Shown: positions 1-64,000 of the stretch, in pieces
How positions within the stretch are numbered: position 1 is the stretch's first letter
Layout: each line of letters starts with the position of its first letter
Assembly (NCBI GenBank): GCA_025060595.1
Contig: JANXBX010000002.1
Location: 78,300-142,299, forward strand
From: Synergistota bacterium
GTDB lineage: Bacteria > Synergistota > GBS-1
Reading direction: 5' to 3'
DNA length: 64,000 bases
Program-made: the position numbers and the translations under genes
The notes under the pieces: generated by a model
Database searches by the model: none
What the model saw: the letters and a program-made list of their open reading frames with translations, nothing else
Told to the model about the DNA's origin: nothing

Positions 1-57
1 AGGCACATTTAACAGTAGAAATAAACCCATCCCCCCTAACAACACCCATAAAACCAT
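1..57 (-). CDS. dctM: TRAP transporter large permease DctM, N-terminal fragment (cut by window edge)
   Basis: Only the first 19 codons lie in the window. They read MVLWVLLGGMGLFLLLNVP, a hydrophobic start typical of the 12-helix DctM subunit that carries the substrate and sodium pathway of TRAP transporters in the inner membrane. An ATG at 57 follows a GGGAGGGG ribosome site. It comes 29 nt after the DctQ stop on the same strand, the usual P-Q-M order. The assignment rests on position plus this short peptide; the body of the gene lies outside the window. Confidence 0.8.
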   Translation of the reverse strand, partial: MVLWVLLGGMGLFLLLNVP

Positions 58-86
58 TTTCCCTATCCCCTCCCAGGTTAAGGCTC

Positions 87-593
87 TTACTTCTTACAAT
101 TTGCGGTCAGATTCCTTTCCTTAACCAACGAAACGGTATCCCTTATCAACGCTATGCCCATTAAAACGACTCCTACAAGGACACTCAAGTAAGCCAAGGA
201 CATAGGAAACCTCACTGCTGGGGAATATTGAGGTCGAATAAACTGCAGAGAATAAACAAGATAAGCTCCCTCATAAGCCATAACTACACAGAAAAACAAA
301 AATAACATATTTGATACCAATCGAAGCACAAACTTTCCCTTTTCCCCTAAAAGAAGCAAAACTATATCTACCTTTAAGTGCCTTTTTCTTCTCACAGCCA
401 TACTAGCTCCAAGATAGATAACCCATACGAATAAATATCTTGCAAGCTCTTCCGTCCATGCAAGAGGCCAGTTTAAAATATATCTAAATATTATCTGTAA
501 TCCTATAAAAACACACATAGTGGCTAAAAAGGTCACTGCTAAAAACTCCTCGATATTATCTAAATACCCTAAAAGAGCCTTCATCGATCTCAT
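87..593 (-). CDS. dctQ: TRAP transporter small permease DctQ
   Basis: A 168-residue membrane protein with four predicted helices, the small subunit that pairs with DctM to import organic acids captured by DctP. Family marks include the IIFRY...PLAWTEELARYLFVW stretch in helix 2 and a conserved basic cytoplasmic loop (RRKRHLKVD). The start is put at ATG 593, which has a GGAGGGG site 7 nt upstream; the reading frame stays open further upstream, but that extension would run through the hairpin between DctP and DctQ. It lies downstream of the binding-protein gene and upstream of dctM in the large hydroxy-acid operon. Confidence 0.92.
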   Translation of the reverse strand: MRSMKALLGYLDNIEEFLAVTFLATMCVFIGLQIIFRYILNWPLAWTEELARYLFVWVIYLGASMAVRRKRHLKVDIVLLLLGEKGKFVLRLVSNMLFLFFCVVMAYEGAYLVYSLQFIRPQYSPAVRFPMSLAYLSVLVGVVLMGIALIRDTVSLVKERNLTANCKK

Positions 594-614
594 TTCACTT
601 CCCCTCCAGATAAA

Positions 615-646
615 AGGGTGGCCTCCCCTTGGGGGAAGGCCACCAG
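615..646 (-). terminator. Intercistronic hairpin between dctP and dctQ
   Basis: The arms GGTGGCCT (617-624) and AGGCCACC (637-644) pair, extended by CCCC/GGGG inside. On the minus strand the stem is followed by CTTTTATC. A hairpin directly after a binding-protein gene commonly lets the binding protein be made in excess over the permease, by partial termination or by protecting the 3' end of the mRNA. Which of the two applies cannot be told from sequence. Confidence 0.7.
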
Positions 647-663
647 CTCTCACCTCTGGATAT

Positions 664-1677
664 TTATTTCTTGGACCTTGCCTCTTCTATCTTCTTCAAC
701 TCATTTAGTATCTTATTAAGATTCTCTTCTCCTATTTCCTTCTTAAACACATCATATGTGCCTTTCGATGCTTCTGCAAACTTCGCCCTTTCCTCAGGGG
801 TTAGCTCTGTAAACTGCAATTTCTCAGCCACAAGCTTCCTAAACTTATCATCATCAGTTATAGCTCTTTCCCTCTGGAAGGTAGTTGCGGTCTTAGCTGC
901 CTTTTTAACAGCCTCCTGAAGATCCGGAGACAAACTATAGAAAAACTTCGGATTTATCATAAAACCTGTCACATCATAAAAATGACTAGTATCTGTAATG
1001 TACTTTTGTACCTCATGGAACTTCATAACATACATGTTAGAATAGGAGTTTTCCTGACCATCGATAACACCCTGCTGTAAAGCTGTAAAGACCTCTCCGA
1101 AAGCCATAGGGGTTGGAAGAGCTCCCATCTGCCTGAAAGCCTCCATATGCACAGGGTTTTCCATAGTTCTTATCTTCAAGCCTTTAAGGTCCGCAGGAGT
1201 TTTAATTGGGCGCTTACTATTTGTCACATGACGATAACCGTTCTCCCAGAAACTAAGAACAAGAATCCCATCTTTTTCAACAAGTCTCTTCATTTCCTCC
1301 CCTATAGGGCTATCTAAAAACTCATATGCAATCTCTCTTGTCTTAAATAAATACGGCAAATTAAATACAAGGAACGTTTTGCTAAAACCAGATAAGGGAG
1401 CTAATGAATGTTCACACATCTGAATAGAACCCATCTGTACACCTTCGATTAACTCACGTCCACTGCCCAACTGACCACTTGGAAAGACTTTAACCACTAT
1501 CTTGCCACCTGAGAGCTTCTCAATCTCCTCTTTAAACTTAAAGCAAGCATCAACAAGACAGTGCCCCTGTGGTAGAACGCTAGCTACTTTAATCTCTATA
1601 GGTTGTCCTAATACCAAGCTCGGAAAAGCAATAAAAACGAACCCCATCAACAATACTAATGAAATTAGCTTCTTCAT
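664..1677 (-). CDS. dctP: TRAP transporter substrate-binding protein DctP
   Basis: A 337-residue secreted solute-binding protein. The signal peptide is MKKLISLVLLMGFVFIAF with cleavage likely near VLG-QP. DctP-family marks follow: ASVLPQGH near the mature N-terminus, a KIVVKVFPSGQLG strand, LKGLKIRTMENPVHMEAF with the carboxylate-binding arginine, and ALQQGVIDGQEN. Start chosen at ATG 1677 with AGGAGAGGAGAAAG upstream; the frame extends 23 codons further without a signal-like N-terminus. The ligand is probably an organic hydroxy acid, judged only from the catabolic genes upstream in the same operon. Confidence 0.93.
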   Translation of the reverse strand: MKKLISLVLLMGFVFIAFPSLVLGQPIEIKVASVLPQGHCLVDACFKFKEEIEKLSGGKIVVKVFPSGQLGSGRELIEGVQMGSIQMCEHSLAPLSGFSKTFLVFNLPYLFKTREIAYEFLDSPIGEEMKRLVEKDGILVLSFWENGYRHVTNSKRPIKTPADLKGLKIRTMENPVHMEAFRQMGALPTPMAFGEVFTALQQGVIDGQENSYSNMYVMKFHEVQKYITDTSHFYDVTGFMINPKFFYSLSPDLQEAVKKAAKTATTFQRERAITDDDKFRKLVAEKLQFTELTPEERAKFAEASKGTYDVFKKEIGEENLNKILNELKKIEEARSKK

Positions 1678-1771
1678 CTTTCTCCTCTCCTTTACGTTAA
1701 ATTTTACCCCCCTCAGCTCAGCTAAAGATTTGACCTCAGTATTCACCTCCTTTTGGCTATCCTTAATACAC

Positions 1772-2821
1772 CTATAAGCCTCTAAAATCCAACCCCACTA
1801 TACATAAAGCTTCCCTTATAGCCTCCATAGTTTTCTCATCTATCGGTATTCCTTCTTTCAATCTTTTTTGCATTAATTTGTAGCTTCTCTCACCAGGAAG
1901 AAGGATCTCTTCCACATCTTTTGCTTTTTTAGAACCCTTAATAACCCTTATGTAATCATCAACCCTTCTTTTAAATTCCTCAATAGGCATAAAGCTATCT
2001 ATATTTATAGCCATCATGAAGTGCCCAACACCCATAGGTCTCGTAAAATCAGTAAACATAGATTTTATCTCTCTTCCATAGGAGGATCCCATGAGCAATC
2101 CGGAAAGTATATCTATAACTACGGATAAACCATAACCCTTTGGACCCCCGAGAGGAAGCAAAGCACCAGCTAAGGCCTTTTCCGGATTAGTAGTAGGATT
2201 ACCATCTTTATCTATAGCCCAGCCTTCCGGTATATCTCTGCCCTCCCTTAAGGCTAGCTCAATCTTACCCCTTGGGACCACGCTAGTAGACATATCAAGG
2301 ACTATGGGAATCTCCTCCCCAGCAGGTATAGCAAGAGCAAAAGGGTTCGTACCCAGGATAGGCTCACACCCTCCATAAGGAGCCATTAAGGCTGCAGTAT
2401 TAGTAGCGAAGAAGCCGATCATGCTTTCTTTTAGGGCCATCATAGCATAATAGGCTCCTATACCCACATGGTTAGAGTTTCTCACACCCACAACCGCAAT
2501 GTCGCTCTCTTTAGCCTTCCTTATACAAAGCTCCATAGCGCGCTTAGCTGCAACCTGCCCAAGACCGTTATCTGCATCAAGAAGAGCGATAGTTTTAGAC
2601 TCTCTTAATAGTTTTATGTTAGGCTTAGCCCTTATAAGACCTAATTTAATTCTTTTAACGTAAGTAGGAAATCTTGATATACCATGAGAATCAATCCCTC
2701 TTAAGTCTGCTGAAAGAAGAGATTCAGCCGTGGTTAAAGCATCCTCATAGGGAACATCAAGCTGTCTTAGTACCTGGATCGCTATGTCTTTTAACCTTTC
2801 ATAGGAAACTAAAAGGGGCAT
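1772..2821 (-). CDS. Ldh2/malate-type NAD(P)-dependent hydroxyacid dehydrogenase
   Basis: A 349-residue member of the malate/L-lactate dehydrogenase 2 family (includes ComC, AllD, YlbC-type enzymes), not related to classical Rossmann-fold LDH. Visible marks: DLRGIDSHGISRF near residue 38, NSNHVGIGAYY with the catalytic His, GTNPFALAIP, and LPLGGPKGYGLSVVIDI in the C-terminal half. ATG 2821 has GGAGG 5-6 nt upstream. Characterised relatives oxidise or reduce 2-hydroxy acids such as (R)-sulfolactate, malate or ureidoglycolate. The neighbouring SuyAB-like lyase and a D-specific dehydrogenase make a 2-oxo/2-hydroxy acid role likely; the exact substrate is unknown. Confidence 0.88.
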   Translation of the reverse strand: MPLLVSYERLKDIAIQVLRQLDVPYEDALTTAESLLSADLRGIDSHGISRFPTYVKRIKLGLIRAKPNIKLLRESKTIALLDADNGLGQVAAKRAMELCIRKAKESDIAVVGVRNSNHVGIGAYYAMMALKESMIGFFATNTAALMAPYGGCEPILGTNPFALAIPAGEEIPIVLDMSTSVVPRGKIELALREGRDIPEGWAIDKDGNPTTNPEKALAGALLPLGGPKGYGLSVVIDILSGLLMGSSYGREIKSMFTDFTRPMGVGHFMMAINIDSFMPIEEFKRRVDDYIRVIKGSKKAKDVEEILLPGERSYKLMQKRLKEGIPIDEKTMEAIREALCIVGLDFRGL

Positions 2822-2835
2822 GGTATCCTCCCTTT

Positions 2836-3993
2836 TTACATTGTTGGCCCAATCCTTGTAATGGCAAATTCCCTATGTCCTAAGGCTTCGGCCTTCGTCA
2901 TCTTCCCGTTTATAACTAAAAATAGCTCTTCCAATATCCTCAGACCCACATCTTCTATAGTCTCTAAGCCTAAAATTATCGTTCCAGCGTTAATGTCGAT
3001 GTTATCCCTCATTTTCTCGTAAGTCATGGGATTTCCCGTTATCTTTATAACGGGAGCTATGGGACATCCCACAGGTGTGCCTCTCCCAGTGGAAAATAAA
3101 ACTACTTGAGCACCTCCAGCAACCATACCAGTTATAGATTGAACATCGTGTCCAGGTGTGTCCATTATCCATAGACCCTTACCTTTCGGAGGTTCAGCGT
3201 ATTCGACTACCCCTTGAATGGGGGACTTTCCAGCTTTATATATACAGCCTAAGGATTTCTCTTCGATCGTGGTTATACCGCCTTCTATGTTACCGCGCGT
3301 AGGTTGAGTACCCCTTAGATCTACACCCATAGCCAAGGCGCTTTTTTCGGCTCGTTCCACTATCTCAAAAACCTTTCTTGCCACTTCTTCACTTATGGCA
3401 CGCTTAGCAAGTATATGCTCAGCTCCTATAAACTCTGGAGTCTCAGATAATATAGAGGTTCCACCAGCCTTAACTACGTAATCGGAGACAAACCCCATGG
3501 CAGGATTAGCTGCTATTCCAGAGGTAGCATCAGAACCGCCACACTCCAAGGCTAAAACTATAGAGGAAAGATCTATAGGCTCCCTCTTCATCTTATAAGC
3601 CTCTGAGACGAGCTCTTCCGCTATTTTTATCCCTTTTTCCTTAGCTTTGATCGTACCACCTTCCTCTTGAATAACCAAAACCTCAACCCTTTTACCTGAG
3701 GAAGATATTCCATCCGCTAAAACCCGCGGATCAAGCTTTTCGCAACCTAACCCTATTACTAAAACAGAAGCAACGTTCGGATTTCTACCAAAGCCTATAA
3801 GGGTTCTTAAAGTCTGTTCATAATCGATGCCAAGTTGCCCACATCCCTCATTATGGACAACGTAAACTGTACCAGGGACGCTGTTTGAGATCGAAGAGGT
3901 TACCTCATTTGCACATACGACGCTTGAGATAACCAATACATGATTTCTGATACCAACGGAACCATCTGGTCTTATATAACCCCAAAGAGTCAT
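2836..3993 (-). CDS. UxaA-family lyase/dehydratase large subunit (SuyB/altronate-dehydratase type)
   Basis: A 385-residue protein equal to the C-terminal domain of altronate/galactarate dehydratases and to SuyB of sulfolactate sulfo-lyase. Family motifs are clear: GYIRPDGSVGIRNHVLV at the start, HNEGCGQ, ECGGSDATSGIAANPA, PTRGNIEGGITTIEEKSLG, TTGRG-like FSTGRGTPVGCPIAP, and DINAGTI. ATG 3993 follows the SAF-subunit stop (TAG 3998-3996) directly; GTG 3996 is a possible alternative start. The split two-gene form is the arrangement of SuyAB and some sugar-acid dehydratases. Substrate cannot be read from these motifs alone. Confidence 0.87.
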   Translation of the reverse strand: MTLWGYIRPDGSVGIRNHVLVISSVVCANEVTSSISNSVPGTVYVVHNEGCGQLGIDYEQTLRTLIGFGRNPNVASVLVIGLGCEKLDPRVLADGISSSGKRVEVLVIQEEGGTIKAKEKGIKIAEELVSEAYKMKREPIDLSSIVLALECGGSDATSGIAANPAMGFVSDYVVKAGGTSILSETPEFIGAEHILAKRAISEEVARKVFEIVERAEKSALAMGVDLRGTQPTRGNIEGGITTIEEKSLGCIYKAGKSPIQGVVEYAEPPKGKGLWIMDTPGHDVQSITGMVAGGAQVVLFSTGRGTPVGCPIAPVIKITGNPMTYEKMRDNIDINAGTIILGLETIEDVGLRILEELFLVINGKMTKAEALGHREFAITRIGPTM

Positions 3994-3995
3994 CA

Positions 3996-4301
3996 CTACC
4001 CCCTTCTCTCCTTTTCAATCAAGTCTCCTCTTCCCCTTAAGCTCGCTACATTGTGAACATGGACCCAATCCCCAATATCTATATCTTCAGTCGCTACCCC
4101 TATTACCTCACCATACTTTATGACATTCTCGCCCTTCTTAATAGGCCTTATAGCTATCTTATGACCAAAGGGGATGGGAGCCTTAGCCTTAAGCTCCCAT
4201 CCCCTTCCGAATATATCTACTGAGATCCCTTCCCCCAAGTCTATACTCTCAAGAGCTGTGGCAACATTATCAAGCTCACTCATAACTATGACCTTTTTCA
4301 T
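3996..4301 (-). CDS. UxaA-family small subunit, SAF domain (SuyA type)
   Basis: A 101-residue SAF-domain protein corresponding to the N-terminal domain of UxaA/GarD or to SuyA. It shows the conserved IPFGHKIAIRPIKKGENVIKYG run and the terminal HVHNVASLRGRGD motif. ATG 4301 is preferred over the TTG one codon earlier because GGTGGTGAG sits upstream. Its stop abuts the large-subunit start, so the two are translationally coupled and probably form one enzyme. The AOR gene ends about a dozen bases upstream. Confidence 0.86.
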   Translation of the reverse strand: MKKVIVMSELDNVATALESIDLGEGISVDIFGRGWELKAKAPIPFGHKIAIRPIKKGENVIKYGEVIGVATEDIDIGDWVHVHNVASLRGRGDLIEKERRG

Positions 4302-4314
4302 CAACTCACCACCA

Positions 4315-6201
4315 TTAAAGCAACCAATCTAGGTCAAGCTCTTGAAGCTTCCAAGGATAGGGAACCCCGTTCTCGTCCCAGCCAGACATCCTGTAGTAGA
4401 CCTTCTTAGCCTTTTCAAACTCTTCCCTGGTAACGAACTTACCTTGATGAGGTCCACCACCCTCTAAGGGTAAAAGCATCTTGTCAGCAAGCCTATCCTC
4501 TCTGGAATCTATACCGCTTCTAACGTTAAAGGTTCTCATTATGTTAAGCCTTCTTTCTCCAACCTTCATTAGCTCCCAGAGGCTAACCTCCCAACCGGTA
4601 GCAGCACTTACTGATTCAACCACCTCTTTATAGGTAAGGGTTCTCGTAGGGGCCATACAGAACATACATATATCAAGAGAGTTAAGCATGCTGTAAGCCA
4701 TCATCGTGTAATATACAAACCTAACCTTTTTCTCACCGAGATCGGTCCAAGGAAGCCTTTCCACGAAGCCAAAGGTTCCTAACCTTGCGAGACTTGCATC
4801 CGTAGCATCCGGGCCTATGCTTGGCTCATGCTCACTCGCCATGTGATCCGCACCTATAGGACATACGGCATAAACTAAGGCTAAGGACCTTTTAACTCTC
4901 GGTTCATGAGCAGGATATTCCACTCCCTTGGCCTCAACAGCGAACTTTTCAGCGCCTTTGCCTATTATCTGAGCGGCCCTTCTTGAACCTTCGGCCAATA
5001 TCTTTCCTATGCCCTCTTTCTTGACTATCTTCTCAATTAAGGGAATTATTACATCCTTATTTCCAAACTTAAGCTCAAGCCCATCCGTATCTGCCTTCGT
5101 TAGTATTCCATTTTCGTAACAATCCATAGCGAAGGCTATTGTACCGCCTAAGGATATGGTGTCTATTGTATACCTATTAGCAAGCTCTATAGCCTTACAA
5201 ACCACATGAGGATCGCTTACGCCAGTGTAAGAACCTAAGGCAGCTAAGGATTCAAACTCAATGCTTCCATATTCCTCATCTATCTCGAAAGGTTCGCTTT
5301 CCTTAACCAATCTCTTACACCTAACTGGACAAGCATAGCAACCGGTTTTTTCAAAAGACATTATAGTGCTTATATGCTCACCGCATATCTTCTCCGCTCC
5401 CTCGAAAACACCAGCCCTCCAATTATAGGTTGGAAGCATACCAGCAGTGCTATACATCTTAGGTGCCATTGTGGTTCCCCACTGATAAAGCCTTAACTGC
5501 CCCGGGATATCCTTGAACCTACCGGCAAAGGCTTTAGCTATGCTCTTGAGCTTTTCCTCATCGTGGAAAGGAATCTTCTTAGTAGGCTTCACCAATATGG
5601 CCTTTAACTTCTTCGAGCCCATTACAGCACCTAAGCCGCCTCTTCCATGCACATCATGAAGGTCGCAAATTATGCAAGCAAATCTAACTAGGTTCTCTCC
5701 ACCAGGGCCTATCCCAAGTATTCTTAAGCCCTTTTCACCAAGCTCAGCCTCCACCTCTCTTAGGACATCGCCATTGAGCTTACCCCAAAGATGAGACGCA
5801 TCCCTTATCTCTACATTCCCATCCTTAACGAAAAGGTAAACCGGCTTAGAAGCGCACCCTTTAACAACTATCGCATCTAAACCAGCGCCCTTTAAAGCTA
5901 CACCCCAAAAGCCACCAGCCTCGCTATCTGAGATCCCACCTGTTAAGGGAGATATCGCAGTGGCAGAGTGCCTTGCAAAGCCAGGGACAGGAACACCTGT
6001 AGCAACACTTGGAGCGAAAACTATCACATTCTCAGGAGAAAAGGCATCAGTACCAGGCTTGGCAAGCTTAGCTACATAATAGCTTCCCAAGCATCCTCCA
6101 CCCATATACCTTCTGAAGAAAGCCTCTCCCGGACTTTCATACTCCACAGTCATATTGGAAAGATCCACAAGAGCTATCCTGTTCCAAAAACCGTAAGCCA
6201 A
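4315..6201 (-). CDS. aor: Aldehyde:ferredoxin oxidoreductase (AOR, tungsten/molybdenum bis-pterin family)
   Basis: A ~628-residue member of the AOR family, cytoplasmic enzymes that oxidise aldehydes to acids (or the reverse) with ferredoxin and a tungsten pterin. Counted from GTG 6210, the 4Fe-4S ligands are C291, C294 and C298 in CYACPVRC, with a fourth candidate at C515 in SLDICMFC, spaced as in characterised AOR. The N-terminus carries the YMGGGCLGSYYVAK and SGxSPLTGGISDSEAGG-type pterin-domain signature. GTG 6210 touches the AGGAGG site with no spacer, so TTG 6201 (9 nt from it) is chosen. It follows the 2-hydroxyacid dehydrogenase by a few bases. Substrate unknown. Confidence 0.9.
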   Translation of the reverse strand: MAYGFWNRIALVDLSNMTVEYESPGEAFFRRYMGGGCLGSYYVAKLAKPGTDAFSPENVIVFAPSVATGVPVPGFARHSATAISPLTGGISDSEAGGFWGVALKGAGLDAIVVKGCASKPVYLFVKDGNVEIRDASHLWGKLNGDVLREVEAELGEKGLRILGIGPGGENLVRFACIICDLHDVHGRGGLGAVMGSKKLKAILVKPTKKIPFHDEEKLKSIAKAFAGRFKDIPGQLRLYQWGTTMAPKMYSTAGMLPTYNWRAGVFEGAEKICGEHISTIMSFEKTGCYACPVRCKRLVKESEPFEIDEEYGSIEFESLAALGSYTGVSDPHVVCKAIELANRYTIDTISLGGTIAFAMDCYENGILTKADTDGLELKFGNKDVIIPLIEKIVKKEGIGKILAEGSRRAAQIIGKGAEKFAVEAKGVEYPAHEPRVKRSLALVYAVCPIGADHMASEHEPSIGPDATDASLARLGTFGFVERLPWTDLGEKKVRFVYYTMMAYSMLNSLDICMFCMAPTRTLTYKEVVESVSAATGWEVSLWELMKVGERRLNIMRTFNVRSGIDSREDRLADKMLLPLEGGGPHQGKFVTREEFEKAKKVYYRMSGWDENGVPYPWKLQELDLDWLL

Positions 6202-6214
6202 TCTTATCACCCTC

Positions 6215-7210
6215 CTATCTTTTTCTTATTTCCCAAATTTGAGGATTAGCTATATTATCTGGCCTTTCACCTTTCAGTACCATAATAACATTCTTACAGA
6301 CCATTCTCGCCATGTTAGATAAGGTCTCCTCCGTATGAGCAGCCATGTGAGGAGTTGCAACCACATTTGGAAGCTTAAGCAAGGGCTCATCAGCTGAAGG
6401 AGGCTCAGGGTCATAAACGTCAAGACCGGCTCCAGCTATAACTCCATCTTTAAGCGCGTTATAAAGCGCCCTCTGATCGATTACTGAACCCCTTGCAGTA
6501 TTAATCAATATCGCGCTCTTCTTCATCAAGGATAATTCCCTTTCACCTATAAATTTTTCCGTTTCCTTAACGGCAGGTATATGTATGGTAACAAAATCCG
6601 AGGTCCTGAGCAAATAATCCAGATCTTGAGTGAGCTCTACATCTCTTAAGCCTTCCCTTTCAAGGATTTCCTCTGTTATATAAGGGTCATAACCGATGAC
6701 CTTCATGGAAAAACCATACCTGCATATTCTGGCTACCTTTCTACCTATGTTACCAAGGCCTATAACACCCAAGGTCTTTCCCAAAAGCTCTATACTTTTA
6801 ACCTGAAGCCTATAGCTATAGTTCCCATGATATCTAAATTCGACATTAGCATCCCATATGTGCTTAGCCACAGCTAACATCAGGGCAACTGTATGCTCCG
6901 CTACAGCGTTAGCGTTAGATCCAGGGGCATAAACCACAGGAATACGAAATTCATTGGCAGCATCCAGATCCACATTATCAACCAAAGCTCCATGCTTACC
7001 TATTACCAAACACCTTTTAGCAGCTTGAATAATCCTTCTAGATATATAAGGAGTAACTCTAACTATTATACCATCGTATTCCCCAACTACATTAAGAATG
7101 TGGTCTTCCTTTAAGCTTGAAGATACTTCGTAATCTATGCCAGATTCCTCAAGCATTTTAAGGCCATCAGGGTGAATCTCTTGCATAAGTAATAACTTTC
7201 TCTTTTCCAT
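6215..7210 (-). CDS. D-isomer-specific 2-hydroxyacid dehydrogenase (PGDH/SlcC-like)
   Basis: A 331-residue NAD-dependent dehydrogenase. The cofactor site is LGVIGLGNIGRKVARIC near residue 148; the catalytic Arg is in INTARGSVID, the Glu in DVYDPEPP, and the His in TPHMAAHT. ATG 7210 follows GGAGGG. The family includes 3-phosphoglycerate dehydrogenase and (S)-sulfolactate dehydrogenase SlcC. No serine-pathway gene is adjacent and no ACT domain is present, so a catabolic role with the Ldh2 enzyme is favoured: one oxidises one stereoisomer, the other reduces the 2-oxo acid back to the opposite isomer. That is inference from gene company. Confidence 0.88.
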   Translation of the reverse strand: MEKRKLLLMQEIHPDGLKMLEESGIDYEVSSSLKEDHILNVVGEYDGIIVRVTPYISRRIIQAAKRCLVIGKHGALVDNVDLDAANEFRIPVVYAPGSNANAVAEHTVALMLAVAKHIWDANVEFRYHGNYSYRLQVKSIELLGKTLGVIGLGNIGRKVARICRYGFSMKVIGYDPYITEEILEREGLRDVELTQDLDYLLRTSDFVTIHIPAVKETEKFIGERELSLMKKSAILINTARGSVIDQRALYNALKDGVIAGAGLDVYDPEPPSADEPLLKLPNVVATPHMAAHTEETLSNMARMVCKNVIMVLKGERPDNIANPQIWEIRKR

Positions 7211-7223
7211 AAAAAGCCCTCCT

Positions 7224-8087
7224 CTAAAGTAGCTTCTTTAATATATGGGGAACCTCATAAAGCTTGAAAGCTATCTTAACACCTGCCCCTTCGAGCTTTT
7301 CTATCTTGCTACGGAAGCTGCCTGATTCACCCTGGATTATCGCACCAGCATGCCCCATTCTCTTACCAGGAGGAGCCAACCTACCAGCAATGTATGCTAT
7401 AACAGGTTTACTCATCTTCCTTATAAATTCGCTTGCTTCCTCCTCGCGGGTCCCTCCTATTTCCCCCACTATAACAACAGCCTCGGTATCCTCATCCTTC
7501 TCGAAGAGCTCAAGTATCTCTGACATATCCATACCAGTGACAGGATCAGCTCCTATACCTACAACGGTGCTTTCACCAAAGCCAGCTTCATTCAAATAAC
7601 CAGAGACCTCATAAGATAGCGTTCCGCTCCTTGATATAACGCCAATTCTTCCGGGCTTAAACATATTACCAGGCATTATGCCAAGCTTACCCACACCAGG
7701 GGTTATAACCCCAGGAGTAGTAGGACCAAGCATGTAAGCTCCTCTATTTTTTGCCATCTCGCGCATCTCCATAGTGTCAGCCACAGGAATATGTTCAGGA
7801 ACGACAACTACAAGCTTTATTCCCGCATCTATAGCCTCAAAAACCGCATCTTTAGCCGCAAAAGGTGGGGCAAAGATCACAGAAGCATTAGCTCCAAAAA
7901 GCTCAACTGTCTCCTTAACATCATCAAAGACTGGAACCCCATAAACCACTTCCCCTTTTCTTCCAGGGGTTACACCAGCTACGATATTGGTACCGTACTC
8001 AACCATCCACCTCGTTTGGATGCTTCCAACCCTTCCAGTTATACCCTGAACTATAGCTTTAGTTTCACGAGTTAAAAGAATAGCCAA
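7224..8087 (-). CDS. sucD: Succinate-CoA ligase (ADP/GDP-forming) alpha subunit or close acyl-CoA synthetase homologue
   Basis: A 287-residue alpha subunit. It has the CoA-binding Rossmann domain (IVQGITGRVGSIQT), FAPPFAAKDA, and the ligase domain with the phosphohistidine in KRMGHAGAII. The GTG at 8096 lies inside the ribosome site GCGAGGTG; TTG 8087, six bases after it, gives the normal family start (LAILLTRETKAIVQG). Start is therefore moved. It follows sucC by one base and works with it to convert an acyl-CoA plus ADP and phosphate to the acid plus ATP. Placement straight after korDABC suggests it harvests the acyl-CoA made there. Confidence 0.93.
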   Translation of the reverse strand: MAILLTRETKAIVQGITGRVGSIQTRWMVEYGTNIVAGVTPGRKGEVVYGVPVFDDVKETVELFGANASVIFAPPFAAKDAVFEAIDAGIKLVVVVPEHIPVADTMEMREMAKNRGAYMLGPTTPGVITPGVGKLGIMPGNMFKPGRIGVISRSGTLSYEVSGYLNEAGFGESTVVGIGADPVTGMDMSEILELFEKDEDTEAVVIVGEIGGTREEEASEFIRKMSKPVIAYIAGRLAPPGKRMGHAGAIIQGESGSFRSKIEKLEGAGVKIAFKLYEVPHILKKLL

Positions 8088-8088
8088 A

Positions 8089-9240
8089 TTACTCACCTCG
8101 CTTCGTTAAAACCTCTTTCAAAAGATCAACCAACCTTTCCGTATGAAAGGTGTAGACAAGGTGAACGCCAGCACTCCTTAATATCTCCCAAGCTTCTTTC
8201 TCCTGATTTCCAATCGCCTTGACCACTATAGGAATATCCTTAGCGAAGCTCTCCTTCGCCTCTTTAATCCCATTTGCCGCCTCTATAAGAGAGTTAACCC
8301 CACCATAAAGGTTAATAAGGATAGCCTTTATGTTACCTCTTTTTAAAAGCAATCTTATGGAATCTCTAAGAAGCTTAGCGGTTATCCCTCCACCAGTTTC
8401 AAGAAAATTAGCAGGCCTTAATCCTTCATCGGCCATTAGGTCTACCGTACACATGCCCAAGCCAGCACCGCTTGATATGAGCCCGATATCACCATCAAGA
8501 CCTACATAGCTTACCCCTACTTCCTTAGCTTCCCTTTCCATCTCATCCTCAAAGCTAGATGTTTCAAACTCAAGAAAACGCTTCTGCCTAAATAAGGCGT
8601 TATCATCCACCTCAACCTTAGCATCAGCAGCAACTAACCTACCATCCCTTAAAAGGCACAAGGGATTAATCTCTAAGATTAATAAATCTGATTTAACGAA
8701 GGCCTCAAACATCGTATAAGCTAACTTAGAAAGCTTAACCAGAAGCTCTCCACTAAAACCTCTTTCCCTTAAATAGCTCCTTACCTCGTATTCTCTAAAA
8801 GGCTCACTTGGATATTTATCTATCCTTAAGAGCTTCTGAGGATAAAGCCTGACTATCTCCTCTATATCCATACCACCAGAATCACAAAACATAAAAACGC
8901 GCTTTCCCTTTTGAGGGTCTATGGTTACACCAATATACATCTCTCTTTCTATTTCAAGCGCTTCCTCAACCAAAAGTCTATTAACTTTAAAGCCTCTTAT
9001 ATCCCTTCCTAATAGCTCGGAAGCCACTTTTTTAGCCTCTTCCGGATCAGAAACAAGCCTTATTCCCCCAGCCTTTCCCCTTCCACCAGTGGGAATCTGA
9101 ACTTTAAGAACCGCTTTTTTCCCTATCTCCTTTACGGCATTTTGAGCCTCCTCTGGACTTTGAACAACCATCCCTTTAGGAACATCGATAATGCCCAATG
9201 AGCTTAAGAATTCCTTGCCCTGGTATTCAAGAAGCTTCAA
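8089..9240 (-). CDS. sucC: Succinate-CoA ligase beta subunit (ATP-grasp)
   Basis: A 383-residue beta subunit with the N-terminal ATP-grasp (MKLLEYQGKEFLSSLGI, KVQIPTGGRGKAGGI) and the C-terminal flavodoxin-like CoA-ligase domain (GAGLGMCTVDLM, NLYGGVNS). EINPL, the nucleotide-site motif, is present. Translation starts at TTG 9240 behind AGGAGGGGGG. Length matches the family. Forms the heterotetramer with sucD. Relatives use succinate, malate or other short acids, so strict succinate specificity is not proven; in this operon the natural acid may be a different one. Confidence 0.93.
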   Translation of the reverse strand: MKLLEYQGKEFLSSLGIIDVPKGMVVQSPEEAQNAVKEIGKKAVLKVQIPTGGRGKAGGIRLVSDPEEAKKVASELLGRDIRGFKVNRLLVEEALEIEREMYIGVTIDPQKGKRVFMFCDSGGMDIEEIVRLYPQKLLRIDKYPSEPFREYEVRSYLRERGFSGELLVKLSKLAYTMFEAFVKSDLLILEINPLCLLRDGRLVAADAKVEVDDNALFRQKRFLEFETSSFEDEMEREAKEVGVSYVGLDGDIGLISSGAGLGMCTVDLMADEGLRPANFLETGGGITAKLLRDSIRLLLKRGNIKAILINLYGGVNSLIEAANGIKEAKESFAKDIPIVVKAIGNQEKEAWEILRSAGVHLVYTFHTERLVDLLKEVLTKRGE

Positions 9241-9243
9241 AGC

Positions 9244-9801
9244 CTAACCCCCCTCCTGATACCCCTTATTAAAGAGCTCAAAGGCAGCTCTCAAGGCCTT
9301 TAAGTTTACTTCCCTTGTTGCCGGTGGAACCCTATTTAAGACCGCCTTCTCCAAGGATTCCCTTTTGACTATCTTTGTAGCCTCAACGAGTATGCCTAAG
9401 GCAACCACATTCGCTGAAAGAGGTTTACCCGTTTCCCTTATGGAAAGCTCAGTTATAGGAAACTTATAAATCGACTTAACTTTCGAAACCGGATTCAAAT
9501 CTTTAACATAGAGAGTATCGACAATCACTACTCCATCCTCTTTCACGCTACCCCCATACTTATCTATGGCATCCTGAGTCATCGCAAGAAGTATATCAGG
9601 GCTTTCTATCTCAGGGTAGTTTACTTCCTCGTCGCTTATTATCACCTCTGACCTGCTTGCTCCACCCCTTGCTTCAGGGCCATAGGATTGATTATGCGTA
9701 GCGTTCTTACCCTCATAAAGAACAGCAGCTTCAGCGAGTATGATCCCTGCTAATACCAAGCCTTGCCCACCGTAACCGCTTAACAATATCTCTTTCCTCA
9801 T
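9244..9801 (-). CDS. korC: 2-oxoacid:ferredoxin oxidoreductase gamma subunit
   Basis: A 185-residue gamma subunit, the domain that closes the active site of 2-oxoacid ferredoxin oxidoreductases. It begins MRKEILLSGYGGQGLVLAGI and carries the YGPEARGGASRSEVIIS motif that contacts CoA/TPP. ATG 9801, one base after the korB stop, is chosen over GTG 9816 because it gives the canonical N-terminus. It ends just before sucC. The gene order D-A-B-C is that of four-subunit 2-oxoglutarate or branched-chain oxoacid enzymes. Confidence 0.92.
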   Translation of the reverse strand: MRKEILLSGYGGQGLVLAGIILAEAAVLYEGKNATHNQSYGPEARGGASRSEVIISDEEVNYPEIESPDILLAMTQDAIDKYGGSVKEDGVVIVDTLYVKDLNPVSKVKSIYKFPITELSIRETGKPLSANVVALGILVEATKIVKRESLEKAVLNRVPPATREVNLKALRAAFELFNKGYQEGG

Positions 9802-9802
9802 A

Positions 9803-10636
9803 TTACACTTCGCCACCCTTCATCCCTTCAGAGAGCCTCTTTACCAAGGCATTATAGGAATCCATAAACTCAGTCCTTTCATGATTTACCCAAAGCTCGC
9901 CTATCAAGAACTTATCCTTTAAATCCTCCTTAGAGTACTTATCAGCTTGCTTAACCATAATCGCATGTTCCTTCTGCCACAAAAGCATCTCATATGGGCT
10001 TCTCATGTTGTTTCTCCTTCCGTAACCTACAGGACATTGAGATATAACCTCAACGAAGCTAAAGCCCTTATGAGAAAGAGCCTTTGTTATAAGATCAATG
10101 GTCAAGTGAATATGGTAAACGGTTCCTCTTCCAACAAAGGTAGCACCTGCCGCCTTAACAAGCTCACATATATCAAAGGGCGGTTCAATGTTTCCATAAG
10201 GAGCGGTAGTAGCATATGCTCCCTGAGGGCTCAAAGGAGAATATTGCCCACCGGTCATCCCATATATACTGTTATTTATCAATATGGTGGTTATATCCAC
10301 GTTCCTCCTTGCGGCATGTATCAAGTGGTTTCCCCCTATTGCTGCACCATCACCATCCCCAGTAATGACTATCACTTTCATCTCAGGACGCATAAGCTTA
10401 AAGCCGGTCGCAAAAGCCAAAGTCCTACCGTGAGTAGTCTGAATGGTGTTAAAATCAAGAATAGCATTTGTTCTCGCGGAGCAACCTATTCCAGTAAAAA
10501 CAACTATCTCATCTTTCTTAAAGCCAAGCTTATCTATAGCAGTGATCAGAGCTCTTACAACCGTGCCATTTCCACATCCCGGACACCATATATGAGGTAG
10601 CTTGTTTAACCTAAGGTAATTCTTTATGTTAACCAT
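9803..10636 (-). CDS. korB: 2-oxoacid:ferredoxin oxidoreductase beta subunit (TPP-binding)
   Basis: A 277-residue beta subunit with WCPGCGNGTVVRAL at the N-terminus and the TPP/Mg signature GDGDGAAIGGNHLIHAARRN followed by NNSIYGMTGGQ. These motifs favour the 2-oxoglutarate-type subgroup over pyruvate oxidoreductase. ATG 10636 overlaps the korA stop by 8 nt (ATGGTTAA), so translation is coupled. It binds the catalytic thiamine diphosphate and passes electrons to a 4Fe-4S cluster. Exact oxoacid is not resolved. Confidence 0.94.
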   Translation of the reverse strand: MVNIKNYLRLNKLPHIWCPGCGNGTVVRALITAIDKLGFKKDEIVVFTGIGCSARTNAILDFNTIQTTHGRTLAFATGFKLMRPEMKVIVITGDGDGAAIGGNHLIHAARRNVDITTILINNSIYGMTGGQYSPLSPQGAYATTAPYGNIEPPFDICELVKAAGATFVGRGTVYHIHLTIDLITKALSHKGFSFVEVISQCPVGYGRRNNMRSPYEMLLWQKEHAIMVKQADKYSKEDLKDKFLIGELWVNHERTEFMDSYNALVKRLSEGMKGGEV

Positions 10637-11774
10637 CCTTAAGCACCCCTTTAATTGCACCCACTATCTCAGCGGGAGAGATCATCTTTCCATCTGCCCT
10701 ATTTACACCGAGAGCCTCTCTTTTAATAGCCCTTTCGATCTCCCCTATCAGCTGTCCCATGTTCATCTCAGGGACAACCACAAGCTTAGCCTTCTTAGCA
10801 TACCCTTCAACCACATCATAAGGGAAGGGCCATATAGTCTGAAGCTGAAGAAGCCCAGCTTTGACTCCCTTATCCCTTAAGATCTTCACCGCATCCTTAG
10901 CAGAGCGAGCGGTACAACCATAGGTAATTATCAAGACATCTGCATCTTCAGCATAGTAGCTCTTATAATAGGTAAGCTTATCTCTGTAATAATCTATCTT
11001 CTTGTGAAGCCTCTTTATAAGCTCATCAGCCGCCTTGTGGCTATAAGTCGCCGGAAAGCCTTCCTCGTCATGAACATTGCTCGTAACATGATATCTATAA
11101 CCGGTACCAGGACGAGCATAATCGGGAACGAAATCTACCCCACCCTTACAGGGTTTATACTGTTCAGGGGGAAGCTTCGTCTCTCTCCTATTTATTATCT
11201 CTATCTCACCCTCATCAGTTATAATCATCTTTTCCCTCAAGTGCCCTACTACCGCATCTGTAAGAAGTATAACAGGGTTCCGTACAAGCTCAGATATGTT
11301 GAAGGCTTTAATGGTTAGATCAAAGGCTTCCTGAACCGTTGCTGGGCTTAAAACAACAATGGGATGATCCCCATGGGTCCCCCACCTGGATTGCATCACA
11401 TCTCCCTGCGCAGGCAAAGTAGGCAATCCTGTGCTCGGCCCACCCCTCTGAACATCAACCACTACACAGGGGGCTTCAACCATTATCGCATAGCCAATGT
11501 TTTCCTGCATCAAGGTAAAGCCAGGACCGCTCGTTGCAGTCATAGCTTTAAAGCCCGCCATAGATGCACCTATTACCGCAGCTATGCTTGCTATCTCATC
11601 TTCCATCTGTATAAAAACCCCTCCCACCTGGGGCATCCTGTAAGCCAAGACTTCCGCTATCTCGGTGGCTGGTGTTATAGGATAACCGGCAAAAAACCTC
11701 GCACCCGCAATTATAGCCGCTTCCGCTATCGCCTCATTACCTTGGATGAACATGATCCTATTCTTATCACCCAT
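10629..11774 (-). CDS. korA: 2-oxoacid:ferredoxin oxidoreductase alpha subunit
   Basis: A 381-residue alpha subunit. GNEAIAEAAIIAGARFFAGYPITPATEIAE is represented near the N-terminus (here split: GNEAIAEAAIIAG and FAGYPITPATEI), with ATSGPGFTLMQENIGYA, DVQRGGPSTGLPT and QGDVMQSRWGTHGDH downstream, all typical of KorA. ATG 11774 overlaps the korD stop by one base (TAATG). The C-terminal domain with YGCTARSAKDAV and PEMNMGQL is complete. Oxidises a 2-oxo acid with CoA to acyl-CoA, CO2 and reduced ferredoxin together with KorBCD. Confidence 0.94.
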   Translation of the reverse strand: MGDKNRIMFIQGNEAIAEAAIIAGARFFAGYPITPATEIAEVLAYRMPQVGGVFIQMEDEIASIAAVIGASMAGFKAMTATSGPGFTLMQENIGYAIMVEAPCVVVDVQRGGPSTGLPTLPAQGDVMQSRWGTHGDHPIVVLSPATVQEAFDLTIKAFNISELVRNPVILLTDAVVGHLREKMIITDEGEIEIINRRETKLPPEQYKPCKGGVDFVPDYARPGTGYRYHVTSNVHDEEGFPATYSHKAADELIKRLHKKIDYYRDKLTYYKSYYAEDADVLIITYGCTARSAKDAVKILRDKGVKAGLLQLQTIWPFPYDVVEGYAKKAKLVVVPEMNMGQLIGEIERAIKREALGVNRADGKMISPAEIVGAIKGVLKDG

Positions 11775-11977
11775 TAAGCTTCCTCCTCCCAGACCTCAAC
11801 CGCATAATCAGGACATCTTAGCTCACAGTTTTTACAACCTATACAATCCCCCTCGCGTACCACCCTAACCTTTCCATCCTTAGAAAACTCAAAAACTCTC
11901 TTAGGACAGAACTCCACACATATGCCGCAAGATTTACACCACTTCGGGTTAAGATTAACCTTAAACTTTTTCGGCAA
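11774..11977 (-). CDS. korD: Ferredoxin-like delta subunit of 2-oxoacid oxidoreductase
   Basis: A 67-residue dicluster ferredoxin with two CxxCxxCxxxCP motifs, CKSCGICVEFCPKR and CIGCKNCELRCPD. It is the electron-transfer subunit of the KorDABC enzyme. GTG 11986 lies within the ribosome site GAGGTGG; TTG 11977 six bases downstream begins MPKKFKVNLNPKWC and is taken as the start. Immediately followed by korA with an overlapping stop/start. A free ferredoxin of this size would look the same, but gene order makes the delta-subunit role likely. Confidence 0.9.
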   Translation of the reverse strand: MPKKFKVNLNPKWCKSCGICVEFCPKRVFEFSKDGKVRVVREGDCIGCKNCELRCPDYAVEVWEEEA

Positions 11978-12001
11978 AATTACCACCTCTTTTACGAAGG
12001 T

Positions 12002-12202
12002 CTAACCACCCGCCATAAGATAGATAACTACTATCTCATCCCCCTCCTTAACTAGCCTCCTATAATACTCATCTCTAGGTAAAACATCTCCATTCACCAT
12101 TACCGTGTTAGAGGACACATCATATCCAAGGCTCTCTAAAAACTGCCCTATACTAATATCTTTAGATATTTCAATCGTTTTATTATTGACCTTGACAAAC
12201 AT
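12002..12202 (-). CDS. ThiS/MoaD-like beta-grasp sulfur carrier protein
   Basis: A 66-residue protein ending in Gly-Gly (YLMAGG), the feature needed for C-terminal thiocarboxylation by a ThiF/MoeB-type activating enzyme. The pattern of a V..N...I strand start, TVMVNGDVLPRD in the middle and EGDEIVVIYLMAGG at the end is that of ThiS/MoaD. ATG 12202 has AGGGGGAG upstream. It is the first gene of the operon that contains the AOR gene, and AOR needs a molybdopterin-type cofactor, so a MoaD-like supply role is a reasonable inference; thiamine synthesis cannot be excluded. Confidence 0.8.
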   Translation of the reverse strand: MFVKVNNKTIEISKDISIGQFLESLGYDVSSNTVMVNGDVLPRDEYYRRLVKEGDEIVVIYLMAGG

Positions 12203-12234
12203 GAAGCGCTCCCCCTTGCCACAGAATTAACCAC

Positions 12235-12263
12235 ATTATACCAAGTATACTAACTACATTCAA
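12235..12263 (-). promoter_or_regulatory. Sigma-70-type promoter of the hydroxy-acid/korDABC operon
   Basis: On the minus strand TTGAAT (12263-12258), a 17-base spacer and TATAAT (12240-12235). The expected transcript start is near 12228, 26 nt before the thiS-like ATG. It lies just past the stop of the IlvD/Edd gene, so the operon can be expressed apart from the sugar-acid operon upstream. No terminator is seen between the two, so read-through is possible. Confidence 0.75.
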
Positions 12264-12272
12264 TTATAAAAC

Positions 12273-13925
12273 TCAAATTTTTCTTACCGCTCCCTTAGAA
12301 GCGCTTTCCGCAAATCTTTCATAAAACCTCAAGTAACTGTTTTTATGAATAAAGCCACGCTCGATGGATAGAGTGAAATCGCTCATCCTTCTTCTATACT
12401 CCTCCTCAGATATCAAAAGATCCACCCTTTTATCCTTGATATCTATTCTTATAGGATCACCATCCTGGACTACAGCTATTGGACCGCGAGCGGCAGCCTC
12501 AGGCGAAACGTAAGCTACAGATATTCCATAAGATGCACCACTTAACCTTCCATCTGTTATCAAAGCCACATTCTTATATCTATTTATTATCTCAACACAG
12601 CGATGAAGCTCCCTCATACCTGGGCCCCCTCGAGGCCCCTCATAGCGAATAACTATTACCTCTCCCTCCTTAAGAGCATTCTTAGAAGCATACTCCATAA
12701 ATTCATCTTCGGAGTTAAAGACTCTAGCAACCCCCTCGAATCGCTCGACGAAGCTCTCCTTTAATGCAGAAACCTTAAGCAAAGCACCTTGAGGAGCTAA
12801 GTTTCCTTTAAGAATCTTTATAGATCCTCCCTTAGAAACTGGATCGCTTAAATTCCTTATTATGGATTTTATGGGCTTTAAACCCCTATATTCTTTCAGG
12901 ATATCTCTATAGCTTTTGCCAGAAACGGTTATCCTATCAAGGTGAAGAATGGAAGAAAGCTCTCTCATAACCGCAGAAACTCCACCAGAAAAGTAGAGGT
13001 CTATAACCGTATTCTCATCGCTGTTTGGAGTTATCTCAGCTATCAATGGAACCTTCTCGCTTATCCTCTCAAAGTCCTCCATACTGATATCTATACCAAG
13101 CTCATAGGCAATAGCAGGAATATGCAGAACCGCATTTAGAGAGCCGCCTAAGGCCATCAAAACTGCTATAGCATCCTCAAAGGCCTCTTTTGTTAATATC
13201 TCCGATGGCTTTGGTCCCTCCTTAGCTAAGCGAACCGCTACCTCCCCGGTTAACCTTGACAGTTGCGATCTCTCTGAACTCCCCGAGGGAGAAAGGGCAG
13301 AGCCAGGTAATCCCATACCTAAAACCTCAGCCACTATACACATCGTATTGGCCGTCCCAAGGAAAGGACAGATCCCAGGACAAGGATAGTACATTTGAGT
13401 AACATCAAGGAGATCATCAGAGGATATCTTACCTTCAAGGAAGGCTCTCCTTGCCCCTTTTGAGTCTTTGGGCTTAATTAAGTTATGCATCGGACCAGCT
13501 CCGAGCCATATCGATGGTATATCAAGTCTCCCCATAGCCATAAGCATGCCAGGGACTATCTTGTCACAGGAAGACAAAAATACAAGAGAATCAAATATAT
13601 CGTGCCCTTTAACCATGGCCTCCACTGAATCAGCTATCAGCTCCCTACTTGGAAGACTATAGTTCATCCCCTTATGCCCCTGAGCTATACCATCACATAT
13701 GGCTATGGTGTTAAACTCTATGGGAAGCCCACCAGCCTTATAAACCCCCTCCTTAACCCTTTGAGCTAAATCCCTTAACGGATAATGACCAGGAACAATC
13801 TCATTCCAGGAGTTAACTATCCCCACTATAGGCTTATCAAGATCATCACGAGAAAACCCGTTTGAAAGAAGATGCCCCTTTATCAGCTCTTTCACATAAC
13901 GCGGAAAACGATTCAATCTATTCAT
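12273..13925 (-). CDS. IlvD/Edd-family dehydratase (probable sugar-acid dehydratase)
   Basis: A 550-residue Fe-S dehydratase of the dihydroxy-acid/6-phosphogluconate family. Conserved motifs: GIVNSWNEIVPGH, CDGIAQGHKGMNYSLPSREL, SSCDKIVPGML and DGRLSGASYGISVAYVSPEAA. At the second cluster cysteine it reads GICPFLGTANTM, whereas true IlvD proteins have a Cys-Gly-Gly-Met-Tyr-Thr-Ala run there, so a sugar-acid dehydratase giving a 2-keto-3-deoxy acid is more likely than branched-chain synthesis. No other ilv gene is near. It is the last gene of the TctABC operon, next to a DapA-type aldolase that could cleave its product. Confidence 0.85.
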   Translation of the reverse strand: MNRLNRFPRYVKELIKGHLLSNGFSRDDLDKPIVGIVNSWNEIVPGHYPLRDLAQRVKEGVYKAGGLPIEFNTIAICDGIAQGHKGMNYSLPSRELIADSVEAMVKGHDIFDSLVFLSSCDKIVPGMLMAMGRLDIPSIWLGAGPMHNLIKPKDSKGARRAFLEGKISSDDLLDVTQMYYPCPGICPFLGTANTMCIVAEVLGMGLPGSALSPSGSSERSQLSRLTGEVAVRLAKEGPKPSEILTKEAFEDAIAVLMALGGSLNAVLHIPAIAYELGIDISMEDFERISEKVPLIAEITPNSDENTVIDLYFSGGVSAVMRELSSILHLDRITVSGKSYRDILKEYRGLKPIKSIIRNLSDPVSKGGSIKILKGNLAPQGALLKVSALKESFVERFEGVARVFNSEDEFMEYASKNALKEGEVIVIRYEGPRGGPGMRELHRCVEIINRYKNVALITDGRLSGASYGISVAYVSPEAAARGPIAVVQDGDPIRIDIKDKRVDLLISEEEYRRRMSDFTLSIERGFIHKNSYLRFYERFAESASKGAVRKI

Positions 13926-13944
13926 ATTATTAAAACCCCTTTCC

Positions 13945-14832
13945 TCAAATAAGCCCTAATTTCCTTAAAGCTTCCCTCATTTTCTCTTTAATCTCCTCAT
14001 TAGCTGGCCTAAATGGCTCCCTAGGATACATCTTGATACCTCTTAAGTTAACCATAGTGTAAGCCCCAACCGTAGTGGTATTAGCGAGCCTCATTAAATC
14101 CCTTACCGCTAAAACCCTATTGTGAATTTCTATAACCTTCTCCCTTGGAGACCCATTTATAACAGCATTATAAAGCTCTTTACAGAGCTCAGGAAAGGCA
14201 TTGCCTAAGCCCGGTATGAAGGCTCTAACGCCAAGGGAAGCAGCCGGTACAAATAACGCCTCGGTCCCTATTACTACATCGAAGCCCTCTTTATTCACTT
14301 TCCTCTTGTAGTCGGATAAAACCATGATATCGAAACTGCTATCCTTAACACCATATATTCCCTCTTCCGCTAACCTTTTAAGAAGGCTTACACTGACCCC
14401 ATAACCTACAGTCTTGGGATTGTTGTAGACATATACAGGAATACTCACCGCATCAAGCAATCTCTTAAAGTAGTAAAATACATCTTCCTCTGCATGGTGA
14501 TAATAGAAGGGAGGTACGGAAGATATGGCATCAGCCCCTATAGCCTCAGCATGCTTAGCGAGCTCAAGGGCATCCCTTGTGCTTATGCTTCCCACATGAA
14601 CTATAACAGGGACCTTCCCATTAACCTCTTCAACAACAACCTCTGCAACCCGCTTTCTTTCCTCTACTCTTAAAAGCGGTCCACACCCGTATGTTCCCAA
14701 TATGAAAAGCCCATCAACGCTTCTTAAAAGAAACCTTGTAAATTCCCTCAGGGCTCTCTCATCTATTTCGCCATGCTCATCAAAGGGAACTATCATGGGG
14801 GGTATAACTCCCTCAAGATACTTAAACCTCAT
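13945..14832 (-). CDS. DapA-superfamily pyruvate-dependent aldolase (probable 2-keto-3-deoxy acid aldolase)
   Basis: A 295-residue TIM-barrel class I aldolase. The Schiff-base lysine is in YGVKDSS and the catalytic tyrosine in VYVYNNP. The usual GTTGE substrate motif is replaced by GTYGCG, so true dihydrodipicolinate synthesis is unlikely. Other DapA features (MIVPFDEHGEIDE, VIVHVG, DAISSVPPFYY) are intact. It sits between an FGGY kinase and an IlvD/Edd dehydratase, matching cleavage of a 2-keto-3-deoxy sugar acid to pyruvate and an aldehyde, which the operon's iron alcohol dehydrogenase could reduce. That pathway is inferred. Confidence 0.85.
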   Translation of the reverse strand: MRFKYLEGVIPPMIVPFDEHGEIDERALREFTRFLLRSVDGLFILGTYGCGPLLRVEERKRVAEVVVEEVNGKVPVIVHVGSISTRDALELAKHAEAIGADAISSVPPFYYHHAEEDVFYYFKRLLDAVSIPVYVYNNPKTVGYGVSVSLLKRLAEEGIYGVKDSSFDIMVLSDYKRKVNKEGFDVVIGTEALFVPAASLGVRAFIPGLGNAFPELCKELYNAVINGSPREKVIEIHNRVLAVRDLMRLANTTTVGAYTMVNLRGIKMYPREPFRPANEEIKEKMREALRKLGLI

Positions 14833-14844
14833 TAAAACACCCCC

Positions 14845-16353
14845 TTACTGAAAGGTACAGATTTCATCGAACTCTTCCTGAAGCTTCCAATAGAGCCTCT
14901 TATATAATTCATATAATTTATTATATAAGTCGAACCAAGAGCTTTCTGGAACGATTTCATCAACGATCTCTAAAGCCTTGTTCAAGATTTCCGAGTAGCT
15001 ACTTATATAACCAACTCCTCTCATAGCCATTATCGCCGCACCGAAAGAGGAAGCCTCCTCTATATTCACTCTACTTATAGGCCTTCCTAATACGCTTGAA
15101 AGCACCTTAGCCCATAAACTGAACCTCATCAATCCACCTGTTCCCCTTATCTCCTTAGGAACCTCAGCTACTTCAGAAACAGCCTCATATATGCTCTTCA
15201 TCCTAAAGGCAACTCCTTCTATTATCGCCCTCGAAACGTGTCGCCTATCATGATGAAGAGCAAGCCCGAACAAAACGCCCCTTGCATTAGCGTTCCAGAA
15301 GGGGCATCTCTCACCGGTTAAGAAAGGTAAAAATAAAAGACCAGAGGATCCCGCTTCAACATCAGAAGCCCACCTTTCCATTTCCCTATAGGGATCCTCT
15401 TCCCCTTTCAGCTCCGGATAGAAATTATCTAAATACCAAGCCATAACAAGGCCAGCATTGTTTATAGCACATCCCACTATCCAGGTCTCATCATCTAGGA
15501 TATAACACCACGTTCTTCGCCTCTTATCTGTCAGAGGCTTATTCACAGCCATTCTAACAGCCCCGCTTGTCCCAAGCATAGCGGCCATAACTCCTCGAGC
15601 TATAGATCCAGAGCCAAGAGAGGATAAGGCACCATCCCCACCACCTATAACTATAGGAGTACCCTCCTTGAAGCCGGTTTGAAAGCTTGATTCACTGACC
15701 ATCTTGCCAATCACGGTTAAGGGTGAAACCGCAGGGCTAAGCTTATTCATGCTTATCTTAAGTTCATCAAATATGCTTTTCTCCCATGTCTTCTCTCGTA
15801 TATTAAGAAGACCGCTTCCTGAAGCTACGGATATATCAATAGCGTTAACCTTCGATAAGTTCCATAAAATATACTCTTTTATCATTACTATCTTGGAGGC
15901 CTTTTCTAAGAGGTCGGGAGCTTCATGCCTAAACCACACGAGTTTTGATAAGGGGTAATTAACATGAAGAGGACAACCTGTAAGATCATAAAGATGATCA
16001 AAAGCTTTAGCATACCTCTTAAGAAGCTCCGTTGACCTGTTATCACCCCAGATGATCAAGTTTGTAAGCTTCTTCATCTCTGAATCCACAAGCATTATGC
16101 TATGAAATATACTGCTTAAGCCGATAGCTTCAATCTCATAACCGCCTTTAAGCTGAGATAACGCTTCACTCATAGAAGTATAAACAGCGCTTACGATCTC
16201 ATCGGGATTCTGTTCCACCCAGCCGATCTTAGGCTGAATCATCCTATAGTTTCTCTTAGCGGTAGATAAAAGAACGCCATTGCCGTCAAAAATACAACAC
16301 CTTGCACCTGTAGTGCCTATGTCAACGCCAGCAAAGGCTATTTTTTTGTTCAA
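14845..16353 (-). CDS. FGGY-family carbohydrate kinase (xylulokinase/gluconokinase-like)
   Basis: About 502 residues, with the N-terminal ATPase phosphate loop FAGVDIGTTGARCCIF, the GGGDGALSSLGSGS second-domain motif, and GTGGLMRFSLWAKVLSSVLG near the C-terminus. The domain layout (two actin-like FGGY domains) is complete. TTG 16353, which overlaps the SDR stop as TTGA and begins LNKKIAFAGVD, is taken as start; TTG 16365 is an in-frame alternative directly against GGAGG. Substrate is a sugar or sugar acid, most likely the metabolite of this operon, but cannot be named. Confidence 0.84.
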   Translation of the reverse strand: MNKKIAFAGVDIGTTGARCCIFDGNGVLLSTAKRNYRMIQPKIGWVEQNPDEIVSAVYTSMSEALSQLKGGYEIEAIGLSSIFHSIMLVDSEMKKLTNLIIWGDNRSTELLKRYAKAFDHLYDLTGCPLHVNYPLSKLVWFRHEAPDLLEKASKIVMIKEYILWNLSKVNAIDISVASGSGLLNIREKTWEKSIFDELKISMNKLSPAVSPLTVIGKMVSESSFQTGFKEGTPIVIGGGDGALSSLGSGSIARGVMAAMLGTSGAVRMAVNKPLTDKRRRTWCYILDDETWIVGCAINNAGLVMAWYLDNFYPELKGEEDPYREMERWASDVEAGSSGLLFLPFLTGERCPFWNANARGVLFGLALHHDRRHVSRAIIEGVAFRMKSIYEAVSEVAEVPKEIRGTGGLMRFSLWAKVLSSVLGRPISRVNIEEASSFGAAIMAMRGVGYISSYSEILNKALEIVDEIVPESSWFDLYNKLYELYKRLYWKLQEEFDEICTFQ

Positions 16354-17108
16354 GCAGCGGTCCAACCTCCGTCAACGAATATTATTTGACCTGTTATATA
16401 ACGAGCCTCCTTAGAGGCAAGGAAAGCAGCAACCCCTTTTAGATCCTCCAGGACACCGAACCTACCCAAGGGGATCCTTTTAACCATATGCTCTAATCTC
16501 TCTTTATCTTTAAAGACGGCCTCTGTCATCTTCGTCTCATACCAGCCGGGTGCAATAGCATTCACCCTTATACCATAAGCCCCCCACTCTTTAGCAAGGG
16601 CTTTGGTAAGAGAGGCAACAGCCCCTTTTGAGGCAGCGTAGGCACATATATTAGGTACGGTTACTTCCGTAACCGTAAGCGAGCAGACGTTAATTATCGA
16701 TGGATTAGAGGATCTCCTTAGAAGATTAAAAGCCTCCTTACAAACGTAAAACACTCCAAAGAGATTAACCTCTATGATTTCCTTAAAATCCTCAACTGGA
16801 AACTCTTGAGCAGGGTATCTTTTATTTATGCCGGCCGCATTTACTACCACATCAAGCTTTCCATAGTGCTTTTCCACCCAGTTAATCATCCTCTTTACGC
16901 TCTCAAGGTTGGAAACGTCACATACATGGCTTACCGATTTAACCCTATATTTTTCCCAGATCTCAAGCGCTACCTTTTCAACCTCTTCCTGAGTTCTACT
17001 AACCAATACTATATCGCTTCCAGCCTCAGCTAAACCCTCAGCGAGCGCTCTACCTATACCTCTTGAGCCACCTGTAACAAGAGAGACCATCCCTTTAAGC
17101 TCGAACAT
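16350..17108 (-). CDS. Short-chain dehydrogenase/reductase (gluconate dehydrogenase-like)
   Basis: A 252-residue classical SDR. TGGSRGIGRALAEGL binds the dinucleotide, NAAGINKR marks the NNAG position, and the catalytic triad is Ser (NVCSLT), Tyr and Lys (YAASKGA). The C-terminus IFVDGGWTAA is typical. It overlaps tctA by 14 nt and the kinase by four, so it is firmly within the operon. Likely oxidises or reduces the imported polyhydroxy acid. NAD versus NADP preference is not certain. Confidence 0.9.
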   Translation of the reverse strand: MFELKGMVSLVTGGSRGIGRALAEGLAEAGSDIVLVSRTQEEVEKVALEIWEKYRVKSVSHVCDVSNLESVKRMINWVEKHYGKLDVVVNAAGINKRYPAQEFPVEDFKEIIEVNLFGVFYVCKEAFNLLRRSSNPSIINVCSLTVTEVTVPNICAYAASKGAVASLTKALAKEWGAYGIRVNAIAPGWYETKMTEAVFKDKERLEHMVKRIPLGRFGVLEDLKGVAAFLASKEARYITGQIIFVDGGWTAA

Positions 17109-18582
17109 GGGCTTTTTCTATCCTCCTTCTTCCAAGAATCATAAGTATTATTAAAACCCATAGTATTATACAAATAGGCCTTGTAAGGAATGGAATTATA
17201 CTCTCATTTAAGGTTAAGGCTCTCCTTAAGTTCTCATCAGCCATCCTACCTAAGATCAAACCTAAGGTAAACGGAGCAAGAGGATATCCATTATTTCTCA
17301 AAATATAACCAACAACGCCGAAAACTAATGTTACATAGACATCAAATATGGAATGGTTAACAGCATAAGCACCTATGACGCATAGAGTAACAACAATAGG
17401 CATCAACACATCCTTTTTAACAAGGAGTATCTTTATAAGCATGTTACTTATAAGAAGACCAAAGATAAGAAGCATAAAGTTAGCCATAACCTGCATGGCA
17501 ACATAGTCAAAGAAGAATTGAGGAGCTTCAATAAAGATGAGAGGTCCAGGCCTTATACCGTGAAGTAATATACCACCTAAAAGCACAGCCGCTGCACCGC
17601 TACCAGGTATCCCAAGGGCTATCATAGGAATGGAGGCCCCACCTATGCAAGCGTTATTAGCGGTCTCAGCAGCTATGACCCCCTCAAGACTGCCTTTTCC
17701 TATCTTCTCCCTTTCCATCCCTACATTCTTTGCAGTGCCATAACTAACCCAAGCAGCTACATCTTCACCTACCCCTGGAATTATCCCTATGATTATTCCA
17801 ATTATGGATGCCCTTATAGTCGTCTTCCAATATTTAAAAACGCCAAGTAAAGGAACTGTAACCCTAAGCTTTTTAGGATCAACCATAAGCTTTCCCTGAC
17901 CAGGCTCCCTCATAACACAGAAGACCTCGGTCAAGCCGAAAAGACCGATCAAAGCCGGAATTAGAGATATACCGCTTAACAGGTTCAAGCTACCAAAGGT
18001 AAAGCGAGGATAAGTGGTCATATTATCCATCCCTATCATAGCGGTCATAAGGCCTAAAAAGCCAGTGATCCATCCCTTAATCTGAAGCTCCCCCATGGTT
18101 AAGCTACCGCATATCATTACACCCATTATAGTTAAGACGAAGAACTCCCAAGATCCAAACTTAAGCGCTATCTTAGCAAGAAGAGGAGTAGCAACTGCCA
18201 GCGCTAAAACCCCGATAAGCCCTCCCCAGAAGGAGGCTAAACGAGCGTAACCCAAAGCCTCACCAGCCATTCCCTTCTTAGCAAGCTCATATCCATCTAT
18301 AGCGGTTGCTGCTGCAGATGGTGTCCCAGGGATGTTAAGTAAAACAGCGCTATTAGAACCGCCATATATACCACCACAATACAAGGCAACAAGCATTGGA
18401 ATGGCATATTTTGGAGCTAATCCATAAGTTATCCCGCTTAAAAGCGCTATACCCATGGTAGCTGTAAGACCAGGCAAAGCACCGATTATTATTCCAAGAA
18501 TAGATGAAATGGACATTAAAAACAGCAACTTTGGCTCAAACATGCTTATAAAACCATCAAAAAGCCTGACTAAGCTCTCCAA
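17095..18582 (-). CDS. tctA: Tripartite tricarboxylate transporter large permease TctA
   Basis: A 495-residue, roughly 12-helix membrane protein of the TctA family. Hallmarks: GIIIGALPGLTATMGIALL in the first helices and the repeat counterpart IIIGIIPGVGEDVAAWVSYG; GGIYGGSNSAVLLNIPGTPSA lies between. Start is TTG 18582 behind GGGGGGATGGGG. It couples import of a carboxylate caught by TctC to the proton or sodium gradient. Follows tctB closely and overlaps the SDR gene. Confidence 0.95.
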   Translation of the reverse strand: MESLVRLFDGFISMFEPKLLFLMSISSILGIIIGALPGLTATMGIALLSGITYGLAPKYAIPMLVALYCGGIYGGSNSAVLLNIPGTPSAAATAIDGYELAKKGMAGEALGYARLASFWGGLIGVLALAVATPLLAKIALKFGSWEFFVLTIMGVMICGSLTMGELQIKGWITGFLGLMTAMIGMDNMTTYPRFTFGSLNLLSGISLIPALIGLFGLTEVFCVMREPGQGKLMVDPKKLRVTVPLLGVFKYWKTTIRASIIGIIIGIIPGVGEDVAAWVSYGTAKNVGMEREKIGKGSLEGVIAAETANNACIGGASIPMIALGIPGSGAAAVLLGGILLHGIRPGPLIFIEAPQFFFDYVAMQVMANFMLLIFGLLISNMLIKILLVKKDVLMPIVVTLCVIGAYAVNHSIFDVYVTLVFGVVGYILRNNGYPLAPFTLGLILGRMADENLRRALTLNESIIPFLTRPICIILWVLIILMILGRRRIEKAHVRA

Positions 18583-18609
18583 AACCCCATCCCCCCTATC
18601 AACTAAGCA

Positions 18610-19080
18610 TTAGGGCAACCTCACCGCAAAGAGCTTTCCAAAGGAGTATGCTAATCCTAAGCTTACTAAAACCGCTATACCAACAGCCATATAAAGCTTC
18701 GTGCTTTTAAAATAAATATAGGAACCTATTAGATACAAAAAGGTAGCCAAAGTGTAAGGTATCTTGCCTAAAACTGCAACATAGGCAATTGTTAAAACTA
18801 TAAACATCAAAAGTCTCCTGGTTTTTATCTTCTCAAGATCCTTTTCAGATGTATATTCCTTTACTTGAAAAACACTTACCCTCACCCTTTTAATAAAAAG
18901 ATACAAAATAAGGCTTAAAGAAAGAAGCATAAGAACGGCAGATAAAAAGGCGGGAGTCAGTCCAGGGGAATCATGAGGGGTACCCTTTGGCATCTTCAAA
19001 GACTCGAGCAAGCCATAAAGTCCTATCAAGAAAACGGAAATACATATACCGATTTCCCAAAAGAATCTCCTCTTATCCAT
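18610..19080 (-). CDS. tctB: Tripartite tricarboxylate transporter small permease TctB
   Basis: A 156-residue membrane protein with four predicted helices, the poorly conserved small TctB subunit. Features seen: an N-terminal helix IGICISVFLIGLYGLLES, the typical PGLTPAFLSAVLMLLSL second helix, and two more C-terminal helices around a basic loop. ATG 19080. It sits between tctC and tctA in standard order. Identification depends on context as much as on sequence. Confidence 0.9.
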   Translation of the reverse strand: MDKRRFFWEIGICISVFLIGLYGLLESLKMPKGTPHDSPGLTPAFLSAVLMLLSLSLILYLFIKRVRVSVFQVKEYTSEKDLEKIKTRRLLMFIVLTIAYVAVLGKIPYTLATFLYLIGSYIYFKSTKLYMAVGIAVLVSLGLAYSFGKLFAVRLP

Positions 19081-19117
19081 CTTAAAAGGATCGCCTCCAT
19101 CATCTTAGTATGCTTTA

Positions 19118-19146
19118 AAAGGCAGGTGGCCTTAAAACCACCTGCC
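19118..19146 (-). terminator. Hairpin between tctC and tctB
   Basis: GGCAGGTGG (19121-19129) and CCACCTGCC (19138-19146) form a perfect 9-bp stem with an 8-base loop, followed on the minus strand by TTTTAAAG. It stands right after the binding-protein gene and should reduce permease expression relative to TctC or stabilise the tctC mRNA end. Confidence 0.75.
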
Positions 19147-19172
19147 GTCAATTACCCTTCTAGATAGAACTA

Positions 19173-20177
19173 TTACTCCGGCTTAGGAATCTTAAAGTCC
19201 TCAGGAGATCTTCTGGCAAGCTTAAGATCATGCAAAAGCCAACTAACTAAAGAGGTTTCCCTTGCTGCCCACTCTTCAGACTTCTTCCTGTCATAACCAA
19301 GATATATCATTGCCTGTTTCTGGATGAACTCCTTGAACTTCGGAGACTGAACAGCCTGAGCATAAGCCTTATCTATAGCATCAACAACCTCTTGTGGAAC
19401 ATCCCTCGGTACAGCTATGCCCCACCAACCACCGAAAGGCAGGTACTTCTTTATGTTAGGAGCCCATTTTGCCACTGTGGGAATCTTACCTACACCCTCT
19501 ATCTCGATATCCTCATCGTTAAAGTGTGCAAGTATCTTAAGTTGACCGCCTTTAATCAAGTCTACGGCTTCCATTAAGCCAGGTATACCAGCCTTCGTTT
19601 CCCCAGCTACAGCAGCTGCTGCCGCCGCACGACCGCTTGGATAAACCACTATCTTAAAGTCTCCTCCTACTTCCTTCTTAAGCATCTCCAAAGCTATATG
19701 CCAGCCATTAGCTATACCAGAGTTAGCAAGTGTTAAGTCCTTGCCTACCTCCTTCATCGCCTTTATAAAGTCATCCATCGTCTTTATAGGAGAGTCGGGC
19801 TTAACGCATATGGTAGCTACACCTGCGGCAGCGATCCACATATGAAAATCTTTATAAGAGAAGGGACCAAGATCCATAACTTGATACATCCTTATATTAT
19901 CAGAAAGACCAAGCCAGATATAACCATCATGAGGTTGACCCATAACATAAGCTGTAGCTACAGCACCGGTAGCGCCAGGCATGTTAATAACGTTAATGGG
20001 AACCTTCAATATCTGCTGCATCTCTGCTGCCAAGGCTCTGTTAACCTGATCGGTCGCTCCACCAGCGCCAAACTGCACGATCACTGTTATGGGCCTCGTT
20101 GGATATGCAGCAAGCGCTCCGCCCGCTAATCCAACAACAAGTAACCCCATCACCAACAAAACCAGAAACTTCTTCAT
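19173..20177 (-). CDS. tctC: Tripartite tricarboxylate transporter substrate-binding protein TctC (Bug family)
   Basis: A 334-residue secreted binding protein. The signal peptide is MKKFLVLLVMGLLVVGLAGG with cleavage around ALA-AY. The mature part starts with the Bug-family run YPTRPITVIVQFGAGGATDQ, then VINMPGATGAVATAYV and the family loop near HIALEMLKKE. ATG 20177 has GGAGGGAAGAAAG upstream. The bound ligand is probably a polyhydroxy or dicarboxylic acid, by analogy with the operon's enzymes. Confidence 0.94.
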   Translation of the reverse strand: MKKFLVLLVMGLLVVGLAGGALAAYPTRPITVIVQFGAGGATDQVNRALAAEMQQILKVPINVINMPGATGAVATAYVMGQPHDGYIWLGLSDNIRMYQVMDLGPFSYKDFHMWIAAAGVATICVKPDSPIKTMDDFIKAMKEVGKDLTLANSGIANGWHIALEMLKKEVGGDFKIVVYPSGRAAAAAAVAGETKAGIPGLMEAVDLIKGGQLKILAHFNDEDIEIEGVGKIPTVAKWAPNIKKYLPFGGWWGIAVPRDVPQEVVDAIDKAYAQAVQSPKFKEFIQKQAMIYLGYDRKKSEEWAARETSLVSWLLHDLKLARRSPEDFKIPKPE

Positions 20178-20254
20178 CTTTCTTCCCTCCTTCTAATTAA
20201 ATTTTTTTGACAGATTCACCTTTATACTCGGTTATAAAATACCACCTCCTTCCT

Positions 20255-21409
20255 TCACATAGCGGCTTTACATATGCGGATAAGATCCTCAACCGTAGGT
20301 GTCCTTGGATTTATGGGGATACCAACGTTATTCATCGCCTCACGGCATATATCCTCAAGGGCCTCCTCTTTAATCCCAACCTCTTTCAGGCTCGAAGGTA
20401 TACCCACATCCCTACATAGCTCCTTAACCGCTTCCACCGCTTTCCTTGCAGCTTGGATCTCAGTAAGACCGCAAGTATTTTCACCAAGGGCCTCAGCTAT
20501 CTTAGCAAACTTGGAAACGTTACCTATTAGATTAAACTCCATACCATAAGGAAGAAGTATCGCATTTATAACTCCATGAGGAACATCGAAGTATCCTCCC
20601 ATGACCGCAGTTATAGCGTGAACCACACCAAGCTTGGTGTTCGCAAAGGCTAAAGCAGCCATGGTACTACCAAGAAGCATGTTATAGCGAGCCTCAAGGT
20701 TATCTCCCTTTGCATAAGCAGCCCTTAAATATTTTCCTATAAGATAAATAGCATGTAAAGCTATAGATTCCGATATAGGTTCAGTAATTACATTCGTATA
20801 AGACTCTATAGCATGGGTTAAGGCATCAAGACCGGTTGCCGCAGTAACGCTTGGAGGCATACTAACGGTCAAGAGGGGGTCACATATAGCTATAGAAGGG
20901 GCAAGCTTAGGATTTCCTATCCCCATCTTAACCTTTTTATTTGTGTCCTTTATAACCGTTACCCATGTTATCTCGCTTCCTGTTCCAGCGGTCGTTGGAA
21001 TAGCTATTAACGGAAGGATCTTATTCTTTGGGGGGTTCTTCCAGAAATAGCCTATCTCTCCTTCATTCGTAAGAAGAAGTCCGATAGCCTTAGCGGTATC
21101 TATTGAGCTTCCTCCACCAACTGCAACTAAAAGATCACAACCGAACCCTTTAGCTACCTTCACGCCCTCATCCACTATCTCAACTGTGGGGTTAGGCTCA
21201 ACCTTAGAAAAAACCTCGGTTTTGAAACCAGCAGCATCAAGCTTCCCTTTGATCTTCTCCACTATATTTGTGCGCAAGACACCAGTATCGGTAACTATAA
21301 GAACGTTTTTACCACCAAGCTCGTTTACCCTATCTACTATCTTCTCTGCCTCTCCAACTCCAAAGTATAGCTTCGTTGGAATCTGCCAAACAAAGGGCTT
21401 AACAAACAT
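20255..21409 (-). CDS. Iron-containing (group III) alcohol dehydrogenase
   Basis: About 384 residues. The NAD(P) site is VAVGGGSSIDTAKAIG; metal ligands lie in DALTHAIESY (Asp and His), in the GVVHAITAVMGGYFDVPHG stretch and its following HGVINA. ATG 21409 with AAGGAGGGGG upstream is used; the frame is open 17 codons further but passes through a hairpin. First gene of the TctABC operon. Reduces or oxidises a short aldehyde/alcohol; reduction of an aldehyde freed by the DapA-like aldolase would recycle NADH, an inference from the operon. Confidence 0.9.
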   Translation of the reverse strand: MFVKPFVWQIPTKLYFGVGEAEKIVDRVNELGGKNVLIVTDTGVLRTNIVEKIKGKLDAAGFKTEVFSKVEPNPTVEIVDEGVKVAKGFGCDLLVAVGGGSSIDTAKAIGLLLTNEGEIGYFWKNPPKNKILPLIAIPTTAGTGSEITWVTVIKDTNKKVKMGIGNPKLAPSIAICDPLLTVSMPPSVTAATGLDALTHAIESYTNVITEPISESIALHAIYLIGKYLRAAYAKGDNLEARYNMLLGSTMAALAFANTKLGVVHAITAVMGGYFDVPHGVINAILLPYGMEFNLIGNVSKFAKIAEALGENTCGLTEIQAARKAVEAVKELCRDVGIPSSLKEVGIKEEALEDICREAMNNVGIPINPRTPTVEDLIRICKAAM

Positions 21410-21427
21410 CTTACCCCCTCCTTTTCG

Positions 21428-21446
21428 AGAAAGGCAAAGCCTTTCT
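21428..21446 (-). promoter_or_regulatory. Leader hairpin just before the adh ribosome site
   Basis: AGAAAGGC (21428-21435) and GCCTTTCT (21439-21446) form a perfect 8-bp stem with an AAA loop. On the minus strand it ends about 5 nt before AAAGGAGGGGG, so it could limit ribosome access or protect the transcript 5' region. Confidence 0.5.
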
Positions 21447-21538
21447 ACTATCTTGAACATTGACTTACAAGGTAGAATAAAAATTAAAATCTGAGAGGAA
21501 AGACCAGCTTACCTTCTCGTATGAAAAAAAATTAGATT

Positions 21539-21571
21539 CTGAGCATACTTTCTAAGAATAGGTATGCTCAG
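21539..21571 (-). promoter_or_regulatory. 10-bp palindrome at the adh operon transcript start
   Basis: CTGAGCATAC (21539-21548) and GTATGCTCAG (21562-21571) are perfect inverted repeats separated by 13 bases. On the minus strand it lies just after the predicted transcript start and is followed six bases later by TTTTTTTT. It may be an operator or an attenuator stem. Confidence 0.55.
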
Positions 21572-21585
21572 TATTCCATTTTAAG

Positions 21586-21612
21586 ATTATCACAAACAGG
21601 AGATCCAGTCAA
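21586..21612 (-). promoter_or_regulatory. Candidate extended -10 promoter for the adh-tctCBA operon
   Basis: Minus-strand TTGACT (21612-21607), 15-base spacer, GATAAT (21591-21586) preceded by TGT, an extended -10 form. Predicted start is near 21578. The short spacer lowers certainty. Confidence 0.5.
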
Positions 21613-21688
21613 GGGAGCCCATGTCCAATTGCAAAGAGGCTCTAGAATCTTACCTAAACGATTCATCTAAAAACAATGCTACAAATTC

Positions 21689-21718
21689 TTGACAAAAAAA
21701 GCAAACAGTTTTTATAAT
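21689..21718 (+). promoter_or_regulatory. Sigma-70-type promoter of the DJ-1 gene
   Basis: Consensus TTGACA (21689-21694), 18-base spacer with an A-run, TATAAT (21713-21718). Expected start near 21725, giving a ~125-nt leader. The match to consensus suggests strong constitutive or repressor-controlled expression. Confidence 0.8.
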
Positions 21719-21849
21719 ATATATTTGGTTAGTCCACCATACCATATACAAACTATTATCGTATTTTAAATAATAAATTAAAAGGTGGCAGAACATCATA
21801 CCAGTTTCACTTAAGGGTGGCTTAATTCTCTCTTAAAGGAGGGAGGGAG

Positions 21850-23262
21850 ATGAGAGGGTTTAAGTTGGGAGTTTTAAGCGCGTTAGGGATCTTAATGCTG
21901 ACCCTCTCGAGCGTAATGGCAATGGACTTTAACTCCTTCCTCCAAGAGGCCTCAAAAACGGGAATTACCATCGAGAAGAAGGACGATGTGATTGCATGGA
22001 CCGGACCATACGGTGGAAAAATCAAACCCAATGGTCCACTAGCAGGGAAGAAAATCGGTATTGTAGTGGGATGCGACTTCAGCGACTGGCAGGCATATTA
22101 CTTAGCAGATTTCATAGGAGAGTTTGGGGGAACACCTCAGTTCATACTTGACAACAATCACTTATGGAAGGTTTCACGACACCTCTTTGGATCTGGAGCA
22201 CCTGTTGAACCAACCGGACGATGGGGTTTAACTTGCACTGCCGGTTTTGATGGGCTTGGCCTAAACGGAACAAGGCTTCTTCCACCTGTGCTCATGCAAC
22301 AGGGTAAAGGACATGTCGCAAATCTTCCCGTAGCTAATCCAGCGGATTACGATGCTATCATCATCCTAGGCGGATGGGCAGGAGACATAATGTATGCTGA
22401 TGATGTGGCTATAAAGTTCATAAAGGCAGTCGTTGACCGTGGCGTTCCTGTAGCAGCCATAGGCGAAGGGATATTACCCTTAATCAAGCTTGGAACGGTT
22501 AAAGGTAAAAAGGTCACCGGCAATAAGGTAGTTAGCTACATGCTTCAGAAGATAGCTGAATTTAAAGACGAGCCAGTTGTAGTCGATGGAAAACTCATTA
22601 CCGCCAGAGATACCATAGATACACCAGCACTTTTAAGAGCGCTTTGCAAAGTCTTCGACCCCAATTTCAAGGATATACACAAAGATATTCTCAAGGGCAA
22701 AAAGGTTATGATCATGGTTGCAGATGATTTCGAGGACATAGAGCTTTGCGCTCCCGTATTAGAACTCATGTACAGGGGTGCAGAGATAATAGTTGGTCTC
22801 TTTGAGCCTTATATTAAGTCAAGGCCTCCTTTGGTTGGTCTTGATGTAAGGATGGGAAACTTCGGAGTAAGCGTTCCCTTCCAAGAGATTCCAGAGAACT
22901 ACTATAAAATCGTTAAAGCTGAAAACTTAAAGATGAGCGATTTTGACCTCATTTTGATCCCTGGAGCGATGAACCCACTTCATATCGCTGCCCTACATTC
23001 CAAGTTTCTAAAAGATGCACATGATGCTGGGAAAATCATCGCCGCTATTTGCCATGGTCCAATTCCCGTTGCCGCAGCGGATTTAGTAAAGGATAAAAAG
23101 CTCGCTGGGTGGCTTGCCTGCGAACACTCCATAGAGATAATGGGTGGCAAATTCATCCCCGATTGGGCGGCAGCCATTCACGGACGCATCGTTAGCGGAA
23201 GGACACCCCCAGAGGTTCCAGAATTCGTAGATGCTTGTACTGCAGCTCTCTTAAGGAAATAA
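21850..23262 (+). CDS. Secreted tandem DJ-1/PfpI-domain protein
   Basis: A 470-residue protein with a Sec signal peptide (basic MRGFK, hydrophobic LGVLSALGILMLTLSSV, cleavage near VMA-MD) and two class I glutamine-amidotransferase-like DJ-1/PfpI domains. The second (about residues 280-470) has the nucleophile elbow AAICHGPIPVAAADLV with Cys and His. The first (about 60-250) has AAIGEGILPLIKLG at the same place, so its Cys is lost; it is probably structural. Known PfpI/DJ-1 proteins act as proteases, glyoxalases or deglycases, mostly in the cytoplasm and as single domains. GGAGGGAGGGAG precedes ATG 21850. Monocistronic; substrate unknown. Confidence 0.85.
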   Translation: MRGFKLGVLSALGILMLTLSSVMAMDFNSFLQEASKTGITIEKKDDVIAWTGPYGGKIKPNGPLAGKKIGIVVGCDFSDWQAYYLADFIGEFGGTPQFILDNNHLWKVSRHLFGSGAPVEPTGRWGLTCTAGFDGLGLNGTRLLPPVLMQQGKGHVANLPVANPADYDAIIILGGWAGDIMYADDVAIKFIKAVVDRGVPVAAIGEGILPLIKLGTVKGKKVTGNKVVSYMLQKIAEFKDEPVVVDGKLITARDTIDTPALLRALCKVFDPNFKDIHKDILKGKKVMIMVADDFEDIELCAPVLELMYRGAEIIVGLFEPYIKSRPPLVGLDVRMGNFGVSVPFQEIPENYYKIVKAENLKMSDFDLILIPGAMNPLHIAALHSKFLKDAHDAGKIIAAICHGPIPVAAADLVKDKKLAGWLACEHSIEIMGGKFIPDWAAAIHGRIVSGRTPPEVPEFVDACTAALLRK

Positions 23263-23270
23263 TTTAAACT

Positions 23271-23296
23271 AAGGGGAGCGCTTAAGCGCTCCCCTT
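23271..23296. terminator. Perfect 26-bp palindrome between convergent genes
   Basis: The 13-base half AAGGGGAGCGCTT is repeated inverted with no loop between, and the palindrome overlaps the last codons and stop of the symporter gene. It should act as a bidirectional terminator or RNA-end stabiliser for the convergent DJ-1 and symporter transcripts. T-runs on either side are weak. Confidence 0.65.
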
Positions 23297-24523
23297 CCTC
23301 ATCCAGTCCTTACCCTCAAGTATTCTTGCAACCATCATGGCGGCAACCGTATCCCCAGTGGCATTAACCATCGTCGCTGGAGGATCAACAAGATATCCTA
23401 TAGTAGCTATTATAGGGAAAGCCTCGGGAGGAAAGCCATACATGCTAACTATAAGCATTTCACCAATAAGACCTCCGCCTGGAACCCCGGACATTACAAC
23501 ACCGCTTAAGACGGCTATGGCAAAAGCGGTTAAGTAAGTTCCAATTCCCTCGAAGGGCATACCAAATATACCAAATAGGAAGGAGATCTTTAAGATCGCA
23601 CTTATACAAGAACCATCCATGTGAGCTGTAGCGCCAACGGGTAAGACTATCTCCCTTATATCCTTAGGTATACCAAGCCTGTAAGCAGCATTAAGGTTAA
23701 CAGGTAAAGTGGCCAAACTGCTTTGCGTAGCTAAAGCGGTTATGGCAGGTTCAAATATGACTTTAAAGAACTTCCTAGCTCCCTCTCCACCAGCCGCAAG
23801 GTAAGCATAAATAGCAAAGGCTATGAAGAAGTAGGCTATGGAAAGAGGATAGTAAATAAGCATCGCTCTTCCATAAGCGCCTATAAGCTGGGGGCCAAAC
23901 TCTCCAACAAGAGAGGCGAAGTAAGCACCAAGACCTATAGGAGCATAGTACATTATTACCGAGATCATCTTAAGCATCGCATCTGAAAGCAGGTTAAGGA
24001 GCTTAACAAGGGGCTCGCCTTTTTCCCCAAGAAGGCTTATGCTTAATCCCAGAATTATTGAGAAGATTATAAGGGGCATCATATTCCTTCGAGAAAGAAG
24101 ATCACGAAAGTCGGAAACGGTAAAGGCTTTAACCACCTGTTCGGCTGTGCTCAAGGGTTTTAACTCCTCAGGCTTGGGAAGCTCAAGCTTTACTCCCTGA
24201 GCCGGTGGGAAAGCTACAACCACAAAGGTAGTGATCGCAGCAGCAATCACTCCTGTTATAACGAATATAGCTATCATCGTACCTATGATCTTCCCAAGCC
24301 TTCTAAGGTTAGCGATACTTGCAACTGCACTCGTGACAGTTATAAGAACCAATGGGACGACAATAGTGAACATTAAGTTAAGAAATATATCTCCTAAAGG
24401 GGTTAAAACGGTAGCCTTCTTCCCCAAAGCTAGGCCAAGCAAGCTACCTATAATGATCGAAGAAAGAAGGATAAGGGAAAACCTATAAGAACGCCACAAA
24501 CCTCCCTTCTCTTTTTCAGCCAT
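23282..24523 (-). CDS. Dicarboxylate/amino acid:cation symporter (DAACS, GltP/SstT type)
   Basis: A 413-residue membrane protein with about eight helices and two re-entrant hairpins. The hairpin-1 motif appears as TQSSLATLP (family SSSAATLP), and the NMDGT ion-binding motif appears as HMDGSC. PGGGLIGEMLI covers hairpin 2. The Asn-to-His and Thr-to-Ser changes in the NMDGT motif suggest an altered ligand or ion. ATG 24523 behind GGAGGGAAGG. Last gene of the TAXI-TRAP operon; may import an amino acid or dicarboxylate handled by the preceding enzymes. Confidence 0.9.
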   Translation of the reverse strand: MAEKEKGGLWRSYRFSLILLSSIIIGSLLGLALGKKATVLTPLGDIFLNLMFTIVVPLVLITVTSAVASIANLRRLGKIIGTMIAIFVITGVIAAAITTFVVVAFPPAQGVKLELPKPEELKPLSTAEQVVKAFTVSDFRDLLSRRNMMPLIIFSIILGLSISLLGEKGEPLVKLLNLLSDAMLKMISVIMYYAPIGLGAYFASLVGEFGPQLIGAYGRAMLIYYPLSIAYFFIAFAIYAYLAAGGEGARKFFKVIFEPAITALATQSSLATLPVNLNAAYRLGIPKDIREIVLPVGATAHMDGSCISAILKISFLFGIFGMPFEGIGTYLTAFAIAVLSGVVMSGVPGGGLIGEMLIVSMYGFPPEAFPIIATIGYLVDPPATMVNATGDTVAAMMVARILEGKDWMRKGSA

Positions 24524-24546
24524 ATCCTTCCCTCCTTAAACAAATT

Positions 24547-25692
24547 TTACTTTTCAATGGTATCATAAGCGTATTTAATTCTCAATAGTATCTCTTTAAG
24601 TGTATCTTTATCGCAAGAGAAGTTAAGTCTAACGCAATTAGGGTCACCAAAATCTCCACCGTTATTCATATAGACTCTTGCTTTCTCTAAGAAAAACTCT
24701 TGAGGGTTCTTAAGGCCTAGCTTGCTACAGTCAAGCCACATCAAGAAGGTAGCCTCAGGTAAGGTAGGATCTATCAATGGGCAGTTTTCCCTTAAGAAGC
24801 TATAGGCCATATCCCTATTAGATTTAAGCGCTCTTAAGAGCTCTTCAAGCCAGGGTTCGCCATGAAGATAAGCGGTCTTAAGCGCTAAAATACCAAAAAC
24901 ATTCCCAGTAGTTAATTCGAGAGCCTCAAAGGACTCTATGTACCTCTGCCTTAAACCCTCATCAGGTATTATCCCGTAAGAAATGGTTAAAGCGGGAATA
25001 TTAAACGTTTTGCCCGGGGAATGTAAGACTATGGTATTCTTTAATCCCGCTTTAAGCATAGTGGTAAACCTATTAGGATCGTATACTATATCTCCATGGA
25101 TCTCATCGCTTATAATTATTAAGTTATGCTCAAGCGCAATATCGTAAAGAGCCTTAAGCTCATCTAAAGTCCACGCTCTACCAACCGGATTATGAGGATT
25201 ACAAAGAATTAATAGCTTAGTACGTTCATCTATTAGCTTTCTAAGGCTATCTAAGTCCATTCTAAAGGCTCCATTGACCTTAACCAAGCGGTTTTCAACC
25301 AAAACCCGCTTATTCTTTTGAACCACGCCAAAGAAGGGCGGATAAACTGGGGTCTGAATTATTACCTTGTCGCCAGGATCAGTTAAGACGTTAATTAACA
25401 TCGCCATCATGGGCATGACTCCAACGCCATCAACTATCCACTCACGCTTAACTTCAAAGCCATATCTCCTTCTATACCAACTAATTATAGCCTCGTAGAA
25501 CTCCTCAGAGCGAAAGGTGTAACCAAAGGCGCCATGCTCAACCCTCTTAAGAAGGGCTTCGATAATAGCTGGAGCGGTAGCCAAATCCATGTCCGCTATC
25601 CATGCAGGTAATACATCCTCACCGTAATTCTTTTGAATAAGGTCATACTTCTTACAATCCCAGCCTCTTCTGTCAACGAAGCGTAAGCTCAT
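24547..25692 (-). CDS. PatB/MalY-type PLP enzyme (cystathionine beta-lyase or aminotransferase)
   Basis: A 381-residue fold-type I PLP enzyme. Typical PatB marks: the opening DRRGWDCKKYD with PAWIADMDLATAPAI, GVMPMMAMLINVLTDPGDKV, QTPVYPPFF, NPHNPVGRAWT and SDEIHGDIVY. The PLP lysine is in HSPGKTFNIP (family SPSKTFNI). The C-terminal R anchoring the carboxylate is in NCVRLNFSC. Relatives cleave C-S bonds of cystathionine, cysteine conjugates or related amino acids, or transaminate. Lies between a PPC-domain gene and the symporter. Confidence 0.88.
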   Translation of the reverse strand: MSLRFVDRRGWDCKKYDLIQKNYGEDVLPAWIADMDLATAPAIIEALLKRVEHGAFGYTFRSEEFYEAIISWYRRRYGFEVKREWIVDGVGVMPMMAMLINVLTDPGDKVIIQTPVYPPFFGVVQKNKRVLVENRLVKVNGAFRMDLDSLRKLIDERTKLLILCNPHNPVGRAWTLDELKALYDIALEHNLIIISDEIHGDIVYDPNRFTTMLKAGLKNTIVLHSPGKTFNIPALTISYGIIPDEGLRQRYIESFEALELTTGNVFGILALKTAYLHGEPWLEELLRALKSNRDMAYSFLRENCPLIDPTLPEATFLMWLDCSKLGLKNPQEFFLEKARVYMNNGGDFGDPNCVRLNFSCDKDTLKEILLRIKYAYDTIEK

Positions 25693-25704
25693 TTTACTCC
25701 CTCC

Positions 25705-26082
25705 CTATTTAGCAAGAATAAATACTTGAAGAGATCTATATACTATGCTCCCCTCCTGCAAGCCTCCACCATAAAATCTCTCTCCCCTATTAGTTACAGA
25801 TATATGTAAATGAGAAAGAGGCTTACCCTCTTTCTTAGCAATAGTTCCCACTAAGGAGCAAACCTCGAAAGGTCCTTCATATTCGGATCTTAAAACCTTA
25901 GGCGGGAAACTTTTATCTTCCGGGTAGCTAACCACCACCCTCTCAAGAGAGCCTATTCCATTCAATATAATAGCCTCGTTCCAACCTGAGGATAAGAAGG
26001 CTTCCTCAAGGCCCCTTAGCACATCTGTTCCCCTATCTAGGGTTAAAACGCAAAGCCTCCCATCAAAACTGGCTAAATTCAA
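25705..26082 (-). CDS. PPC/DUF296 domain protein
   Basis: A ~125-residue single-domain protein of the PPC (DUF296) family, found as trimers in bacteria and as DNA-binding AT-hook partners in plants. Visible marks are LDRGTDVLRGLEEAF, IILNGIGSLERVV, and the conserved GKPLSHLHISV with the possible metal-binding histidines, then GGGLQEGSIVY. ATG 26088 is only one base from GGAGG, so TTG 26082 (seven bases away) is preferred. Function in bacteria is not established. Its place between DapA-like and PatB-like enzymes hints at a metabolite-binding or regulatory role. Confidence 0.8.
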   Translation of the reverse strand: MNLASFDGRLCVLTLDRGTDVLRGLEEAFLSSGWNEAIILNGIGSLERVVVSYPEDKSFPPKVLRSEYEGPFEVCSLVGTIAKKEGKPLSHLHISVTNRGERFYGGGLQEGSIVYRSLQVFILAK

Positions 26083-26096
26083 GCTCATACCTCCTT

Positions 26097-27011
26097 CTAC
26101 AAAGCGCACTTCTCTCTTAGGTTAAACTTATCTATCACCTCTTTAACCTTATCTAAAAGAGCGCCAGATAAGGGCTGGAGAGGCGGACGAGGATCACCTG
26201 AAGGCATGCCCAAAAGCTTCATCATCGCCTTTATACCTACTGGATTAGTTAAAAGATATGCCGCTTCCATAACCGGTTTATACTTAAAGAACATTTCTCT
26301 ACATCTTAAGGCATCCTCCCAGGACTCCCAGGGCTTAGATAGGAGAGCAAACTCTTTAGGCAAAACGTTTCCGGTTACATTTGCTGTCCCGTGACCTCCC
26401 ATAGCCATAAGCGGAATTACAAGACCAAACTTAGGAGAATCACAACAAAGAACGTTCATCTTACCCTGAGCTACCTCCACATCACCTATAAGCTGAGACA
26501 AGCTTGGTGAAGCCTCCTTTATGGCCACTATGTTGGGAATATCCCTTAAGCGAGCTATCGTAGAGGGATCTATGTTAGTGACTACTCTCGATGGGTTGTT
26601 ATATATTGTAACCGCTATAGATATGGATTTCGCAACCGTAGCTATAAACTCATACACTGCCTCCTGGGGAGGAAGTATATAAGGTGGTACAACAAGCTGA
26701 ATACCATCCGCACCGTATTCTTCAGCAAGCTGAGAAAGCTCAACGGTCTCCTTGGTAGTTGAGCAGGTCGTTCCAAAGAAAGCCCTTATCCTTCCCTTGC
26801 AATAAGGGGCCATCTCTTTTATTATCTCTCTCCTCTCCTCCATATAAAGAGAGGTGGCTTCCCCAGTTGAGCCCATGAAGATCACTCCATCGCTTCCGTT
26901 TCTCACATGAAAGTCAACAAGCTTTTTAAATCCATCCATATCAACCTCGCCCTTATCCGTGAAGGGCGTAACCAACGCAACCCAAGAGCCAACCGGCCTA
27001 ACCAAACTCAA
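26097..27011 (-). CDS. DapA-superfamily lyase (4-hydroxy-tetrahydrodipicolinate synthase-like)
   Basis: A 304-residue class I aldolase. It retains GSTGEATSL at the pyruvate site, YNNPSRV with the catalytic Tyr, and VAIKEASPS with the Schiff-base Lys, all close to DapA. Start TTG 27011 follows AAGGGGGTG. Because lysA lies 23 kb away and this gene is locked in a TAXI transporter operon, a catabolic aldolase role is at least as likely as lysine synthesis. A 2-oxo-acid product from an imported amino acid derivative is a working idea. Confidence 0.82.
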   Translation of the reverse strand: MSLVRPVGSWVALVTPFTDKGEVDMDGFKKLVDFHVRNGSDGVIFMGSTGEATSLYMEERREIIKEMAPYCKGRIRAFFGTTCSTTKETVELSQLAEEYGADGIQLVVPPYILPPQEAVYEFIATVAKSISIAVTIYNNPSRVVTNIDPSTIARLRDIPNIVAIKEASPSLSQLIGDVEVAQGKMNVLCCDSPKFGLVIPLMAMGGHGTANVTGNVLPKEFALLSKPWESWEDALRCREMFFKYKPVMEAAYLLTNPVGIKAMMKLLGMPSGDPRPPLQPLSGALLDKVKEVIDKFNLREKCAL

Positions 27012-27015
27012 AATT

Positions 27016-28866
27016 CTACACCCCCTTCTTAATCTTTGAAAAACTCCTTAGGTAAAAGATAAGCAGGATAACTAAAGAGGTTGAGAGAAAAGATATAAAA
27101 AGATTAGGAAATACCCCAAAAACAAATAATACTAAGAAAAGCAACCTTAAACGAAAGCTCAGCTTTTCGCCAAACCATCCCACATAAAAGAGAGCGTAAC
27201 ATATAACCGAAACCACCGCAAAAAAGAACTTTAATACTATACTTCCCCAATCGCCAAAAAGGAGAAGCTCTCTATTGTACATAAACATAAATGGAATTAC
27301 GAATATGGGAAACCCGATCCCAACGGCCCTAAGACCGGTTCTCATCGGAGCATCACCAGCTATCTCAGCACCTGCATATGCCGCTATAGCAACAGGTGGA
27401 GTTATCATAGATAGCACACCAAAGTAAAAAACGAACATGTGAGAGCTTAAAGGGTCGAAACCTAATTTTAGTAAGGCTGGAACACCTAAAGTAGCGACTA
27501 TAACATAAGCTACTGTTGTAGGAGTCCCCATACCCATGATTATGCTTGAGATAGCTATAGTTAAAAGGGTAAGGATAGAGTATCCACCACCTAGTCTCGT
27601 AAAGATCCCTGTCAAGGAAAGCCCCAAGCCCGTTTGGGTGATAACGCCTATAACCATACCGGCACCAGCACAGGTAACAGCTATTAAAATTGACCTTTCA
27701 GCCGAGCTAACTATAATATCCAAAAGCAGTTTAACGTTTAATTCTCTTCTTAAGGAAAATAACATCAGGGCAAAGGCAACAACTATTGAGGCAAATACGG
27801 ACATGGAAGGGCTGTAACCCCGAACGAGCATAAAGACCAAAACGAATACGGGAACAATAAGATAGAACCTTTTTAATACTCCCTTAAGCTCAGGAATCTC
27901 CTCCTTAGGAAGCCCTTTAAGGTTAAGCTTTCCAGCCTCGAAATCTAAGACGAAAAATAAGGCTATATACCATAATAAAGCAGGAATCAAAGCAGCCTTG
28001 CAAACCTTAAGATAGGGAATTCCTAAGAGCTCAGCCATAAGGAAGGCAGCGGCACCCATGACGGGAGGCATAAGCTGTCCGCCAGTGGATGCCACCGCCT
28101 CAACCGCACCAGCAAAATCAGGCGAATAACCAACCTTTTTCATCATCGGTATAGTAAAGGTACCAGTAGCATAAACGTTTGCCGCCGCGCTTCCAGAAAT
28201 AGAACCAAACAGCGCAGAGGATATACAACTTATCTTTGCTGGGCCTCCCCTGCTTTTTCCAGAGATAGCGCTTGCCAACTCTATAAACCAATCCCCGGTC
28301 CCAGAGCGCTCAAGCAAAACCCCAAGTATGATAAATAAAACTATGTATGTGGAGGATATGCCCAAGGGAGAGGAAAGAACCCCTTCGAGACTATAAAACT
28401 CAAAATCAAGTATATCCTTGAAAGAAAAACCAGGATGAGCTATAAGCCTTGGCATATATCTTCCAAGGTAAGCGTAAAGAAGAAGCACAGCTATAACACC
28501 CACAAGCGCTAATCCTGCGATCCTCCTTATAAGCTCAAGAAGAAGGATCAAAGAAACAAAAGCAAAGAAAAGGTCAAGACCACTTAAGGGGGTTATCATA
28601 GGTATCCTAACCGCTATCCTGCTTGAGCTTAAAGCTATGTAACCAAGGCTTAAGGCAGAAAGAGCTGATAATCCTAAATCTAAGACGCTTGAACTTTTAC
28701 TCTTTCCCTTAAAAGAGTATATTAAAAAGCCCAATGTGGAGGCCAAGGCAAGATGAAAGCTTCTCTGAAACTCAACAGCAGCGCTACCAAAGGCAGCGGT
28801 ATAAAGATGAAAGGTAACGAAAACACAAGATATAGATACTATAAGTAGCCTTCTTAAAAAATGCAT
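27016..28866 (-). CDS. TRAP transporter fused permease (DctQM fusion, TAXI type)
   Basis: A 616-residue polytopic membrane protein in which the small and large TRAP subunits are fused, as in TAXI-TRAP systems. The N-terminal ~130 residues are DctQ-like helices; the rest holds the DctM signature SALFGSISGSAAANVYATGTFTIP, STGGQLMPPVMGAAAF and GMGTPTTVAYVIVATL. Ends in two or three extra helices after SFRLRL. ATG 28866. Works with the TAXI binding protein encoded just upstream. Confidence 0.94.
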   Translation of the reverse strand: MHFLRRLLIVSISCVFVTFHLYTAAFGSAAVEFQRSFHLALASTLGFLIYSFKGKSKSSSVLDLGLSALSALSLGYIALSSSRIAVRIPMITPLSGLDLFFAFVSLILLLELIRRIAGLALVGVIAVLLLYAYLGRYMPRLIAHPGFSFKDILDFEFYSLEGVLSSPLGISSTYIVLFIILGVLLERSGTGDWFIELASAISGKSRGGPAKISCISSALFGSISGSAAANVYATGTFTIPMMKKVGYSPDFAGAVEAVASTGGQLMPPVMGAAAFLMAELLGIPYLKVCKAALIPALLWYIALFFVLDFEAGKLNLKGLPKEEIPELKGVLKRFYLIVPVFVLVFMLVRGYSPSMSVFASIVVAFALMLFSLRRELNVKLLLDIIVSSAERSILIAVTCAGAGMVIGVITQTGLGLSLTGIFTRLGGGYSILTLLTIAISSIIMGMGTPTTVAYVIVATLGVPALLKLGFDPLSSHMFVFYFGVLSMITPPVAIAAYAGAEIAGDAPMRTGLRAVGIGFPIFVIPFMFMYNRELLLFGDWGSIVLKFFFAVVSVICYALFYVGWFGEKLSFRLRLLFLVLFVFGVFPNLFISFLSTSLVILLIFYLRSFSKIKKGV

Positions 28867-28887
28867 CTTAAGCCTCTTTAAAAAACC

Positions 28888-29859
28888 CTATTTCTTAATC
28901 CATCCCTTTTCAGTGTAATACTTTAAAGCCCCAGGGTGAATCGGCCCACCAACTATGTTAGGCATATCCTCTGGCTTAAACTTAGCATAGGTAGCCCCAA
29001 CCGCTCTAATCCTATCAGGATTCTCAGCCATAACCTTAACAAGCTTATAAACTACAGATTCATCAAGCTTCTTATTAGCTACAAGTATTGGTGTTTCCGT
29101 TATCGTAACCACATCCTTAGGTATAAAGTCGTAGGAACCACCAGGTATCTTAGCTATCCCATATTTGTATTTCTCTCTTAAGGCCTTCAATACGCTTTCA
29201 TCGGCAGGTATAACCCTAAGCTTTCTCTTTAAGGAGAGCTCAATTATGGCGGGCATAATAGGACCACAGTAGGCATCCGCATGCCCATCAGCTATAAGCG
29301 AGGCAGCCTCAGCATAGGGAACGTAGCTTATCCTACCGCCTGCTTGAGAAAGGCTTTCCGGGGTTATTCCATATTCACTAAGAAGCCTCTCCGTAGCCAA
29401 AGATGGAGAAGAGCCCTTAGGAGCAGTAACTATCCTTATGGGGAGCTTCTTCTCAGCTATCTCCTTTATAGAATCAAGCTTATAATCGTCCCTAACCAAG
29501 AAGACAGCCATATAAATCTCAGCAAGGTAAGCAACTCCCATAACATCCTCATGAGGTTCAAGATCCTTAAAGGCATCCATCTTATTTCTAGCAGCGTAAA
29601 GAAGCTGGTCTTGAGTTGTAGCTATGTCCGCCTTTCCTCTCTGAACATTGGTAAGGTTGGCAATCGCTCCACCAGTTGTAACGTTTATCTTAGTATTCGG
29701 AAGCTCCTTTTGAAGAAGATCAGCTAGCGTCCCAGCAAGGATATACCACTCACCACCGACAGGGCCACCAGCAATCGTAAGAAACTCCGGAACAGCTGCG
29801 AAAGCTACCGAGGAGATGAAAATACAAGCTATTACAAAAACCATCTTTAGTAACCTCAT
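28888..29859 (-). CDS. TAXI family TRAP substrate-binding protein
   Basis: A 323-residue secreted TAXI protein. Signal peptide MRLLKMVFVIACIFISSVAF, cleavage around AFA-AV. The mature N-terminus LTIAGGPVGGEWYILAG and the TGGAIANLTNVQRGKADIATTQD stretch (given here in part) are diagnostic. GGSYDFIPKDVVTI lies near the C-terminus. ATG 29859 overlaps the regulator stop as ATGA. TAXI proteins bind glutamate or other carboxylates. A relic of a second TAXI N-terminus lies at 38.7-38.8 kb. Confidence 0.94.
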   Translation of the reverse strand: MRLLKMVFVIACIFISSVAFAAVPEFLTIAGGPVGGEWYILAGTLADLLQKELPNTKINVTTGGAIANLTNVQRGKADIATTQDQLLYAARNKMDAFKDLEPHEDVMGVAYLAEIYMAVFLVRDDYKLDSIKEIAEKKLPIRIVTAPKGSSPSLATERLLSEYGITPESLSQAGGRISYVPYAEAASLIADGHADAYCGPIMPAIIELSLKRKLRVIPADESVLKALREKYKYGIAKIPGGSYDFIPKDVVTITETPILVANKKLDESVVYKLVKVMAENPDRIRAVGATYAKFKPEDMPNIVGGPIHPGALKYYTEKGWIKK

Positions 29860-30530
29860 GACTCCATCCCTCCTTCTTCCAGATTTAATTGAGACTTTAT
29901 TTCCTTAAGATAACTATACAAGGTGTACTTAGATATTCCAAGCCTCCTTGCAACATATTCAACAGCTCCTCTAACTAAAAAGACCCCCTCTTGATCAAGC
30001 ATCCTTAAGGCCTCGATACGCTGCTTCTTCCCCATCTCTGAAACGGGCACACCTATCTTAGCGAGAACGTTACTAACCACATTCGAAAGAAGAGAGCTCA
30101 GGCTATCAAAGAACCTCTCATGAGTCTCTATATCCTCCTTAACGCTTCCGATCTTCTGAGATAAAGCCTCGCTCACCTTAATCCAGAAAGATATATCTTG
30201 ATTTATACAGAGACAGCCTATCACGTTATCCTTACCATCTCTAATAAAAAGCGTCGAAGACTTAAGAAGCCTACCATCAGGGGTAGTAGCTCTGTAGTTC
30301 AAGATGCTCTTTATAGGCTCTCCCTTTCTTAAAAGTCTTAAAACGAGATCGGTTAACGGGGCACCAACCCTCCTACCAGTTAGGTTACCACTGACCTTTA
30401 TAACGGAGCTCTCAGGCTTAGATAGATCGTGAAGAACGAGCTCACAATCCTCACCTATAGCCATCCTCAAATCATCTAAAATGCCTGATAAAGCCTTAAG
30501 TATAACATCCTTCTCCGACGTCTTTATCAT
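29856..30530 (-). CDS. YheO/DauR-type transcriptional regulator (PAS-like + HTH)
   Basis: A ~224-residue regulator. The first ~110 residues form the YheO-type PAS-like sensor (CELVLHDLSKPESSVIKV, GRRVGAPLTDL, FIRDGKDNVIGCLCIN). The last ~60 hold a helix-turn-helix (AVEYVARRLGISKYTLYSYLKEIK). ATG 30530 is used rather than the GTG at 30542. DauR and relatives control D-amino acid or related catabolic operons. It heads the TAXI operon and two palindromes overlap its promoter, so autoregulation is likely; the ligand is unknown. Confidence 0.9.
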   Translation of the reverse strand: MIKTSEKDVILKALSGILDDLRMAIGEDCELVLHDLSKPESSVIKVSGNLTGRRVGAPLTDLVLRLLRKGEPIKSILNYRATTPDGRLLKSSTLFIRDGKDNVIGCLCINQDISFWIKVSEALSQKIGSVKEDIETHERFFDSLSSLLSNVVSNVLAKIGVPVSEMGKKQRIEALRMLDQEGVFLVRGAVEYVARRLGISKYTLYSYLKEIKSQLNLEEGGMES

Positions 30531-30551
30531 CACCACCCCCACACAAATAAA

Positions 30552-30575
30552 TTGTATTCTACAACAATTTTATTG
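30552..30575. promoter_or_regulatory. Pair of palindromes at the YheO-operon start site
   Basis: TTGTA-TTC-TACAA (30552-30564) is followed by CAAT-TTT-ATTG (30565-30575). They overlap the -10 element and transcript start of the minus promoter, the position of an autorepressor site for the YheO-type regulator. Confidence 0.5.
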
Positions 30576-30595
30576 TATAAGATAAGGGATGTCAA
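30567..30595 (-). promoter_or_regulatory. Promoter of the YheO-TAXI operon
   Basis: Minus-strand TTGACA (30595-30590), 17-base spacer, TAAAAT (30572-30567). Predicted start near 30560, about 30 nt before ATG 30530. Its -35 box forms one arm of an inverted repeat whose other arm is the -35 box of the divergent gene. Confidence 0.78.
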
Positions 30596-30602
30596 CCACC
30601 TG

Positions 30603-30632
30603 TTGACAGAATTTTTAGAGAAAATATATAAT
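30603..30632 (+). promoter_or_regulatory. Promoter of the radical SAM-DUF4130 pair
   Basis: TTGACA (30603-30608), 18-base spacer, TATAAT (30627-30632). The in-frame ATG at 30631 overlaps the -10 box, so it cannot be the start on this transcript; this fixes the radical SAM start at ATG 30676. Confidence 0.8.
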
Positions 30633-30675
30633 GAGAGCGAGGTTTCACTCTTACATGAAGGAAAGGATAACAAGC

Positions 30676-31902
30676 ATGCTTAAGGGACCGGTTTTTCAAA
30701 TAAAAGAGAGCGATTCTCTTAAAAAGCTTTCTATCCTTTCCGCATCCGCAAGATATGATAATTCCTGTAGCAGCTCTGGGGGGAAAAGGGAAACGCATCC
30801 TTATGGAATGGGAAACTCCTACTTAAGCGGAATATGTCACTCTTGGTCATCCGATGGAAGATGCGTATCTTTACTTAAAATTCTCATGACCAACTTTTGC
30901 TATAACAACTGTAAATATTGCATAAATAGGGCAAAAAACGATGTGCCGAGAGCGATAATGACCCCTCAGGAGATCGCAAACCTAACGATAGAGTTCTACA
31001 GGAGAAACTACATAGAGGGACTATTTTTAAGCTCTGGAATATATAAAGATCCCGACTACACAATGGAGCTAATGCTCGAGACAGCAAGGATATTAAGAAA
31101 TAGATATTACTTTAATGGATATATACACTTAAAGCTTATCCCGGGAGCCTCAAGGGAGCTTGTAGAGGAAGCCTTCCGACTAGCCGATAGGGTTAGCTCA
31201 AATTTAGAGCTACCTACTGAAATAAGCTTAAAAAGATTAGCCCCCGATAAGGAATTGAAAAAGCTATTTCAACCTCTAAAAATAGTAAGAGAGGTGTACG
31301 AGGAAAAGAGACTTAAGGCACCAGCCTCAACCCAAGTTATAATAGGAGCAACACCTGACACAGACAAAACCGTATTAAGTCTAGCAGATAGCCTATATCA
31401 GCAAAAGATCGTAAGAAGGGTGTATTACTCAGCTTATATTCCCGTTAATAACGATTCCGATCTACCTATGATCAATGAGCCTCCACTTTTACGTGAACAC
31501 AGACTATACCAAGCGGACTGGCTGCTCAGATTTTACGACTTCCGATTAGATGAGCTCTTCGAAGATGGAGAAAATCTGCCACTGGAGTTAGATCCAAAGC
31601 TCGCATGGGCTTTAAGGCACCTCGATTTCTTCCCGGTTGAACTTACGAAAGCGGACTACGAGGCACTGATAAGAATTCCCGGTATAGGTCCCACCTCGGC
31701 CAAAAAGATAATACAGGCAAGAAGATACGGCAATCTTTCAGAGGAAACATTAAAGAAACTTAGAATACCTTTAAAGAGGGCAAGATTTTTCATAACTATT
31801 AGAGGTAAGGAGTTAGCCAAACCCTCTCCCAGGGAGAGAAAGGCCTTAGAAAACAGACAGCTCTCCCTTTTTGAGGTCACCAATGGTATCCTATACCTAT
31901 GA
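30676..31902 (+). CDS. Putative DNA modification/repair radical SAM protein (rSAM partner of UDG/DUF4130)
   Basis: About 408 residues from ATG 30676, which has AAGGAAAGGA upstream; earlier ATGs overlap or crowd the promoter. The radical SAM cluster motif is CYNNCKYC (CxxxCxxC), preceded by SDGRCVSLLKILMTN. The C-terminus carries a helix-hairpin-helix (IRIPGIGPTSAKKIIQARRYG), so nucleic-acid binding is expected. This is the family predicted to act in DNA repair and paired with a DUF4130 protein, often near or fused to a uracil-DNA glycosylase. The chemistry is uncharacterised. It overlaps the next gene by 20 nt. Confidence 0.88.
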   Translation: MLKGPVFQIKESDSLKKLSILSASARYDNSCSSSGGKRETHPYGMGNSYLSGICHSWSSDGRCVSLLKILMTNFCYNNCKYCINRAKNDVPRAIMTPQEIANLTIEFYRRNYIEGLFLSSGIYKDPDYTMELMLETARILRNRYYFNGYIHLKLIPGASRELVEEAFRLADRVSSNLELPTEISLKRLAPDKELKKLFQPLKIVREVYEEKRLKAPASTQVIIGATPDTDKTVLSLADSLYQQKIVRRVYYSAYIPVNNDSDLPMINEPPLLREHRLYQADWLLRFYDFRLDELFEDGENLPLELDPKLAWALRHLDFFPVELTKADYEALIRIPGIGPTSAKKIIQARRYGNLSEETLKKLRIPLKRARFFITIRGKELAKPSPRERKALENRQLSLFEVTNGILYL

Positions 31903-32632
31903 TGGAACCTTCGAGGGTTTCCTGTGCCTTATATACAAATTGCTCCAAACGGATCTAAACTTACATGAAATAGGAGTAGAAAACGAAAGGCTTTCTCCCC
32001 TTAGCAAAGGCTTATTTTCAGAGAAAATACAAACCGATATTACTTTAGCAAAAAGCTTTTATAAACAACTAAGGGAAAAGCTTCCAGAGGAGCTATTCAA
32101 GAAGATATATATCTACTACTTATGTGATACCGCTAAGCTCGAGCTACCGCTTACTAAGCTAATTAAGAGAATAGACTCTGATCCAAACGCATGGAGGAAT
32201 ATAACGTCAGATGAGGCTATTAAGCTTTATCAAGCTGAAAGAGCCTTCAACCGCGAAAGACACAGATGGCTAGGCCTCTTAAGATTTGTAGAAATCGATG
32301 AAAGGCTTCTTTTCGCTAAATTTGAACCTAAATTTAACGTTCTACCTAGGATCTGGAATCACTTTAAAGGAAGGTTTCCGAACGAGAACTTCATGATTTA
32401 CGATTCTTTAAGAAAGCTTCTATTTAAGCACATGTGGGGGAAAGGCGAGCTTTTGTGGATTGATAACCTCGATATCAAGCCCTCCCTTACGGATCCGTTT
32501 ATCTACCTATGGAAACGCTACTTTGAAGAGATAGCTATACCTGAGAGAATAAATACCGAAAGGCAGAAAAGCAAGCTTCCCTTACGAGCTAGAAGGTTTC
32601 TACCTGAAACGTGGAAAGACCTAACCCTATAA
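31883..32632 (+). CDS. DUF4130 probable DNA metabolism protein (radical SAM partner)
   Basis: A ~249-residue protein of the family that accompanies the radical SAM DNA-repair protein. It starts MVSYTYDGTFEGFLCLIY, the usual N-terminus, from ATG 31883 behind TTGAGGT. Other family marks: ERHRWLGLLRFVEI-like RHRWLGLLRFVEIDERLLFAKFEP segment and FPNENFMIYDSLRKLLF. In other genomes it may be fused to a uracil-DNA glycosylase domain; here the sequence stops after the DUF4130 part (SKLPLRARRFLPETW) and no glycosylase gene is adjacent. Its stop overlaps that of the convergent EAL gene. Confidence 0.87.
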   Translation: MVSYTYDGTFEGFLCLIYKLLQTDLNLHEIGVENERLSPLSKGLFSEKIQTDITLAKSFYKQLREKLPEELFKKIYIYYLCDTAKLELPLTKLIKRIDSDPNAWRNITSDEAIKLYQAERAFNRERHRWLGLLRFVEIDERLLFAKFEPKFNVLPRIWNHFKGRFPNENFMIYDSLRKLLFKHMWGKGELLWIDNLDIKPSLTDPFIYLWKRYFEEIAIPERINTERQKSKLPLRARRFLPETWKDLTL

Positions 32633-33682
32633 AACCCTTACAGGCTCAGAAGATGGCTTGGAAATAAGGAAGCCTTGAAAATAATCCACCTTATCCTTAA
32701 GATACTCAAACTCGTCTTTAGTTTCCACTCCCTCAGCAAGGGATTTAATATTAGCCTCTTTACATATGCGCACTAATGCAGAAACTATGCTCTGCTTTAA
32801 AGAGTCATAGTTTACGTTTCTCACTATTTCCTTTTCTATCTTAACTATATCGGGCCTCAAGTTAACGAGCATCTCGAGGTTCGAGTAACCAGATCCTACA
32901 TCGTCAAGAGCTACCCTGAAACCATTCTGTCTATAATAATCCAAGATATTACCTAAATGCTTTACATCCTCGATCTTTTGGCTTTCTACGACCTCAAATA
33001 CCACCATCGAGGGATTAAATCCGAAATGGTTAACCCAACTTACAGTGGTTTGCAGGCAAAAGGCAGGATCGTATATACTTGATGGGGTAAAGTTTATGAA
33101 GATCATAAGATCGTATAGGGATTTTAAGGCTGCAGTCTTAATTGAAGCCTCTCTACAAGCTCTATCCAGGTAGAATAAGGTGTTAGTTTTCTCCGCAAGC
33201 CTAAATAAGGTGAGCGGAGGAAGGAGACTTCCATCACTTTTAACGCCCCTAATCAAACACTCCTGCCCTATAACCTTAAGATCGTATGAAACTATAGGCT
33301 GAAAGTAAACCACCAGTCTTCCCTCTTCCAATATGCTGAGATACTCCTCTGCTTCAATAATTGAAAACCATGTATCCAAGGGCTTGGCCCTCTTAAAGGA
33401 TCCGATCGTCAGCTTCTCATCCTTGCCTAAAACCAAGACCAAGATGCCATTCCTCTCAGGGCTGGAGAAATTAGACCTTTCGTACAAGTTTTCCAGGAAA
33501 AGCCTAAAATTACTGCACTCTATGATAATAGCATCTTCCTCTTCTGAATACTTATAACCTAAAACCTTAAGTAACTCCCTCATCTTTTGAAGAAGGAGCT
33601 CGTGTTCGAAGATGATATACACCTTGGCTTCATCAGAGGGTATCATAGGAAGAGTTTGACACTTATGGCATTTACTCATCAT
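32627..33682 (-). CDS. EAL-domain protein (c-di-GMP phosphodiesterase type)
   Basis: A 351-residue cytoplasmic protein. Residues ~110-351 form an EAL domain with ECLIRG in place of EAL(V/I)R, FINFTPSS (Asn), VFEVVES (ExxE), LDDVGSGYSN (DD), VKIEKEIV (Lys), AEGVET (Glu) and YFQGFLISKP (Gln). The metal and catalytic positions are therefore kept, so activity is plausible despite the altered EAL triplet. The N-terminal ~110 residues resemble no sensor I recognise and begin with a CHKC pair. No GGDEF or PilZ gene is nearby. Last gene of the desulfidase-photolyase operon, 5 nt after the photolyase stop. Confidence 0.86.
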   Translation of the reverse strand: MMSKCHKCQTLPMIPSDEAKVYIIFEHELLLQKMRELLKVLGYKYSEEEDAIIIECSNFRLFLENLYERSNFSSPERNGILVLVLGKDEKLTIGSFKRAKPLDTWFSIIEAEEYLSILEEGRLVVYFQPIVSYDLKVIGQECLIRGVKSDGSLLPPLTLFRLAEKTNTLFYLDRACREASIKTAALKSLYDLMIFINFTPSSIYDPAFCLQTTVSWVNHFGFNPSMVVFEVVESQKIEDVKHLGNILDYYRQNGFRVALDDVGSGYSNLEMLVNLRPDIVKIEKEIVRNVNYDSLKQSIVSALVRICKEANIKSLAEGVETKDEFEYLKDKVDYFQGFLISKPSSEPVRVL

Positions 33683-33687
33683 GCTTC

Positions 33688-35070
33688 TTACCCCCTCACA
33701 TTAAAAACCTTAAGATATGTGGAAATACCCTCTTTAGATATCAGGCTTCTTAGGCCCATCTTTCTGACCCTTCCAAAAATCGGTCTTTCTGGAAACGGCC
33801 TATCAAAGGCCCCGAAACACCAGCTTATACCCGCATAGCCATTAGGATCCCTACCATCTAAGGCATACTTATCATTCAAGTAACAAGCTATATCAAAAGC
33901 TTCCTTAGGATGAGAGGTCCATTCAAGGAGTTTCTTGCACCAGTACATCCTGACATAGTTATGAATCTTACCTGTAAGGAGTAGCTCCCTCTGAGCTGAG
34001 TTCCAATAAGGATCATCGGTTTTTGCCCTTTCAAGGTCCCCTAAGGGGTAAAGCTGAGGTCTTTTATCCTTAACATGCCTCTCTAAGGTATCCCTTGCCC
34101 ATAGCGGAAGACCCTCATATTGATTATAAAGCGGGTTATACCAGACATAGTTTCGAGCAAGCTCTCTCCAGACCATAAGCTCATTTATAAAGCTTCTCAC
34201 ATTTTCATCCTCTAAAGGGGCCTCTTTAAGGATCCTCCTTATAATCTGAACAGGAGAAATCTGGCCAAAGCGAAGGTAAGGACTCAATTCCGATGTAACT
34301 TTAAAACCAGGGTCAGATCGATACTTAGCATAAAGAGGAAGCCTTTCGCTAACAAAAATATTAAGCCTCTTTAGGGCCTCATCCTCCCCTCCCTTAAAGT
34401 GATCGGTAACAGGGGAAACGCTCTTATCTATGTTAAGTTTCGAAATATACCCCTCTACCGATGTCTCATCCCAGGACTCTACTTCTATCGAAAGAGAGCT
34501 AAGCTTTACTTCCTGTTCAGGTAAATCCTCAAGAAAGCATAAGAAAGCATTATAAAGCTTCGGCCTTATAGTCCTCGCATAAGGTTCTGGCTTCCCTGAA
34601 ATAGCATTAAGGGGGCAGATCACATCCCCCTCGACCGATATTATCGGAACATTTACCCTCTCCAGCAAGAGCTGTCTCCACAGCCTTTGATGCCTGAGAT
34701 AACCTACATCACACACCAGAAGAGCCGCGTCCTTAGAAAGCTCTACAGCACCAATGGGAGGATCAGCCTTTCTTATAATCAACTTGATACCCCTGTCTTT
34801 AAACGAATCCCTAAGCTTAATTAATCCCTCCAGCATAAAGGTGTAGTATCGAGCGTTAGAGTATCTATATCTGTCAGTTATGCCAAAGTAAACCAAAAGG
34901 GGCTTGCTTAAACCGTTAGCGATATATATAGCAGTTTCAAGCGCAAAGTTTCCCTTCGATCTTTGGCTTGCTTCCATGAAATAAAGGACATATTTACCAT
35001 CGATATTTAAGCAGGCATCTTTAATCAAGTGAATTCTTTCCTTTCTGATGAATGGCGGAAAGATACTCAT
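33688..35070 (-). CDS. phr: Deoxyribodipyrimidine photolyase (class II-type)
   Basis: About 460 residues. The N-terminal Rossmann-like domain (YVLYFMEASQRSKGNFALETA) and C-terminal FAD domain are complete. The class II signature is YWNSAQRELLLTGKIHNYVR followed by MYWCKKLLEWT, with FGQISPVQIIRRIL and NGYAGISWCFGAFDRPF in the FAD pocket. It repairs UV cyclobutane dimers with blue light and reduced FAD. The start is uncertain: ATG 35070 follows GAGGT closely, ATG 35085 overlaps the end of the upstream gene. Operonic with the DUF523-DUF1722 gene, which it overlaps or abuts. Confidence 0.9.
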   Translation of the reverse strand: MSIFPPFIRKERIHLIKDACLNIDGKYVLYFMEASQRSKGNFALETAIYIANGLSKPLLVYFGITDRYRYSNARYYTFMLEGLIKLRDSFKDRGIKLIIRKADPPIGAVELSKDAALLVCDVGYLRHQRLWRQLLLERVNVPIISVEGDVICPLNAISGKPEPYARTIRPKLYNAFLCFLEDLPEQEVKLSSLSIEVESWDETSVEGYISKLNIDKSVSPVTDHFKGGEDEALKRLNIFVSERLPLYAKYRSDPGFKVTSELSPYLRFGQISPVQIIRRILKEAPLEDENVRSFINELMVWRELARNYVWYNPLYNQYEGLPLWARDTLERHVKDKRPQLYPLGDLERAKTDDPYWNSAQRELLLTGKIHNYVRMYWCKKLLEWTSHPKEAFDIACYLNDKYALDGRDPNGYAGISWCFGAFDRPFPERPIFGRVRKMGLRSLISKEGISTYLKVFNVRG

Positions 35071-35075
35071 AAACC

Positions 35076-35990
35076 TCAACCCCATAGATCTTCTTTGAAA
35101 GGGGTTAGATACATCTGACCGAGAACATAACTCTCCTCAAAGCGAATAGCAAGGCTTCTTATAACCTCAAGGGGCGTTCTTAAATCTATCTCACCAGCTC
35201 TATACCTTTCTATCAAGCCTAATAGATGATCTCTCTCCTTAGGCTTAATCCTCTTAGTAAAGTATCCAGCGAGATGATATAGAATATTAGCATGCCTAGG
35301 GCGAGTGGGTTTACGCGTCAGCGTCTCCTTAAAGAGATCTGAGTATAATTTCAACTTCTCTTCAAAGGGCATATCTCCATTCGCCACAATTCGTCCAAGC
35401 TCCCTATAAAGTCTCTCATTACAGGCCTTTAAAATAAACTTATAAGAGGTATGGAACTCAACAAGCCCAGCTGGGGATGGATTTTCAAGAAGACCTCTTA
35501 GCCTTGCTAAAGCGAAGATCTGAGTGAGGAAATGATGATAAAAGCTTTTATTTCTGAGCCTTCCCTCATCCTCAATGGGCAATCCTGAAAACAACTCCCT
35601 TAAGCCATCCACCAAAAAGCCATCAGCTTTACCTATAACTATATTCCCCTTATAAAGCTTAGCCGATCCAACACCACAGGATGGAGACTTGCTCTTTAAA
35701 ATAGCTCCGTCAAGCTTTCCGATCGTAGATAGAAACTCCCTGATCATCACCCTCATATCCTTGGTCAGATCCCTGCCCGTATCTGGCTGATAGAGCCTCT
35801 TTTCAGAGCCTTCCTTTACCAGGATTATCTTGGGGCGAGGAATACCCAAACCTAATTCAACCTCGGGACAAAAGATAATAGGATCAATAAAAGGCTTTAT
35901 CTTATCAACTATAGAATCTCTTACCTCTCCTCCATCATAGCGCACAGGCTCAAAGAAACACCTACTTATTAAAACCCTAGGCATGCTCAT
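35076..35990 (-). CDS. DUF523-DUF1722 fusion (TudS/RudS-type thiouracil/tRNA s4U desulfidase-like)
   Basis: A 304-residue two-domain protein. Residues 1-~140 are DUF523/TudS with the three cluster cysteines at ISRCFFEPVRYDGG, FCPEVELGLGIPRP and KSKSPSCGVGSAK. Residues ~150-304 are DUF1722 (YbgA-like). Single-domain TudS is a 4Fe-4S thiouracil desulfurase, and this fused form has been described as RudS acting on 4-thiouridine in tRNA. In E. coli ybgA is next to phrB, and here too the photolyase gene follows immediately. 4-thiouridine is a near-UV target in tRNA, so a shared light-stress role is plausible. ATG 35990 has no clear ribosome site. Confidence 0.85.
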   Translation of the reverse strand: MSMPRVLISRCFFEPVRYDGGEVRDSIVDKIKPFIDPIIFCPEVELGLGIPRPKIILVKEGSEKRLYQPDTGRDLTKDMRVMIREFLSTIGKLDGAILKSKSPSCGVGSAKLYKGNIVIGKADGFLVDGLRELFSGLPIEDEGRLRNKSFYHHFLTQIFALARLRGLLENPSPAGLVEFHTSYKFILKACNERLYRELGRIVANGDMPFEEKLKLYSDLFKETLTRKPTRPRHANILYHLAGYFTKRIKPKERDHLLGLIERYRAGEIDLRTPLEVIRSLAIRFEESYVLGQMYLTPFKEDLWG

Positions 35991-36089
35991 GGCTTGCCAA
36001 GCGCTTTTCGCCTCACCAACCCTAATCTTGTCAATAAATTGATAATATTTTGGGGGTAGCTTAATAATACACAGCTGTCCCCCAATTAT

Positions 36090-37067
36090 TTAGCTTCCGA
36101 AGACCTTCTTCTGCTCGGGAACTAGATAAACGGGTTTCTCTCCGCTTAAGGCTTTTATTACACAATCAGCTACCATTATCGCCATCCTATCCATAGCATC
36201 AGAGGAGGCAGCACCTATATGAGGAAGCAAAACCACATTATCCATCTCTAAAAGCTCCGGCTCTATCTGGGGTTCCCTTTCGTAAACGTCGAGCCCAGCT
36301 CCACCGAGATGACCTGCCTTTAAGGCCTTCACTAAGGCCTTCTCATCAACTACAGGTCCCCTAGAGGCGTTTATAAGAAAAGCTCCTTTCTTCATCATGA
36401 AAAGCCTTCTCTCATCAAGAAGATGATGAGTCTCCTGAGTTAGAGGAACATGAAGAGTAACGAAGTCGGACTCTTTAAGGAGATCCTCAAGAGGCATGTA
36501 TTTTACACCTAAATCTCCCTCTAAGTCTTCAGGAAGCCTTGTCCTACTATAATAGAGAACTTTCATGTTAAAGCTTTTAGCCCTTCTTGCTACAGCTCTT
36601 CCTATCCTTCCGAGGCCTATTATGCCAAGGGTCTTCCCAGCAAGACCAGGCCCAAGGAAAAGCCCAGGCTTCCATCCTTTAAACTTGCCAGCCCTTACGT
36701 ACTTATCCGCTTCAACTATTCTTCTTGAAACGGCAAGCATTAAGGCTAAGGTGACTTCCGCAACGGCATTCGTCATAGCGCCAGGCGTATGGGTCACATA
36801 TATCCCCTTCTGCGTAGCATATCCCACATCTATGTTGTTGTATCCTACAGCATAATTAGCTATGACCTTAAGCTTCTTTCCAGCATCAATAAACTCCTTA
36901 TCCACAGGGTCAGCGAGCATAGTTACAACCCCATCCACATCCCTGATCCTTTCAAGAAGCTCCTCCTTAGTTAAAAGCCTCTCCTCCTCGTTTAAGTCCA
37001 CCTCAAATCTCTCTCTTAGAGCCTTCAGACCGACCTCAGGTATCCTATAGGTTACCAAAACTCTCAT
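36090..37067 (-). CDS. D-isomer-specific 2-hydroxyacid dehydrogenase (glyoxylate reductase-like), copy 2
   Basis: A 325-residue NAD(P)-dependent enzyme. Cofactor loop LGIIGLGRIGRAVARRA at about residue 148; catalytic Arg in INASRGPVVDE, Glu in DVYEREP, His in LLPHIGAAS. It ends with a short tail (PVYLVPEQKKVFGS) and shares AVGYNNIDV...GIYVTHTPGAMTNAVAE with its upstream neighbour. It begins 3 nt after that gene's stop. The pair arose by duplication and both resemble glyoxylate/hydroxypyruvate reductases. Substrate unknown. Confidence 0.9.
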   Translation of the reverse strand: MRVLVTYRIPEVGLKALRERFEVDLNEEERLLTKEELLERIRDVDGVVTMLADPVDKEFIDAGKKLKVIANYAVGYNNIDVGYATQKGIYVTHTPGAMTNAVAEVTLALMLAVSRRIVEADKYVRAGKFKGWKPGLFLGPGLAGKTLGIIGLGRIGRAVARRAKSFNMKVLYYSRTRLPEDLEGDLGVKYMPLEDLLKESDFVTLHVPLTQETHHLLDERRLFMMKKGAFLINASRGPVVDEKALVKALKAGHLGGAGLDVYEREPQIEPELLEMDNVVLLPHIGAASSDAMDRMAIMVADCVIKALSGEKPVYLVPEQKKVFGS

Positions 37068-37070
37068 AAG

Positions 37071-38072
37071 CTATCCCCCTTTCGCTTTGAGAACCTCCTT
37101 GTTAACGAGAGTTGGAGGAATCTCACCCTTAGCAAAAGCTATCAAGTTATCAACCACAAGCTGGGCCATGGCCCTTCTTGTATCGTAAGTAGCGCTGCCT
37201 ATATGAGGAACCATAACCACGTTTTTCAAAGAGGTGAGCTCGTGATTAGCCGGCAGGGGCTCCTCCTCAAAGACATCAAGGCCAGCACCGGCTATCCATC
37301 CTTCCCTTAAAGCCCTAACCAAGGCGGGAGTATCGACCACAGGACCTCTTGCCACATTAACCAGTATCGCAGTTTTCTTCATGAGCTTAAGCTCACGCTC
37401 ACCTATCATATGATAGGTCTCTTGCGTTAATGGAGTATGAATGGTAATAAAGTCAGAAGAGGATAAGAGCTCATCTAAGGCCTTATATTCCACACCTAAC
37501 TCCCTTTCGGCCTTTTCATCCCTCTTTCTATTGTGGTAGATTACCTTCATTCTAAAGGCCTTGCCATACTCCGCAACCCTTTTTCCAATCCTACCTAAAC
37601 CTATTATACCCAAAACCTTACCCGATAGCTGATGTCCTAAAAACATTTCTGGATGCCAGGCGACCTTCCCCCTATCCCACTCTCCAAATCTGACAAAGTG
37701 ATCCGCAACCACTATATTCCTTGCAGTAGCTAATAGCAAAGCCCATGTGAGCTCAGCGGTAGCGTCGGTTAAAACATCAGGGGTGTTGGTTACATAAATC
37801 CCTTTCCTAGTAGCACACTCTAAATCTATGTTGTTATATCCCACAGCATATTGAGCGATTATCTTAAGGTTCCTGGCCTCATTTAACAAATTACAATCTA
37901 TCCTATCGCTTAGTAGAGAGGCAAAGGCATCTATATCTCTGACCTTAGTTAAAAGCACATCATAGGGTATCTCCTCATGCCTATCCCAGATCTCGACATC
38001 GTAGTAATCATAGAGCTTCTTAATTATGTCTGGAAAAAGCTTTCTTGACATAAAAAGCTTAAGCTTGGCCAT
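37071..38072 (-). CDS. D-isomer-specific 2-hydroxyacid dehydrogenase (glyoxylate reductase-like), copy 1
   Basis: A 333-residue paralogue of the following gene. Cofactor loop LGIIGLGRIGKRVAEYG; catalytic Arg in VNVARGPVVDT, Glu in DVFEEEP, His in MVPHIGSAT. AQYAVGYNNIDLECATRKG matches the partner closely. ATG 38072 follows GGAGGGAAGAGCC. The decayed esterase lies just upstream on the same strand, so this operon may once have been longer. Two different substrate-loop sequences suggest the two copies handle different 2-oxo acids or form a heteromer. Confidence 0.9.
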   Translation of the reverse strand: MAKLKLFMSRKLFPDIIKKLYDYYDVEIWDRHEEIPYDVLLTKVRDIDAFASLLSDRIDCNLLNEARNLKIIAQYAVGYNNIDLECATRKGIYVTNTPDVLTDATAELTWALLLATARNIVVADHFVRFGEWDRGKVAWHPEMFLGHQLSGKVLGIIGLGRIGKRVAEYGKAFRMKVIYHNRKRDEKAERELGVEYKALDELLSSSDFITIHTPLTQETYHMIGERELKLMKKTAILVNVARGPVVDTPALVRALREGWIAGAGLDVFEEEPLPANHELTSLKNVVMVPHIGSATYDTRRAMAQLVVDNLIAFAKGEIPPTLVNKEVLKAKGG

Positions 38073-38085
38073 GGCTCTTCCCTCC

Positions 38086-38718
38086 TTACTCTTTTACAAT
38101 ATGCTTTTCCCAAAACTTTATAGCGTCATCTATCCATCCTTCCGCAATAGTTCCCTCACCGAGGCCAAACCCATGTGAAAGTCCATGAAATATCCTTATT
38201 TCCGCATCGATCCCGCTAGCCTTGATTCTGTTAAGCCTATCCTCCATTACTTTGTAAGGTGCAAATTTATCATTAGTCCCCACACATGCAAATGTTGGGG
38301 GCTCTTTCCCTGTAACCTCTGATAAAGCAGTATATTGCATAATCACAACAGCAGGACGTGGATACCTCTTTTCCCCAAAACTCCCAGTGCCATAGCTTCC
38401 AAGCCATGCTACCATACGTGCGCCTGCGGATCCTCCCCATAGAGAGTATCCCTTAATATCCATCCCAAGCTTGCTAGCATTTTCATGAAGAAAAGCAATT
38501 GCTCTTGCAAGGTCCTTGCAGGCATTCTGAACACCAGATCCCGTAATTTTTCCTCATCAGAATAAATATCATAGAAAACGGTCTCTCCAGATACGATACG
38601 CTCTTTCAGATAATTCTCGTATTACATCTTCGATCATCGTATCCTTAGTAAAAGCCTTATAAGATTTAGCATTCATTTTATAATCTAAACTTACCCCATA
38701 GCCTACTAAAGGGGTATA
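38086..38718 (-). pseudogene. Decayed alpha/beta-hydrolase (secreted esterase-like) gene
   Basis: The surviving 125-residue frame (38463-38086) holds the nucleophile elbow YSLWGGSAGARM, the Asp loop ACVGTNDKFAPY and the His loop GLSHGFGLG, the complete C-terminal half of a BD-FAE-like esterase. Upstream the same frame continues without a start as TGSGVQNACKDLARAIAFL. Another frame holds ETVFYDIYSDEEKLRD and, further up, AKSYKAFTKDTMIEDVI, N-terminal parts of the same family as I recall it. Between them a frameshift and an internal deletion are required. The protein cannot be made intact. Confidence 0.75.
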
Positions 38719-38835
38719 CTATTCGCCAACGATAGATCCATCAGCGATCGTAAGAACCCCTGGGATAGCTCCAAAAGCTACCGAAGAGCTTAAAAGACAA
38801 GCCATTATAGAAACCGCGCTTAGCGATATCCTCAA
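38719..38835 (-). pseudogene. Relic of a TAXI binding-protein N-terminus (38 codons, then TAG)
   Basis: From TTG 38835, behind AAGGGGGG, the frame encodes a signal peptide and mature start: ISLSAVSIMACLLSSSVAFG, then AIPGVLTIADGSIVGE and a TAG. The intact TAXI gene at 29859 reads SSVAFAAVPEFLTIAGG and PVGGEWY at the same places. The DNA also aligns over roughly 75-80 bases, and the TAG falls where the intact gene has TGG (Trp). Beyond the TAG the sequence stops resembling TAXI and joins the decayed esterase in the same frame, so this looks like a recombined 5' end. Confidence 0.7.
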
Positions 38836-38860
38836 GGTAGCCCCCCTTAGCGAAAAACTA

Positions 38861-39067
38861 CTAACCACATTTGAAAGAGTATGAAGCAGGATATCCTATA
38901 TCACTAAGCTTTTTAAGAATAGGCTCTATATTCTCGGTGTTAAGCTCGATCTTTTTCTCCTCGACGCTTATATTGAAATCCTTTAAACCTAGCTCTTCCA
39001 GAGCCTTCGCTATCCTCTTCTTACAATGATCGCAAGAGATATTAGGAACTTTAAGAATATACTTCAT
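38861..39067 (-). CDS. copZ: Heavy-metal-associated domain protein (CopZ-like copper chaperone)
   Basis: A 68-residue single HMA domain with the metal-binding ISCDHCKKRI (CxxC) loop and the usual KALEELG and ILKKLSDIGYPASY elements. ATG 39067 lies one base after the copA stop, so the two are co-translated. It should carry Cu(I) to the N-terminal domain of the ATPase. Soluble, cytoplasmic. Confidence 0.9.
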   Translation of the reverse strand: MKYILKVPNISCDHCKKRIAKALEELGLKDFNISVEEKKIELNTENIEPILKKLSDIGYPASYSFKCG

Positions 39068-39068
39068 C

Positions 39069-41225
39069 TTAACTTACCTCCCTTATCCTTAAGGAGTTAG
39101 CTATCACAGTTATGGAGCTCAATATCATGGCAACCTCAGCCACTACAGGGTGAAGCAGCCCCATCATAGCCATGGGGATAGCAACTAAGTTATAAAAGAA
39201 AGCCCAAAAGAGGTTACCCTTTATGATATTAAAGATCTTACTGGATATGCTAACTAAGTCAACAACCTTAGAAATCCCCCCACCTATAATTACCACATCG
39301 GCGCCCTCTATAGCCAAATCTACCCCAGAGCCCATAGCTATACCTATATCCGCACCCTTAAGGGCAGGAGCATCGTTCATCCCATCTCCCACCATCGCAA
39401 CTTTAAGCCCTTCAACCTGATACCTTCTAACTATGCTAAGCTTATCAGAGGGCTTAACCTCAGCCCAAACTTCATCTATGCCAACCTTTCTTGCCACAGC
39501 TTGAGCGGTCCTTTTACCGTCTCCGGTCACCATTACCACTTTAATGCCCATCCCTTTAAGCCTCTGAACGGCCTCGAAGGAATCATCCCTTATAGGATCC
39601 TCAATTACTATAAAGCCTATAGGCTTATTATTCTTCCTAACCTCGACCACGGTCTTACCATCGATCAAATATCTATCATAGAGGGAATAATCTGCCGGCC
39701 TTCCCACAAAGTACTCATCACCGTTAAGAAAGGCTGATACTCCCTCACCGGCGATCTCCCTTACATCCTTTAAATCTAAAGCTAAGCTATCAGGATGCAA
39801 TGAAGCTATAGCCTGAGCCAATGGATGACATGAGGCTTTTTCCATGCTCGAGACTATTTTCATGGTTTCTGCATCTAGATTATGAAATACAACGGTCGGC
39901 TTCCCTAAGGTTAAAGTCCCAGTTTTGTCAACTAAGAGAGCCTTCACATCCTTTGAGGTCTGAATCGCCTCAGCATTTCTCACCAATAGGCCTCTCTTCG
40001 CTAAAAGCCCGCTTCCCACAGCTAAGGCCATGGGAGTAGCAAGACCTAAGGCGCAAGGACAAGCTATTACAAGGGTAGCTATAAAAACGAATATAGAGAG
40101 GCTAAAAGGGTCCTGAATTGGCACGCTCCATGGGAAGAAGCGCCTAAGCCAATTAAGAAATGGAAGCAAGCTTTCAAAGCTAAAAAACCAAACGAAAGCG
40201 CTTATCACCGCAAGAGAAAAAACAAGGGGAACAAAGAAATAGGTTATCCTGTCAGCCAAAGCCTGTATAGGAATCTTGCTACCTTGAGCCTCCTCTATGA
40301 GCCTTATCATCTGATTTAAGAAACTATCTTCACCCACCTTACTCACCCTAATCTTAATGGGCCTTAAAAGATTTAAGGAGCCACCTATAACTTCGTCTCC
40401 CTCACCCTTTAAAACAGGCATAGCCTCACCGCTTATGAAAGATTCATCAACCGAGGACCTTCCCTCAACTATAACCCCATCGGCAGGTATCCTTTCCCCA
40501 GGCTTAACTAAAATTAAAAACCCTTCCTTTAATGCCTCTACAGGAAGGGTGATCTCCTCATCATTAAGCAATATCCTTGCCTCTTTACTTCTGAGCTTAA
40601 GAAGACCCTTTACTTCCTTAGTAGCCCTATCTCTCAAGCGAGATTCTATAAATCTACCAGTTACATGAAGAGTTATCACCATAGCGCCTATGGTACCAAA
40701 GGGGTTTATCTTAAACGCAAATAAGTTTAATAGAGAGGTTAACCATGAGGAAAGAGCACCCACTGCTATTAGCGTATCCATGTTAGCATGCCCATGCCTT
40801 ATGGCTATCCAAGCACCCCTTAAGGCACCTCTACCAGCTCCAAAAATGATAAGAGGAACCGCTACACTCTCGAATAAGATGAAGCTCTTACTATGACCAA
40901 CAAACATATGATGAATCATAAAGAGCATTAGCGGGATAGTAAGCAACCAGGCTAAAAGTAGATTCCTCTTCGCTTCCTTGTAGCGCTTTGACTCAAGCTC
41001 CTCAACTGGCTCCTCAGAAGCCCCATATCCCACATCCTCTACAGCCTTTTTGATTATCTCGAAAGATATTTCCCTTTCAGAAATTAAGAAAGCGGAAGAC
41101 GTTGCTAAGTTAACTGATGCGAAGCTCACACCAGGGATATTAAGGAGAGCCCTCTCCACAATCCTCGCACAGTTAACGCAAGTCATACCTGTTACGGTAA
41201 AGCTCTTTTTAAAATCCCCTTTCAC
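39069..41225 (-). CDS. copA: Copper-translocating P1B-type ATPase CopA
   Basis: A 718-residue P1B ATPase. It has one N-terminal HMA domain (GMTCVNCARIV), about eight helices, the transmembrane CPC in VIACPCALGLATP, the phosphorylation site VDKTGTLT, the TGD-type VTGDGKRTAQA, and the hinge VGDGMNDAPALKGADIG. HP near SCHPLAQA is the P1B histidine motif. GTG 41225 overlaps the paaK-like stop (GTGA) behind AGGAGAGAG. Exports Cu(I) from the cytoplasm. Unusual that it is embedded in an operon led by a UbiB-type kinase and a CoA ligase. Confidence 0.94.
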   Translation of the reverse strand: MKGDFKKSFTVTGMTCVNCARIVERALLNIPGVSFASVNLATSSAFLISEREISFEIIKKAVEDVGYGASEEPVEELESKRYKEAKRNLLLAWLLTIPLMLFMIHHMFVGHSKSFILFESVAVPLIIFGAGRGALRGAWIAIRHGHANMDTLIAVGALSSWLTSLLNLFAFKINPFGTIGAMVITLHVTGRFIESRLRDRATKEVKGLLKLRSKEARILLNDEEITLPVEALKEGFLILVKPGERIPADGVIVEGRSSVDESFISGEAMPVLKGEGDEVIGGSLNLLRPIKIRVSKVGEDSFLNQMIRLIEEAQGSKIPIQALADRITYFFVPLVFSLAVISAFVWFFSFESLLPFLNWLRRFFPWSVPIQDPFSLSIFVFIATLVIACPCALGLATPMALAVGSGLLAKRGLLVRNAEAIQTSKDVKALLVDKTGTLTLGKPTVVFHNLDAETMKIVSSMEKASCHPLAQAIASLHPDSLALDLKDVREIAGEGVSAFLNGDEYFVGRPADYSLYDRYLIDGKTVVEVRKNNKPIGFIVIEDPIRDDSFEAVQRLKGMGIKVVMVTGDGKRTAQAVARKVGIDEVWAEVKPSDKLSIVRRYQVEGLKVAMVGDGMNDAPALKGADIGIAMGSGVDLAIEGADVVIIGGGISKVVDLVSISSKIFNIIKGNLFWAFFYNLVAIPMAMMGLLHPVVAEVAMILSSITVIANSLRIREVS

Positions 41226-42439
41226 TGCTCTCTCCTATCTATTATCCTTTTCGCCTTCTTCTCATACCTAGGCAGAGTCCCGGCTTGAAGAAGCTCGAAA
41301 TCCGCTTTTACTCCCGCTTTTTTCCTAAAGAGATCCTCAAGCTCCCTCTCTATCTCCCTAGGATCTCTTCCATCATTTATCTCTACCCTAACTAGCATCT
41401 TATCCATGCCCTTATCGGTATAAAGGTGGACCTCATATTCGCTGTCCACTCCATCAACTGCAGATATAACTTCTTCAAATAAAGAGGGAAGTATCTTAAC
41501 GCCCTTAAAGGTTATTACATCATCAGTTCTACCCCTTATCCTAGATATCCTTGGAAACGGAAAACCGCATTTACACGGTTCAGGGATTAAGCTCCCTATA
41601 TCCCTCGTTCTAAACCTTATTAAGGGCATGGCTTCCTTCCTTAGGGTAGTTATTACAATCTCCCCCTCTTCTCCGGGGGGAAGAACGTCACCTGTTGAAG
41701 GATCTATCACCTCAAACACTAAGTAGTCAGACCAATAATGTATACCCTCATGAAGCTGACAATCTATACCTATTCCAGGACCATAGACCTCCGTCATACC
41801 ATATATATCAAAACTCTCAATACCTAATAACTCCTCTATCTTCTTTCTCCTCTTATCTCCCCAAATCTCTGCCCCAAAGATACCTTTCCTCAAGTGAAGC
41901 CTATCTCTTAGGCCTCTACGATTTATCTCCTCTGCTAAGAAAAGCCCATAAGATGCGGTTCCCGTTATAACCGTGGTCTTCATCATCATCATATACTCTA
42001 TCTGCCTCTCCGTATTACCTGGCCCCATAGGGATAACCCAGGCCCCTAAGGCCTCAGCTCCACTCTGAAACCCTATCCCTGCAGTCCAAAGCCCGTATCC
42101 AGGAGTTATTTGAATTCTATCTTTAGGGGTCACACCAGCAAGCCTTAAGGAGCGAACCATCATCTCCGTCCAATCCTCCACATCCCTCTTAGTGTAAGCT
42201 ATGATAACAGGCCTACCAGTGGTACCAGAAGTAGAGTGAATCCTTACCACCTCTTCCTCAGGAACAGCAAGAAAATCCTCAAAATGCCTCTCCCTTAAAT
42301 CCTCCTTAGTGGTGAAAGGGATATACTTTAAATCGGAGAGAGCCTTAATCTTTGAGGGATCAACATCCTTTAGACGCTCCCTGTAAAAGGGGATTCTCTC
42401 TTTTGCCCTTTCAATTAAATTTTTGAGTTCCTCAAGCAT
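41222..42439 (-). CDS. paaK: Phenylacetate-CoA ligase family AMP-forming enzyme
   Basis: A 405-residue adenylate-forming ligase of the PaaK family. Marks: IPFTTKEDLRE, the ATP motif HSTSGTTGRPVIIAYT, GIGFQSGAEALGAWVIP, FDIYGMTEVYGPG and FRTRDIGSLIPEPCKCG, with RTDDVITFKGVKILP in the C-terminal lid. Complete for the family. Activates an aryl acid or related carboxylate to its CoA thioester. In amino-acid-fermenting anaerobes such enzymes can work with indolepyruvate or phenylpyruvate oxidoreductases, but none is adjacent here. ATG 42439, 6 nt after the UbiB-family stop. Confidence 0.88.
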   Translation of the reverse strand: MLEELKNLIERAKERIPFYRERLKDVDPSKIKALSDLKYIPFTTKEDLRERHFEDFLAVPEEEVVRIHSTSGTTGRPVIIAYTKRDVEDWTEMMVRSLRLAGVTPKDRIQITPGYGLWTAGIGFQSGAEALGAWVIPMGPGNTERQIEYMMMMKTTVITGTASYGLFLAEEINRRGLRDRLHLRKGIFGAEIWGDKRRKKIEELLGIESFDIYGMTEVYGPGIGIDCQLHEGIHYWSDYLVFEVIDPSTGDVLPPGEEGEIVITTLRKEAMPLIRFRTRDIGSLIPEPCKCGFPFPRISRIRGRTDDVITFKGVKILPSLFEEVISAVDGVDSEYEVHLYTDKGMDKMLVRVEINDGRDPREIERELEDLFRKKAGVKADFELLQAGTLPRYEKKAKRIIDRREQ

Positions 42440-42445
42440 CTCGTC

Positions 42446-44062
42446 TCAGCCTCCTCTTTTAACTATTAGCCCTAGGATAAAGCCAGCGAGAGAGAACAAA
42501 AACAACACTGCCCAGCTTTTCAGATCACTTCTTGAAATCCTAGGAAGAAGATAAATAAAGCCTAAAAACAAAAAACCTAAGAGCACACTTCTTGAGAGGG
42601 TCTTAAGGCCCTCGGCTATCTCATCTCTTCCATCTGATTCCAACTTCACTGTTATTTTACCACCTTCTAAAACTTTAAGCAAAGAGCTTAAAGCATAGGG
42701 AAATTTTAAAAAAACTTTATCAAGCTCCCTTAAACCGTGTTTCCATAAGGAAGATACCCTAAAAGAAGAATACCTTCTCTTATATAGCTCAAATACTTCA
42801 CCTTTTACAGCATCAAGGAAGTTAAAGCTAGGGGAAAGGTTGGCGCCCATTCCCTCTAAGGTAGCAATAGCCTTGGAAAGCAAAACTAGCTCTTTAGGAA
42901 GCCTTAATCCGTATTTAAGAGAGATCTCGTTCATCTCATCGATAAGCTTGCCTAACTTTATCTCTCCTAGGGGAATATCATAGTAATCCTCAATAAAGTC
43001 CCTTAAGGCTGTCCTCAAGCCGGTTGGGGGAATTGCTTTCATCACGCCCATTTCAATCAGTATATCTATTATGCCAGCAGTATCTTTTCTTAAGAAAGCG
43101 CTTAACACATCGCATAGGCTACTAACCAAATCCTCGTGAACTCTACCCATCTGGCCGAAATCCAGAAAGGCAAGCCTACCATCCTTAAGAACAAGGATGT
43201 TACCAGGGTGAGGATCAGAGTGAAAAAAGCCCACAACAAATATCTGCCTGAATACAAGATGAGCTCCTCTTCTTACTACCTCATCTGGATCGATACCGTG
43301 CTTAATAAGAACCTCCCTGCTTTCAGGTTTAATCCCATCTATGTAATCAATAACAAGAAGCTTACTGGTGGAAAGCTCCTCATAGACGTTCGGAACCACA
43401 AGATATGGATCATCCCCATAAAACCTCGCAAACCTCTTTATATTTCTCTTTTCATTATCGAAATCAAGCTCTTTCCTTATGGCGTTAGCAAACTCATCCG
43501 CAACCTCTTCAGGATCAAAGGTCAGCTCCTCAGAAAAGTGCCTCTTTATCAAGCTTGCAAAGTGGTACATTATATCCAAATCAGACTCAACGATCCTTTC
43601 TATACCCGGACGTTGAACCTTAAGAACAACGAATTTATCCGTATCCCTTATCTTTCCCTTGTGGACCTGCGCTATTGAGGCAGAAGCTATAGGAACGGGA
43701 TCTATCCACTCGAAAAGCTCATCAATGGGCCTTTTAAGCTCTCTTTCTATCTCCTCCTTTATAACTTCAAAGGGCAAGGGAGAAACGTGATCCTGAAGCT
43801 TCCTAAACTCAAGCACATACTCAAAGGGTATCAAATCCGGTCTGACGCTTAGGACTTGACCCAGTTTGACGAAAGTTGGTCCCAGCTCCTCAAGCATTTT
43901 CCTTATTCGCTCAGGACCGGAGAGCCTAGGATAGGCTACGAATTCCCTCTTTCCTCTAAAAAAGCGAGAAAGCCCCACCCTTTCAACCACATATCCAAAA
44001 CCATATTTAAACAAAACCTGAGCTATTTCCCTATATCTCTTGAGGTTCCTATACTTTAGCAT
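42446..44062 (-). CDS. ABC1/UbiB family atypical kinase
   Basis: A 538-residue protein of the ABC1/ADCK/UbiB family. It has the KxGQ motif (TFVKLGQVLSVRPDLIP), the Ala-rich loop ASIAQVHKGK, the Lys in VVLKVQRPG, the catalytic HSDPHPGNIL and LAFLDFGQMG (DFG). Two C-terminal helices (SRSVLLGFLFLGFIYLLP and WAVLFLFSLAGFILGLIV) anchor it in the membrane. In aerobes UbiB supports quinone synthesis; no quinone gene is visible here, so a lipid-related role is possible. ATG 44062 has no ribosome site and lies just below a TATACT box. Confidence 0.9.
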   Translation of the reverse strand: MLKYRNLKRYREIAQVLFKYGFGYVVERVGLSRFFRGKREFVAYPRLSGPERIRKMLEELGPTFVKLGQVLSVRPDLIPFEYVLEFRKLQDHVSPLPFEVIKEEIERELKRPIDELFEWIDPVPIASASIAQVHKGKIRDTDKFVVLKVQRPGIERIVESDLDIMYHFASLIKRHFSEELTFDPEEVADEFANAIRKELDFDNEKRNIKRFARFYGDDPYLVVPNVYEELSTSKLLVIDYIDGIKPESREVLIKHGIDPDEVVRRGAHLVFRQIFVVGFFHSDPHPGNILVLKDGRLAFLDFGQMGRVHEDLVSSLCDVLSAFLRKDTAGIIDILIEMGVMKAIPPTGLRTALRDFIEDYYDIPLGEIKLGKLIDEMNEISLKYGLRLPKELVLLSKAIATLEGMGANLSPSFNFLDAVKGEVFELYKRRYSSFRVSSLWKHGLRELDKVFLKFPYALSSLLKVLEGGKITVKLESDGRDEIAEGLKTLSRSVLLGFLFLGFIYLLPRISRSDLKSWAVLFLFSLAGFILGLIVKRGG

Positions 44063-44072
44063 TGCGTATTAA

Positions 44073-44078
44073 AGTATA
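44073..44078 (-). promoter_or_regulatory. -10 element giving a nearly leaderless UbiB transcript
   Basis: TATACT (44078-44073) on the minus strand predicts a transcript start around 44066, only a few bases before ATG 44062. No Shine-Dalgarno sequence is present in the gap (AATACGCA). The -35 region falls in the T-rich tail of the upstream terminator and is not consensus. Confidence 0.45.
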
Positions 44079-44090
44079 TCACAAAGAGCG

Positions 44091-44135
44091 AAAAATAAAA
44101 TAGGGGATGCCCCTTAAGTTAAAGGGCATCCCCTT
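44091..44135 (-). terminator. Rho-independent terminator of argG-argH-yjfB
   Basis: GGGGATGCCC (44103-44112) pairs perfectly with GGGCATCCCC (44124-44133); on the minus strand the stem is followed by TATTTTATTTTT. It ends the arginine operon and separates it from the UbiB operon. Confidence 0.88.
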
Positions 44136-44158
44136 CCGGAAGGCCTCCATACCTATCT

Positions 44159-44329
44159 TTAGGCAGCTATGTCAATATTCCCTCCTATGCCCATGGATTG
44201 AAGCAATATCCTCATTATCTCCTCTTGAAGCTCCATTTCCTTCTTCAACAAGTTTGTTTGTACACTTAAAGAAAGCTTCAAATTATCCATAGCTAACTTA
44301 GAGCTAATTATCCCTTCTATACCGTCCAT
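44159..44329 (-). CDS. YjfB-like small putative motility protein (56 residues)
   Basis: A short gene running ATG 44329 to TAA 44159. The peptide has SSKLAMDNLKLSLSVQTNLL, then KKEMELQEEIMRILLQSMG, ending GGNIDIAA. This resembles the YjfB family (short proteins with an amphipathic helix, a KK-M pair and a C-terminal NIDI- motif) named for motility association in Bacillus-type bacteria. The ribosome site AGGTGATC is well placed. It lies 38 nt after argH and before the shared terminator, so it is co-transcribed with arginine genes. Biological role is unknown; family membership is from my reading, not a search. Confidence 0.7.
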   Translation of the reverse strand: MDGIEGIISSKLAMDNLKLSLSVQTNLLKKEMELQEEIMRILLQSMGIGGNIDIAA

Positions 44330-44367
44330 CCTTAGATCACCTGCCCTTCCCTGGAAGGTCCTCCCGC

Positions 44368-45762
44368 TTATATATCGGAAAAGGGCTTAACTTTAATTAG
44401 CTCATTTATAAAAATTTCTCCGCTTTCCAACTGCCTTCTTACGCTTTCTTGAGAGGTCCCTCCCGGGACATCTCTTCTTTTAACGCTGAAACTGAAATCT
44501 AAAAACTTATAGAGCCCCTCGTCGAAAAGCTCCGAAAACCGCTTATACTCCTCCAAGGTCAATTGAGAGAGCTTCTTACCCTCATCTATGGCATATCTAA
44601 CGATGGAACCTATTATTTCATGAGCCTTTCTAAAGGGAAGCCCCTTTAAAACTAGATAATCAGCCAAGTCCGTAGAAAGAAGAAACTCATCAAGAGAGCT
44701 TGAAATTCTATCCTCCTTAACTTTCATCTCAAGAAGCATCCTTGGAAAAACCTGAAGAGTAAGCTTAGTAACCTTAAGGGCCTCAAAGAATATGGGCTTA
44801 TCCTCTTGAAGATCTCTGTTGTAACCAGAGGGAAGAGCTTTAAGCAGAGTAAACATAGAGGTTAAAGCACCTAAAACTCTAGCGCTTCTTCCACGAGCAA
44901 GCTCAGCTATATCCGGATTCTTCTTCTGAGGCATCATACTACTTCCTGTGGTAAAGGCATCGGAAAGCTCTATAAAGGAAAAAGCCGGATTAGAGAATAT
45001 TATGAGCTCCTCTGAGAGCTTGCTGAATCTCATCATCAAGGAAGAGAAAAGATAAAGAAGATCTAAGAGAAAATCTCGGAAGCTTACTTCATATAAGCTA
45101 TTCTCCGAAATTTTAGAAAAGCCAAGCTCCTCAGCCAAAAGCTCTCTATCCAATGGAAAAGCAGTCCCCGCTAAGGCTCCAGAGCCAAGAGGAAGAGAAT
45201 CTATCTCCTCATAAAATAGGGGGAGCTTTTTAGCATCCTTAGCAAAACCCCAAAAATAAGACATAAGCCAATGAGAAAAAAGGACCGGCTGGGCAGGTTG
45301 AAAGTGAGTGAAACCCGGCATAATTACCCCTATATACCTTTTAGAGATATCTAAAAGGGTATCTAAAAGATGAAGCAAGGCGCAAGATATGATCTTAAGC
45401 TCATCCTTAAGTAAAAGCTTTAAGTCTGTCAAAACTTGCTCATTTCTGCTTCTTCCAGTGTGTATCTTGTATCCGATGTCGCCAACCTTTTCAGCAAGCC
45501 TTTTCTCGATATTCATATGAACATCTTCAAGCTCTTTTCTCCAAGGGAAGCTCCCGTTAAGGAGCTCCCCCTCTATCTCCTTAAGGCCGTTAAGGATAGC
45601 TTTTAACTCCTCTTCAGATAATACTCCAGCCCTATTAAGGGCCTTAGCATAGGCAATATTAGTTTTAAGGTCATAAAGAGCAAGCTTTTTCTCTATATCT
45701 AAATCAACGGTATAGTCTAAAAGTAAGTTACACGGCTCTCGGTTAAACCTTCCTCTCAGCAT
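44368..45762 (-). CDS. argH: Argininosuccinate lyase
   Basis: A 464-residue fumarase-superfamily enzyme that splits argininosuccinate to arginine and fumarate. Signature [16 protein letters not shown] holds the catalytic Ser loop; [20 protein letters not shown] and [15 protein letters not shown] are also present. ATG 45762 overlaps argG by 20 nt and has GGTGGAG upstream, so the two are coupled. Controlled by the T-box leader upstream of argG. Confidence 0.96.
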
Positions 45763-46951
45763 ATTTCTCCACCATCGAGTAAACCTTAAGCGGCAAACCC
45801 CAAAGCTCTATGAACCCTTTGGCCGCCTTGTGATCAAACTTGTCAGCCTTATCATAGGTTGCAAGCTCATACCTATACATAGCATATTCAGACTTCCTTC
45901 CGACAACTACACAGTTACCTTTCCATAACTTAACCCTTACGGTTCCTGAAACCCTTTCCTGAAGGCTATCAATGAAAGCATCGAAGGCCTTCCTCAAGGG
46001 AGAATACCACAAACCGTAATAGACAAGCTCCGCATATCTTTTATCTACTATAGGTTTAAACTCCATTACCTCCCTCGGAAGCGTAAGCATCTCAAGATCC
46101 TTATGAGCCTCGATCAAAACCTTAGCGGCGGGAGTCTCGTAAACCTCACGAGACTTTATACCCACAAGTCTATCCTCTATCATATCTATTCTACCAACCC
46201 CATGCCTTCCAGCAATTTTGTTCAAATCCATTATCAACTCAGACAACTTCTCATACCTCTTACCGTTAATGGCAACCGGTGCCCCTCTCTCAAAGGTTAT
46301 CTCTATATATTCCGGCTCATCGGGAGCTTTGTCCACTGGAACCGTAATCTCAAAGGCATCCTCAGGAGGCTCTACCCAAGGATCCTCAAGAACACCACAC
46401 TCTATGCTTCTACCCCAAAGGTTCTCATCTATACTGTAAGGCTTCTTCTTTGTAACTGGGACCGGAATTCCGTGCTCTTCAGCATACTCTATTTCCTCCT
46501 CACGTGACTTAAAGTTCCACTCTCTCACAGGAGCTACAACCTTAATAGATGGCTTCAGATACATAGCGCTTACCTCAAACCTAACCTGATCGTTACCTTT
46601 CCCTGTGCAACCGTGAGCCACTGCCTCAGCTTTCTCCCTTTCAGCAACTTCTATCAGGTGCTTGGTTATAAGCGGCCTCGATAGGGAGGAAAGTAGAGGA
46701 TACTTACCCTCATATAATCCGTTAGCCTTAAGCGTTGGGAGAACAAAATCGCGAGCGAACTCCTCTTTAGCATCAACCACGTAAGCTTTAGATGCCCCAG
46801 CCTTTAGGGCCCTCTGCCTTATAAGCTCAAAATCTCCCCCTTGTCCTACGTCAACGGTTAGGGCTATAACCTCAGCATTATATTCCTCCTGAATCCACCT
46901 AATCGCAACTGATGTGTCAAGACCCCCTGAATATGCTAAAACAACCTTCAA
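45743..46951 (-). CDS. argG: Argininosuccinate synthase
   Basis: A ~402-residue enzyme that joins citrulline and aspartate with ATP. The N-terminal P-loop is [44 protein letters not shown] and [17 protein letters not shown] are conserved. The start is TTG 46951 (gives [10 protein letters not shown]), because the in-frame ATG/GTG codons at 46957-46969 make up or precede the ribosome site GGGGGTGG. No argF or carbamoyl-phosphate genes are in the window. Preceded by a T-box leader. Confidence 0.96.
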
Positions 46952-46967
46952 AATTACCACCCCCATC

Positions 46968-47270
46968 AAAAATTTTTAAACCCCGTCCCTTTTAAACAAA
47001 GGGACGGGGCCTCTTATCAATGAAGCCTCGCGGTGCCACCCTCCTTGATAGGAAAGATATTAATCTCTTTCCTACCCGCTCGCTGGCCTATAACGGAGCC
47101 ACCCGGAGAACCCTACTTGGATAAGCTCCTTTCTTCGGGTCTCAGCTCAGGAGCCCGTTTCAGCCTCGCCTTAAAACCGAGAAGCGCTCTCAGCCTGCCT
47201 GACGCCTCCTCTCTGTCGGTAAAGCGAAGCCTACTTCACCCCTTCACAGCCTTTAGACGATATTAAGTTT
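46968..47270 (-). ncRNA. T-box leader riboswitch of argG-argH
   Basis: The antiterminator element AGGGTGGCACCGCGAGG (47042-47026) is the diagnostic T-box. Downstream, CCCCGTCCCTTT (46981-46992) and AAAGGGACGGGG (46998-47009) form the terminator, then TTTAAAAATTTTT. Upstream, Stem I has AGTA (47235-47232), AGAGAG, and the 3' GAA (47161-47159) of the specifier loop. After GAA come ACG, and CGG one base later; CGG is an arginine codon and fits the genes, but I cannot fix the register by eye. Uncharged tRNA should open the terminator and raise argGH expression. Confidence 0.9.
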
Positions 47271-47276
47271 ATTTGA

Positions 47277-47305
47277 ATTATAGAGCAAAAAAGGGGAAAA
47301 GTCAA
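47277..47305 (-). promoter_or_regulatory. Promoter of the T-box-argGH transcript
   Basis: Minus-strand TTGACT (47305-47300), 17-base spacer, TATAAT (47282-47277). Predicted start near 47270, immediately before the T-box Stem I. Confidence 0.82.
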
Positions 47306-47316
47306 TCAAAAATAAT

Positions 47317-47919
47317 TTACCTTGGATTGATCGAAACCCTATAATAGCCCCAGTACCACTCATTACCAGGCTCAACTCTAACTCTATAATTACCAGCGGT
47401 ATGATTGCCATCATCTATAGCCTTATCAATCATAAGATGGACTCGCATCCTATCCTCAAGGTTCAAGTCAAGTATTCCTATCTCTATGCAAGGTTCGTTC
47501 CCATTACCGAAGTCAAAACCATGCGTAGTAACATCAGGGCAGCCAGGGGGAACCCAAATACCCTCCCATTGATAGCCAGATTCATACGTTGTAGGTACCC
47601 TCACACAGAATGGATTCTTAGGCCATTTATCGAGATAAGGTCCATTCCATCCCGTAACTCCAGCCCGGTTCTCTAGAAAGTCTATTCCGTGATAAATTAA
47701 GCCTATATTTCTATAAGGATCGTCATCAGGTGGAAACCTACCCGTATCTGCATAATAAACTAAAGCAGCAGACTTTATGGCATATATGTCCGCTAAGACG
47801 CGAGAAACCTTAGCCTTTAAAATAGCCTTATGAAAACTTGGATAAAGTATAGCCAAAAGTATCCCAACTATCACTATAACCACTAAAAGCTCAACAAGAG
47901 TAAAAGCTCTGCGCTTCAT
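47317..47919 (-). CDS. Type II secretion/type IV pilin-like pseudopilin
   Basis: A ~200-residue prepilin-like protein. The class III signal is MKRRAFTLVELLVVIVIVGI, with cleavage expected before the Phe and Glu at +5. The globular part resembles GspG-like pseudopilins: KVSRVLADIYAIKSAALVYYADTG, WNGPYLDKWPKNPF and a C-terminal extension. ATG 47919; TAGAGGTGG is the ribosome site. No prepilin peptidase or secretion ATPase is nearby. It is last in a cluster behind leuD, odd company for a pilin gene. Confidence 0.86.
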   Translation of the reverse strand: MKRRAFTLVELLVVIVIVGILLAILYPSFHKAILKAKVSRVLADIYAIKSAALVYYADTGRFPPDDDPYRNIGLIYHGIDFLENRAGVTGWNGPYLDKWPKNPFCVRVPTTYESGYQWEGIWVPPGCPDVTTHGFDFGNGNEPCIEIGILDLNLEDRMRVHLMIDKAIDDGNHTAGNYRVRVEPGNEWYWGYYRVSINPR

Positions 47920-48003
47920 GAAAACAATCACCACCTCTAAATAGCTAAACTAAAAACCCCTTATCCGTACAAGGTAACCCTAGGAGAACATAATCTATTG
48001 ACA

Positions 48004-48516
48004 TTAAAAATCAAAGCTTCCGTATTTTTTAATGTAAGATATTACCCCTCCCTCTAAGAAGATCTTAAGCAATCTCTCCTCAAAGGGCTTAAACTTAAGG
48101 CTAATTTCCCCTACTTCCAAGATACCGTCCTTTAAGCTTATCCTTACCTTCATACCCTCCTTAACCTTCCCAACGTCAAGATCAGGTACTTCAATTAAAA
48201 GCAATCCTTGATTCAGGGAGTTCCTGTAAAATATCCTGGCAAAGGACCTTGCAACCACAGCCTGAACGCCTATACCCTTTAACGCTATTACAGCATGCTC
48301 CCTTGAGGAGCCACAACCGAAGTTTCTACCTGCTATCAATATGGGCTTACCTTCAGAAGACAAGGAAACCTTTTTAGCGAAGTTCGGATCCACACCTTCC
48401 ATAGCATGCTTAGCAATCTCAATGTGATCAGATATATCAAGATATCTGCCAGGGTAGATCTGATCGGTGTCTATATTATCCCCAAAAACGAAGGCTACAC
48501 CTTCTATTAAGCTCAA
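48004..48516 (-). CDS. leuD: 3-isopropylmalate dehydratase-type small subunit (LeuD/HacB-like)
   Basis: A ~170-residue swivelling domain of the aconitase superfamily. Conserved GDNIDTDQIYPGRYL and FGCGSSREHAVIALKG are present; the short length fits the archaeal/anaerobe-type two-subunit enzymes. GTG 48525 is inside AGGAGGTG, so TTG 48516 (MSLIEGVAFVFGDN) is chosen. It pairs with the large subunit 13 nt upstream. The substrate may be isopropylmalate, but homoaconitate- or dimethylmalate-type relatives look alike and no leuA or leuB is in the window. Confidence 0.88.
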   Translation of the reverse strand: MSLIEGVAFVFGDNIDTDQIYPGRYLDISDHIEIAKHAMEGVDPNFAKKVSLSSEGKPILIAGRNFGCGSSREHAVIALKGIGVQAVVARSFARIFYRNSLNQGLLLIEVPDLDVGKVKEGMKVRISLKDGILEVGEISLKFKPFEERLLKIFLEGGVISYIKKYGSFDF

Positions 48517-48529
48517 GGCCAACACCTCC

Positions 48530-49786
48530 TTATAGAAACCTTAAGGGGTTCGTTATCCTACCATATAGGGCAGAGAAGGCTGCAACCATAGGAGAGCAAA
48601 GGTATATCTTAGCTTCAACGCTTCCCATCCTTCCAGGGAAATTTCGACTTGATGTAGAAAGGCATCTCTCTCCAGAAGCTAAAACGCCCGCATGAGCACC
48701 CAAGCAAGGGCCGCAACCGGGCGTGGCAAATATAGCACCAGCATTAAGAAGCTTTTCCACATATCCTCTTTTTAAAGCCTCCATGAAGATCCTCTTAGAG
48801 GCAGGGATAACTATCAGCCTTACACCATCCTTTACCTTATTACCATCCAAAACTTCCGATAAAACCCTTATGTCATTCAGCCTTCCACCTGTGCACGTTC
48901 CCACGAAAATCTGATCTATTTCCACACCTTCACAAGAGGAAACGTCTACTACATTATCGACGCTCCCAGGCAGAGAAACCTGAGGAATTAACGAGCTAAC
49001 ATCAAACTCATAATAAGAAGCATATTCATAATCTGGATCGGTCTTATACTCTATAAAGCCATCGGAGGAGATCCCCATACCTTTCAAGTAATTGTAGGTT
49101 TCAGAGTCAGGCTGAATATAAGCGGTCTTTGCTCCCATCTCAACAGCCATGTTACACAAAACAAGCCTTTCATCCATGCATAGACCTTCCACAAACTCGC
49201 CACAGAACTCTATCGCCTTATATATCGCTATGTCTTGCTTTAACTTACCTAATATGTAAAGTATTACATCCTTAGCCATTATGCCAGGAACCGGCTTACC
49301 ACTTATTTTTATCCTCATCACCTGTGGAACCTTAAACCATAGCTTTCCAGTTTTCATAACCAAGGCAAGATCGGTAGAGCCAACCCCCGTAGCAAAGGCT
49401 CCCAAGGCACCCAAGGTCGTCGTATGCGAGTCGGTTTCAACTATGACCTTACCAGGCCCCACAAAGCCTCCCTCAATTAAGACCTGGTGACAGATACCTT
49501 CCCCAACATCAAAGAGATTTTTAATCCCGCTTTTCCTACAGAATTCCCTCATCTTCTTATGATTTTCAGCGGAGTTAATAGTGGGAGCTGGGCTATAGTG
49601 ATCAAACACGAATACGATTCTGTCAGGATCGTACACCCTGTCTCCGCCTATCTCAATAAAGGATTTAATCACCTGAAGATAAAGATCATTAACCTCAGCG
49701 ACATCTATCCTCGCGAAAACTATCTCTCCTGGGGAAACCTCCCTCTTTCCAGAAGCAACCGCTAATATCTTTTCTATCGCGTGCAT
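48530..49786 (-). CDS. leuC: 3-isopropylmalate dehydratase-type large subunit (LeuC/HacA-like)
   Basis: A ~418-residue aconitase-family protein that holds the 4Fe-4S cluster. Marks: FVFDHYSPAP, GEGICHQVLIE, VETDSHTTTLGALGAFATGVGSTD (given in parts), GTCTGGRLNDI with one cluster Cys, ATPGCGPCLGAHAGVL with two, and SSRNFPGRMG. Length and motifs fit the archaeal-type isopropylmalate/homoaconitate group. ATG 49786 has GAGAGGTGATT upstream. Lies between two pseudopilin genes. Function beyond hydro-lyase is not certain. Confidence 0.9.
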   Translation of the reverse strand: MHAIEKILAVASGKREVSPGEIVFARIDVAEVNDLYLQVIKSFIEIGGDRVYDPDRIVFVFDHYSPAPTINSAENHKKMREFCRKSGIKNLFDVGEGICHQVLIEGGFVGPGKVIVETDSHTTTLGALGAFATGVGSTDLALVMKTGKLWFKVPQVMRIKISGKPVPGIMAKDVILYILGKLKQDIAIYKAIEFCGEFVEGLCMDERLVLCNMAVEMGAKTAYIQPDSETYNYLKGMGISSDGFIEYKTDPDYEYASYYEFDVSSLIPQVSLPGSVDNVVDVSSCEGVEIDQIFVGTCTGGRLNDIRVLSEVLDGNKVKDGVRLIVIPASKRIFMEALKRGYVEKLLNAGAIFATPGCGPCLGAHAGVLASGERCLSTSSRNFPGRMGSVEAKIYLCSPMVAAFSALYGRITNPLRFL

Positions 49787-49791
49787 AAAAA

Positions 49792-50352
49792 TCACCTCTC
49801 CATCCAGATTATCACAGATATGTAGTAAGTTCCGCCCTCCTCACCAACATAGGAGTAACCGATGCTTTCCCTTATATGCTGATCCACAGTATCACGAAGC
49901 TCAGCGCTCTTAAACCCCCCAATAGTTACCACAGCACACTTAGTATTGTTAACGGGAATCGGGTTCCGTGCCATATCATAAACGATCCCGGTAATTCTAC
50001 TTTTCCAATAGCGATATCTACCTCCCCATGGGGTGTAGGTGGGAAGCTTTTCAAGATAAGGACCATTCCATCTACCGCTATTATCCGGCTCCATGAAGTA
50101 CTTAAAACCGTAATCATCATTAACCCCTGGATCGTAAAACTCTTCACCCCACTTGGGCCAGTCACCAGTATCAGCATAGTAAAGATAGCCAGCTGTTTTT
50201 ATAGCTTTAACCTCTGCCAAAAGACGAGATATTCGAGCTTTCTCTATAGACTTAAAAGCGTTAGGCAAAATTAAGGCAACTATAACACCAATTATAGCTA
50301 TAACCACTAAAAGCTCAACCACGGTAAAGGCGTACCGCCATCTCAACCTCAT
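49792..50352 (-). CDS. Type II secretion/type IV pilin-like pseudopilin
   Basis: A 186-residue prepilin-like protein. The N-terminal signal MRLRWRYAFTVVELLVVIAI carries the prepilin-peptidase site before Phe-Thr-Val-Val-Glu. KARISRLLAEVKAIKTAGYLYYADTG and WNGPYLEKLP parallel the other pseudopilin at 47.3 kb, so they are paralogues. ATG 50352 with GGGGTGATAG upstream. First gene of the leuCD cluster. A TATAAT box at 50390-50385 may be its promoter; no good -35 is seen. Confidence 0.85.
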   Translation of the reverse strand: MRLRWRYAFTVVELLVVIAIIGVIVALILPNAFKSIEKARISRLLAEVKAIKTAGYLYYADTGDWPKWGEEFYDPGVNDDYGFKYFMEPDNSGRWNGPYLEKLPTYTPWGGRYRYWKSRITGIVYDMARNPIPVNNTKCAVVTIGGFKSAELRDTVDQHIRESIGYSYVGEEGGTYYISVIIWMER

Positions 50353-50407
50353 AGGACTATCACCCCTTTAGCCTCCTTACTTAGATTATACTAAATCGTC
50401 TTCCTAA

Positions 50408-50436
50408 TTGACTTTTACCTTACCACATGTTATATT
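50408..50436 (+). promoter_or_regulatory. Promoter of lysA
   Basis: TTGACT (50408-50413), 17-base spacer, TATATT (50431-50436). Predicted start near 50443, about 37 nt before the lysA ATG. No lysine riboswitch could fit in this short leader. Confidence 0.72.
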
Positions 50437-50479
50437 GCATACAAAAGTTAAAACACAATAGAATGGGGGAAGAGATACC

Positions 50480-51742
50480 ATGGTATTTTCAAGCAGAGAC
50501 GGGATCTTATATATTGAGGATGTTTCCGCATTAGAGCTCGTAAAGGAGCTGGGAACTCCACTTTATGTAACATCTAAGCTTCAGCTTGAGGAGAACTTAA
50601 AGGCTTACAAGGAAGCATTTCCTGATGCTTTAGTTTTCTACTCGGTGAAGGCAAACGACAATCTAGCTATAATGAAGATCATACAGAAGCAAGGCTTTGG
50701 AGCTGAGGTCTTCAGTAGCGGAGAGATATACTTAGCGCTTTTAGCAGGATTTGATAGCTCAAAGATCTTCTTTAACGGAAACTCAAAAAGTCCCGAAGAG
50801 ATAAGGTTAGCTATATCCGCAGGAGTAACCTTTAGCGTAGATAGCATCGAAGAGCTTGAAAACATCTCTGAGATAGCTAAAGAGGAAGGTAAGGTTCCAG
50901 AAATAGCTTGTAGAATAAACCCAGGGGTTGACCCGAAGACTCACCCAAAGGTAGCAACCGGTTTAAGGGAGTCCAAGTTCGGTATACCCATCGAACAAGC
51001 TAAAGAGGCTTATAAGAAGGCATTAGAGTTAGGCTTAAAGCCCGTGGGAATTCACTTCCACGTGGGAAGTCAGATACTCGATCTTTCAGTTTACGAGGCA
51101 GCGCTTACTGGAATTTTTGACCTTCCGACAAAGCTTGAAGAGATGGGTATAGAGCTCAAGTTTATAAATATAGGTGGAGGACTTGGAATAGACTATAACG
51201 GTAGCGGTGCTCCAACCCCTAAGGAGTTGGCCTCCAGGGTTATACCGATATTTAGGGAGATATGCTCAAAGTTAAAGAAATCAAGGCCAAAACTACATCT
51301 TGAGCCAGGAAGAAGCATAGTGGGCAATACCACTATACTACTAACGAGAGTTAATCTAGTTAAAAACGCCTTTAAGAAGTTCGTCGCAGTAGATGCAGGG
51401 TTTAACCTTCTTATACGCCCAACCCTTTACGGATCATATCACAGGGTAGCAGTTGCTAATAAGATGGATAAACCCGAGGAAGAGGTCTATACGATAGTGG
51501 GACCCATCTGTGAAAGTGGGGATATTTTAGCTCAGGATCGAAAGCTTCCCAAGGTCGAAAAAGGAGATATTATAACCCTCTTTGACACAGGGGCCTATGG
51601 ATTCGCCATGAGTAGTCAGTATAATGGTCGCCCTAGGTGCCCTGAAGTATTAGTAAGCGGTAACAAGTGGGAAATCATAAGGGAAAGGGAAAGCACCTCA
51701 GATCTATTACTCAGACAGAGAATCCCAGAGTGGCTCTTTTAA
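50480..51742 (+). CDS. lysA: Diaminopimelate decarboxylase
   Basis: A 420-residue fold-type III PLP enzyme that makes lysine from meso-diaminopimelate. The PLP lysine is in VFYSVKAND, the substrate/PLP glycines in INIGGGLGIDY, and GIHFHVGSQI, LEPGRSIVGN and the cross-subunit GPICESGD are all present. ATG 50480 follows GGGGGAAGAG. Monocistronic on the plus strand, opposite to its surroundings, with its own promoter and terminator. Confidence 0.96.
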   Translation: MVFSSRDGILYIEDVSALELVKELGTPLYVTSKLQLEENLKAYKEAFPDALVFYSVKANDNLAIMKIIQKQGFGAEVFSSGEIYLALLAGFDSSKIFFNGNSKSPEEIRLAISAGVTFSVDSIEELENISEIAKEEGKVPEIACRINPGVDPKTHPKVATGLRESKFGIPIEQAKEAYKKALELGLKPVGIHFHVGSQILDLSVYEAALTGIFDLPTKLEEMGIELKFINIGGGLGIDYNGSGAPTPKELASRVIPIFREICSKLKKSRPKLHLEPGRSIVGNTTILLTRVNLVKNAFKKFVAVDAGFNLLIRPTLYGSYHRVAVANKMDKPEEEVYTIVGPICESGDILAQDRKLPKVEKGDIITLFDTGAYGFAMSSQYNGRPRCPEVLVSGNKWEIIRERESTSDLLLRQRIPEWLF

Positions 51743-51747
51743 AAGCA

Positions 51748-51780
51748 AAGGGTGGGATATAGATCCGGTCCCACCCTTTT
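51748..51780 (+). terminator. Terminator of lysA (bidirectional)
   Basis: AAGGGTGGGA (51748-51757) and TCCCACCCTT (51769-51778) form a 10-bp stem with an 11-base loop, followed by TTAT on the plus strand. On the minus strand the same stem is followed by TGCTTTT, so it can also end the zinc dehydrogenase operon. Confidence 0.82.
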
Positions 51781-51790
51781 ATCCCCTTAA

Positions 51791-52774
51791 CTAGGGCTTT
51801 AAGAGAATTTTTATGCCAATGCCATCCTTAAGCATCTTTATTCCACCAGCTCCCTCCTCGAGGGGAAGCACATGAGTTATCAGAGCTTCCTTGTTTATCT
51901 TACCCTGACGAAGAAGATTTATAGAGGCAAGGTAATCCCATTTATTGTATACCCTACATCCGATCCAGGTTATCTCTTTGAAAGCCAATTTTACCAGATT
52001 AGAGGGAACGGGAGCCTTAGGCAAACCTAACTGAACAATGCTTCCTCTAACGCGAGCTATGTTTAAAGCTTGCTCTACCGTTTCTGGAACACCAGCTGCC
52101 TCAAAGACAACATCAGCCATGTTTTCCTTAAGGATGCCATCCTCAGGACTTACCACCCTAACGGGAAGTTTCTTAAGGTAATCCCTTCGATAGGAGCTAA
52201 CCTCTGATATTATAACTTCAGAAGCACCAGAAGAGATTAGAACTTGCGCTAAGAGGTTTCCTATGGCACCTCCTCCGAGTATAACGGAGCTTTCGCCTAT
52301 CTTAAAGTTAGAGCGTCTAACTGCATGAATGGCTACAGCTAAGGGCTCAACTATAGCAGCATCCTCAAAAGATAGTTCCCCCACATCATAAAGCCTATTT
52401 GTAGAAACAGCAACATACTCAGCCATTCCCCCAGGAGCATCTATACCGTAAAAGCCGAGCCTCTCACAAACATGGTAGTTCCCCTCCAGACAGGGTCTAC
52501 ACTTCCCACAGCTTATCAAGGGCTCAACAGCAACCCTTTTACCGATCCAATGCCTATCTTCATCATCATAAACGTCAACAACTTCGCCACAAAACTCGTG
52601 TCCCAAAACAAGCGGTGGACGAGCCCTTGGATGCTTACCTGCGGAAATCATAAGATCGCTACCGCATATGCCAGCATAAGCCACCCTTATTAAGGCCTCG
52701 CCCTCTTTAAGCTTGGGAATCGGAATATCCTCAACCTTAACATCATTAGGCCCCTCGTAAACTAAGGCCCTCAT
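51791..52774 (-). CDS. Zinc-dependent alcohol/polyol dehydrogenase (MDR family), copy 2
   Basis: A 327-residue medium-chain dehydrogenase. Catalytic zinc ligands are in YAGICGSDLM and GHEFCGEVV; the structural zinc lobe is CGKCRPCLEGNYHVC. The cofactor loop is ILGGGAIGNLLAQ. Closest in motif to sorbitol/threonine-type dehydrogenases. It follows the SDR gene and a DctPQM system, so it probably oxidises the imported compound or its product. Last gene of the operon. Substrate unknown. Confidence 0.9.
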   Translation of the reverse strand: MRALVYEGPNDVKVEDIPIPKLKEGEALIRVAYAGICGSDLMISAGKHPRARPPLVLGHEFCGEVVDVYDDEDRHWIGKRVAVEPLISCGKCRPCLEGNYHVCERLGFYGIDAPGGMAEYVAVSTNRLYDVGELSFEDAAIVEPLAVAIHAVRRSNFKIGESSVILGGGAIGNLLAQVLISSGASEVIISEVSSYRRDYLKKLPVRVVSPEDGILKENMADVVFEAAGVPETVEQALNIARVRGSIVQLGLPKAPVPSNLVKLAFKEITWIGCRVYNKWDYLASINLLRQGKINKEALITHVLPLEEGAGGIKMLKDGIGIKILLKP

Positions 52775-52777
52775 AGT

Positions 52778-53542
52778 CTACCCCCTTGCTAAATACCCAC
52801 CATCTACCGCAAGTATATGACCGTTAACATAGTCAGAAGCGCGAGAGGCAAGGAATATAGCTGCACCAATTAGGTCCTCAGGATCACCCCAACGCCCAGC
52901 CGGAATCCTCGCAAGTATAGTGTTGTAACGATTTGGATCTTCCTGAAGGGCTTTGGTAAGCTTCGTCTTTATCCATCCGGGAGCTATGGCGTTAACGTTT
53001 ATACCTCGTCCTGCCCACTCATTAGCTAAAGCTCTAACTAAACCTGCTATGCCGGACTTTGATGCGGTGTAAGAAACGTTGTTCAACCCGCCCATAAAGG
53101 AAAGCATGGAAGCTATATGTATTATCTTGCCATATCCCCGTGTAAGCATATCTTGACCTACAAGCTGGCTCATCAAGAAGGCGCCTCTTAAATTAAGACT
53201 CATTACAGTATCCCAGTCCTCAAGAGAATGCTTTTCCGCCGGAGACCTCCGTATAGTTCCAGAAACATAAGTGAGTATATCTATCCTTCCCATCTCTCTT
53301 AAAGCGAACTCAACAACCCTTCTAATTTCCTCTTCCTTGCTAAGATCCGCCGTAGTGGTAATGATATCAAGCCCCTGGGCCTTAGCCTTCTCCTTGGTCT
53401 CCTCTATGCTGCTATGGCCCACGGCAAGAACCTTAGCCCCTGCCTGAGCGAAACCTAAAGCGATAGCCTGCCCTATACCGCTTCCCGCACCTGTAACGAT
53501 AGCTGTACGATCCTTAAGACTGAAAAGAGAAAGAACATCCAT
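52778..53542 (-). CDS. Short-chain dehydrogenase/reductase
   Basis: A 254-residue classical SDR. TGAGSGIGQAIALGF is the cofactor loop, ILTYVSG replaces the NNAG turn, and HIASMLSF, YTASKSG give catalytic Ser, Tyr and Lys. LAVDGGYLARG closes the protein. ATG 53542 is used; TTG 53551 nearer AGGAGG is an alternative. Stands between dctP and a zinc dehydrogenase, typical of 2-keto-3-deoxygluconate or gluconate 5-dehydrogenase operons. Confidence 0.9.
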   Translation of the reverse strand: MDVLSLFSLKDRTAIVTGAGSGIGQAIALGFAQAGAKVLAVGHSSIEETKEKAKAQGLDIITTTADLSKEEEIRRVVEFALREMGRIDILTYVSGTIRRSPAEKHSLEDWDTVMSLNLRGAFLMSQLVGQDMLTRGYGKIIHIASMLSFMGGLNNVSYTASKSGIAGLVRALANEWAGRGINVNAIAPGWIKTKLTKALQEDPNRYNTILARIPAGRWGDPEDLIGAAIFLASRASDYVNGHILAVDGGYLARG

Positions 53543-53572
53543 TTTAAGCAAACACCTCCTATGACGTTATAA

Positions 53573-53597
53573 GGGACGGGCGATGAAACCCGCCCCT
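53573..53597 (-). terminator. Hairpin after dctP (copy 3)
   Basis: On the minus strand GGGGCGGG and CCCGTCCC pair (one G-U) around a TTTCATCG loop, then TTATAACG. Like the other binding-protein genes in this window, this dctP is followed by a stem-loop that should favour its message over downstream genes. Confidence 0.6.
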
Positions 53598-53605
53598 CCT
53601 TTAAA

Positions 53606-54595
53606 CTATTTTACACCCTGAATCGCATCGATAAGCTCCTTACCGAACTTACCTATATAACCCTCCCAAACGGGCTTAACCTTTTCAGCAAAAGGCGTAA
53701 GATCTGGAACATCGTTGAAAGCTATACCTTTAGCCTTAAGCTCCTCAACAGCCTTGCCCTCAAAGTCTGCCCAAAGTTGTCTCTGCTTAGCCATTCCTTC
53801 GACAGCGGCTTCCTTTATAATCTTCTGCTGCTCGGGCGTTAAACTATCGTAAACCTTCTTGCTCATCAAAACTACATCAGGAACGGTAAAGTGGCGAGTC
53901 CAAGAGAAGTACTTAGAAACCTCATAAAGCTTTAAGGTTAAAAGAGTAGGAGGATTATTCTCCCATCCATCTATAACCCCCTGCTGTAAGGCGCTATAAA
54001 CTTCGCCTTGTCCCATAGGAGTAGCTATAGCTCCCATAAGATTCAAGGTATCTACCATGATTTTATTGGGCATAACTCTTATTTTTAAACCCTTAAGGTC
54101 GTCAGGCTTGTAAATAGGTCTCTTGTTATTTATTACGTTTCTCGATCCGGCATCCATCCAAAAGAGAAACTCGTAACCCGCCTGATTGATATAACCTATG
54201 AGCTTTTTCCCAGCATCCCCATCCAAGGCCTTATGAAGATGGTCTAAATTACGGAACATGTAAGGCAGGTTCAAAACATCAACCTGAGGAACAAACTGCC
54301 CTAAGGGACCAGCAGCAACCATGGCCATCTCAAGCGTTCCAACCTTCATACCCTCTAAGGCATCTCTCTGTTCGCCAAGCTGGCTGCTGGGGAAAACCCT
54401 TATCTCTATTTCGCCCTTCGTCCTCTCCTTAACTAAGTTAGCAAAGAAAACCATAGCCTGATGAGTAGGATGTCCCTCAGGAAGAACCGATGAAAGCTTC
54501 AAAACTTTTGGAGCAGCTAAAGCATTAAAGCTCCCGAAGAAAAGCACCACAGCGAAAAGCCCCAAAACCAATAAACCAAGATACTTCTTTGACAT
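53606..54595 (-). CDS. dctP: TRAP transporter substrate-binding protein DctP
   Basis: A 329-residue secreted protein. Signal peptide YLGLLVLGLFAVVLFFGS after MSKK, cleavage near ALA-AP. DctP motifs: LSSVLPEGHPTHQAM, IEIRVFPSSQLGEQRDALEG in part, GLKIRVMPNKIMVDTLNLMG and ALQQGVIDGWENNPPTL, with the key Arg in LKIRVM. ATG 54595. Here the order is Q-M-P rather than P-Q-M, and P is followed by SDR and dehydrogenase genes. Likely ligand a sugar acid or related monocarboxylate. Confidence 0.93.
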   Translation of the reverse strand: MSKKYLGLLVLGLFAVVLFFGSFNALAAPKVLKLSSVLPEGHPTHQAMVFFANLVKERTKGEIEIRVFPSSQLGEQRDALEGMKVGTLEMAMVAAGPLGQFVPQVDVLNLPYMFRNLDHLHKALDGDAGKKLIGYINQAGYEFLFWMDAGSRNVINNKRPIYKPDDLKGLKIRVMPNKIMVDTLNLMGAIATPMGQGEVYSALQQGVIDGWENNPPTLLTLKLYEVSKYFSWTRHFTVPDVVLMSKKVYDSLTPEQQKIIKEAAVEGMAKQRQLWADFEGKAVEELKAKGIAFNDVPDLTPFAEKVKPVWEGYIGKFGKELIDAIQGVK

Positions 54596-54613
54596 ACTGC
54601 ATCCCTCCTTATA

Positions 54614-55897
54614 TTATTTTATCCCCATCACTAAGCTGGGGATAAAGGTAACAAGGGGAGGAATAAAGGTAATGATGAAAAGCACTATTATCATAGCTAA
54701 GATATACTTCATGTATGTGCCTAGTATCTCTCCTAAAGAGGCCTTAGCTATACCCGTGGCTACAAAGAGTGAAACCCCCACAGGAGGCGTACACTGGCCT
54801 ATAGCCATGTTCACTATGATCATCAATCCGAAGTGAATTGGGGAAACGCCAAGCTTCATAGCTATGGGGAATATTATTGGAACTACAATGATTATTATTG
54901 GTGTAACATCAAGGAAAGTTCCTAGAAAGAGCATAAGTAAGTTAAACAAGGTAAGTATCACGTATTTATTTGTGGAAAAGGAAAGAATAGCCTCGGCTAT
55001 CTTTGCAGGAATCCTCTCTGCAGCCACTATCCAACCGAAGCTCGAAGCAGAGGCTATACAGAAAACGACTATGCCGGTAGTTATAGCGGTCTTAACCATT
55101 ATCCTTGGAATATCCTTAAGCTTAAGCTCTCTATAGACAAAAAAGCCAATTATGAAAGAATAAATGGCAGCTATAACGGAGGCTTCTGTGGGAGTGAAAA
55201 CGCCTGTAAGTATACCACCCATTATTATTACCAAGGTCATTAAAGCAAGTATAGAGTCTAAAAAGCTCTTTAAAACCTGTTTAAATGGAGCGCGAGGCTC
55301 AGCCGGAAGATTCCTTTGGCGAGCTAATATGTAGCTCGTTATCATTAGGGCAACTCCCATCAAAACCCCAGGGATAAACCCCCCGAGGAAGAGACCACCT
55401 ATGGATATACCCGCAGTTATGCCAAGTATGACCATTGGAATGCTCGGAGGAATTATTATACCTATAGAGCCAGCGGTTGCCTGAACGCTTGTAGCCATGT
55501 CTTTCCCGTAACCCTTGCTTTTCATAGCAGGAATAAGAATGCTTCCTATAGCTGCAGTATCTGCAGCGGTAGAACCAGATATACCTGCGAAAAACATAGA
55601 TGCTACTACGCTAACCATAGCTAAGCCACCCCTAATATGGCCTACCAAGCTTGAAGCAAAGTTAACGATCCTACGAGATATGCCCCCTGACTCCATAAAG
55701 CCTCCAGCTAATATGAAGAAGGGAATGGCTATAAGGGCGAAAGACTCTGAGGCGGTATACATACGCTGAACTATAACAGCGGTATCTATATGCCCAGCGT
55801 AGCTTAAGGCAGCTAAGGCAGCTATCGCTAAGCTAAAAGATACGGGAACCTTAAGAATCAGAGTAATAACGAAAACAAGAAACAATATAAAAGCCAT
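54614..55897 (-). CDS. dctM: TRAP transporter large permease DctM
   Basis: A 427-residue, 12-helix membrane protein. FFAGISGSTAADTAAIGSIL and GSIGIIIPPSIPMVILG are the first-half signature; MIIVNMAIGQCTPPVGVSL and the LFLGTFLDVTPIIIIVVP run form the second. ATG 55897, directly after dctQ. Pairs with the DctP encoded downstream. Confidence 0.95.
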   Translation of the reverse strand: MAFILFLVFVITLILKVPVSFSLAIAALAALSYAGHIDTAVIVQRMYTASESFALIAIPFFILAGGFMESGGISRRIVNFASSLVGHIRGGLAMVSVVASMFFAGISGSTAADTAAIGSILIPAMKSKGYGKDMATSVQATAGSIGIIIPPSIPMVILGITAGISIGGLFLGGFIPGVLMGVALMITSYILARQRNLPAEPRAPFKQVLKSFLDSILALMTLVIIMGGILTGVFTPTEASVIAAIYSFIIGFFVYRELKLKDIPRIMVKTAITTGIVVFCIASASSFGWIVAAERIPAKIAEAILSFSTNKYVILTLFNLLMLFLGTFLDVTPIIIIVVPIIFPIAMKLGVSPIHFGLMIIVNMAIGQCTPPVGVSLFVATGIAKASLGEILGTYMKYILAMIIVLFIITFIPPLVTFIPSLVMGIK

Positions 55898-55899
55898 AC

Positions 55900-56370
55900 T
55901 TACTTCCTCCCCTCTTTAAACAACGTAAGAGCGTGAGAAAGAGAATGAACGAAGATCAGAGCACCGCTTGTAGGCAAGGCTAAATAAGGCCAGCTCATGG
56001 TGAAAGGAAGTATGGTCATAAGCTGAGTTCTATTAGCCCAAACGAGCACCATCCCTTTATAGATCATCAAGAAAGCTATAAGCATTATGAGAGCGTAGAT
56101 AATTAACTCAACATAGTATCTCATACGAGGTGGAAAGCGAACGAAAAATATCTCTACACAAAAGTGAGCTCCCTCAGCTACCGCTAAACTTGCCCCTATA
56201 AAGCTAAACCATACAAACATATAAGTTAAGAGAGCCTCACTCCAAGGGATAGGGCTTTCTATAACGTACCTGCTAAAAACCTGTAAGAAACCTAAAACGA
56301 GCATAAAGCAGGTTAATACGACCACTACCCTCCCCTCTATCTTTCTTAAAAAGAGGTCTACCTTCTCCAC
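55900..56370 (-). CDS. dctQ: TRAP transporter small permease DctQ
   Basis: A 156-residue, four-helix membrane protein. SRYVIESPIPWSEALLTYMF and VWFSFIGASLAVAEGAHFCV match the DctQ core with the conserved acidic-aromatic helix 2. GTG 56370 behind GGAGGGGTGG. A GAAA-N5-TTTC palindrome lies about 35 nt upstream and may be an IclR site. Confidence 0.92.
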   Translation of the reverse strand: MEKVDLFLRKIEGRVVVVLTCFMLVLGFLQVFSRYVIESPIPWSEALLTYMFVWFSFIGASLAVAEGAHFCVEIFFVRFPPRMRYYVELIIYALIMLIAFLMIYKGMVLVWANRTQLMTILPFTMSWPYLALPTSGALIFVHSLSHALTLFKEGRK

Positions 56371-56401
56371 AAGCCACCCCTCCTCCGCATTTTATTTTTA
56401 A

Positions 56402-56414
56402 GAAATAAACTTTC
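56402..56414. promoter_or_regulatory. Candidate IclR-family operator upstream of the second TRAP operon
   Basis: GAAA-TAAAC-TTTC, which on the minus strand extends as ATGAAAGTTTATTTC. It resembles KdgR-type IclR boxes and the site at 61189. It lies between the iclR gene and dctQ. Confidence 0.4.
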
Positions 56415-56439
56415 ATTTTAAACAAGTTTTTTTAAAAAC

Positions 56440-57228
56440 TCATGTTCTTCTAGCAGAGAACTGCGACCCGCGCCAACCCATCCTACTCGATATTTCCGAA
56501 GCATACTCCATTGCCTTTTTAGCCAATAGGGGTATTCTCTCATTGGTTATCGTTAAAACCGAGCCTGATATGCTTAAAGCCGCTATCACCTTATTTCTAT
56601 AATCAAATATAGGAGCAGCAACGCATCTTACCCCAGGCTCGTTCTCCTCGTTGTCCACCGCATAGCCAAGCTTTCTCACATTCTCAAGATGCTCAATCAG
56701 CCTTTTGGGATCGGTTATCGTGTTTTCCGTATAGCTCTTAAGACCCTTAGATACTATCCTCTCCACATACTCCTTAGGGGAAAAGGCAAGTATCGCCTTA
56801 CCAACGGCAGTAGCATGAAGTGGAACATACCATCCAATCTGAGAGCGCATCCTAAAGGTTTGGTTGCTGTCTATCTTATCAATATAAAGGCCCATATCAT
56901 TATCTGGTATAACAAGGTGAACCGTCTCGTTCACCTCTTGAGCAAGCCTCTTTAGAAGGTCGTGAGCTTCTCGCCTTAAGTCCAACCTATCTAATATCAC
57001 TCCTCCCAGATAAAGGGGCTTCATACCAAGTCGATACTTTCTAGTTTGGGGATTTTTGTCCACATATTTAAACTTTAAAAGGACGCTTAAGATGCGATGA
57101 ACTGTACTTTTGTTTAAGTTCAACCTATAAGAGAGCTCTGTAACCCCGAGCTCCCCATTTTCCTTAGCCAGCTCCTCTATAATACTTAAAGCTCTCTCAA
57201 CCGATTGAACTATCTTTTCTTTTTCCAA
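56440..57228 (-). CDS. IclR-family transcriptional regulator
   Basis: A 262-residue regulator. The N-terminal winged helix-turn-helix is QSVERALSIIEEL to VHRILSVLLKF (LGVTELSYRLNLNKSTVHRI). The C-terminal effector domain has LVIPDNDMGLYIDKID, VPLHATAVGKAILAF, YAVDNEENEPGVRCVAAPIFD and ALSISG. Start TTG 57228 behind GGAGGTAAGG. It sits between two TRAP operons on the same strand and probably controls both. IclR effectors are usually acids from the pathway controlled, often sugar acids or aromatics. Confidence 0.93.
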   Translation of the reverse strand: MEKEKIVQSVERALSIIEELAKENGELGVTELSYRLNLNKSTVHRILSVLLKFKYVDKNPQTRKYRLGMKPLYLGGVILDRLDLRREAHDLLKRLAQEVNETVHLVIPDNDMGLYIDKIDSNQTFRMRSQIGWYVPLHATAVGKAILAFSPKEYVERIVSKGLKSYTENTITDPKRLIEHLENVRKLGYAVDNEENEPGVRCVAAPIFDYRNKVIAALSISGSVLTITNERIPLLAKKAMEYASEISSRMGWRGSQFSARRT

Positions 57229-57235
57229 TTTACCC

Positions 57236-58528
57236 TTACCTCCATAGGAGATTAACTAGACCAGTCGTGAAAACCGGAAAAACTGTAATTATAGCAAGCT
57301 CAAAAAGTAGAAGCCCATAAAATGGAATGGCCTCTATGATAAAATCACGGGTCTTACACTTAGTTATTCCACAGGAAACAAACATAAGCGTACCAACAGG
57401 AGGAGTTAAACAACCGATGGCTAAGTTGAATATGAATATCATACCAAAGTGGATATCATCTATACCATATTTAGCAGCAACGGGAGCCAAAAGGGGAGCG
57501 AGAATAACTATGGCCGCGTTCCCCTCCATAATCATTCCTACTATAAGAAGAAAGATATTTACAGCAAGAAGAAACATATATTTATCAGGTATATTAGCTA
57601 AAATCCACTTAGCTATCTCCTGAGGCACCCTCTCCCTAGTTAATATCCAGGCGAAAGTAGAAGCGGCAGCTATGATGAGCATTATAGAAGAGGTAGTAAT
57701 AATGGTTTCCTTAATCGCCTGAAGCAAATCCCTTATCTTCATCTCCCTATACATCAAAGCTAGAAAGAACGCATAAACTATAGCAATGGCTCCAGCCTCA
57801 GTGGGGGTAAAAACTCCAACGCGAATTCCTCCGATTATAACCACTGGCAATATTAAAGCCCAGAACGCTTCCTTAAAGGCCCTCAAAAACTCGCCTAAGC
57901 TCCTTTCCCTTTCATAAAGAGGCCTATAGCCTCTTTTCTTAGATATAAACCAAACGAGAATCATTAAAAGAAAGCATAATAGCAACCCCGGCCCTATCCC
58001 AGCTATAAAGAGCCTCCCTATGGATGTATTAGTAACCGAACCGTATATGATCATGGCTATGCCTGGAGGAATAAGAGGAGTTATTATAGCTGAAACGGCA
58101 ACTATAACGGTACCAAAGGCCTTGGGGATTCCTCTTTTTTCCATCTCTGGAACAAGCATCTTCGCCTCCATAGCTGCATCAGCTAAGTTGGAGCCACACA
58201 ATCCTCCCATAACGGTAGAAAGGAGAACGGAAACTTGCGCTAACCCGCCAGGCATCCTACCAACCATTACTTCACAGAAGTCCATTATCCTTTTGGTAAC
58301 CCCAGAATAGTTAAAGATTATCCCAGCGAATATAAAGAAAGCGATGGCAAGAAGAGGAATGCTTTCAACCCCAGAAATAACCCTTTGAGCTATTATGTAA
58401 GGTGGAATAGCTGGATTAAAGGCAAAGTAAATGGCGGAACCAGCAAGTATTGATGCGAAAACGGGCACCTTAAGAAACATTAAAGTGAAAACAACCACAG
58501 CTGAAAAGAGAGCAAGATCAAGATGCAT
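57236..58528 (-). CDS. dctM: TRAP transporter large permease DctM
   Basis: A 430-residue, 12-helix DctM. GLCGSNLADAAMEAKMLVPEM, VSAIITPLIPPGIAMIIYG and IFNLAIGCLTPPVGTLMFV are the family repeats. ATG 58528 overlaps the dctQ stop by one base. It is followed 7 nt later by the iclR gene, so the regulator is part of this transcript. Confidence 0.95.
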   Translation of the reverse strand: MHLDLALFSAVVVFTLMFLKVPVFASILAGSAIYFAFNPAIPPYIIAQRVISGVESIPLLAIAFFIFAGIIFNYSGVTKRIMDFCEVMVGRMPGGLAQVSVLLSTVMGGLCGSNLADAAMEAKMLVPEMEKRGIPKAFGTVIVAVSAIITPLIPPGIAMIIYGSVTNTSIGRLFIAGIGPGLLLCFLLMILVWFISKKRGYRPLYERERSLGEFLRAFKEAFWALILPVVIIGGIRVGVFTPTEAGAIAIVYAFFLALMYREMKIRDLLQAIKETIITTSSIMLIIAAASTFAWILTRERVPQEIAKWILANIPDKYMFLLAVNIFLLIVGMIMEGNAAIVILAPLLAPVAAKYGIDDIHFGMIFIFNLAIGCLTPPVGTLMFVSCGITKCKTRDFIIEAIPFYGLLLFELAIITVFPVFTTGLVNLLWR

Positions 58529-58998
58529 TACTCCTCACCACCCTTAAAGAAAGAGAGTGTCCAGCTTAAAAACATCAATATGGAACCTATCGGTAAGGCA
58601 AGGCAAATTAAATAATAAGGAACATGCAAAACGTTAGTAGTCCTTTGAATCTCACGCTGAAGACCAACGAAGCTAAATCCATAAAAAGCAAGGTAAAGAA
58701 GGAGAAAGGAAACCACAAGATATACAAATATATTAACGATCTTCTGCAGAGGTTTAGGAAAGATATCAACCAATACTTCTATGGCTACATGACCACCATG
58801 CCTAAAGGCAACGCTTCCTCCAAAAAAGCTTAGCCATACATAGCACCAAAGCTGAACCTCCTCCTGCCAGGAGAAGGGCCGGTTAAAAACATATCTCATT
58901 AAAACTCCTGAAGAGGTAACAGCGACCAAAATTATTAGCGTTAATCCCGATATGAAAGAATCTGAAAGTTTAAGTAGCTTTAAAAAACCCCTAATCAC
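58528..58998 (-). CDS. dctQ: TRAP transporter small permease DctQ
   Basis: A 156-residue, four-helix membrane protein. MRYVFNRPFSWQEEVQLWCY and VWLSFFGGSVAFRHGGHVAI are the DctQ core. GTG 58998 is preceded by AAAGGAGTTAGGGGG. Its stop overlaps the dctM start. Confidence 0.92.
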   Translation of the reverse strand: MIRGFLKLLKLSDSFISGLTLIILVAVTSSGVLMRYVFNRPFSWQEEVQLWCYVWLSFFGGSVAFRHGGHVAIEVLVDIFPKPLQKIVNIFVYLVVSFLLLYLAFYGFSFVGLQREIQRTTNVLHVPYYLICLALPIGSILMFLSWTLSFFKGGEE

Positions 58999-59026
58999 TT
59001 TCCCCCTAACTCCTTTCTAAACAAAG

Positions 59027-59065
59027 GAATTGGGGTAAGAAGATTTCTCTCTTCCTACCCCTTTT
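59027..59065 (-). terminator. Hairpin between dctP and dctQ (third TRAP system)
   Basis: GGGGTAGGAAGA (59061-59050 on the minus strand) pairs with TCTTCTTACCCC (59043-59032), 12 bp with one G-U, around a six-base loop. No T-run follows, so mRNA-end protection or processing is as likely as termination. Confidence 0.55.
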
Positions 59066-59077
59066 TAAAAATCTATT

Positions 59078-60079
59078 TCATTTCATAGCGTTTTTAACGG
59101 TTTGGTAAAGATTTGGAGACCACCTAGATGTTATCTCTGGAAGCTCATAGAACTTCTTAGCTGCCTCCTTAAACTCCGTCAAATCCACTTGAATTACCTC
59201 TACCTTGTCTGCCTTCATCTTCTCTAAGCTTTCCTTCTCAAGATCAAAGTAGCGAGAGTTATTGTATTTCCCAGCCTCATCCCCTGCTTCCATTATTATC
59301 TTTTGCTGTTCAGGAGTAAGGGAATTAAATACCTTAGTTCCACAGATCCAAGTAGTAAAGTTCTTAACGTGACCGGTTAAAACTAAATATTTAGCTACTT
59401 CAGCAAACTTGCCCTTATAAAGAACCGGTATCGGATTCTCAAGACCATCGACAACACCTTGTTGTAAGGCTGTATAAACCTCACCCAAGGGCATAGGAGT
59501 CGGAACAGCTCCTAAGACCTCAAATCCCTTTATCTGAATAGTGTTATTAGGAACGCGAATCTTCATCCCCTTAAGGTCAGCAAGCTTTCTAACGGGCTTT
59601 TTAACAAGGAGCTGTCTATCACCATAGATCCAATTAGCGGTTAATATCTTTAAACCCTTTTCCTCAAGCTTCTTAGACTGCTCTTTCCACCAGTCGCTCT
59701 TTACAAGCTTCCAACAGTCATCCCAGCTATCAAAAAGATAGGGACCGAATACTATTCCAAAGTCAGGAACGCCTCTATCCGCATAGAAAGCTCCATCTGC
59801 TAAGGTTATAACAGGTATACCAGCTAACATCTGATCTATAAGCTCATTCTTAGAACCAAGCTGGCTTGAAGGATAAAGCTGAACTTTGATCGTACCATTG
59901 CTTCTTTCCTCAACTAACTTCTTCCAGTGATTACAACCAAGATCAACAGGCTCACCAGGATGATTCTCGTAGCCTATCATGATAGTTAGTGGTTTCGTTT
60001 GAGCCCCGCAGATCGGGACAAAACCAAGTAAAGAAACTACAAAGCATAAGACAAATACCGCTAAAGAGAGCTTCTTCAT
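59078..60079 (-). CDS. dctP: TRAP transporter substrate-binding protein DctP
   Basis: A 333-residue secreted protein with signal peptide MKKLSLAVFVLCFVVSLLGF and cleavage near CGA-QT. Mature motifs: IMIGYENHPGEPVDLG, VQLYPSSQLGSKNELIDQ, LKGMKIRVPNNTIQIKGFEV and ALQQGVVDGLENPIPVLY. ATG 60079. Sequence differs clearly from the other two DctP proteins, so a different ligand is expected. It follows a zinc dehydrogenase in the first TRAP operon of region G. Confidence 0.93.
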   Translation of the reverse strand: MKKLSLAVFVLCFVVSLLGFVPICGAQTKPLTIMIGYENHPGEPVDLGCNHWKKLVEERSNGTIKVQLYPSSQLGSKNELIDQMLAGIPVITLADGAFYADRGVPDFGIVFGPYLFDSWDDCWKLVKSDWWKEQSKKLEEKGLKILTANWIYGDRQLLVKKPVRKLADLKGMKIRVPNNTIQIKGFEVLGAVPTPMPLGEVYTALQQGVVDGLENPIPVLYKGKFAEVAKYLVLTGHVKNFTTWICGTKVFNSLTPEQQKIIMEAGDEAGKYNNSRYFDLEKESLEKMKADKVEVIQVDLTEFKEAAKKFYELPEITSRWSPNLYQTVKNAMK

Positions 60080-60104
60080 AAGATATACCTCCCTTCGCTT
60101 TTAT

Positions 60105-61136
60105 TTATGTGCCCTTGGCACTTTCATCCAACAGAGCTATCACCTTAAGATAGCCGCCCGGGTTTGAAACGAGCTCCTTTATATAGCGAGGAATATCATC
60201 AAAGCTAACTATAGCCGAGATAACTATCTCAACATCTATAAGCCCTTTACTAACCAGCTCAATGGCTTCCTTAAATAATCCAACGCTGTTTCTTGAACCC
60301 TTAACATCAAGCTCCTTCTTAGTTATCAGATATGTGGGAAGAGAAACATCGTTAAAGGGATAACCAACCAAGGAGATCCTTCCCGCATAAGAAACATAAT
60401 CTATAGTATCTCTAACCGCTTTCTCAGAGCCAGAGGCCTCTATTACAACTTCAGCCATCCTACCGCCAGTAATATCTCTCACGAGCTTAAAGGGATCCTC
60501 CTTCTGAGGGTTTATAGTATATCCTATTCCGCCCCTTTTGGCTATTTCCAACCTTGAATCGACTGGATCAACAACTATGGGAACTCCTCCAAGGTGTTTA
60601 ACATAAAGGGCAGCTAAGATCCCTATGGTTCCAGCTCCAATAACAACCACATGTTCCCCCATTTTAACTCCAACCCTTTTGACCGCTTGCATAGATATTG
60701 TTAAAGGCTCAACGAGGGTAAGCTTTTGCCAGCTTATATCGCTTGGGACCTTATGTACTAAGTGTGGATCGTGAGCTATATACTCAGCAAAGGCACCATC
60801 CTGATGAACGCCTATGACGCTCATGTTCTCACAGCAGTTGGTCCTACCGATCAAACAGGGATAACATTTACCACAATATCTGTAAGGCTCTATCACAACC
60901 CTATCTCCAACCTTGAGGTCTTTAAACCCTTCAGGAAGGCTTTCAACCACGCCTGCCGCCTCATGCCCAAGTATTCTTGGGAAAACTCCTAAGCGAGAGG
61001 TCCCCTTATAAGCGGAAACATCAGAGCCACATATGCCAACCGAGGCTACTTTCACAAAAACCTTACCATCCCTATCAGGAAGGCTAACCTCCTCAAGGCT
61101 AAGCTCTCCGGGTTTCCTTAAAACGATGGCCTTCAT
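60105..61136 (-). CDS. Zinc-dependent alcohol/polyol dehydrogenase (MDR family), copy 1
   Basis: A 343-residue medium-chain dehydrogenase. VGICGSDVSAYKG and LGHEAAGVVE give the catalytic zinc ligands, CGKCYPCLIGRTNCC the structural zinc lobe, and VIGAGTIGILAALY the cofactor loop. Likely NAD-dependent oxidation of a secondary hydroxyl of a sugar acid or polyol. First gene of the operon, with ATG 61136 behind AAGGAGGAATTCGT and a consensus promoter at 61244-61216. Same family as, but not a recent copy of, the enzyme at 51.8 kb. Confidence 0.9.
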   Translation of the reverse strand: MKAIVLRKPGELSLEEVSLPDRDGKVFVKVASVGICGSDVSAYKGTSRLGVFPRILGHEAAGVVESLPEGFKDLKVGDRVVIEPYRYCGKCYPCLIGRTNCCENMSVIGVHQDGAFAEYIAHDPHLVHKVPSDISWQKLTLVEPLTISMQAVKRVGVKMGEHVVVIGAGTIGILAALYVKHLGGVPIVVDPVDSRLEIAKRGGIGYTINPQKEDPFKLVRDITGGRMAEVVIEASGSEKAVRDTIDYVSYAGRISLVGYPFNDVSLPTYLITKKELDVKGSRNSVGLFKEAIELVSKGLIDVEIVISAIVSFDDIPRYIKELVSNPGGYLKVIALLDESAKGT

Positions 61137-61184
61137 ACGAATTCCTCCTTGTATGCTTGTATTCTTGCACTCATGTATTCCACA

Positions 61185-61205
61185 ATATGAAACTGCGTTT
61201 CGTAT
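61185..61205. promoter_or_regulatory. Candidate IclR-family operator overlapping the dehydrogenase-TRAP transcript start
   Basis: ATATGAAAC-TGC-GTTTCGTAT, arms matching at 8 of 9 positions, with a perfect GAAAC/GTTTC core at 61189-61201. It lies a few bases downstream of the predicted start of the minus promoter. The pattern is close to KdgR-like IclR sites, and an iclR gene is in this operon. Confidence 0.6.
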
Positions 61206-61215
61206 TCCTTAACAA

Positions 61216-61244
61216 ATTATAAGGGCTTAATCGTTAAGTGTCAA
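61216..61244 (-). promoter_or_regulatory. Consensus promoter of the zinc dehydrogenase-DctPQM-IclR operon
   Basis: Minus-strand TTGACA (61244-61239), 17-base spacer, TATAAT (61221-61216), a full match to the sigma-70 consensus. Such strength is normally held down by a repressor, which fits the palindrome just downstream. Confidence 0.85.
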
Positions 61245-61333
61245 TCTTTAAAAAAACTTTAATCAAGCTTTATTCAGTATTAACATCATCTAGATACACT
61301 TTAATCGAAATTCTCTAGAGGGGGTGTTTTTTA

Positions 61334-62377
61334 ATGTACCAGAGAGGCAGGAGTCTTTTCTCGAGGTTCTTGATATTTGCCTTCGTCCTCCTTTTAATCG
61401 TTCCCTCGATAGCCTTAGCCTTCAAGGAGGTTAAATTCGCGGTAATCTCCGATCCTCATCTGAGCCTTCCGGTAGCCAATACTGAAAACAAGGTCAAGAT
61501 GGAAGACTCATCCGTTGAGCTTTTTAGAGAAGCCATCAATAAGATTAACTCAATTTCAGGCTTAGACTTCGTAATACTTACTGGCGATCTAACGAAGGAT
61601 GTGGAGCCATGGAACATAGACCTATTAAGGGAAATGCTTGAAGAGGTCAATGTTCCGGTTTTCGCCGTGCTCGGAAATCATGAGGTAAGCCCGTTACCGG
61701 TAAAGGGCAAGGATCCCAGTTTAGCCTCCCTTATAGGCGATTCTAAGTACACCATCATTTGGGCATTACAGGGTTACGGATTCAATGGCCCAAGAAGCTA
61801 CTGGAGCGCTGAGCCTATACCGGGTCTCTACCTTATCGGATTAGATACTACTAAGATAGGAAGCTGGGGTGGAAAGTTATCAAAGGCTCAACTTGAGTGG
61901 CTTGATAAGGAGCTTTATAAAAACAAAGATAAGCTTACCATAGTTATAGGCCACCATCTTTTAGTTCCCTTCAGAAAAGAAGAGTTAAAGCCCGAGTGGA
62001 AAAACTTTTATTTAGATAACGCTGAGGAGGTCATCAAGCTATTCGAAAGGTATCCTCAGGTTTCCTTCTACCTATGCGGACACCGTCACGTTAGCACCGT
62101 TCCGGTTGAGAAAAACGGCATATGGTATATAGTAAACGCTTCTACACTAACTTATCCGATGTCAATTACAATATACACCCTTACCCCTGAGGAGCTGAAA
62201 TATGAGGTAATAAGGCTTGAAGCCACAAAAGATATCTGGGAGGTAGCCAGAAAGACCATGGGCGAAGACCCCTGGTGGAAGCCCCATAAGGATGCAACGG
62301 TTGAGGAAACCCTTGCCTATTACGAAGCAAAGGAATTTATGAAATTCAGTATGCCTGTTAGGTTCAAGAAAAAGTAA
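61334..62377 (+). CDS. Secreted calcineurin-like metallophosphoesterase
   Basis: A 347-residue protein. An N-terminal signal peptide (RFLIFAFVLLLIVPSIALA) exports it. Metallophosphoesterase motifs are in order: FAVISDPHL (DxH), ILTGDLTKD (GD), VLGNHEVS (GNHE), VIGHHLL and LCGHRHVS (GHxH). The C-terminal ~80 residues are a less conserved cap. Substrate may be a phosphodiester, nucleotide or lipid phosphate outside the membrane. ATG 61334 behind GAGGGGGTG. Divergent from the TRAP operon; no partner gene. Confidence 0.9.
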   Translation: MYQRGRSLFSRFLIFAFVLLLIVPSIALAFKEVKFAVISDPHLSLPVANTENKVKMEDSSVELFREAINKINSISGLDFVILTGDLTKDVEPWNIDLLREMLEEVNVPVFAVLGNHEVSPLPVKGKDPSLASLIGDSKYTIIWALQGYGFNGPRSYWSAEPIPGLYLIGLDTTKIGSWGGKLSKAQLEWLDKELYKNKDKLTIVIGHHLLVPFRKEELKPEWKNFYLDNAEEVIKLFERYPQVSFYLCGHRHVSTVPVEKNGIWYIVNASTLTYPMSITIYTLTPEELKYEVIRLEATKDIWEVARKTMGEDPWWKPHKDATVEETLAYYEAKEFMKFSMPVRFKKK

Positions 62378-62393
62378 GTAAAAATAGCCTTAA

Positions 62394-62440
62394 GCGACAG
62401 GCCCCTTTTAAAAGATCAAGTTACAAAAGGGGCCTGTCGC
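62394..62440. terminator. Bidirectional terminator, 16-bp stem
   Basis: GCGACAGGCCCCTTTT (62394-62409) and AAAAGGGGCCTGTCGC (62425-62440) are perfect inverted repeats with a 15-base loop. On the minus strand TTAAGGCTATTTTTAC follows. It separates the convergent phosphoesterase and cutA genes. Confidence 0.85.
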
Positions 62441-62458
62441 CATCAAATTAGGCAATCC

Positions 62459-62773
62459 TTAAGCTTCCTCCTCTATCCACCTGAGATAATCGGGGTTACC
62501 TGCAACTATGGGTAAAGCTATTATCTCTGGGACGGTATAAGGGTGAATAGCTTTCACTTTATAAAGAAGCTCCTTGAAGCGTGCGGCCCTAGCTTTAACT
62601 ATAAGGAGCGATTCCTTATCTTTCTCAATCTTCCCTTTCCACCAGTAAATGGAATTTACTTCTTCAACTATATTTACACAAGCGCCAAGTTTTTCCCTTA
62701 CGATAAAATCTGCCACCTCCTGAGATTTATCCTTAGGGACCGTTATGAAGATAACATAGTAACCCTCCAACAA
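62459..62773 (-). CDS. cutA: Divalent-cation tolerance protein CutA
   Basis: A 104-residue trimeric ferredoxin-like protein. YVIFITVPKDKSQEVADFIV, EKLGACVNIVEEVNSIYWWKGK (quoted in part) and KAIHPYTVPEIIALPI are the CutA1 signature. Start TTG 62773 or 62770 behind AGGAGGTGAGG. It begins a few bases after trmO and shares its promoter. Role in metal tolerance is named from E. coli; its true function is not settled. Confidence 0.93.
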   Translation of the reverse strand: MLEGYYVIFITVPKDKSQEVADFIVREKLGACVNIVEEVNSIYWWKGKIEKDKESLLIVKARAARFKELLYKVKAIHPYTVPEIIALPIVAGNPDYLRWIEEEA

Positions 62774-62777
62774 GGCC

Positions 62778-63212
62778 TCACCTCCTCATCCACCCTACTT
62801 TAGCATCAGGGACCGAGTCAATTTCCGAAGAGTAAGGCTTTAAGTCCAAAAGAGGCGTTCCATCGATCGCATCTAAACCCACCACTTTAAGTATTCTACC
62901 GCTTCTTTCAACAAGTCTAACTACAGAAAAACCTATAGGGTTAGGTCTATTGGGAGAGCGAGTTGCAAAGACCCCATGCTCTTTCCCATCATGAGGGGGG
63001 ATAGCTATGAGCTTATCCCGATCGGAAAGGTGAAGCCAGTATAAGACTATAAGATGAGTGCACTCCTCTATGTCCCTTAAACCCTCCTCGTACTCCTTAA
63101 AGATCTCTATCTCACATATCTCGCTTGAAAATCTACCCTGAAAGGGGGCAGAGTTTCTATCTTTGTAGGGAGACCTTATAATCCCTATAGGCTTAACATA
63201 GAATAGCTTCAC
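62778..63212 (-). CDS. trmO: tRNA t6A37 N6-methyltransferase TrmO (TsaA/YaeB family)
   Basis: A ~144-residue beta-barrel methyltransferase that adds a methyl group to threonylcarbamoyl-A37 of tRNA. Marks: VKPIGIIRSPYKDRNSAPFQG, FKEYEEGLRDIEECTHLIVL (in part), HGVFATRSPNRPNPIGFSVV and LDAIDGTPLLDLKPY. This is the minimal single-domain form, lacking the C-terminal domain of the E. coli protein. GTG 63221 touches the ribosome site, so GTG 63212 (MKLFYVKPIG) is preferred. Confidence 0.92.
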   Translation of the reverse strand: MKLFYVKPIGIIRSPYKDRNSAPFQGRFSSEICEIEIFKEYEEGLRDIEECTHLIVLYWLHLSDRDKLIAIPPHDGKEHGVFATRSPNRPNPIGFSVVRLVERSGRILKVVGLDAIDGTPLLDLKPYSSEIDSVPDAKVGWMRR

Positions 63213-63247
63213 GTTATCCACCTTCCTTCAACCAACCTTGTGGCACG

Positions 63248-63277
63248 ATTATATCAGTATATACCACTAAGCTTCAA
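63248..63277 (-). promoter_or_regulatory. Promoter of trmO-cutA
   Basis: Minus-strand TTGAAG (63277-63272), 18-base spacer, TATAAT (63253-63248). Predicted start near 63241, about 30 nt before the trmO start. Confidence 0.75.
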
Positions 63278-63357
63278 GAAAAATCTGAAACCCCTTAGCA
63301 AAATCGCAAAATTTTTGATATCATTAAAAGCAAAAAATTAAGGAGGGTTAGTGTGAC

Positions 63358-64000
63358 ATGACTTGGACCTTGATCTTAGTCTTCCTTAGTGGCATTCTAG
63401 CCGGTTTCATGAACGTTCTCGCGGGAGGGGGATCCTTTTTAACCATACCTGCCCTATACCTAACGGGGCTTCCTGTGGATGTGGCCAACGCAACGAATAG
63501 AGTTGCAGTCTTATTTCAATGCTTGGCCGCGGTAGTAGAGTTTAAAAGAAAGGGAGTTTTAAGGCTTAAGGAGATATTCCCTTTTCTTGGGCCAGCTTTA
63601 ATTGGATCCCTTATAGGCTCATTCATAATGATTAGCATAGATAAGAAAACGCTTCAGATCATCATAGCCCTAATGATATTCGCAATAGGAGGATTGGTAG
63701 CTCTCAAACCAGATTTAGGACAGGTAAAGAGGGATACTAAGCTACCTAAATGGATAGGATGGCTATCCTTCTTCCTCATAGGAATATATGGGGGATTCCT
63801 TCAAGCAGGGGTTGGCTTTTTCCTTATATTTGCCTTAGTAACTATAGGAGGCTTTGATCTTTTAACCACCAATGCCATAAAGATGGCTATAGTGTTGTCT
63901 TACATGGTGATAAGCGTAGCGCTATTCTGGGCATATGGGATAATAGAGCTCTGGCCGGCGGTCATACTTTCAGCGGGAAACGTCTTAGGAGCATATATCG
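63358..64000 (+). CDS. TauE/SafE family membrane permease, truncated at the window edge
   Basis: The first ~214 codons are present with no stop. MTWTLILVFLSGILAGFMNV begins it, followed by LAGGGSFLTIPALYLTGLP and VANATNRVAVLFQ, the family N-terminal repeat; GIYGGFLQAGVGFFLIFAL begins the second repeat. Six or so helices are visible. Members export sulfite or sulfonates or move other small anions. ATG 63358 has AAGGAGGG 10 nt upstream. Divergent from trmO. Confidence 0.9.
   Translation, partial: MTWTLILVFLSGILAGFMNVLAGGGSFLTIPALYLTGLPVDVANATNRVAVLFQCLAAVVEFKRKGVLRLKEIFPFLGPALIGSLIGSFIMISIDKKTLQIIIALMIFAIGGLVALKPDLGQVKRDTKLPKWIGWLSFFLIGIYGGFLQAGVGFFLIFALVTIGGFDLLTTNAIKMAIVLSYMVISVALFWAYGIIELWPAVILSAGNVLGAYI

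Follow-up and report, generated by a model that had tools for sequence, protein, structure and literature searches.

A putatively exported bacterial tandem DJ-1/PfpI protein with catalytic residues divided between its domains

Prokaryotic DJ-1/PfpI proteins are stated to be single-domain, and the tandem layout is treated as a plant feature, in the published literature (PMC8170915, PMC3160306). The 64,000-nucleotide stretch of DNA analysed here (the window) encodes a 470-aa protein (21850..23262, + strand, start codon ATG) with two DJ-1/PfpI domains behind an N-terminus that resembles a signal peptide, and the first domain has no nucleophile. What does such a protein do, and is its first domain a dead half? 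In the open-access literature, no account turned up of a bacterial tandem DJ-1 protein that is exported or TRAP-linked, an absence that is weak evidence, or of one with partitioned catalytic residues.

Domain architecture and the divided active site

The Pfam model PF01965 fits each half of the protein separately (79.4 and 75.7 bits, cut-off 26.6), which bears out the tandem architecture proposed in the initial annotation. On the whole protein it scores 150.1 bits in two stretches and places the protein in the DJ-1/PfpI superfamily. Both halves also match the NCBIfam family TIGR01382 (DJ-1/PfpI/YhbO deglycase/protease), yet the score of 125.9 bits is below the family cut-off of 139.05. From Pfam and the AF2 model, the first domain (D1) spans residues 67-270 (22048..22659, +), with an insert at about residues 103-160, and the second (D2) spans residues 283-470 (22696..23259, +). 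The two are approximately 25% identical over 102 residues (E = 8e-8). An N-terminal extension, residues 25-66 (21922..22047, +), contains KTGITIE followed by GPYGGKIKPNGPL and is conserved in both tandem clades described below (alignment A2).

The AF2 model used is a single-chain prediction from a 41-sequence alignment, with a mean pLDDT of 88.1 and a pTM of 0.91; an earlier model from a 5-sequence alignment (pLDDT 54) was discarded as poor. Its low-confidence stretches (model residues 82-103 and 110-114; protein numbering is +24) lie chiefly within the D1 insert. Both domains are clearly predicted as PfpI folds. The top Foldseek match is the Arabidopsis tandem glyoxalase III DJ-1d, full length (E 4e-24, TMq 0.57-0.59, rmsd 7-8.6), followed by single PfpI domains (TMt 0.8-0.88), and the closest solved structures are the tandem DJ-1d and the single-domain PfpI/YhbO proteins. 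Because the superposition on DJ-1d is this poor between domains, either the interdomain arrangement differs or the prediction is imprecise.

DJ-1d (4ofw, 4ogg, 3uk7) is the best whole-length match in sequence as well as in fold, at approximately 21-22% identity. Both of its domains retain Cys, His and the acid, and it is not sent to a periplasm, whereas D1 of the window protein has no Glu, Cys or His, and the full catalytic set is not found in both domains. In DJ-1d, the two cysteines reportedly come together at the interface between the molecules of a trimer (PMC5412262). Arabidopsis DJ1C and the plant cluster-B DJ-1 proteins are also tandem, and the catalytic Cys is missing from one domain (cluster B) or both (DJ1C). 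These belong to another, eukaryotic DJ-1 branch, DJ1C is plastid-targeted, and the available portions of the sources report no retained trans acid (PMC8170915, PMC3160306).

The mechanism of P. aeruginosa PfpI (PaPfpI) uses four residues: C112, H113, E22, and D86 from the adjacent protomer (PMC11987610). The same trans acid has been described for PH1704 and YhbO (PMC4156298, PMC1782040, PMC5691139), and PaPfpI and YhbO are methylglyoxalases (PMC11987610). In D1 of the window protein, the catalytic Glu position (E12 of PH1704, E22 of PaPfpI) is occupied by S78 (22081..22083, +). The Cys-His position of active enzymes is occupied by G205-E206 (22462..22467, +) in the elbow motif AIGEG, which reads GEG, GGG or GDG across the family. 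D179 (22384..22386, +) keeps the acid at the position of E74 in PH1704 and D86 in PaPfpI, an acid that normally comes from the adjacent protomer (PMC11987610, PMC5691139). D2 has the catalytic Glu, E295 (22732..22734, +), and the nucleophile elbow C401-H402 (23050..23055, +) in the motif AICHG, and at its lost acid position stands L377 (22978..22980, +).

An alignment of nine tandems repeats this division. D1 has Ser for Glu, lacks Cys and His, and keeps the Asp in 9/9; D2 keeps Glu, Cys and His and has Leu or Trp instead of the acid in 9/9. The nine rows share kinship and are not nine independent events, and the pattern holds in both clades. Single-domain relatives from two phyla have Cys, His, and Asp or Glu at the trans position in 34/34 and the catalytic Glu in 23/34. 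MAFFT put every single-domain protein on D2, so D1 was modelled from the tandem rows alone. The trans-acid position is a prediction from sequence alignment.

The window protein is like the YhbO/PfpI single-domain proteins (E. coli YhbO; P. aeruginosa PfpI, 8r3n; P. horikoshii PH1704, 1g2i) in its fold, its ICHG elbow, its catalytic Glu and an acid at the trans position, and glyoxalase-III chemistry is probably common to both. D2 holds the adjacent Cys-His and the catalytic Glu in one domain, and D1 has none of them. Whereas the single-domain proteins form dimers of identical protomers with two identical composite sites, the window protein has two fused and diverged domains, partitioned residues, a putative signal peptide and the D1 insert. 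This partition would be expected if selection acted on one composite site per polypeptide only, and the alignment implies such a single putative site. Because D1 keeps the trans Asp while D2 has lost its own copy, the halves appear interdependent. The earlier reading of GEG without a nucleophile in D1 and CHG in D2 is correct. Its corollary, that the first half became a dimer-like scaffold, survives for the dimer-like arrangement, but D1 is not merely a dead scaffold, as it retains D179 whereas D2 has lost the acid. A bacterial tandem family with divided residues is a natural test of the need for a neighbouring-protomer acid in PfpI-type catalysis; a single D1 residue can be changed while the catalytic domain stays untouched.

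Export signal, flanking signals and distribution

Residues 1-24 (21850..21921, +) are a predicted Sec-type signal peptide, judged from hydropathy and the cleavage motif. The N-terminus, MRGFKLGVLSALGILMLTLSSVMA followed by MD, combines a basic n-region and a hydrophobic core with an A-x-A-like end; cleavage is predicted between VMA and MD. Signal-like N-termini are found in the window protein and five further homologues (6/6 exported-clade members read). They are absent from a sister clade, present in four genomes, which has the same architecture and begins near residue 26 of the window protein. N-terminal 12-aa hydropathy maxima are 2.5-3.3 in the exported clade versus 0.6-1.2 in the sister clade. 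The two clades are approximately 48% identical to each other, and identity in the window's clade is 65-80%. With the n-, h- and c-features retained across one clade and missing from the other, the Sec signal claimed at the outset is probable, and we infer that the protein is exported. It had also been called extracellular. The support goes as far as crossing of the inner membrane, and a periplasmic location appears likelier. The signal-less clade indicates that the tandem architecture does not depend on export and could originally have served a different function. The signal-less tandems (L040-L043, in genomes G202, G204, G201 and G200, respectively) mostly adjoin, by eye, a DUF523-like gene, not TRAP genes.

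The ribosome-binding site AGGAGG (21837..21842, +), recognised from sequence, lies 7 nt 5' of the ATG. Upstream, TTGACA-18 nt-TATAAT (21689..21718, +) matches the sigma-70 consensus at 12/12 positions. The strong promoter claimed earlier is thus present as a consensus match only, though promoter-like sites in the region are as frequent as expected by chance. An 11-pair terminator-like hairpin (23271..23296, -), with its T-run on the minus strand, lies between the tandem gene and the convergent DctA-family gene; such hairpins are no more numerous than in shuffles. An Rfam search of 21400-23500 gave zero matches, and so no known riboswitch is found there.

Full-length tandems were found in 3/188 genomes from the window's phylum and in approximately 8/50 from a second phylum, one of whose records bears the title Candidatus Atribacteria; one second-phylum tandem, in G189, is clipped by a contig end. 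Within these two phyla, a survey for signal-peptide DJ-1 tandems of the kind suggested in the initial annotation gives one clade with the signal and one without. A scan of genome contigs returned only two close relatives because its patterns were strict. Viral-contig scans found no relative, and a plasmid search gave partial matches only, none reaching 80% query coverage. In the tree, the window protein clusters with second-phylum members (100/99), apart from the two other members of its own phylum, which makes horizontal transfer of the tandem gene likely. D1 and D2 each form one fully supported group. Joined by three single-domain proteins from the window's own family, they make up a supported set (95/97). 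A single origin of the tandem would account for this grouping; the program issued a long-branch warning. A reading as two equal, recently duplicated domains is rejected, since the D1 and D2 groups are separate, fully supported and on long stems. Many second-phylum genomes also have PfpI proteins of approximately 325 aa (L088-L104), in which a long C-terminal extension comes after the only DJ-1 domain.

Linked importers and sugar-acid genes

One particular TRAP importer accompanies the exported clade. At locus L001, the tandem gene, DctP, DctQ, DctM, an FGGY kinase, a LarA-type racemase and an SDR lie on one strand. The TRAP genes come after the tandem gene in G176 and G177 (L036, L037), and G212 (L039) has, within 10 kb, a divergent TRAP-FGGY-SDR cluster, two LarA-like genes and a GntR regulator. 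The DctP proteins of tandem-linked loci are 66-71% mutually identical, and the window's other DctPs are approximately 30% identical to them. DctP orthologues at 69% identity or above are found in 5/238 genomes (G176, G177, G188, G201 and G212), each beside a tandem gene or a remnant, and LarA, FGGY and SDR genes are present in most of these loci. The signal-less clade has no TRAP linkage, so the architecture may have begun with a role other than periplasmic feeding.

The remnant is in G201 (L044:10037-10388, -), where a frameshifted exported-tandem gene immediately precedes dctP in an operon that in other respects resembles that of L001; this genome also carries an intact signal-less tandem copy (L042). 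In G177, a transposase-like gene (L037:11783-13036, -) sits between the tandem gene and dctP and is absent from the close relative G176.

The window genome has no orthologous TRAP importer (best DctP 47%). Its tandem gene is transcribed alone, divergent from an iron-containing alcohol dehydrogenase gene (20255..21460, -) and a TTT-type importer (17095..20177, -). The importer, recognised from sequence, consists of TctA (17095-18582), TctB (18610-19080) and the binding protein TctC (19173-20177); NCBIfam gave no match for TctA or TctC. Next to it are sugar-acid genes (12273..17108, -) for an IlvD/Edd-type dehydratase, a DapA/KDG-aldolase-like protein, a gluconokinase-like FGGY kinase and an SDR like gluconate 5-dehydrogenase. 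A DctA-family symporter gene (23282-24523) is convergent with the tandem gene, and a MalY-like aminotransferase gene (24547-25692) lies near it. The common theme of the loci is hydroxy-/sugar-acid uptake and use.

A second acid-utilisation cluster in the window (664-9240, -) encodes a TRAP binding protein, a malate/lactate-dehydrogenase-like protein, an AOR-like oxidoreductase, a split altronate/galactarate-dehydratase-like pair, a D-2-hydroxyacid dehydrogenase and succinyl-CoA-synthetase-like proteins. The 1.86-Mb window genome (G000) has five LarA-type (nickel-pincer) racemase homologues above the Pfam cut-off, one of them approximately 1.3 kb before the window start.

Proposed function and rival explanations

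That related genes adjoin a sugar-acid importer suggests an enzyme outside the inner membrane that makes importable acids from reactive aldehydes. Our preferred reading, to which we give slightly less than an even chance, is an exported YhbO/PfpI-type fused 'heterodimer' with one composite site and glyoxalase-III-type chemistry that feeds hydroxy-/sugar-acid uptake. It builds on three observations: how the domains are laid out, residue losses that complement each other in both clades, and the TRAP linkage. D2 would give Glu295, Cys401 and His402, and D1 would give Asp179 in place of the acid from an adjacent protomer, in a site formed within one chain or between the chains of an oligomer; the D1 insert may cap the pocket. 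The Cys would attack the aldehyde, the His and Asp would stabilise, and the Glu would mediate proton transfer. Alpha-oxoaldehydes, possibly sugar-derived, would be converted to 2-hydroxy acids outside the inner membrane. The associated TRAP or TTT importer would bring these acids into the cell for use by the LarA racemase, the FGGY kinase and the dehydrogenases.

Glyoxalase-type activity is plausible. Glyoxalase III turns methylglyoxal or glyoxal into lactate or glycolate. This chemistry is the likeliest here, since proven methylglyoxalases have the same residue set and since the products would be 2-hydroxy acids, the substrates of LarA-type racemases (PMC11770544). The alpha-oxoaldehyde substrate is suggested by the neighbour genes only. 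The product-to-importer link is guilt by association, and the differing importers, TRAP elsewhere versus TTT in the window, count against feeding, as do the absence of the orthologous TRAP from the window genome and the solitary, divergent transcription of the window's tandem gene. If the link is functional, glyoxalase-III chemistry outside the inner membrane would be nutrient gathering, not detoxification alone. We regard as possible, but hold with less confidence, a history in which fusion and then complementary loss gave an obligate single composite site, and one branch gained a signal and feeds TRAP/TTT acid uptake from toxic alpha-oxoaldehydes.

The same composite site could serve other chemistry in the periplasm, with a metabolite or peptide as the target of a deglycase, peptidase/amidase or hydrolase. 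Peptidase activity has been ascribed to single-domain PfpI proteins such as PH1704, Cys-His-acid resembles a cysteine-protease triad, and the DctA-family symporter and MalY-like aminotransferase genes are of an amino-acid type. We consider such chemistry unlikely: PaPfpI, initially annotated as a protease, turned out to be a methylglyoxalase (PMC11987610), and the genes conserved around the tandem gene in related loci concern hydroxy-/sugar acids rather than peptides. It is improbable that the protein is instead a non-catalytic periplasmic accessory of the importer that acts in binding, as a chaperone or as a redox sensor, with the Cys used to bind or sense. Several DJ-1 proteins are chaperones or stress proteins (PMC5691139), and the tandem gene adjoins a solute-binding-protein gene. 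However, catalysis fits better than simple binding with a Glu/Cys/His set and a trans Asp that are invariant in two clades so far apart in sequence.

Human DJ-1 works with a Cys-His dyad and no trans acid (PMC5691139), and D2 alone could do the same, with D1 as a structural scaffold only and Asp179 kept for folding. We find this distinctly improbable, since every member has lost the acid from D2 and kept it in D1, and independent drift is unlikely to yield such exact complementarity. Lack of export, with the N-terminus as an uncleaved anchor or the true start internal, would accord with a sister clade that has no signal and begins near residue 26. The spacing of AGGAGG for the ATG at 21850 and the signal-like N-termini of all six exported-clade members read make it highly improbable.

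Elsewhere in the window, a short ORF (38086-38463, -) resembles the end of an esterase/alpha-beta hydrolase and is probably a gene fragment.
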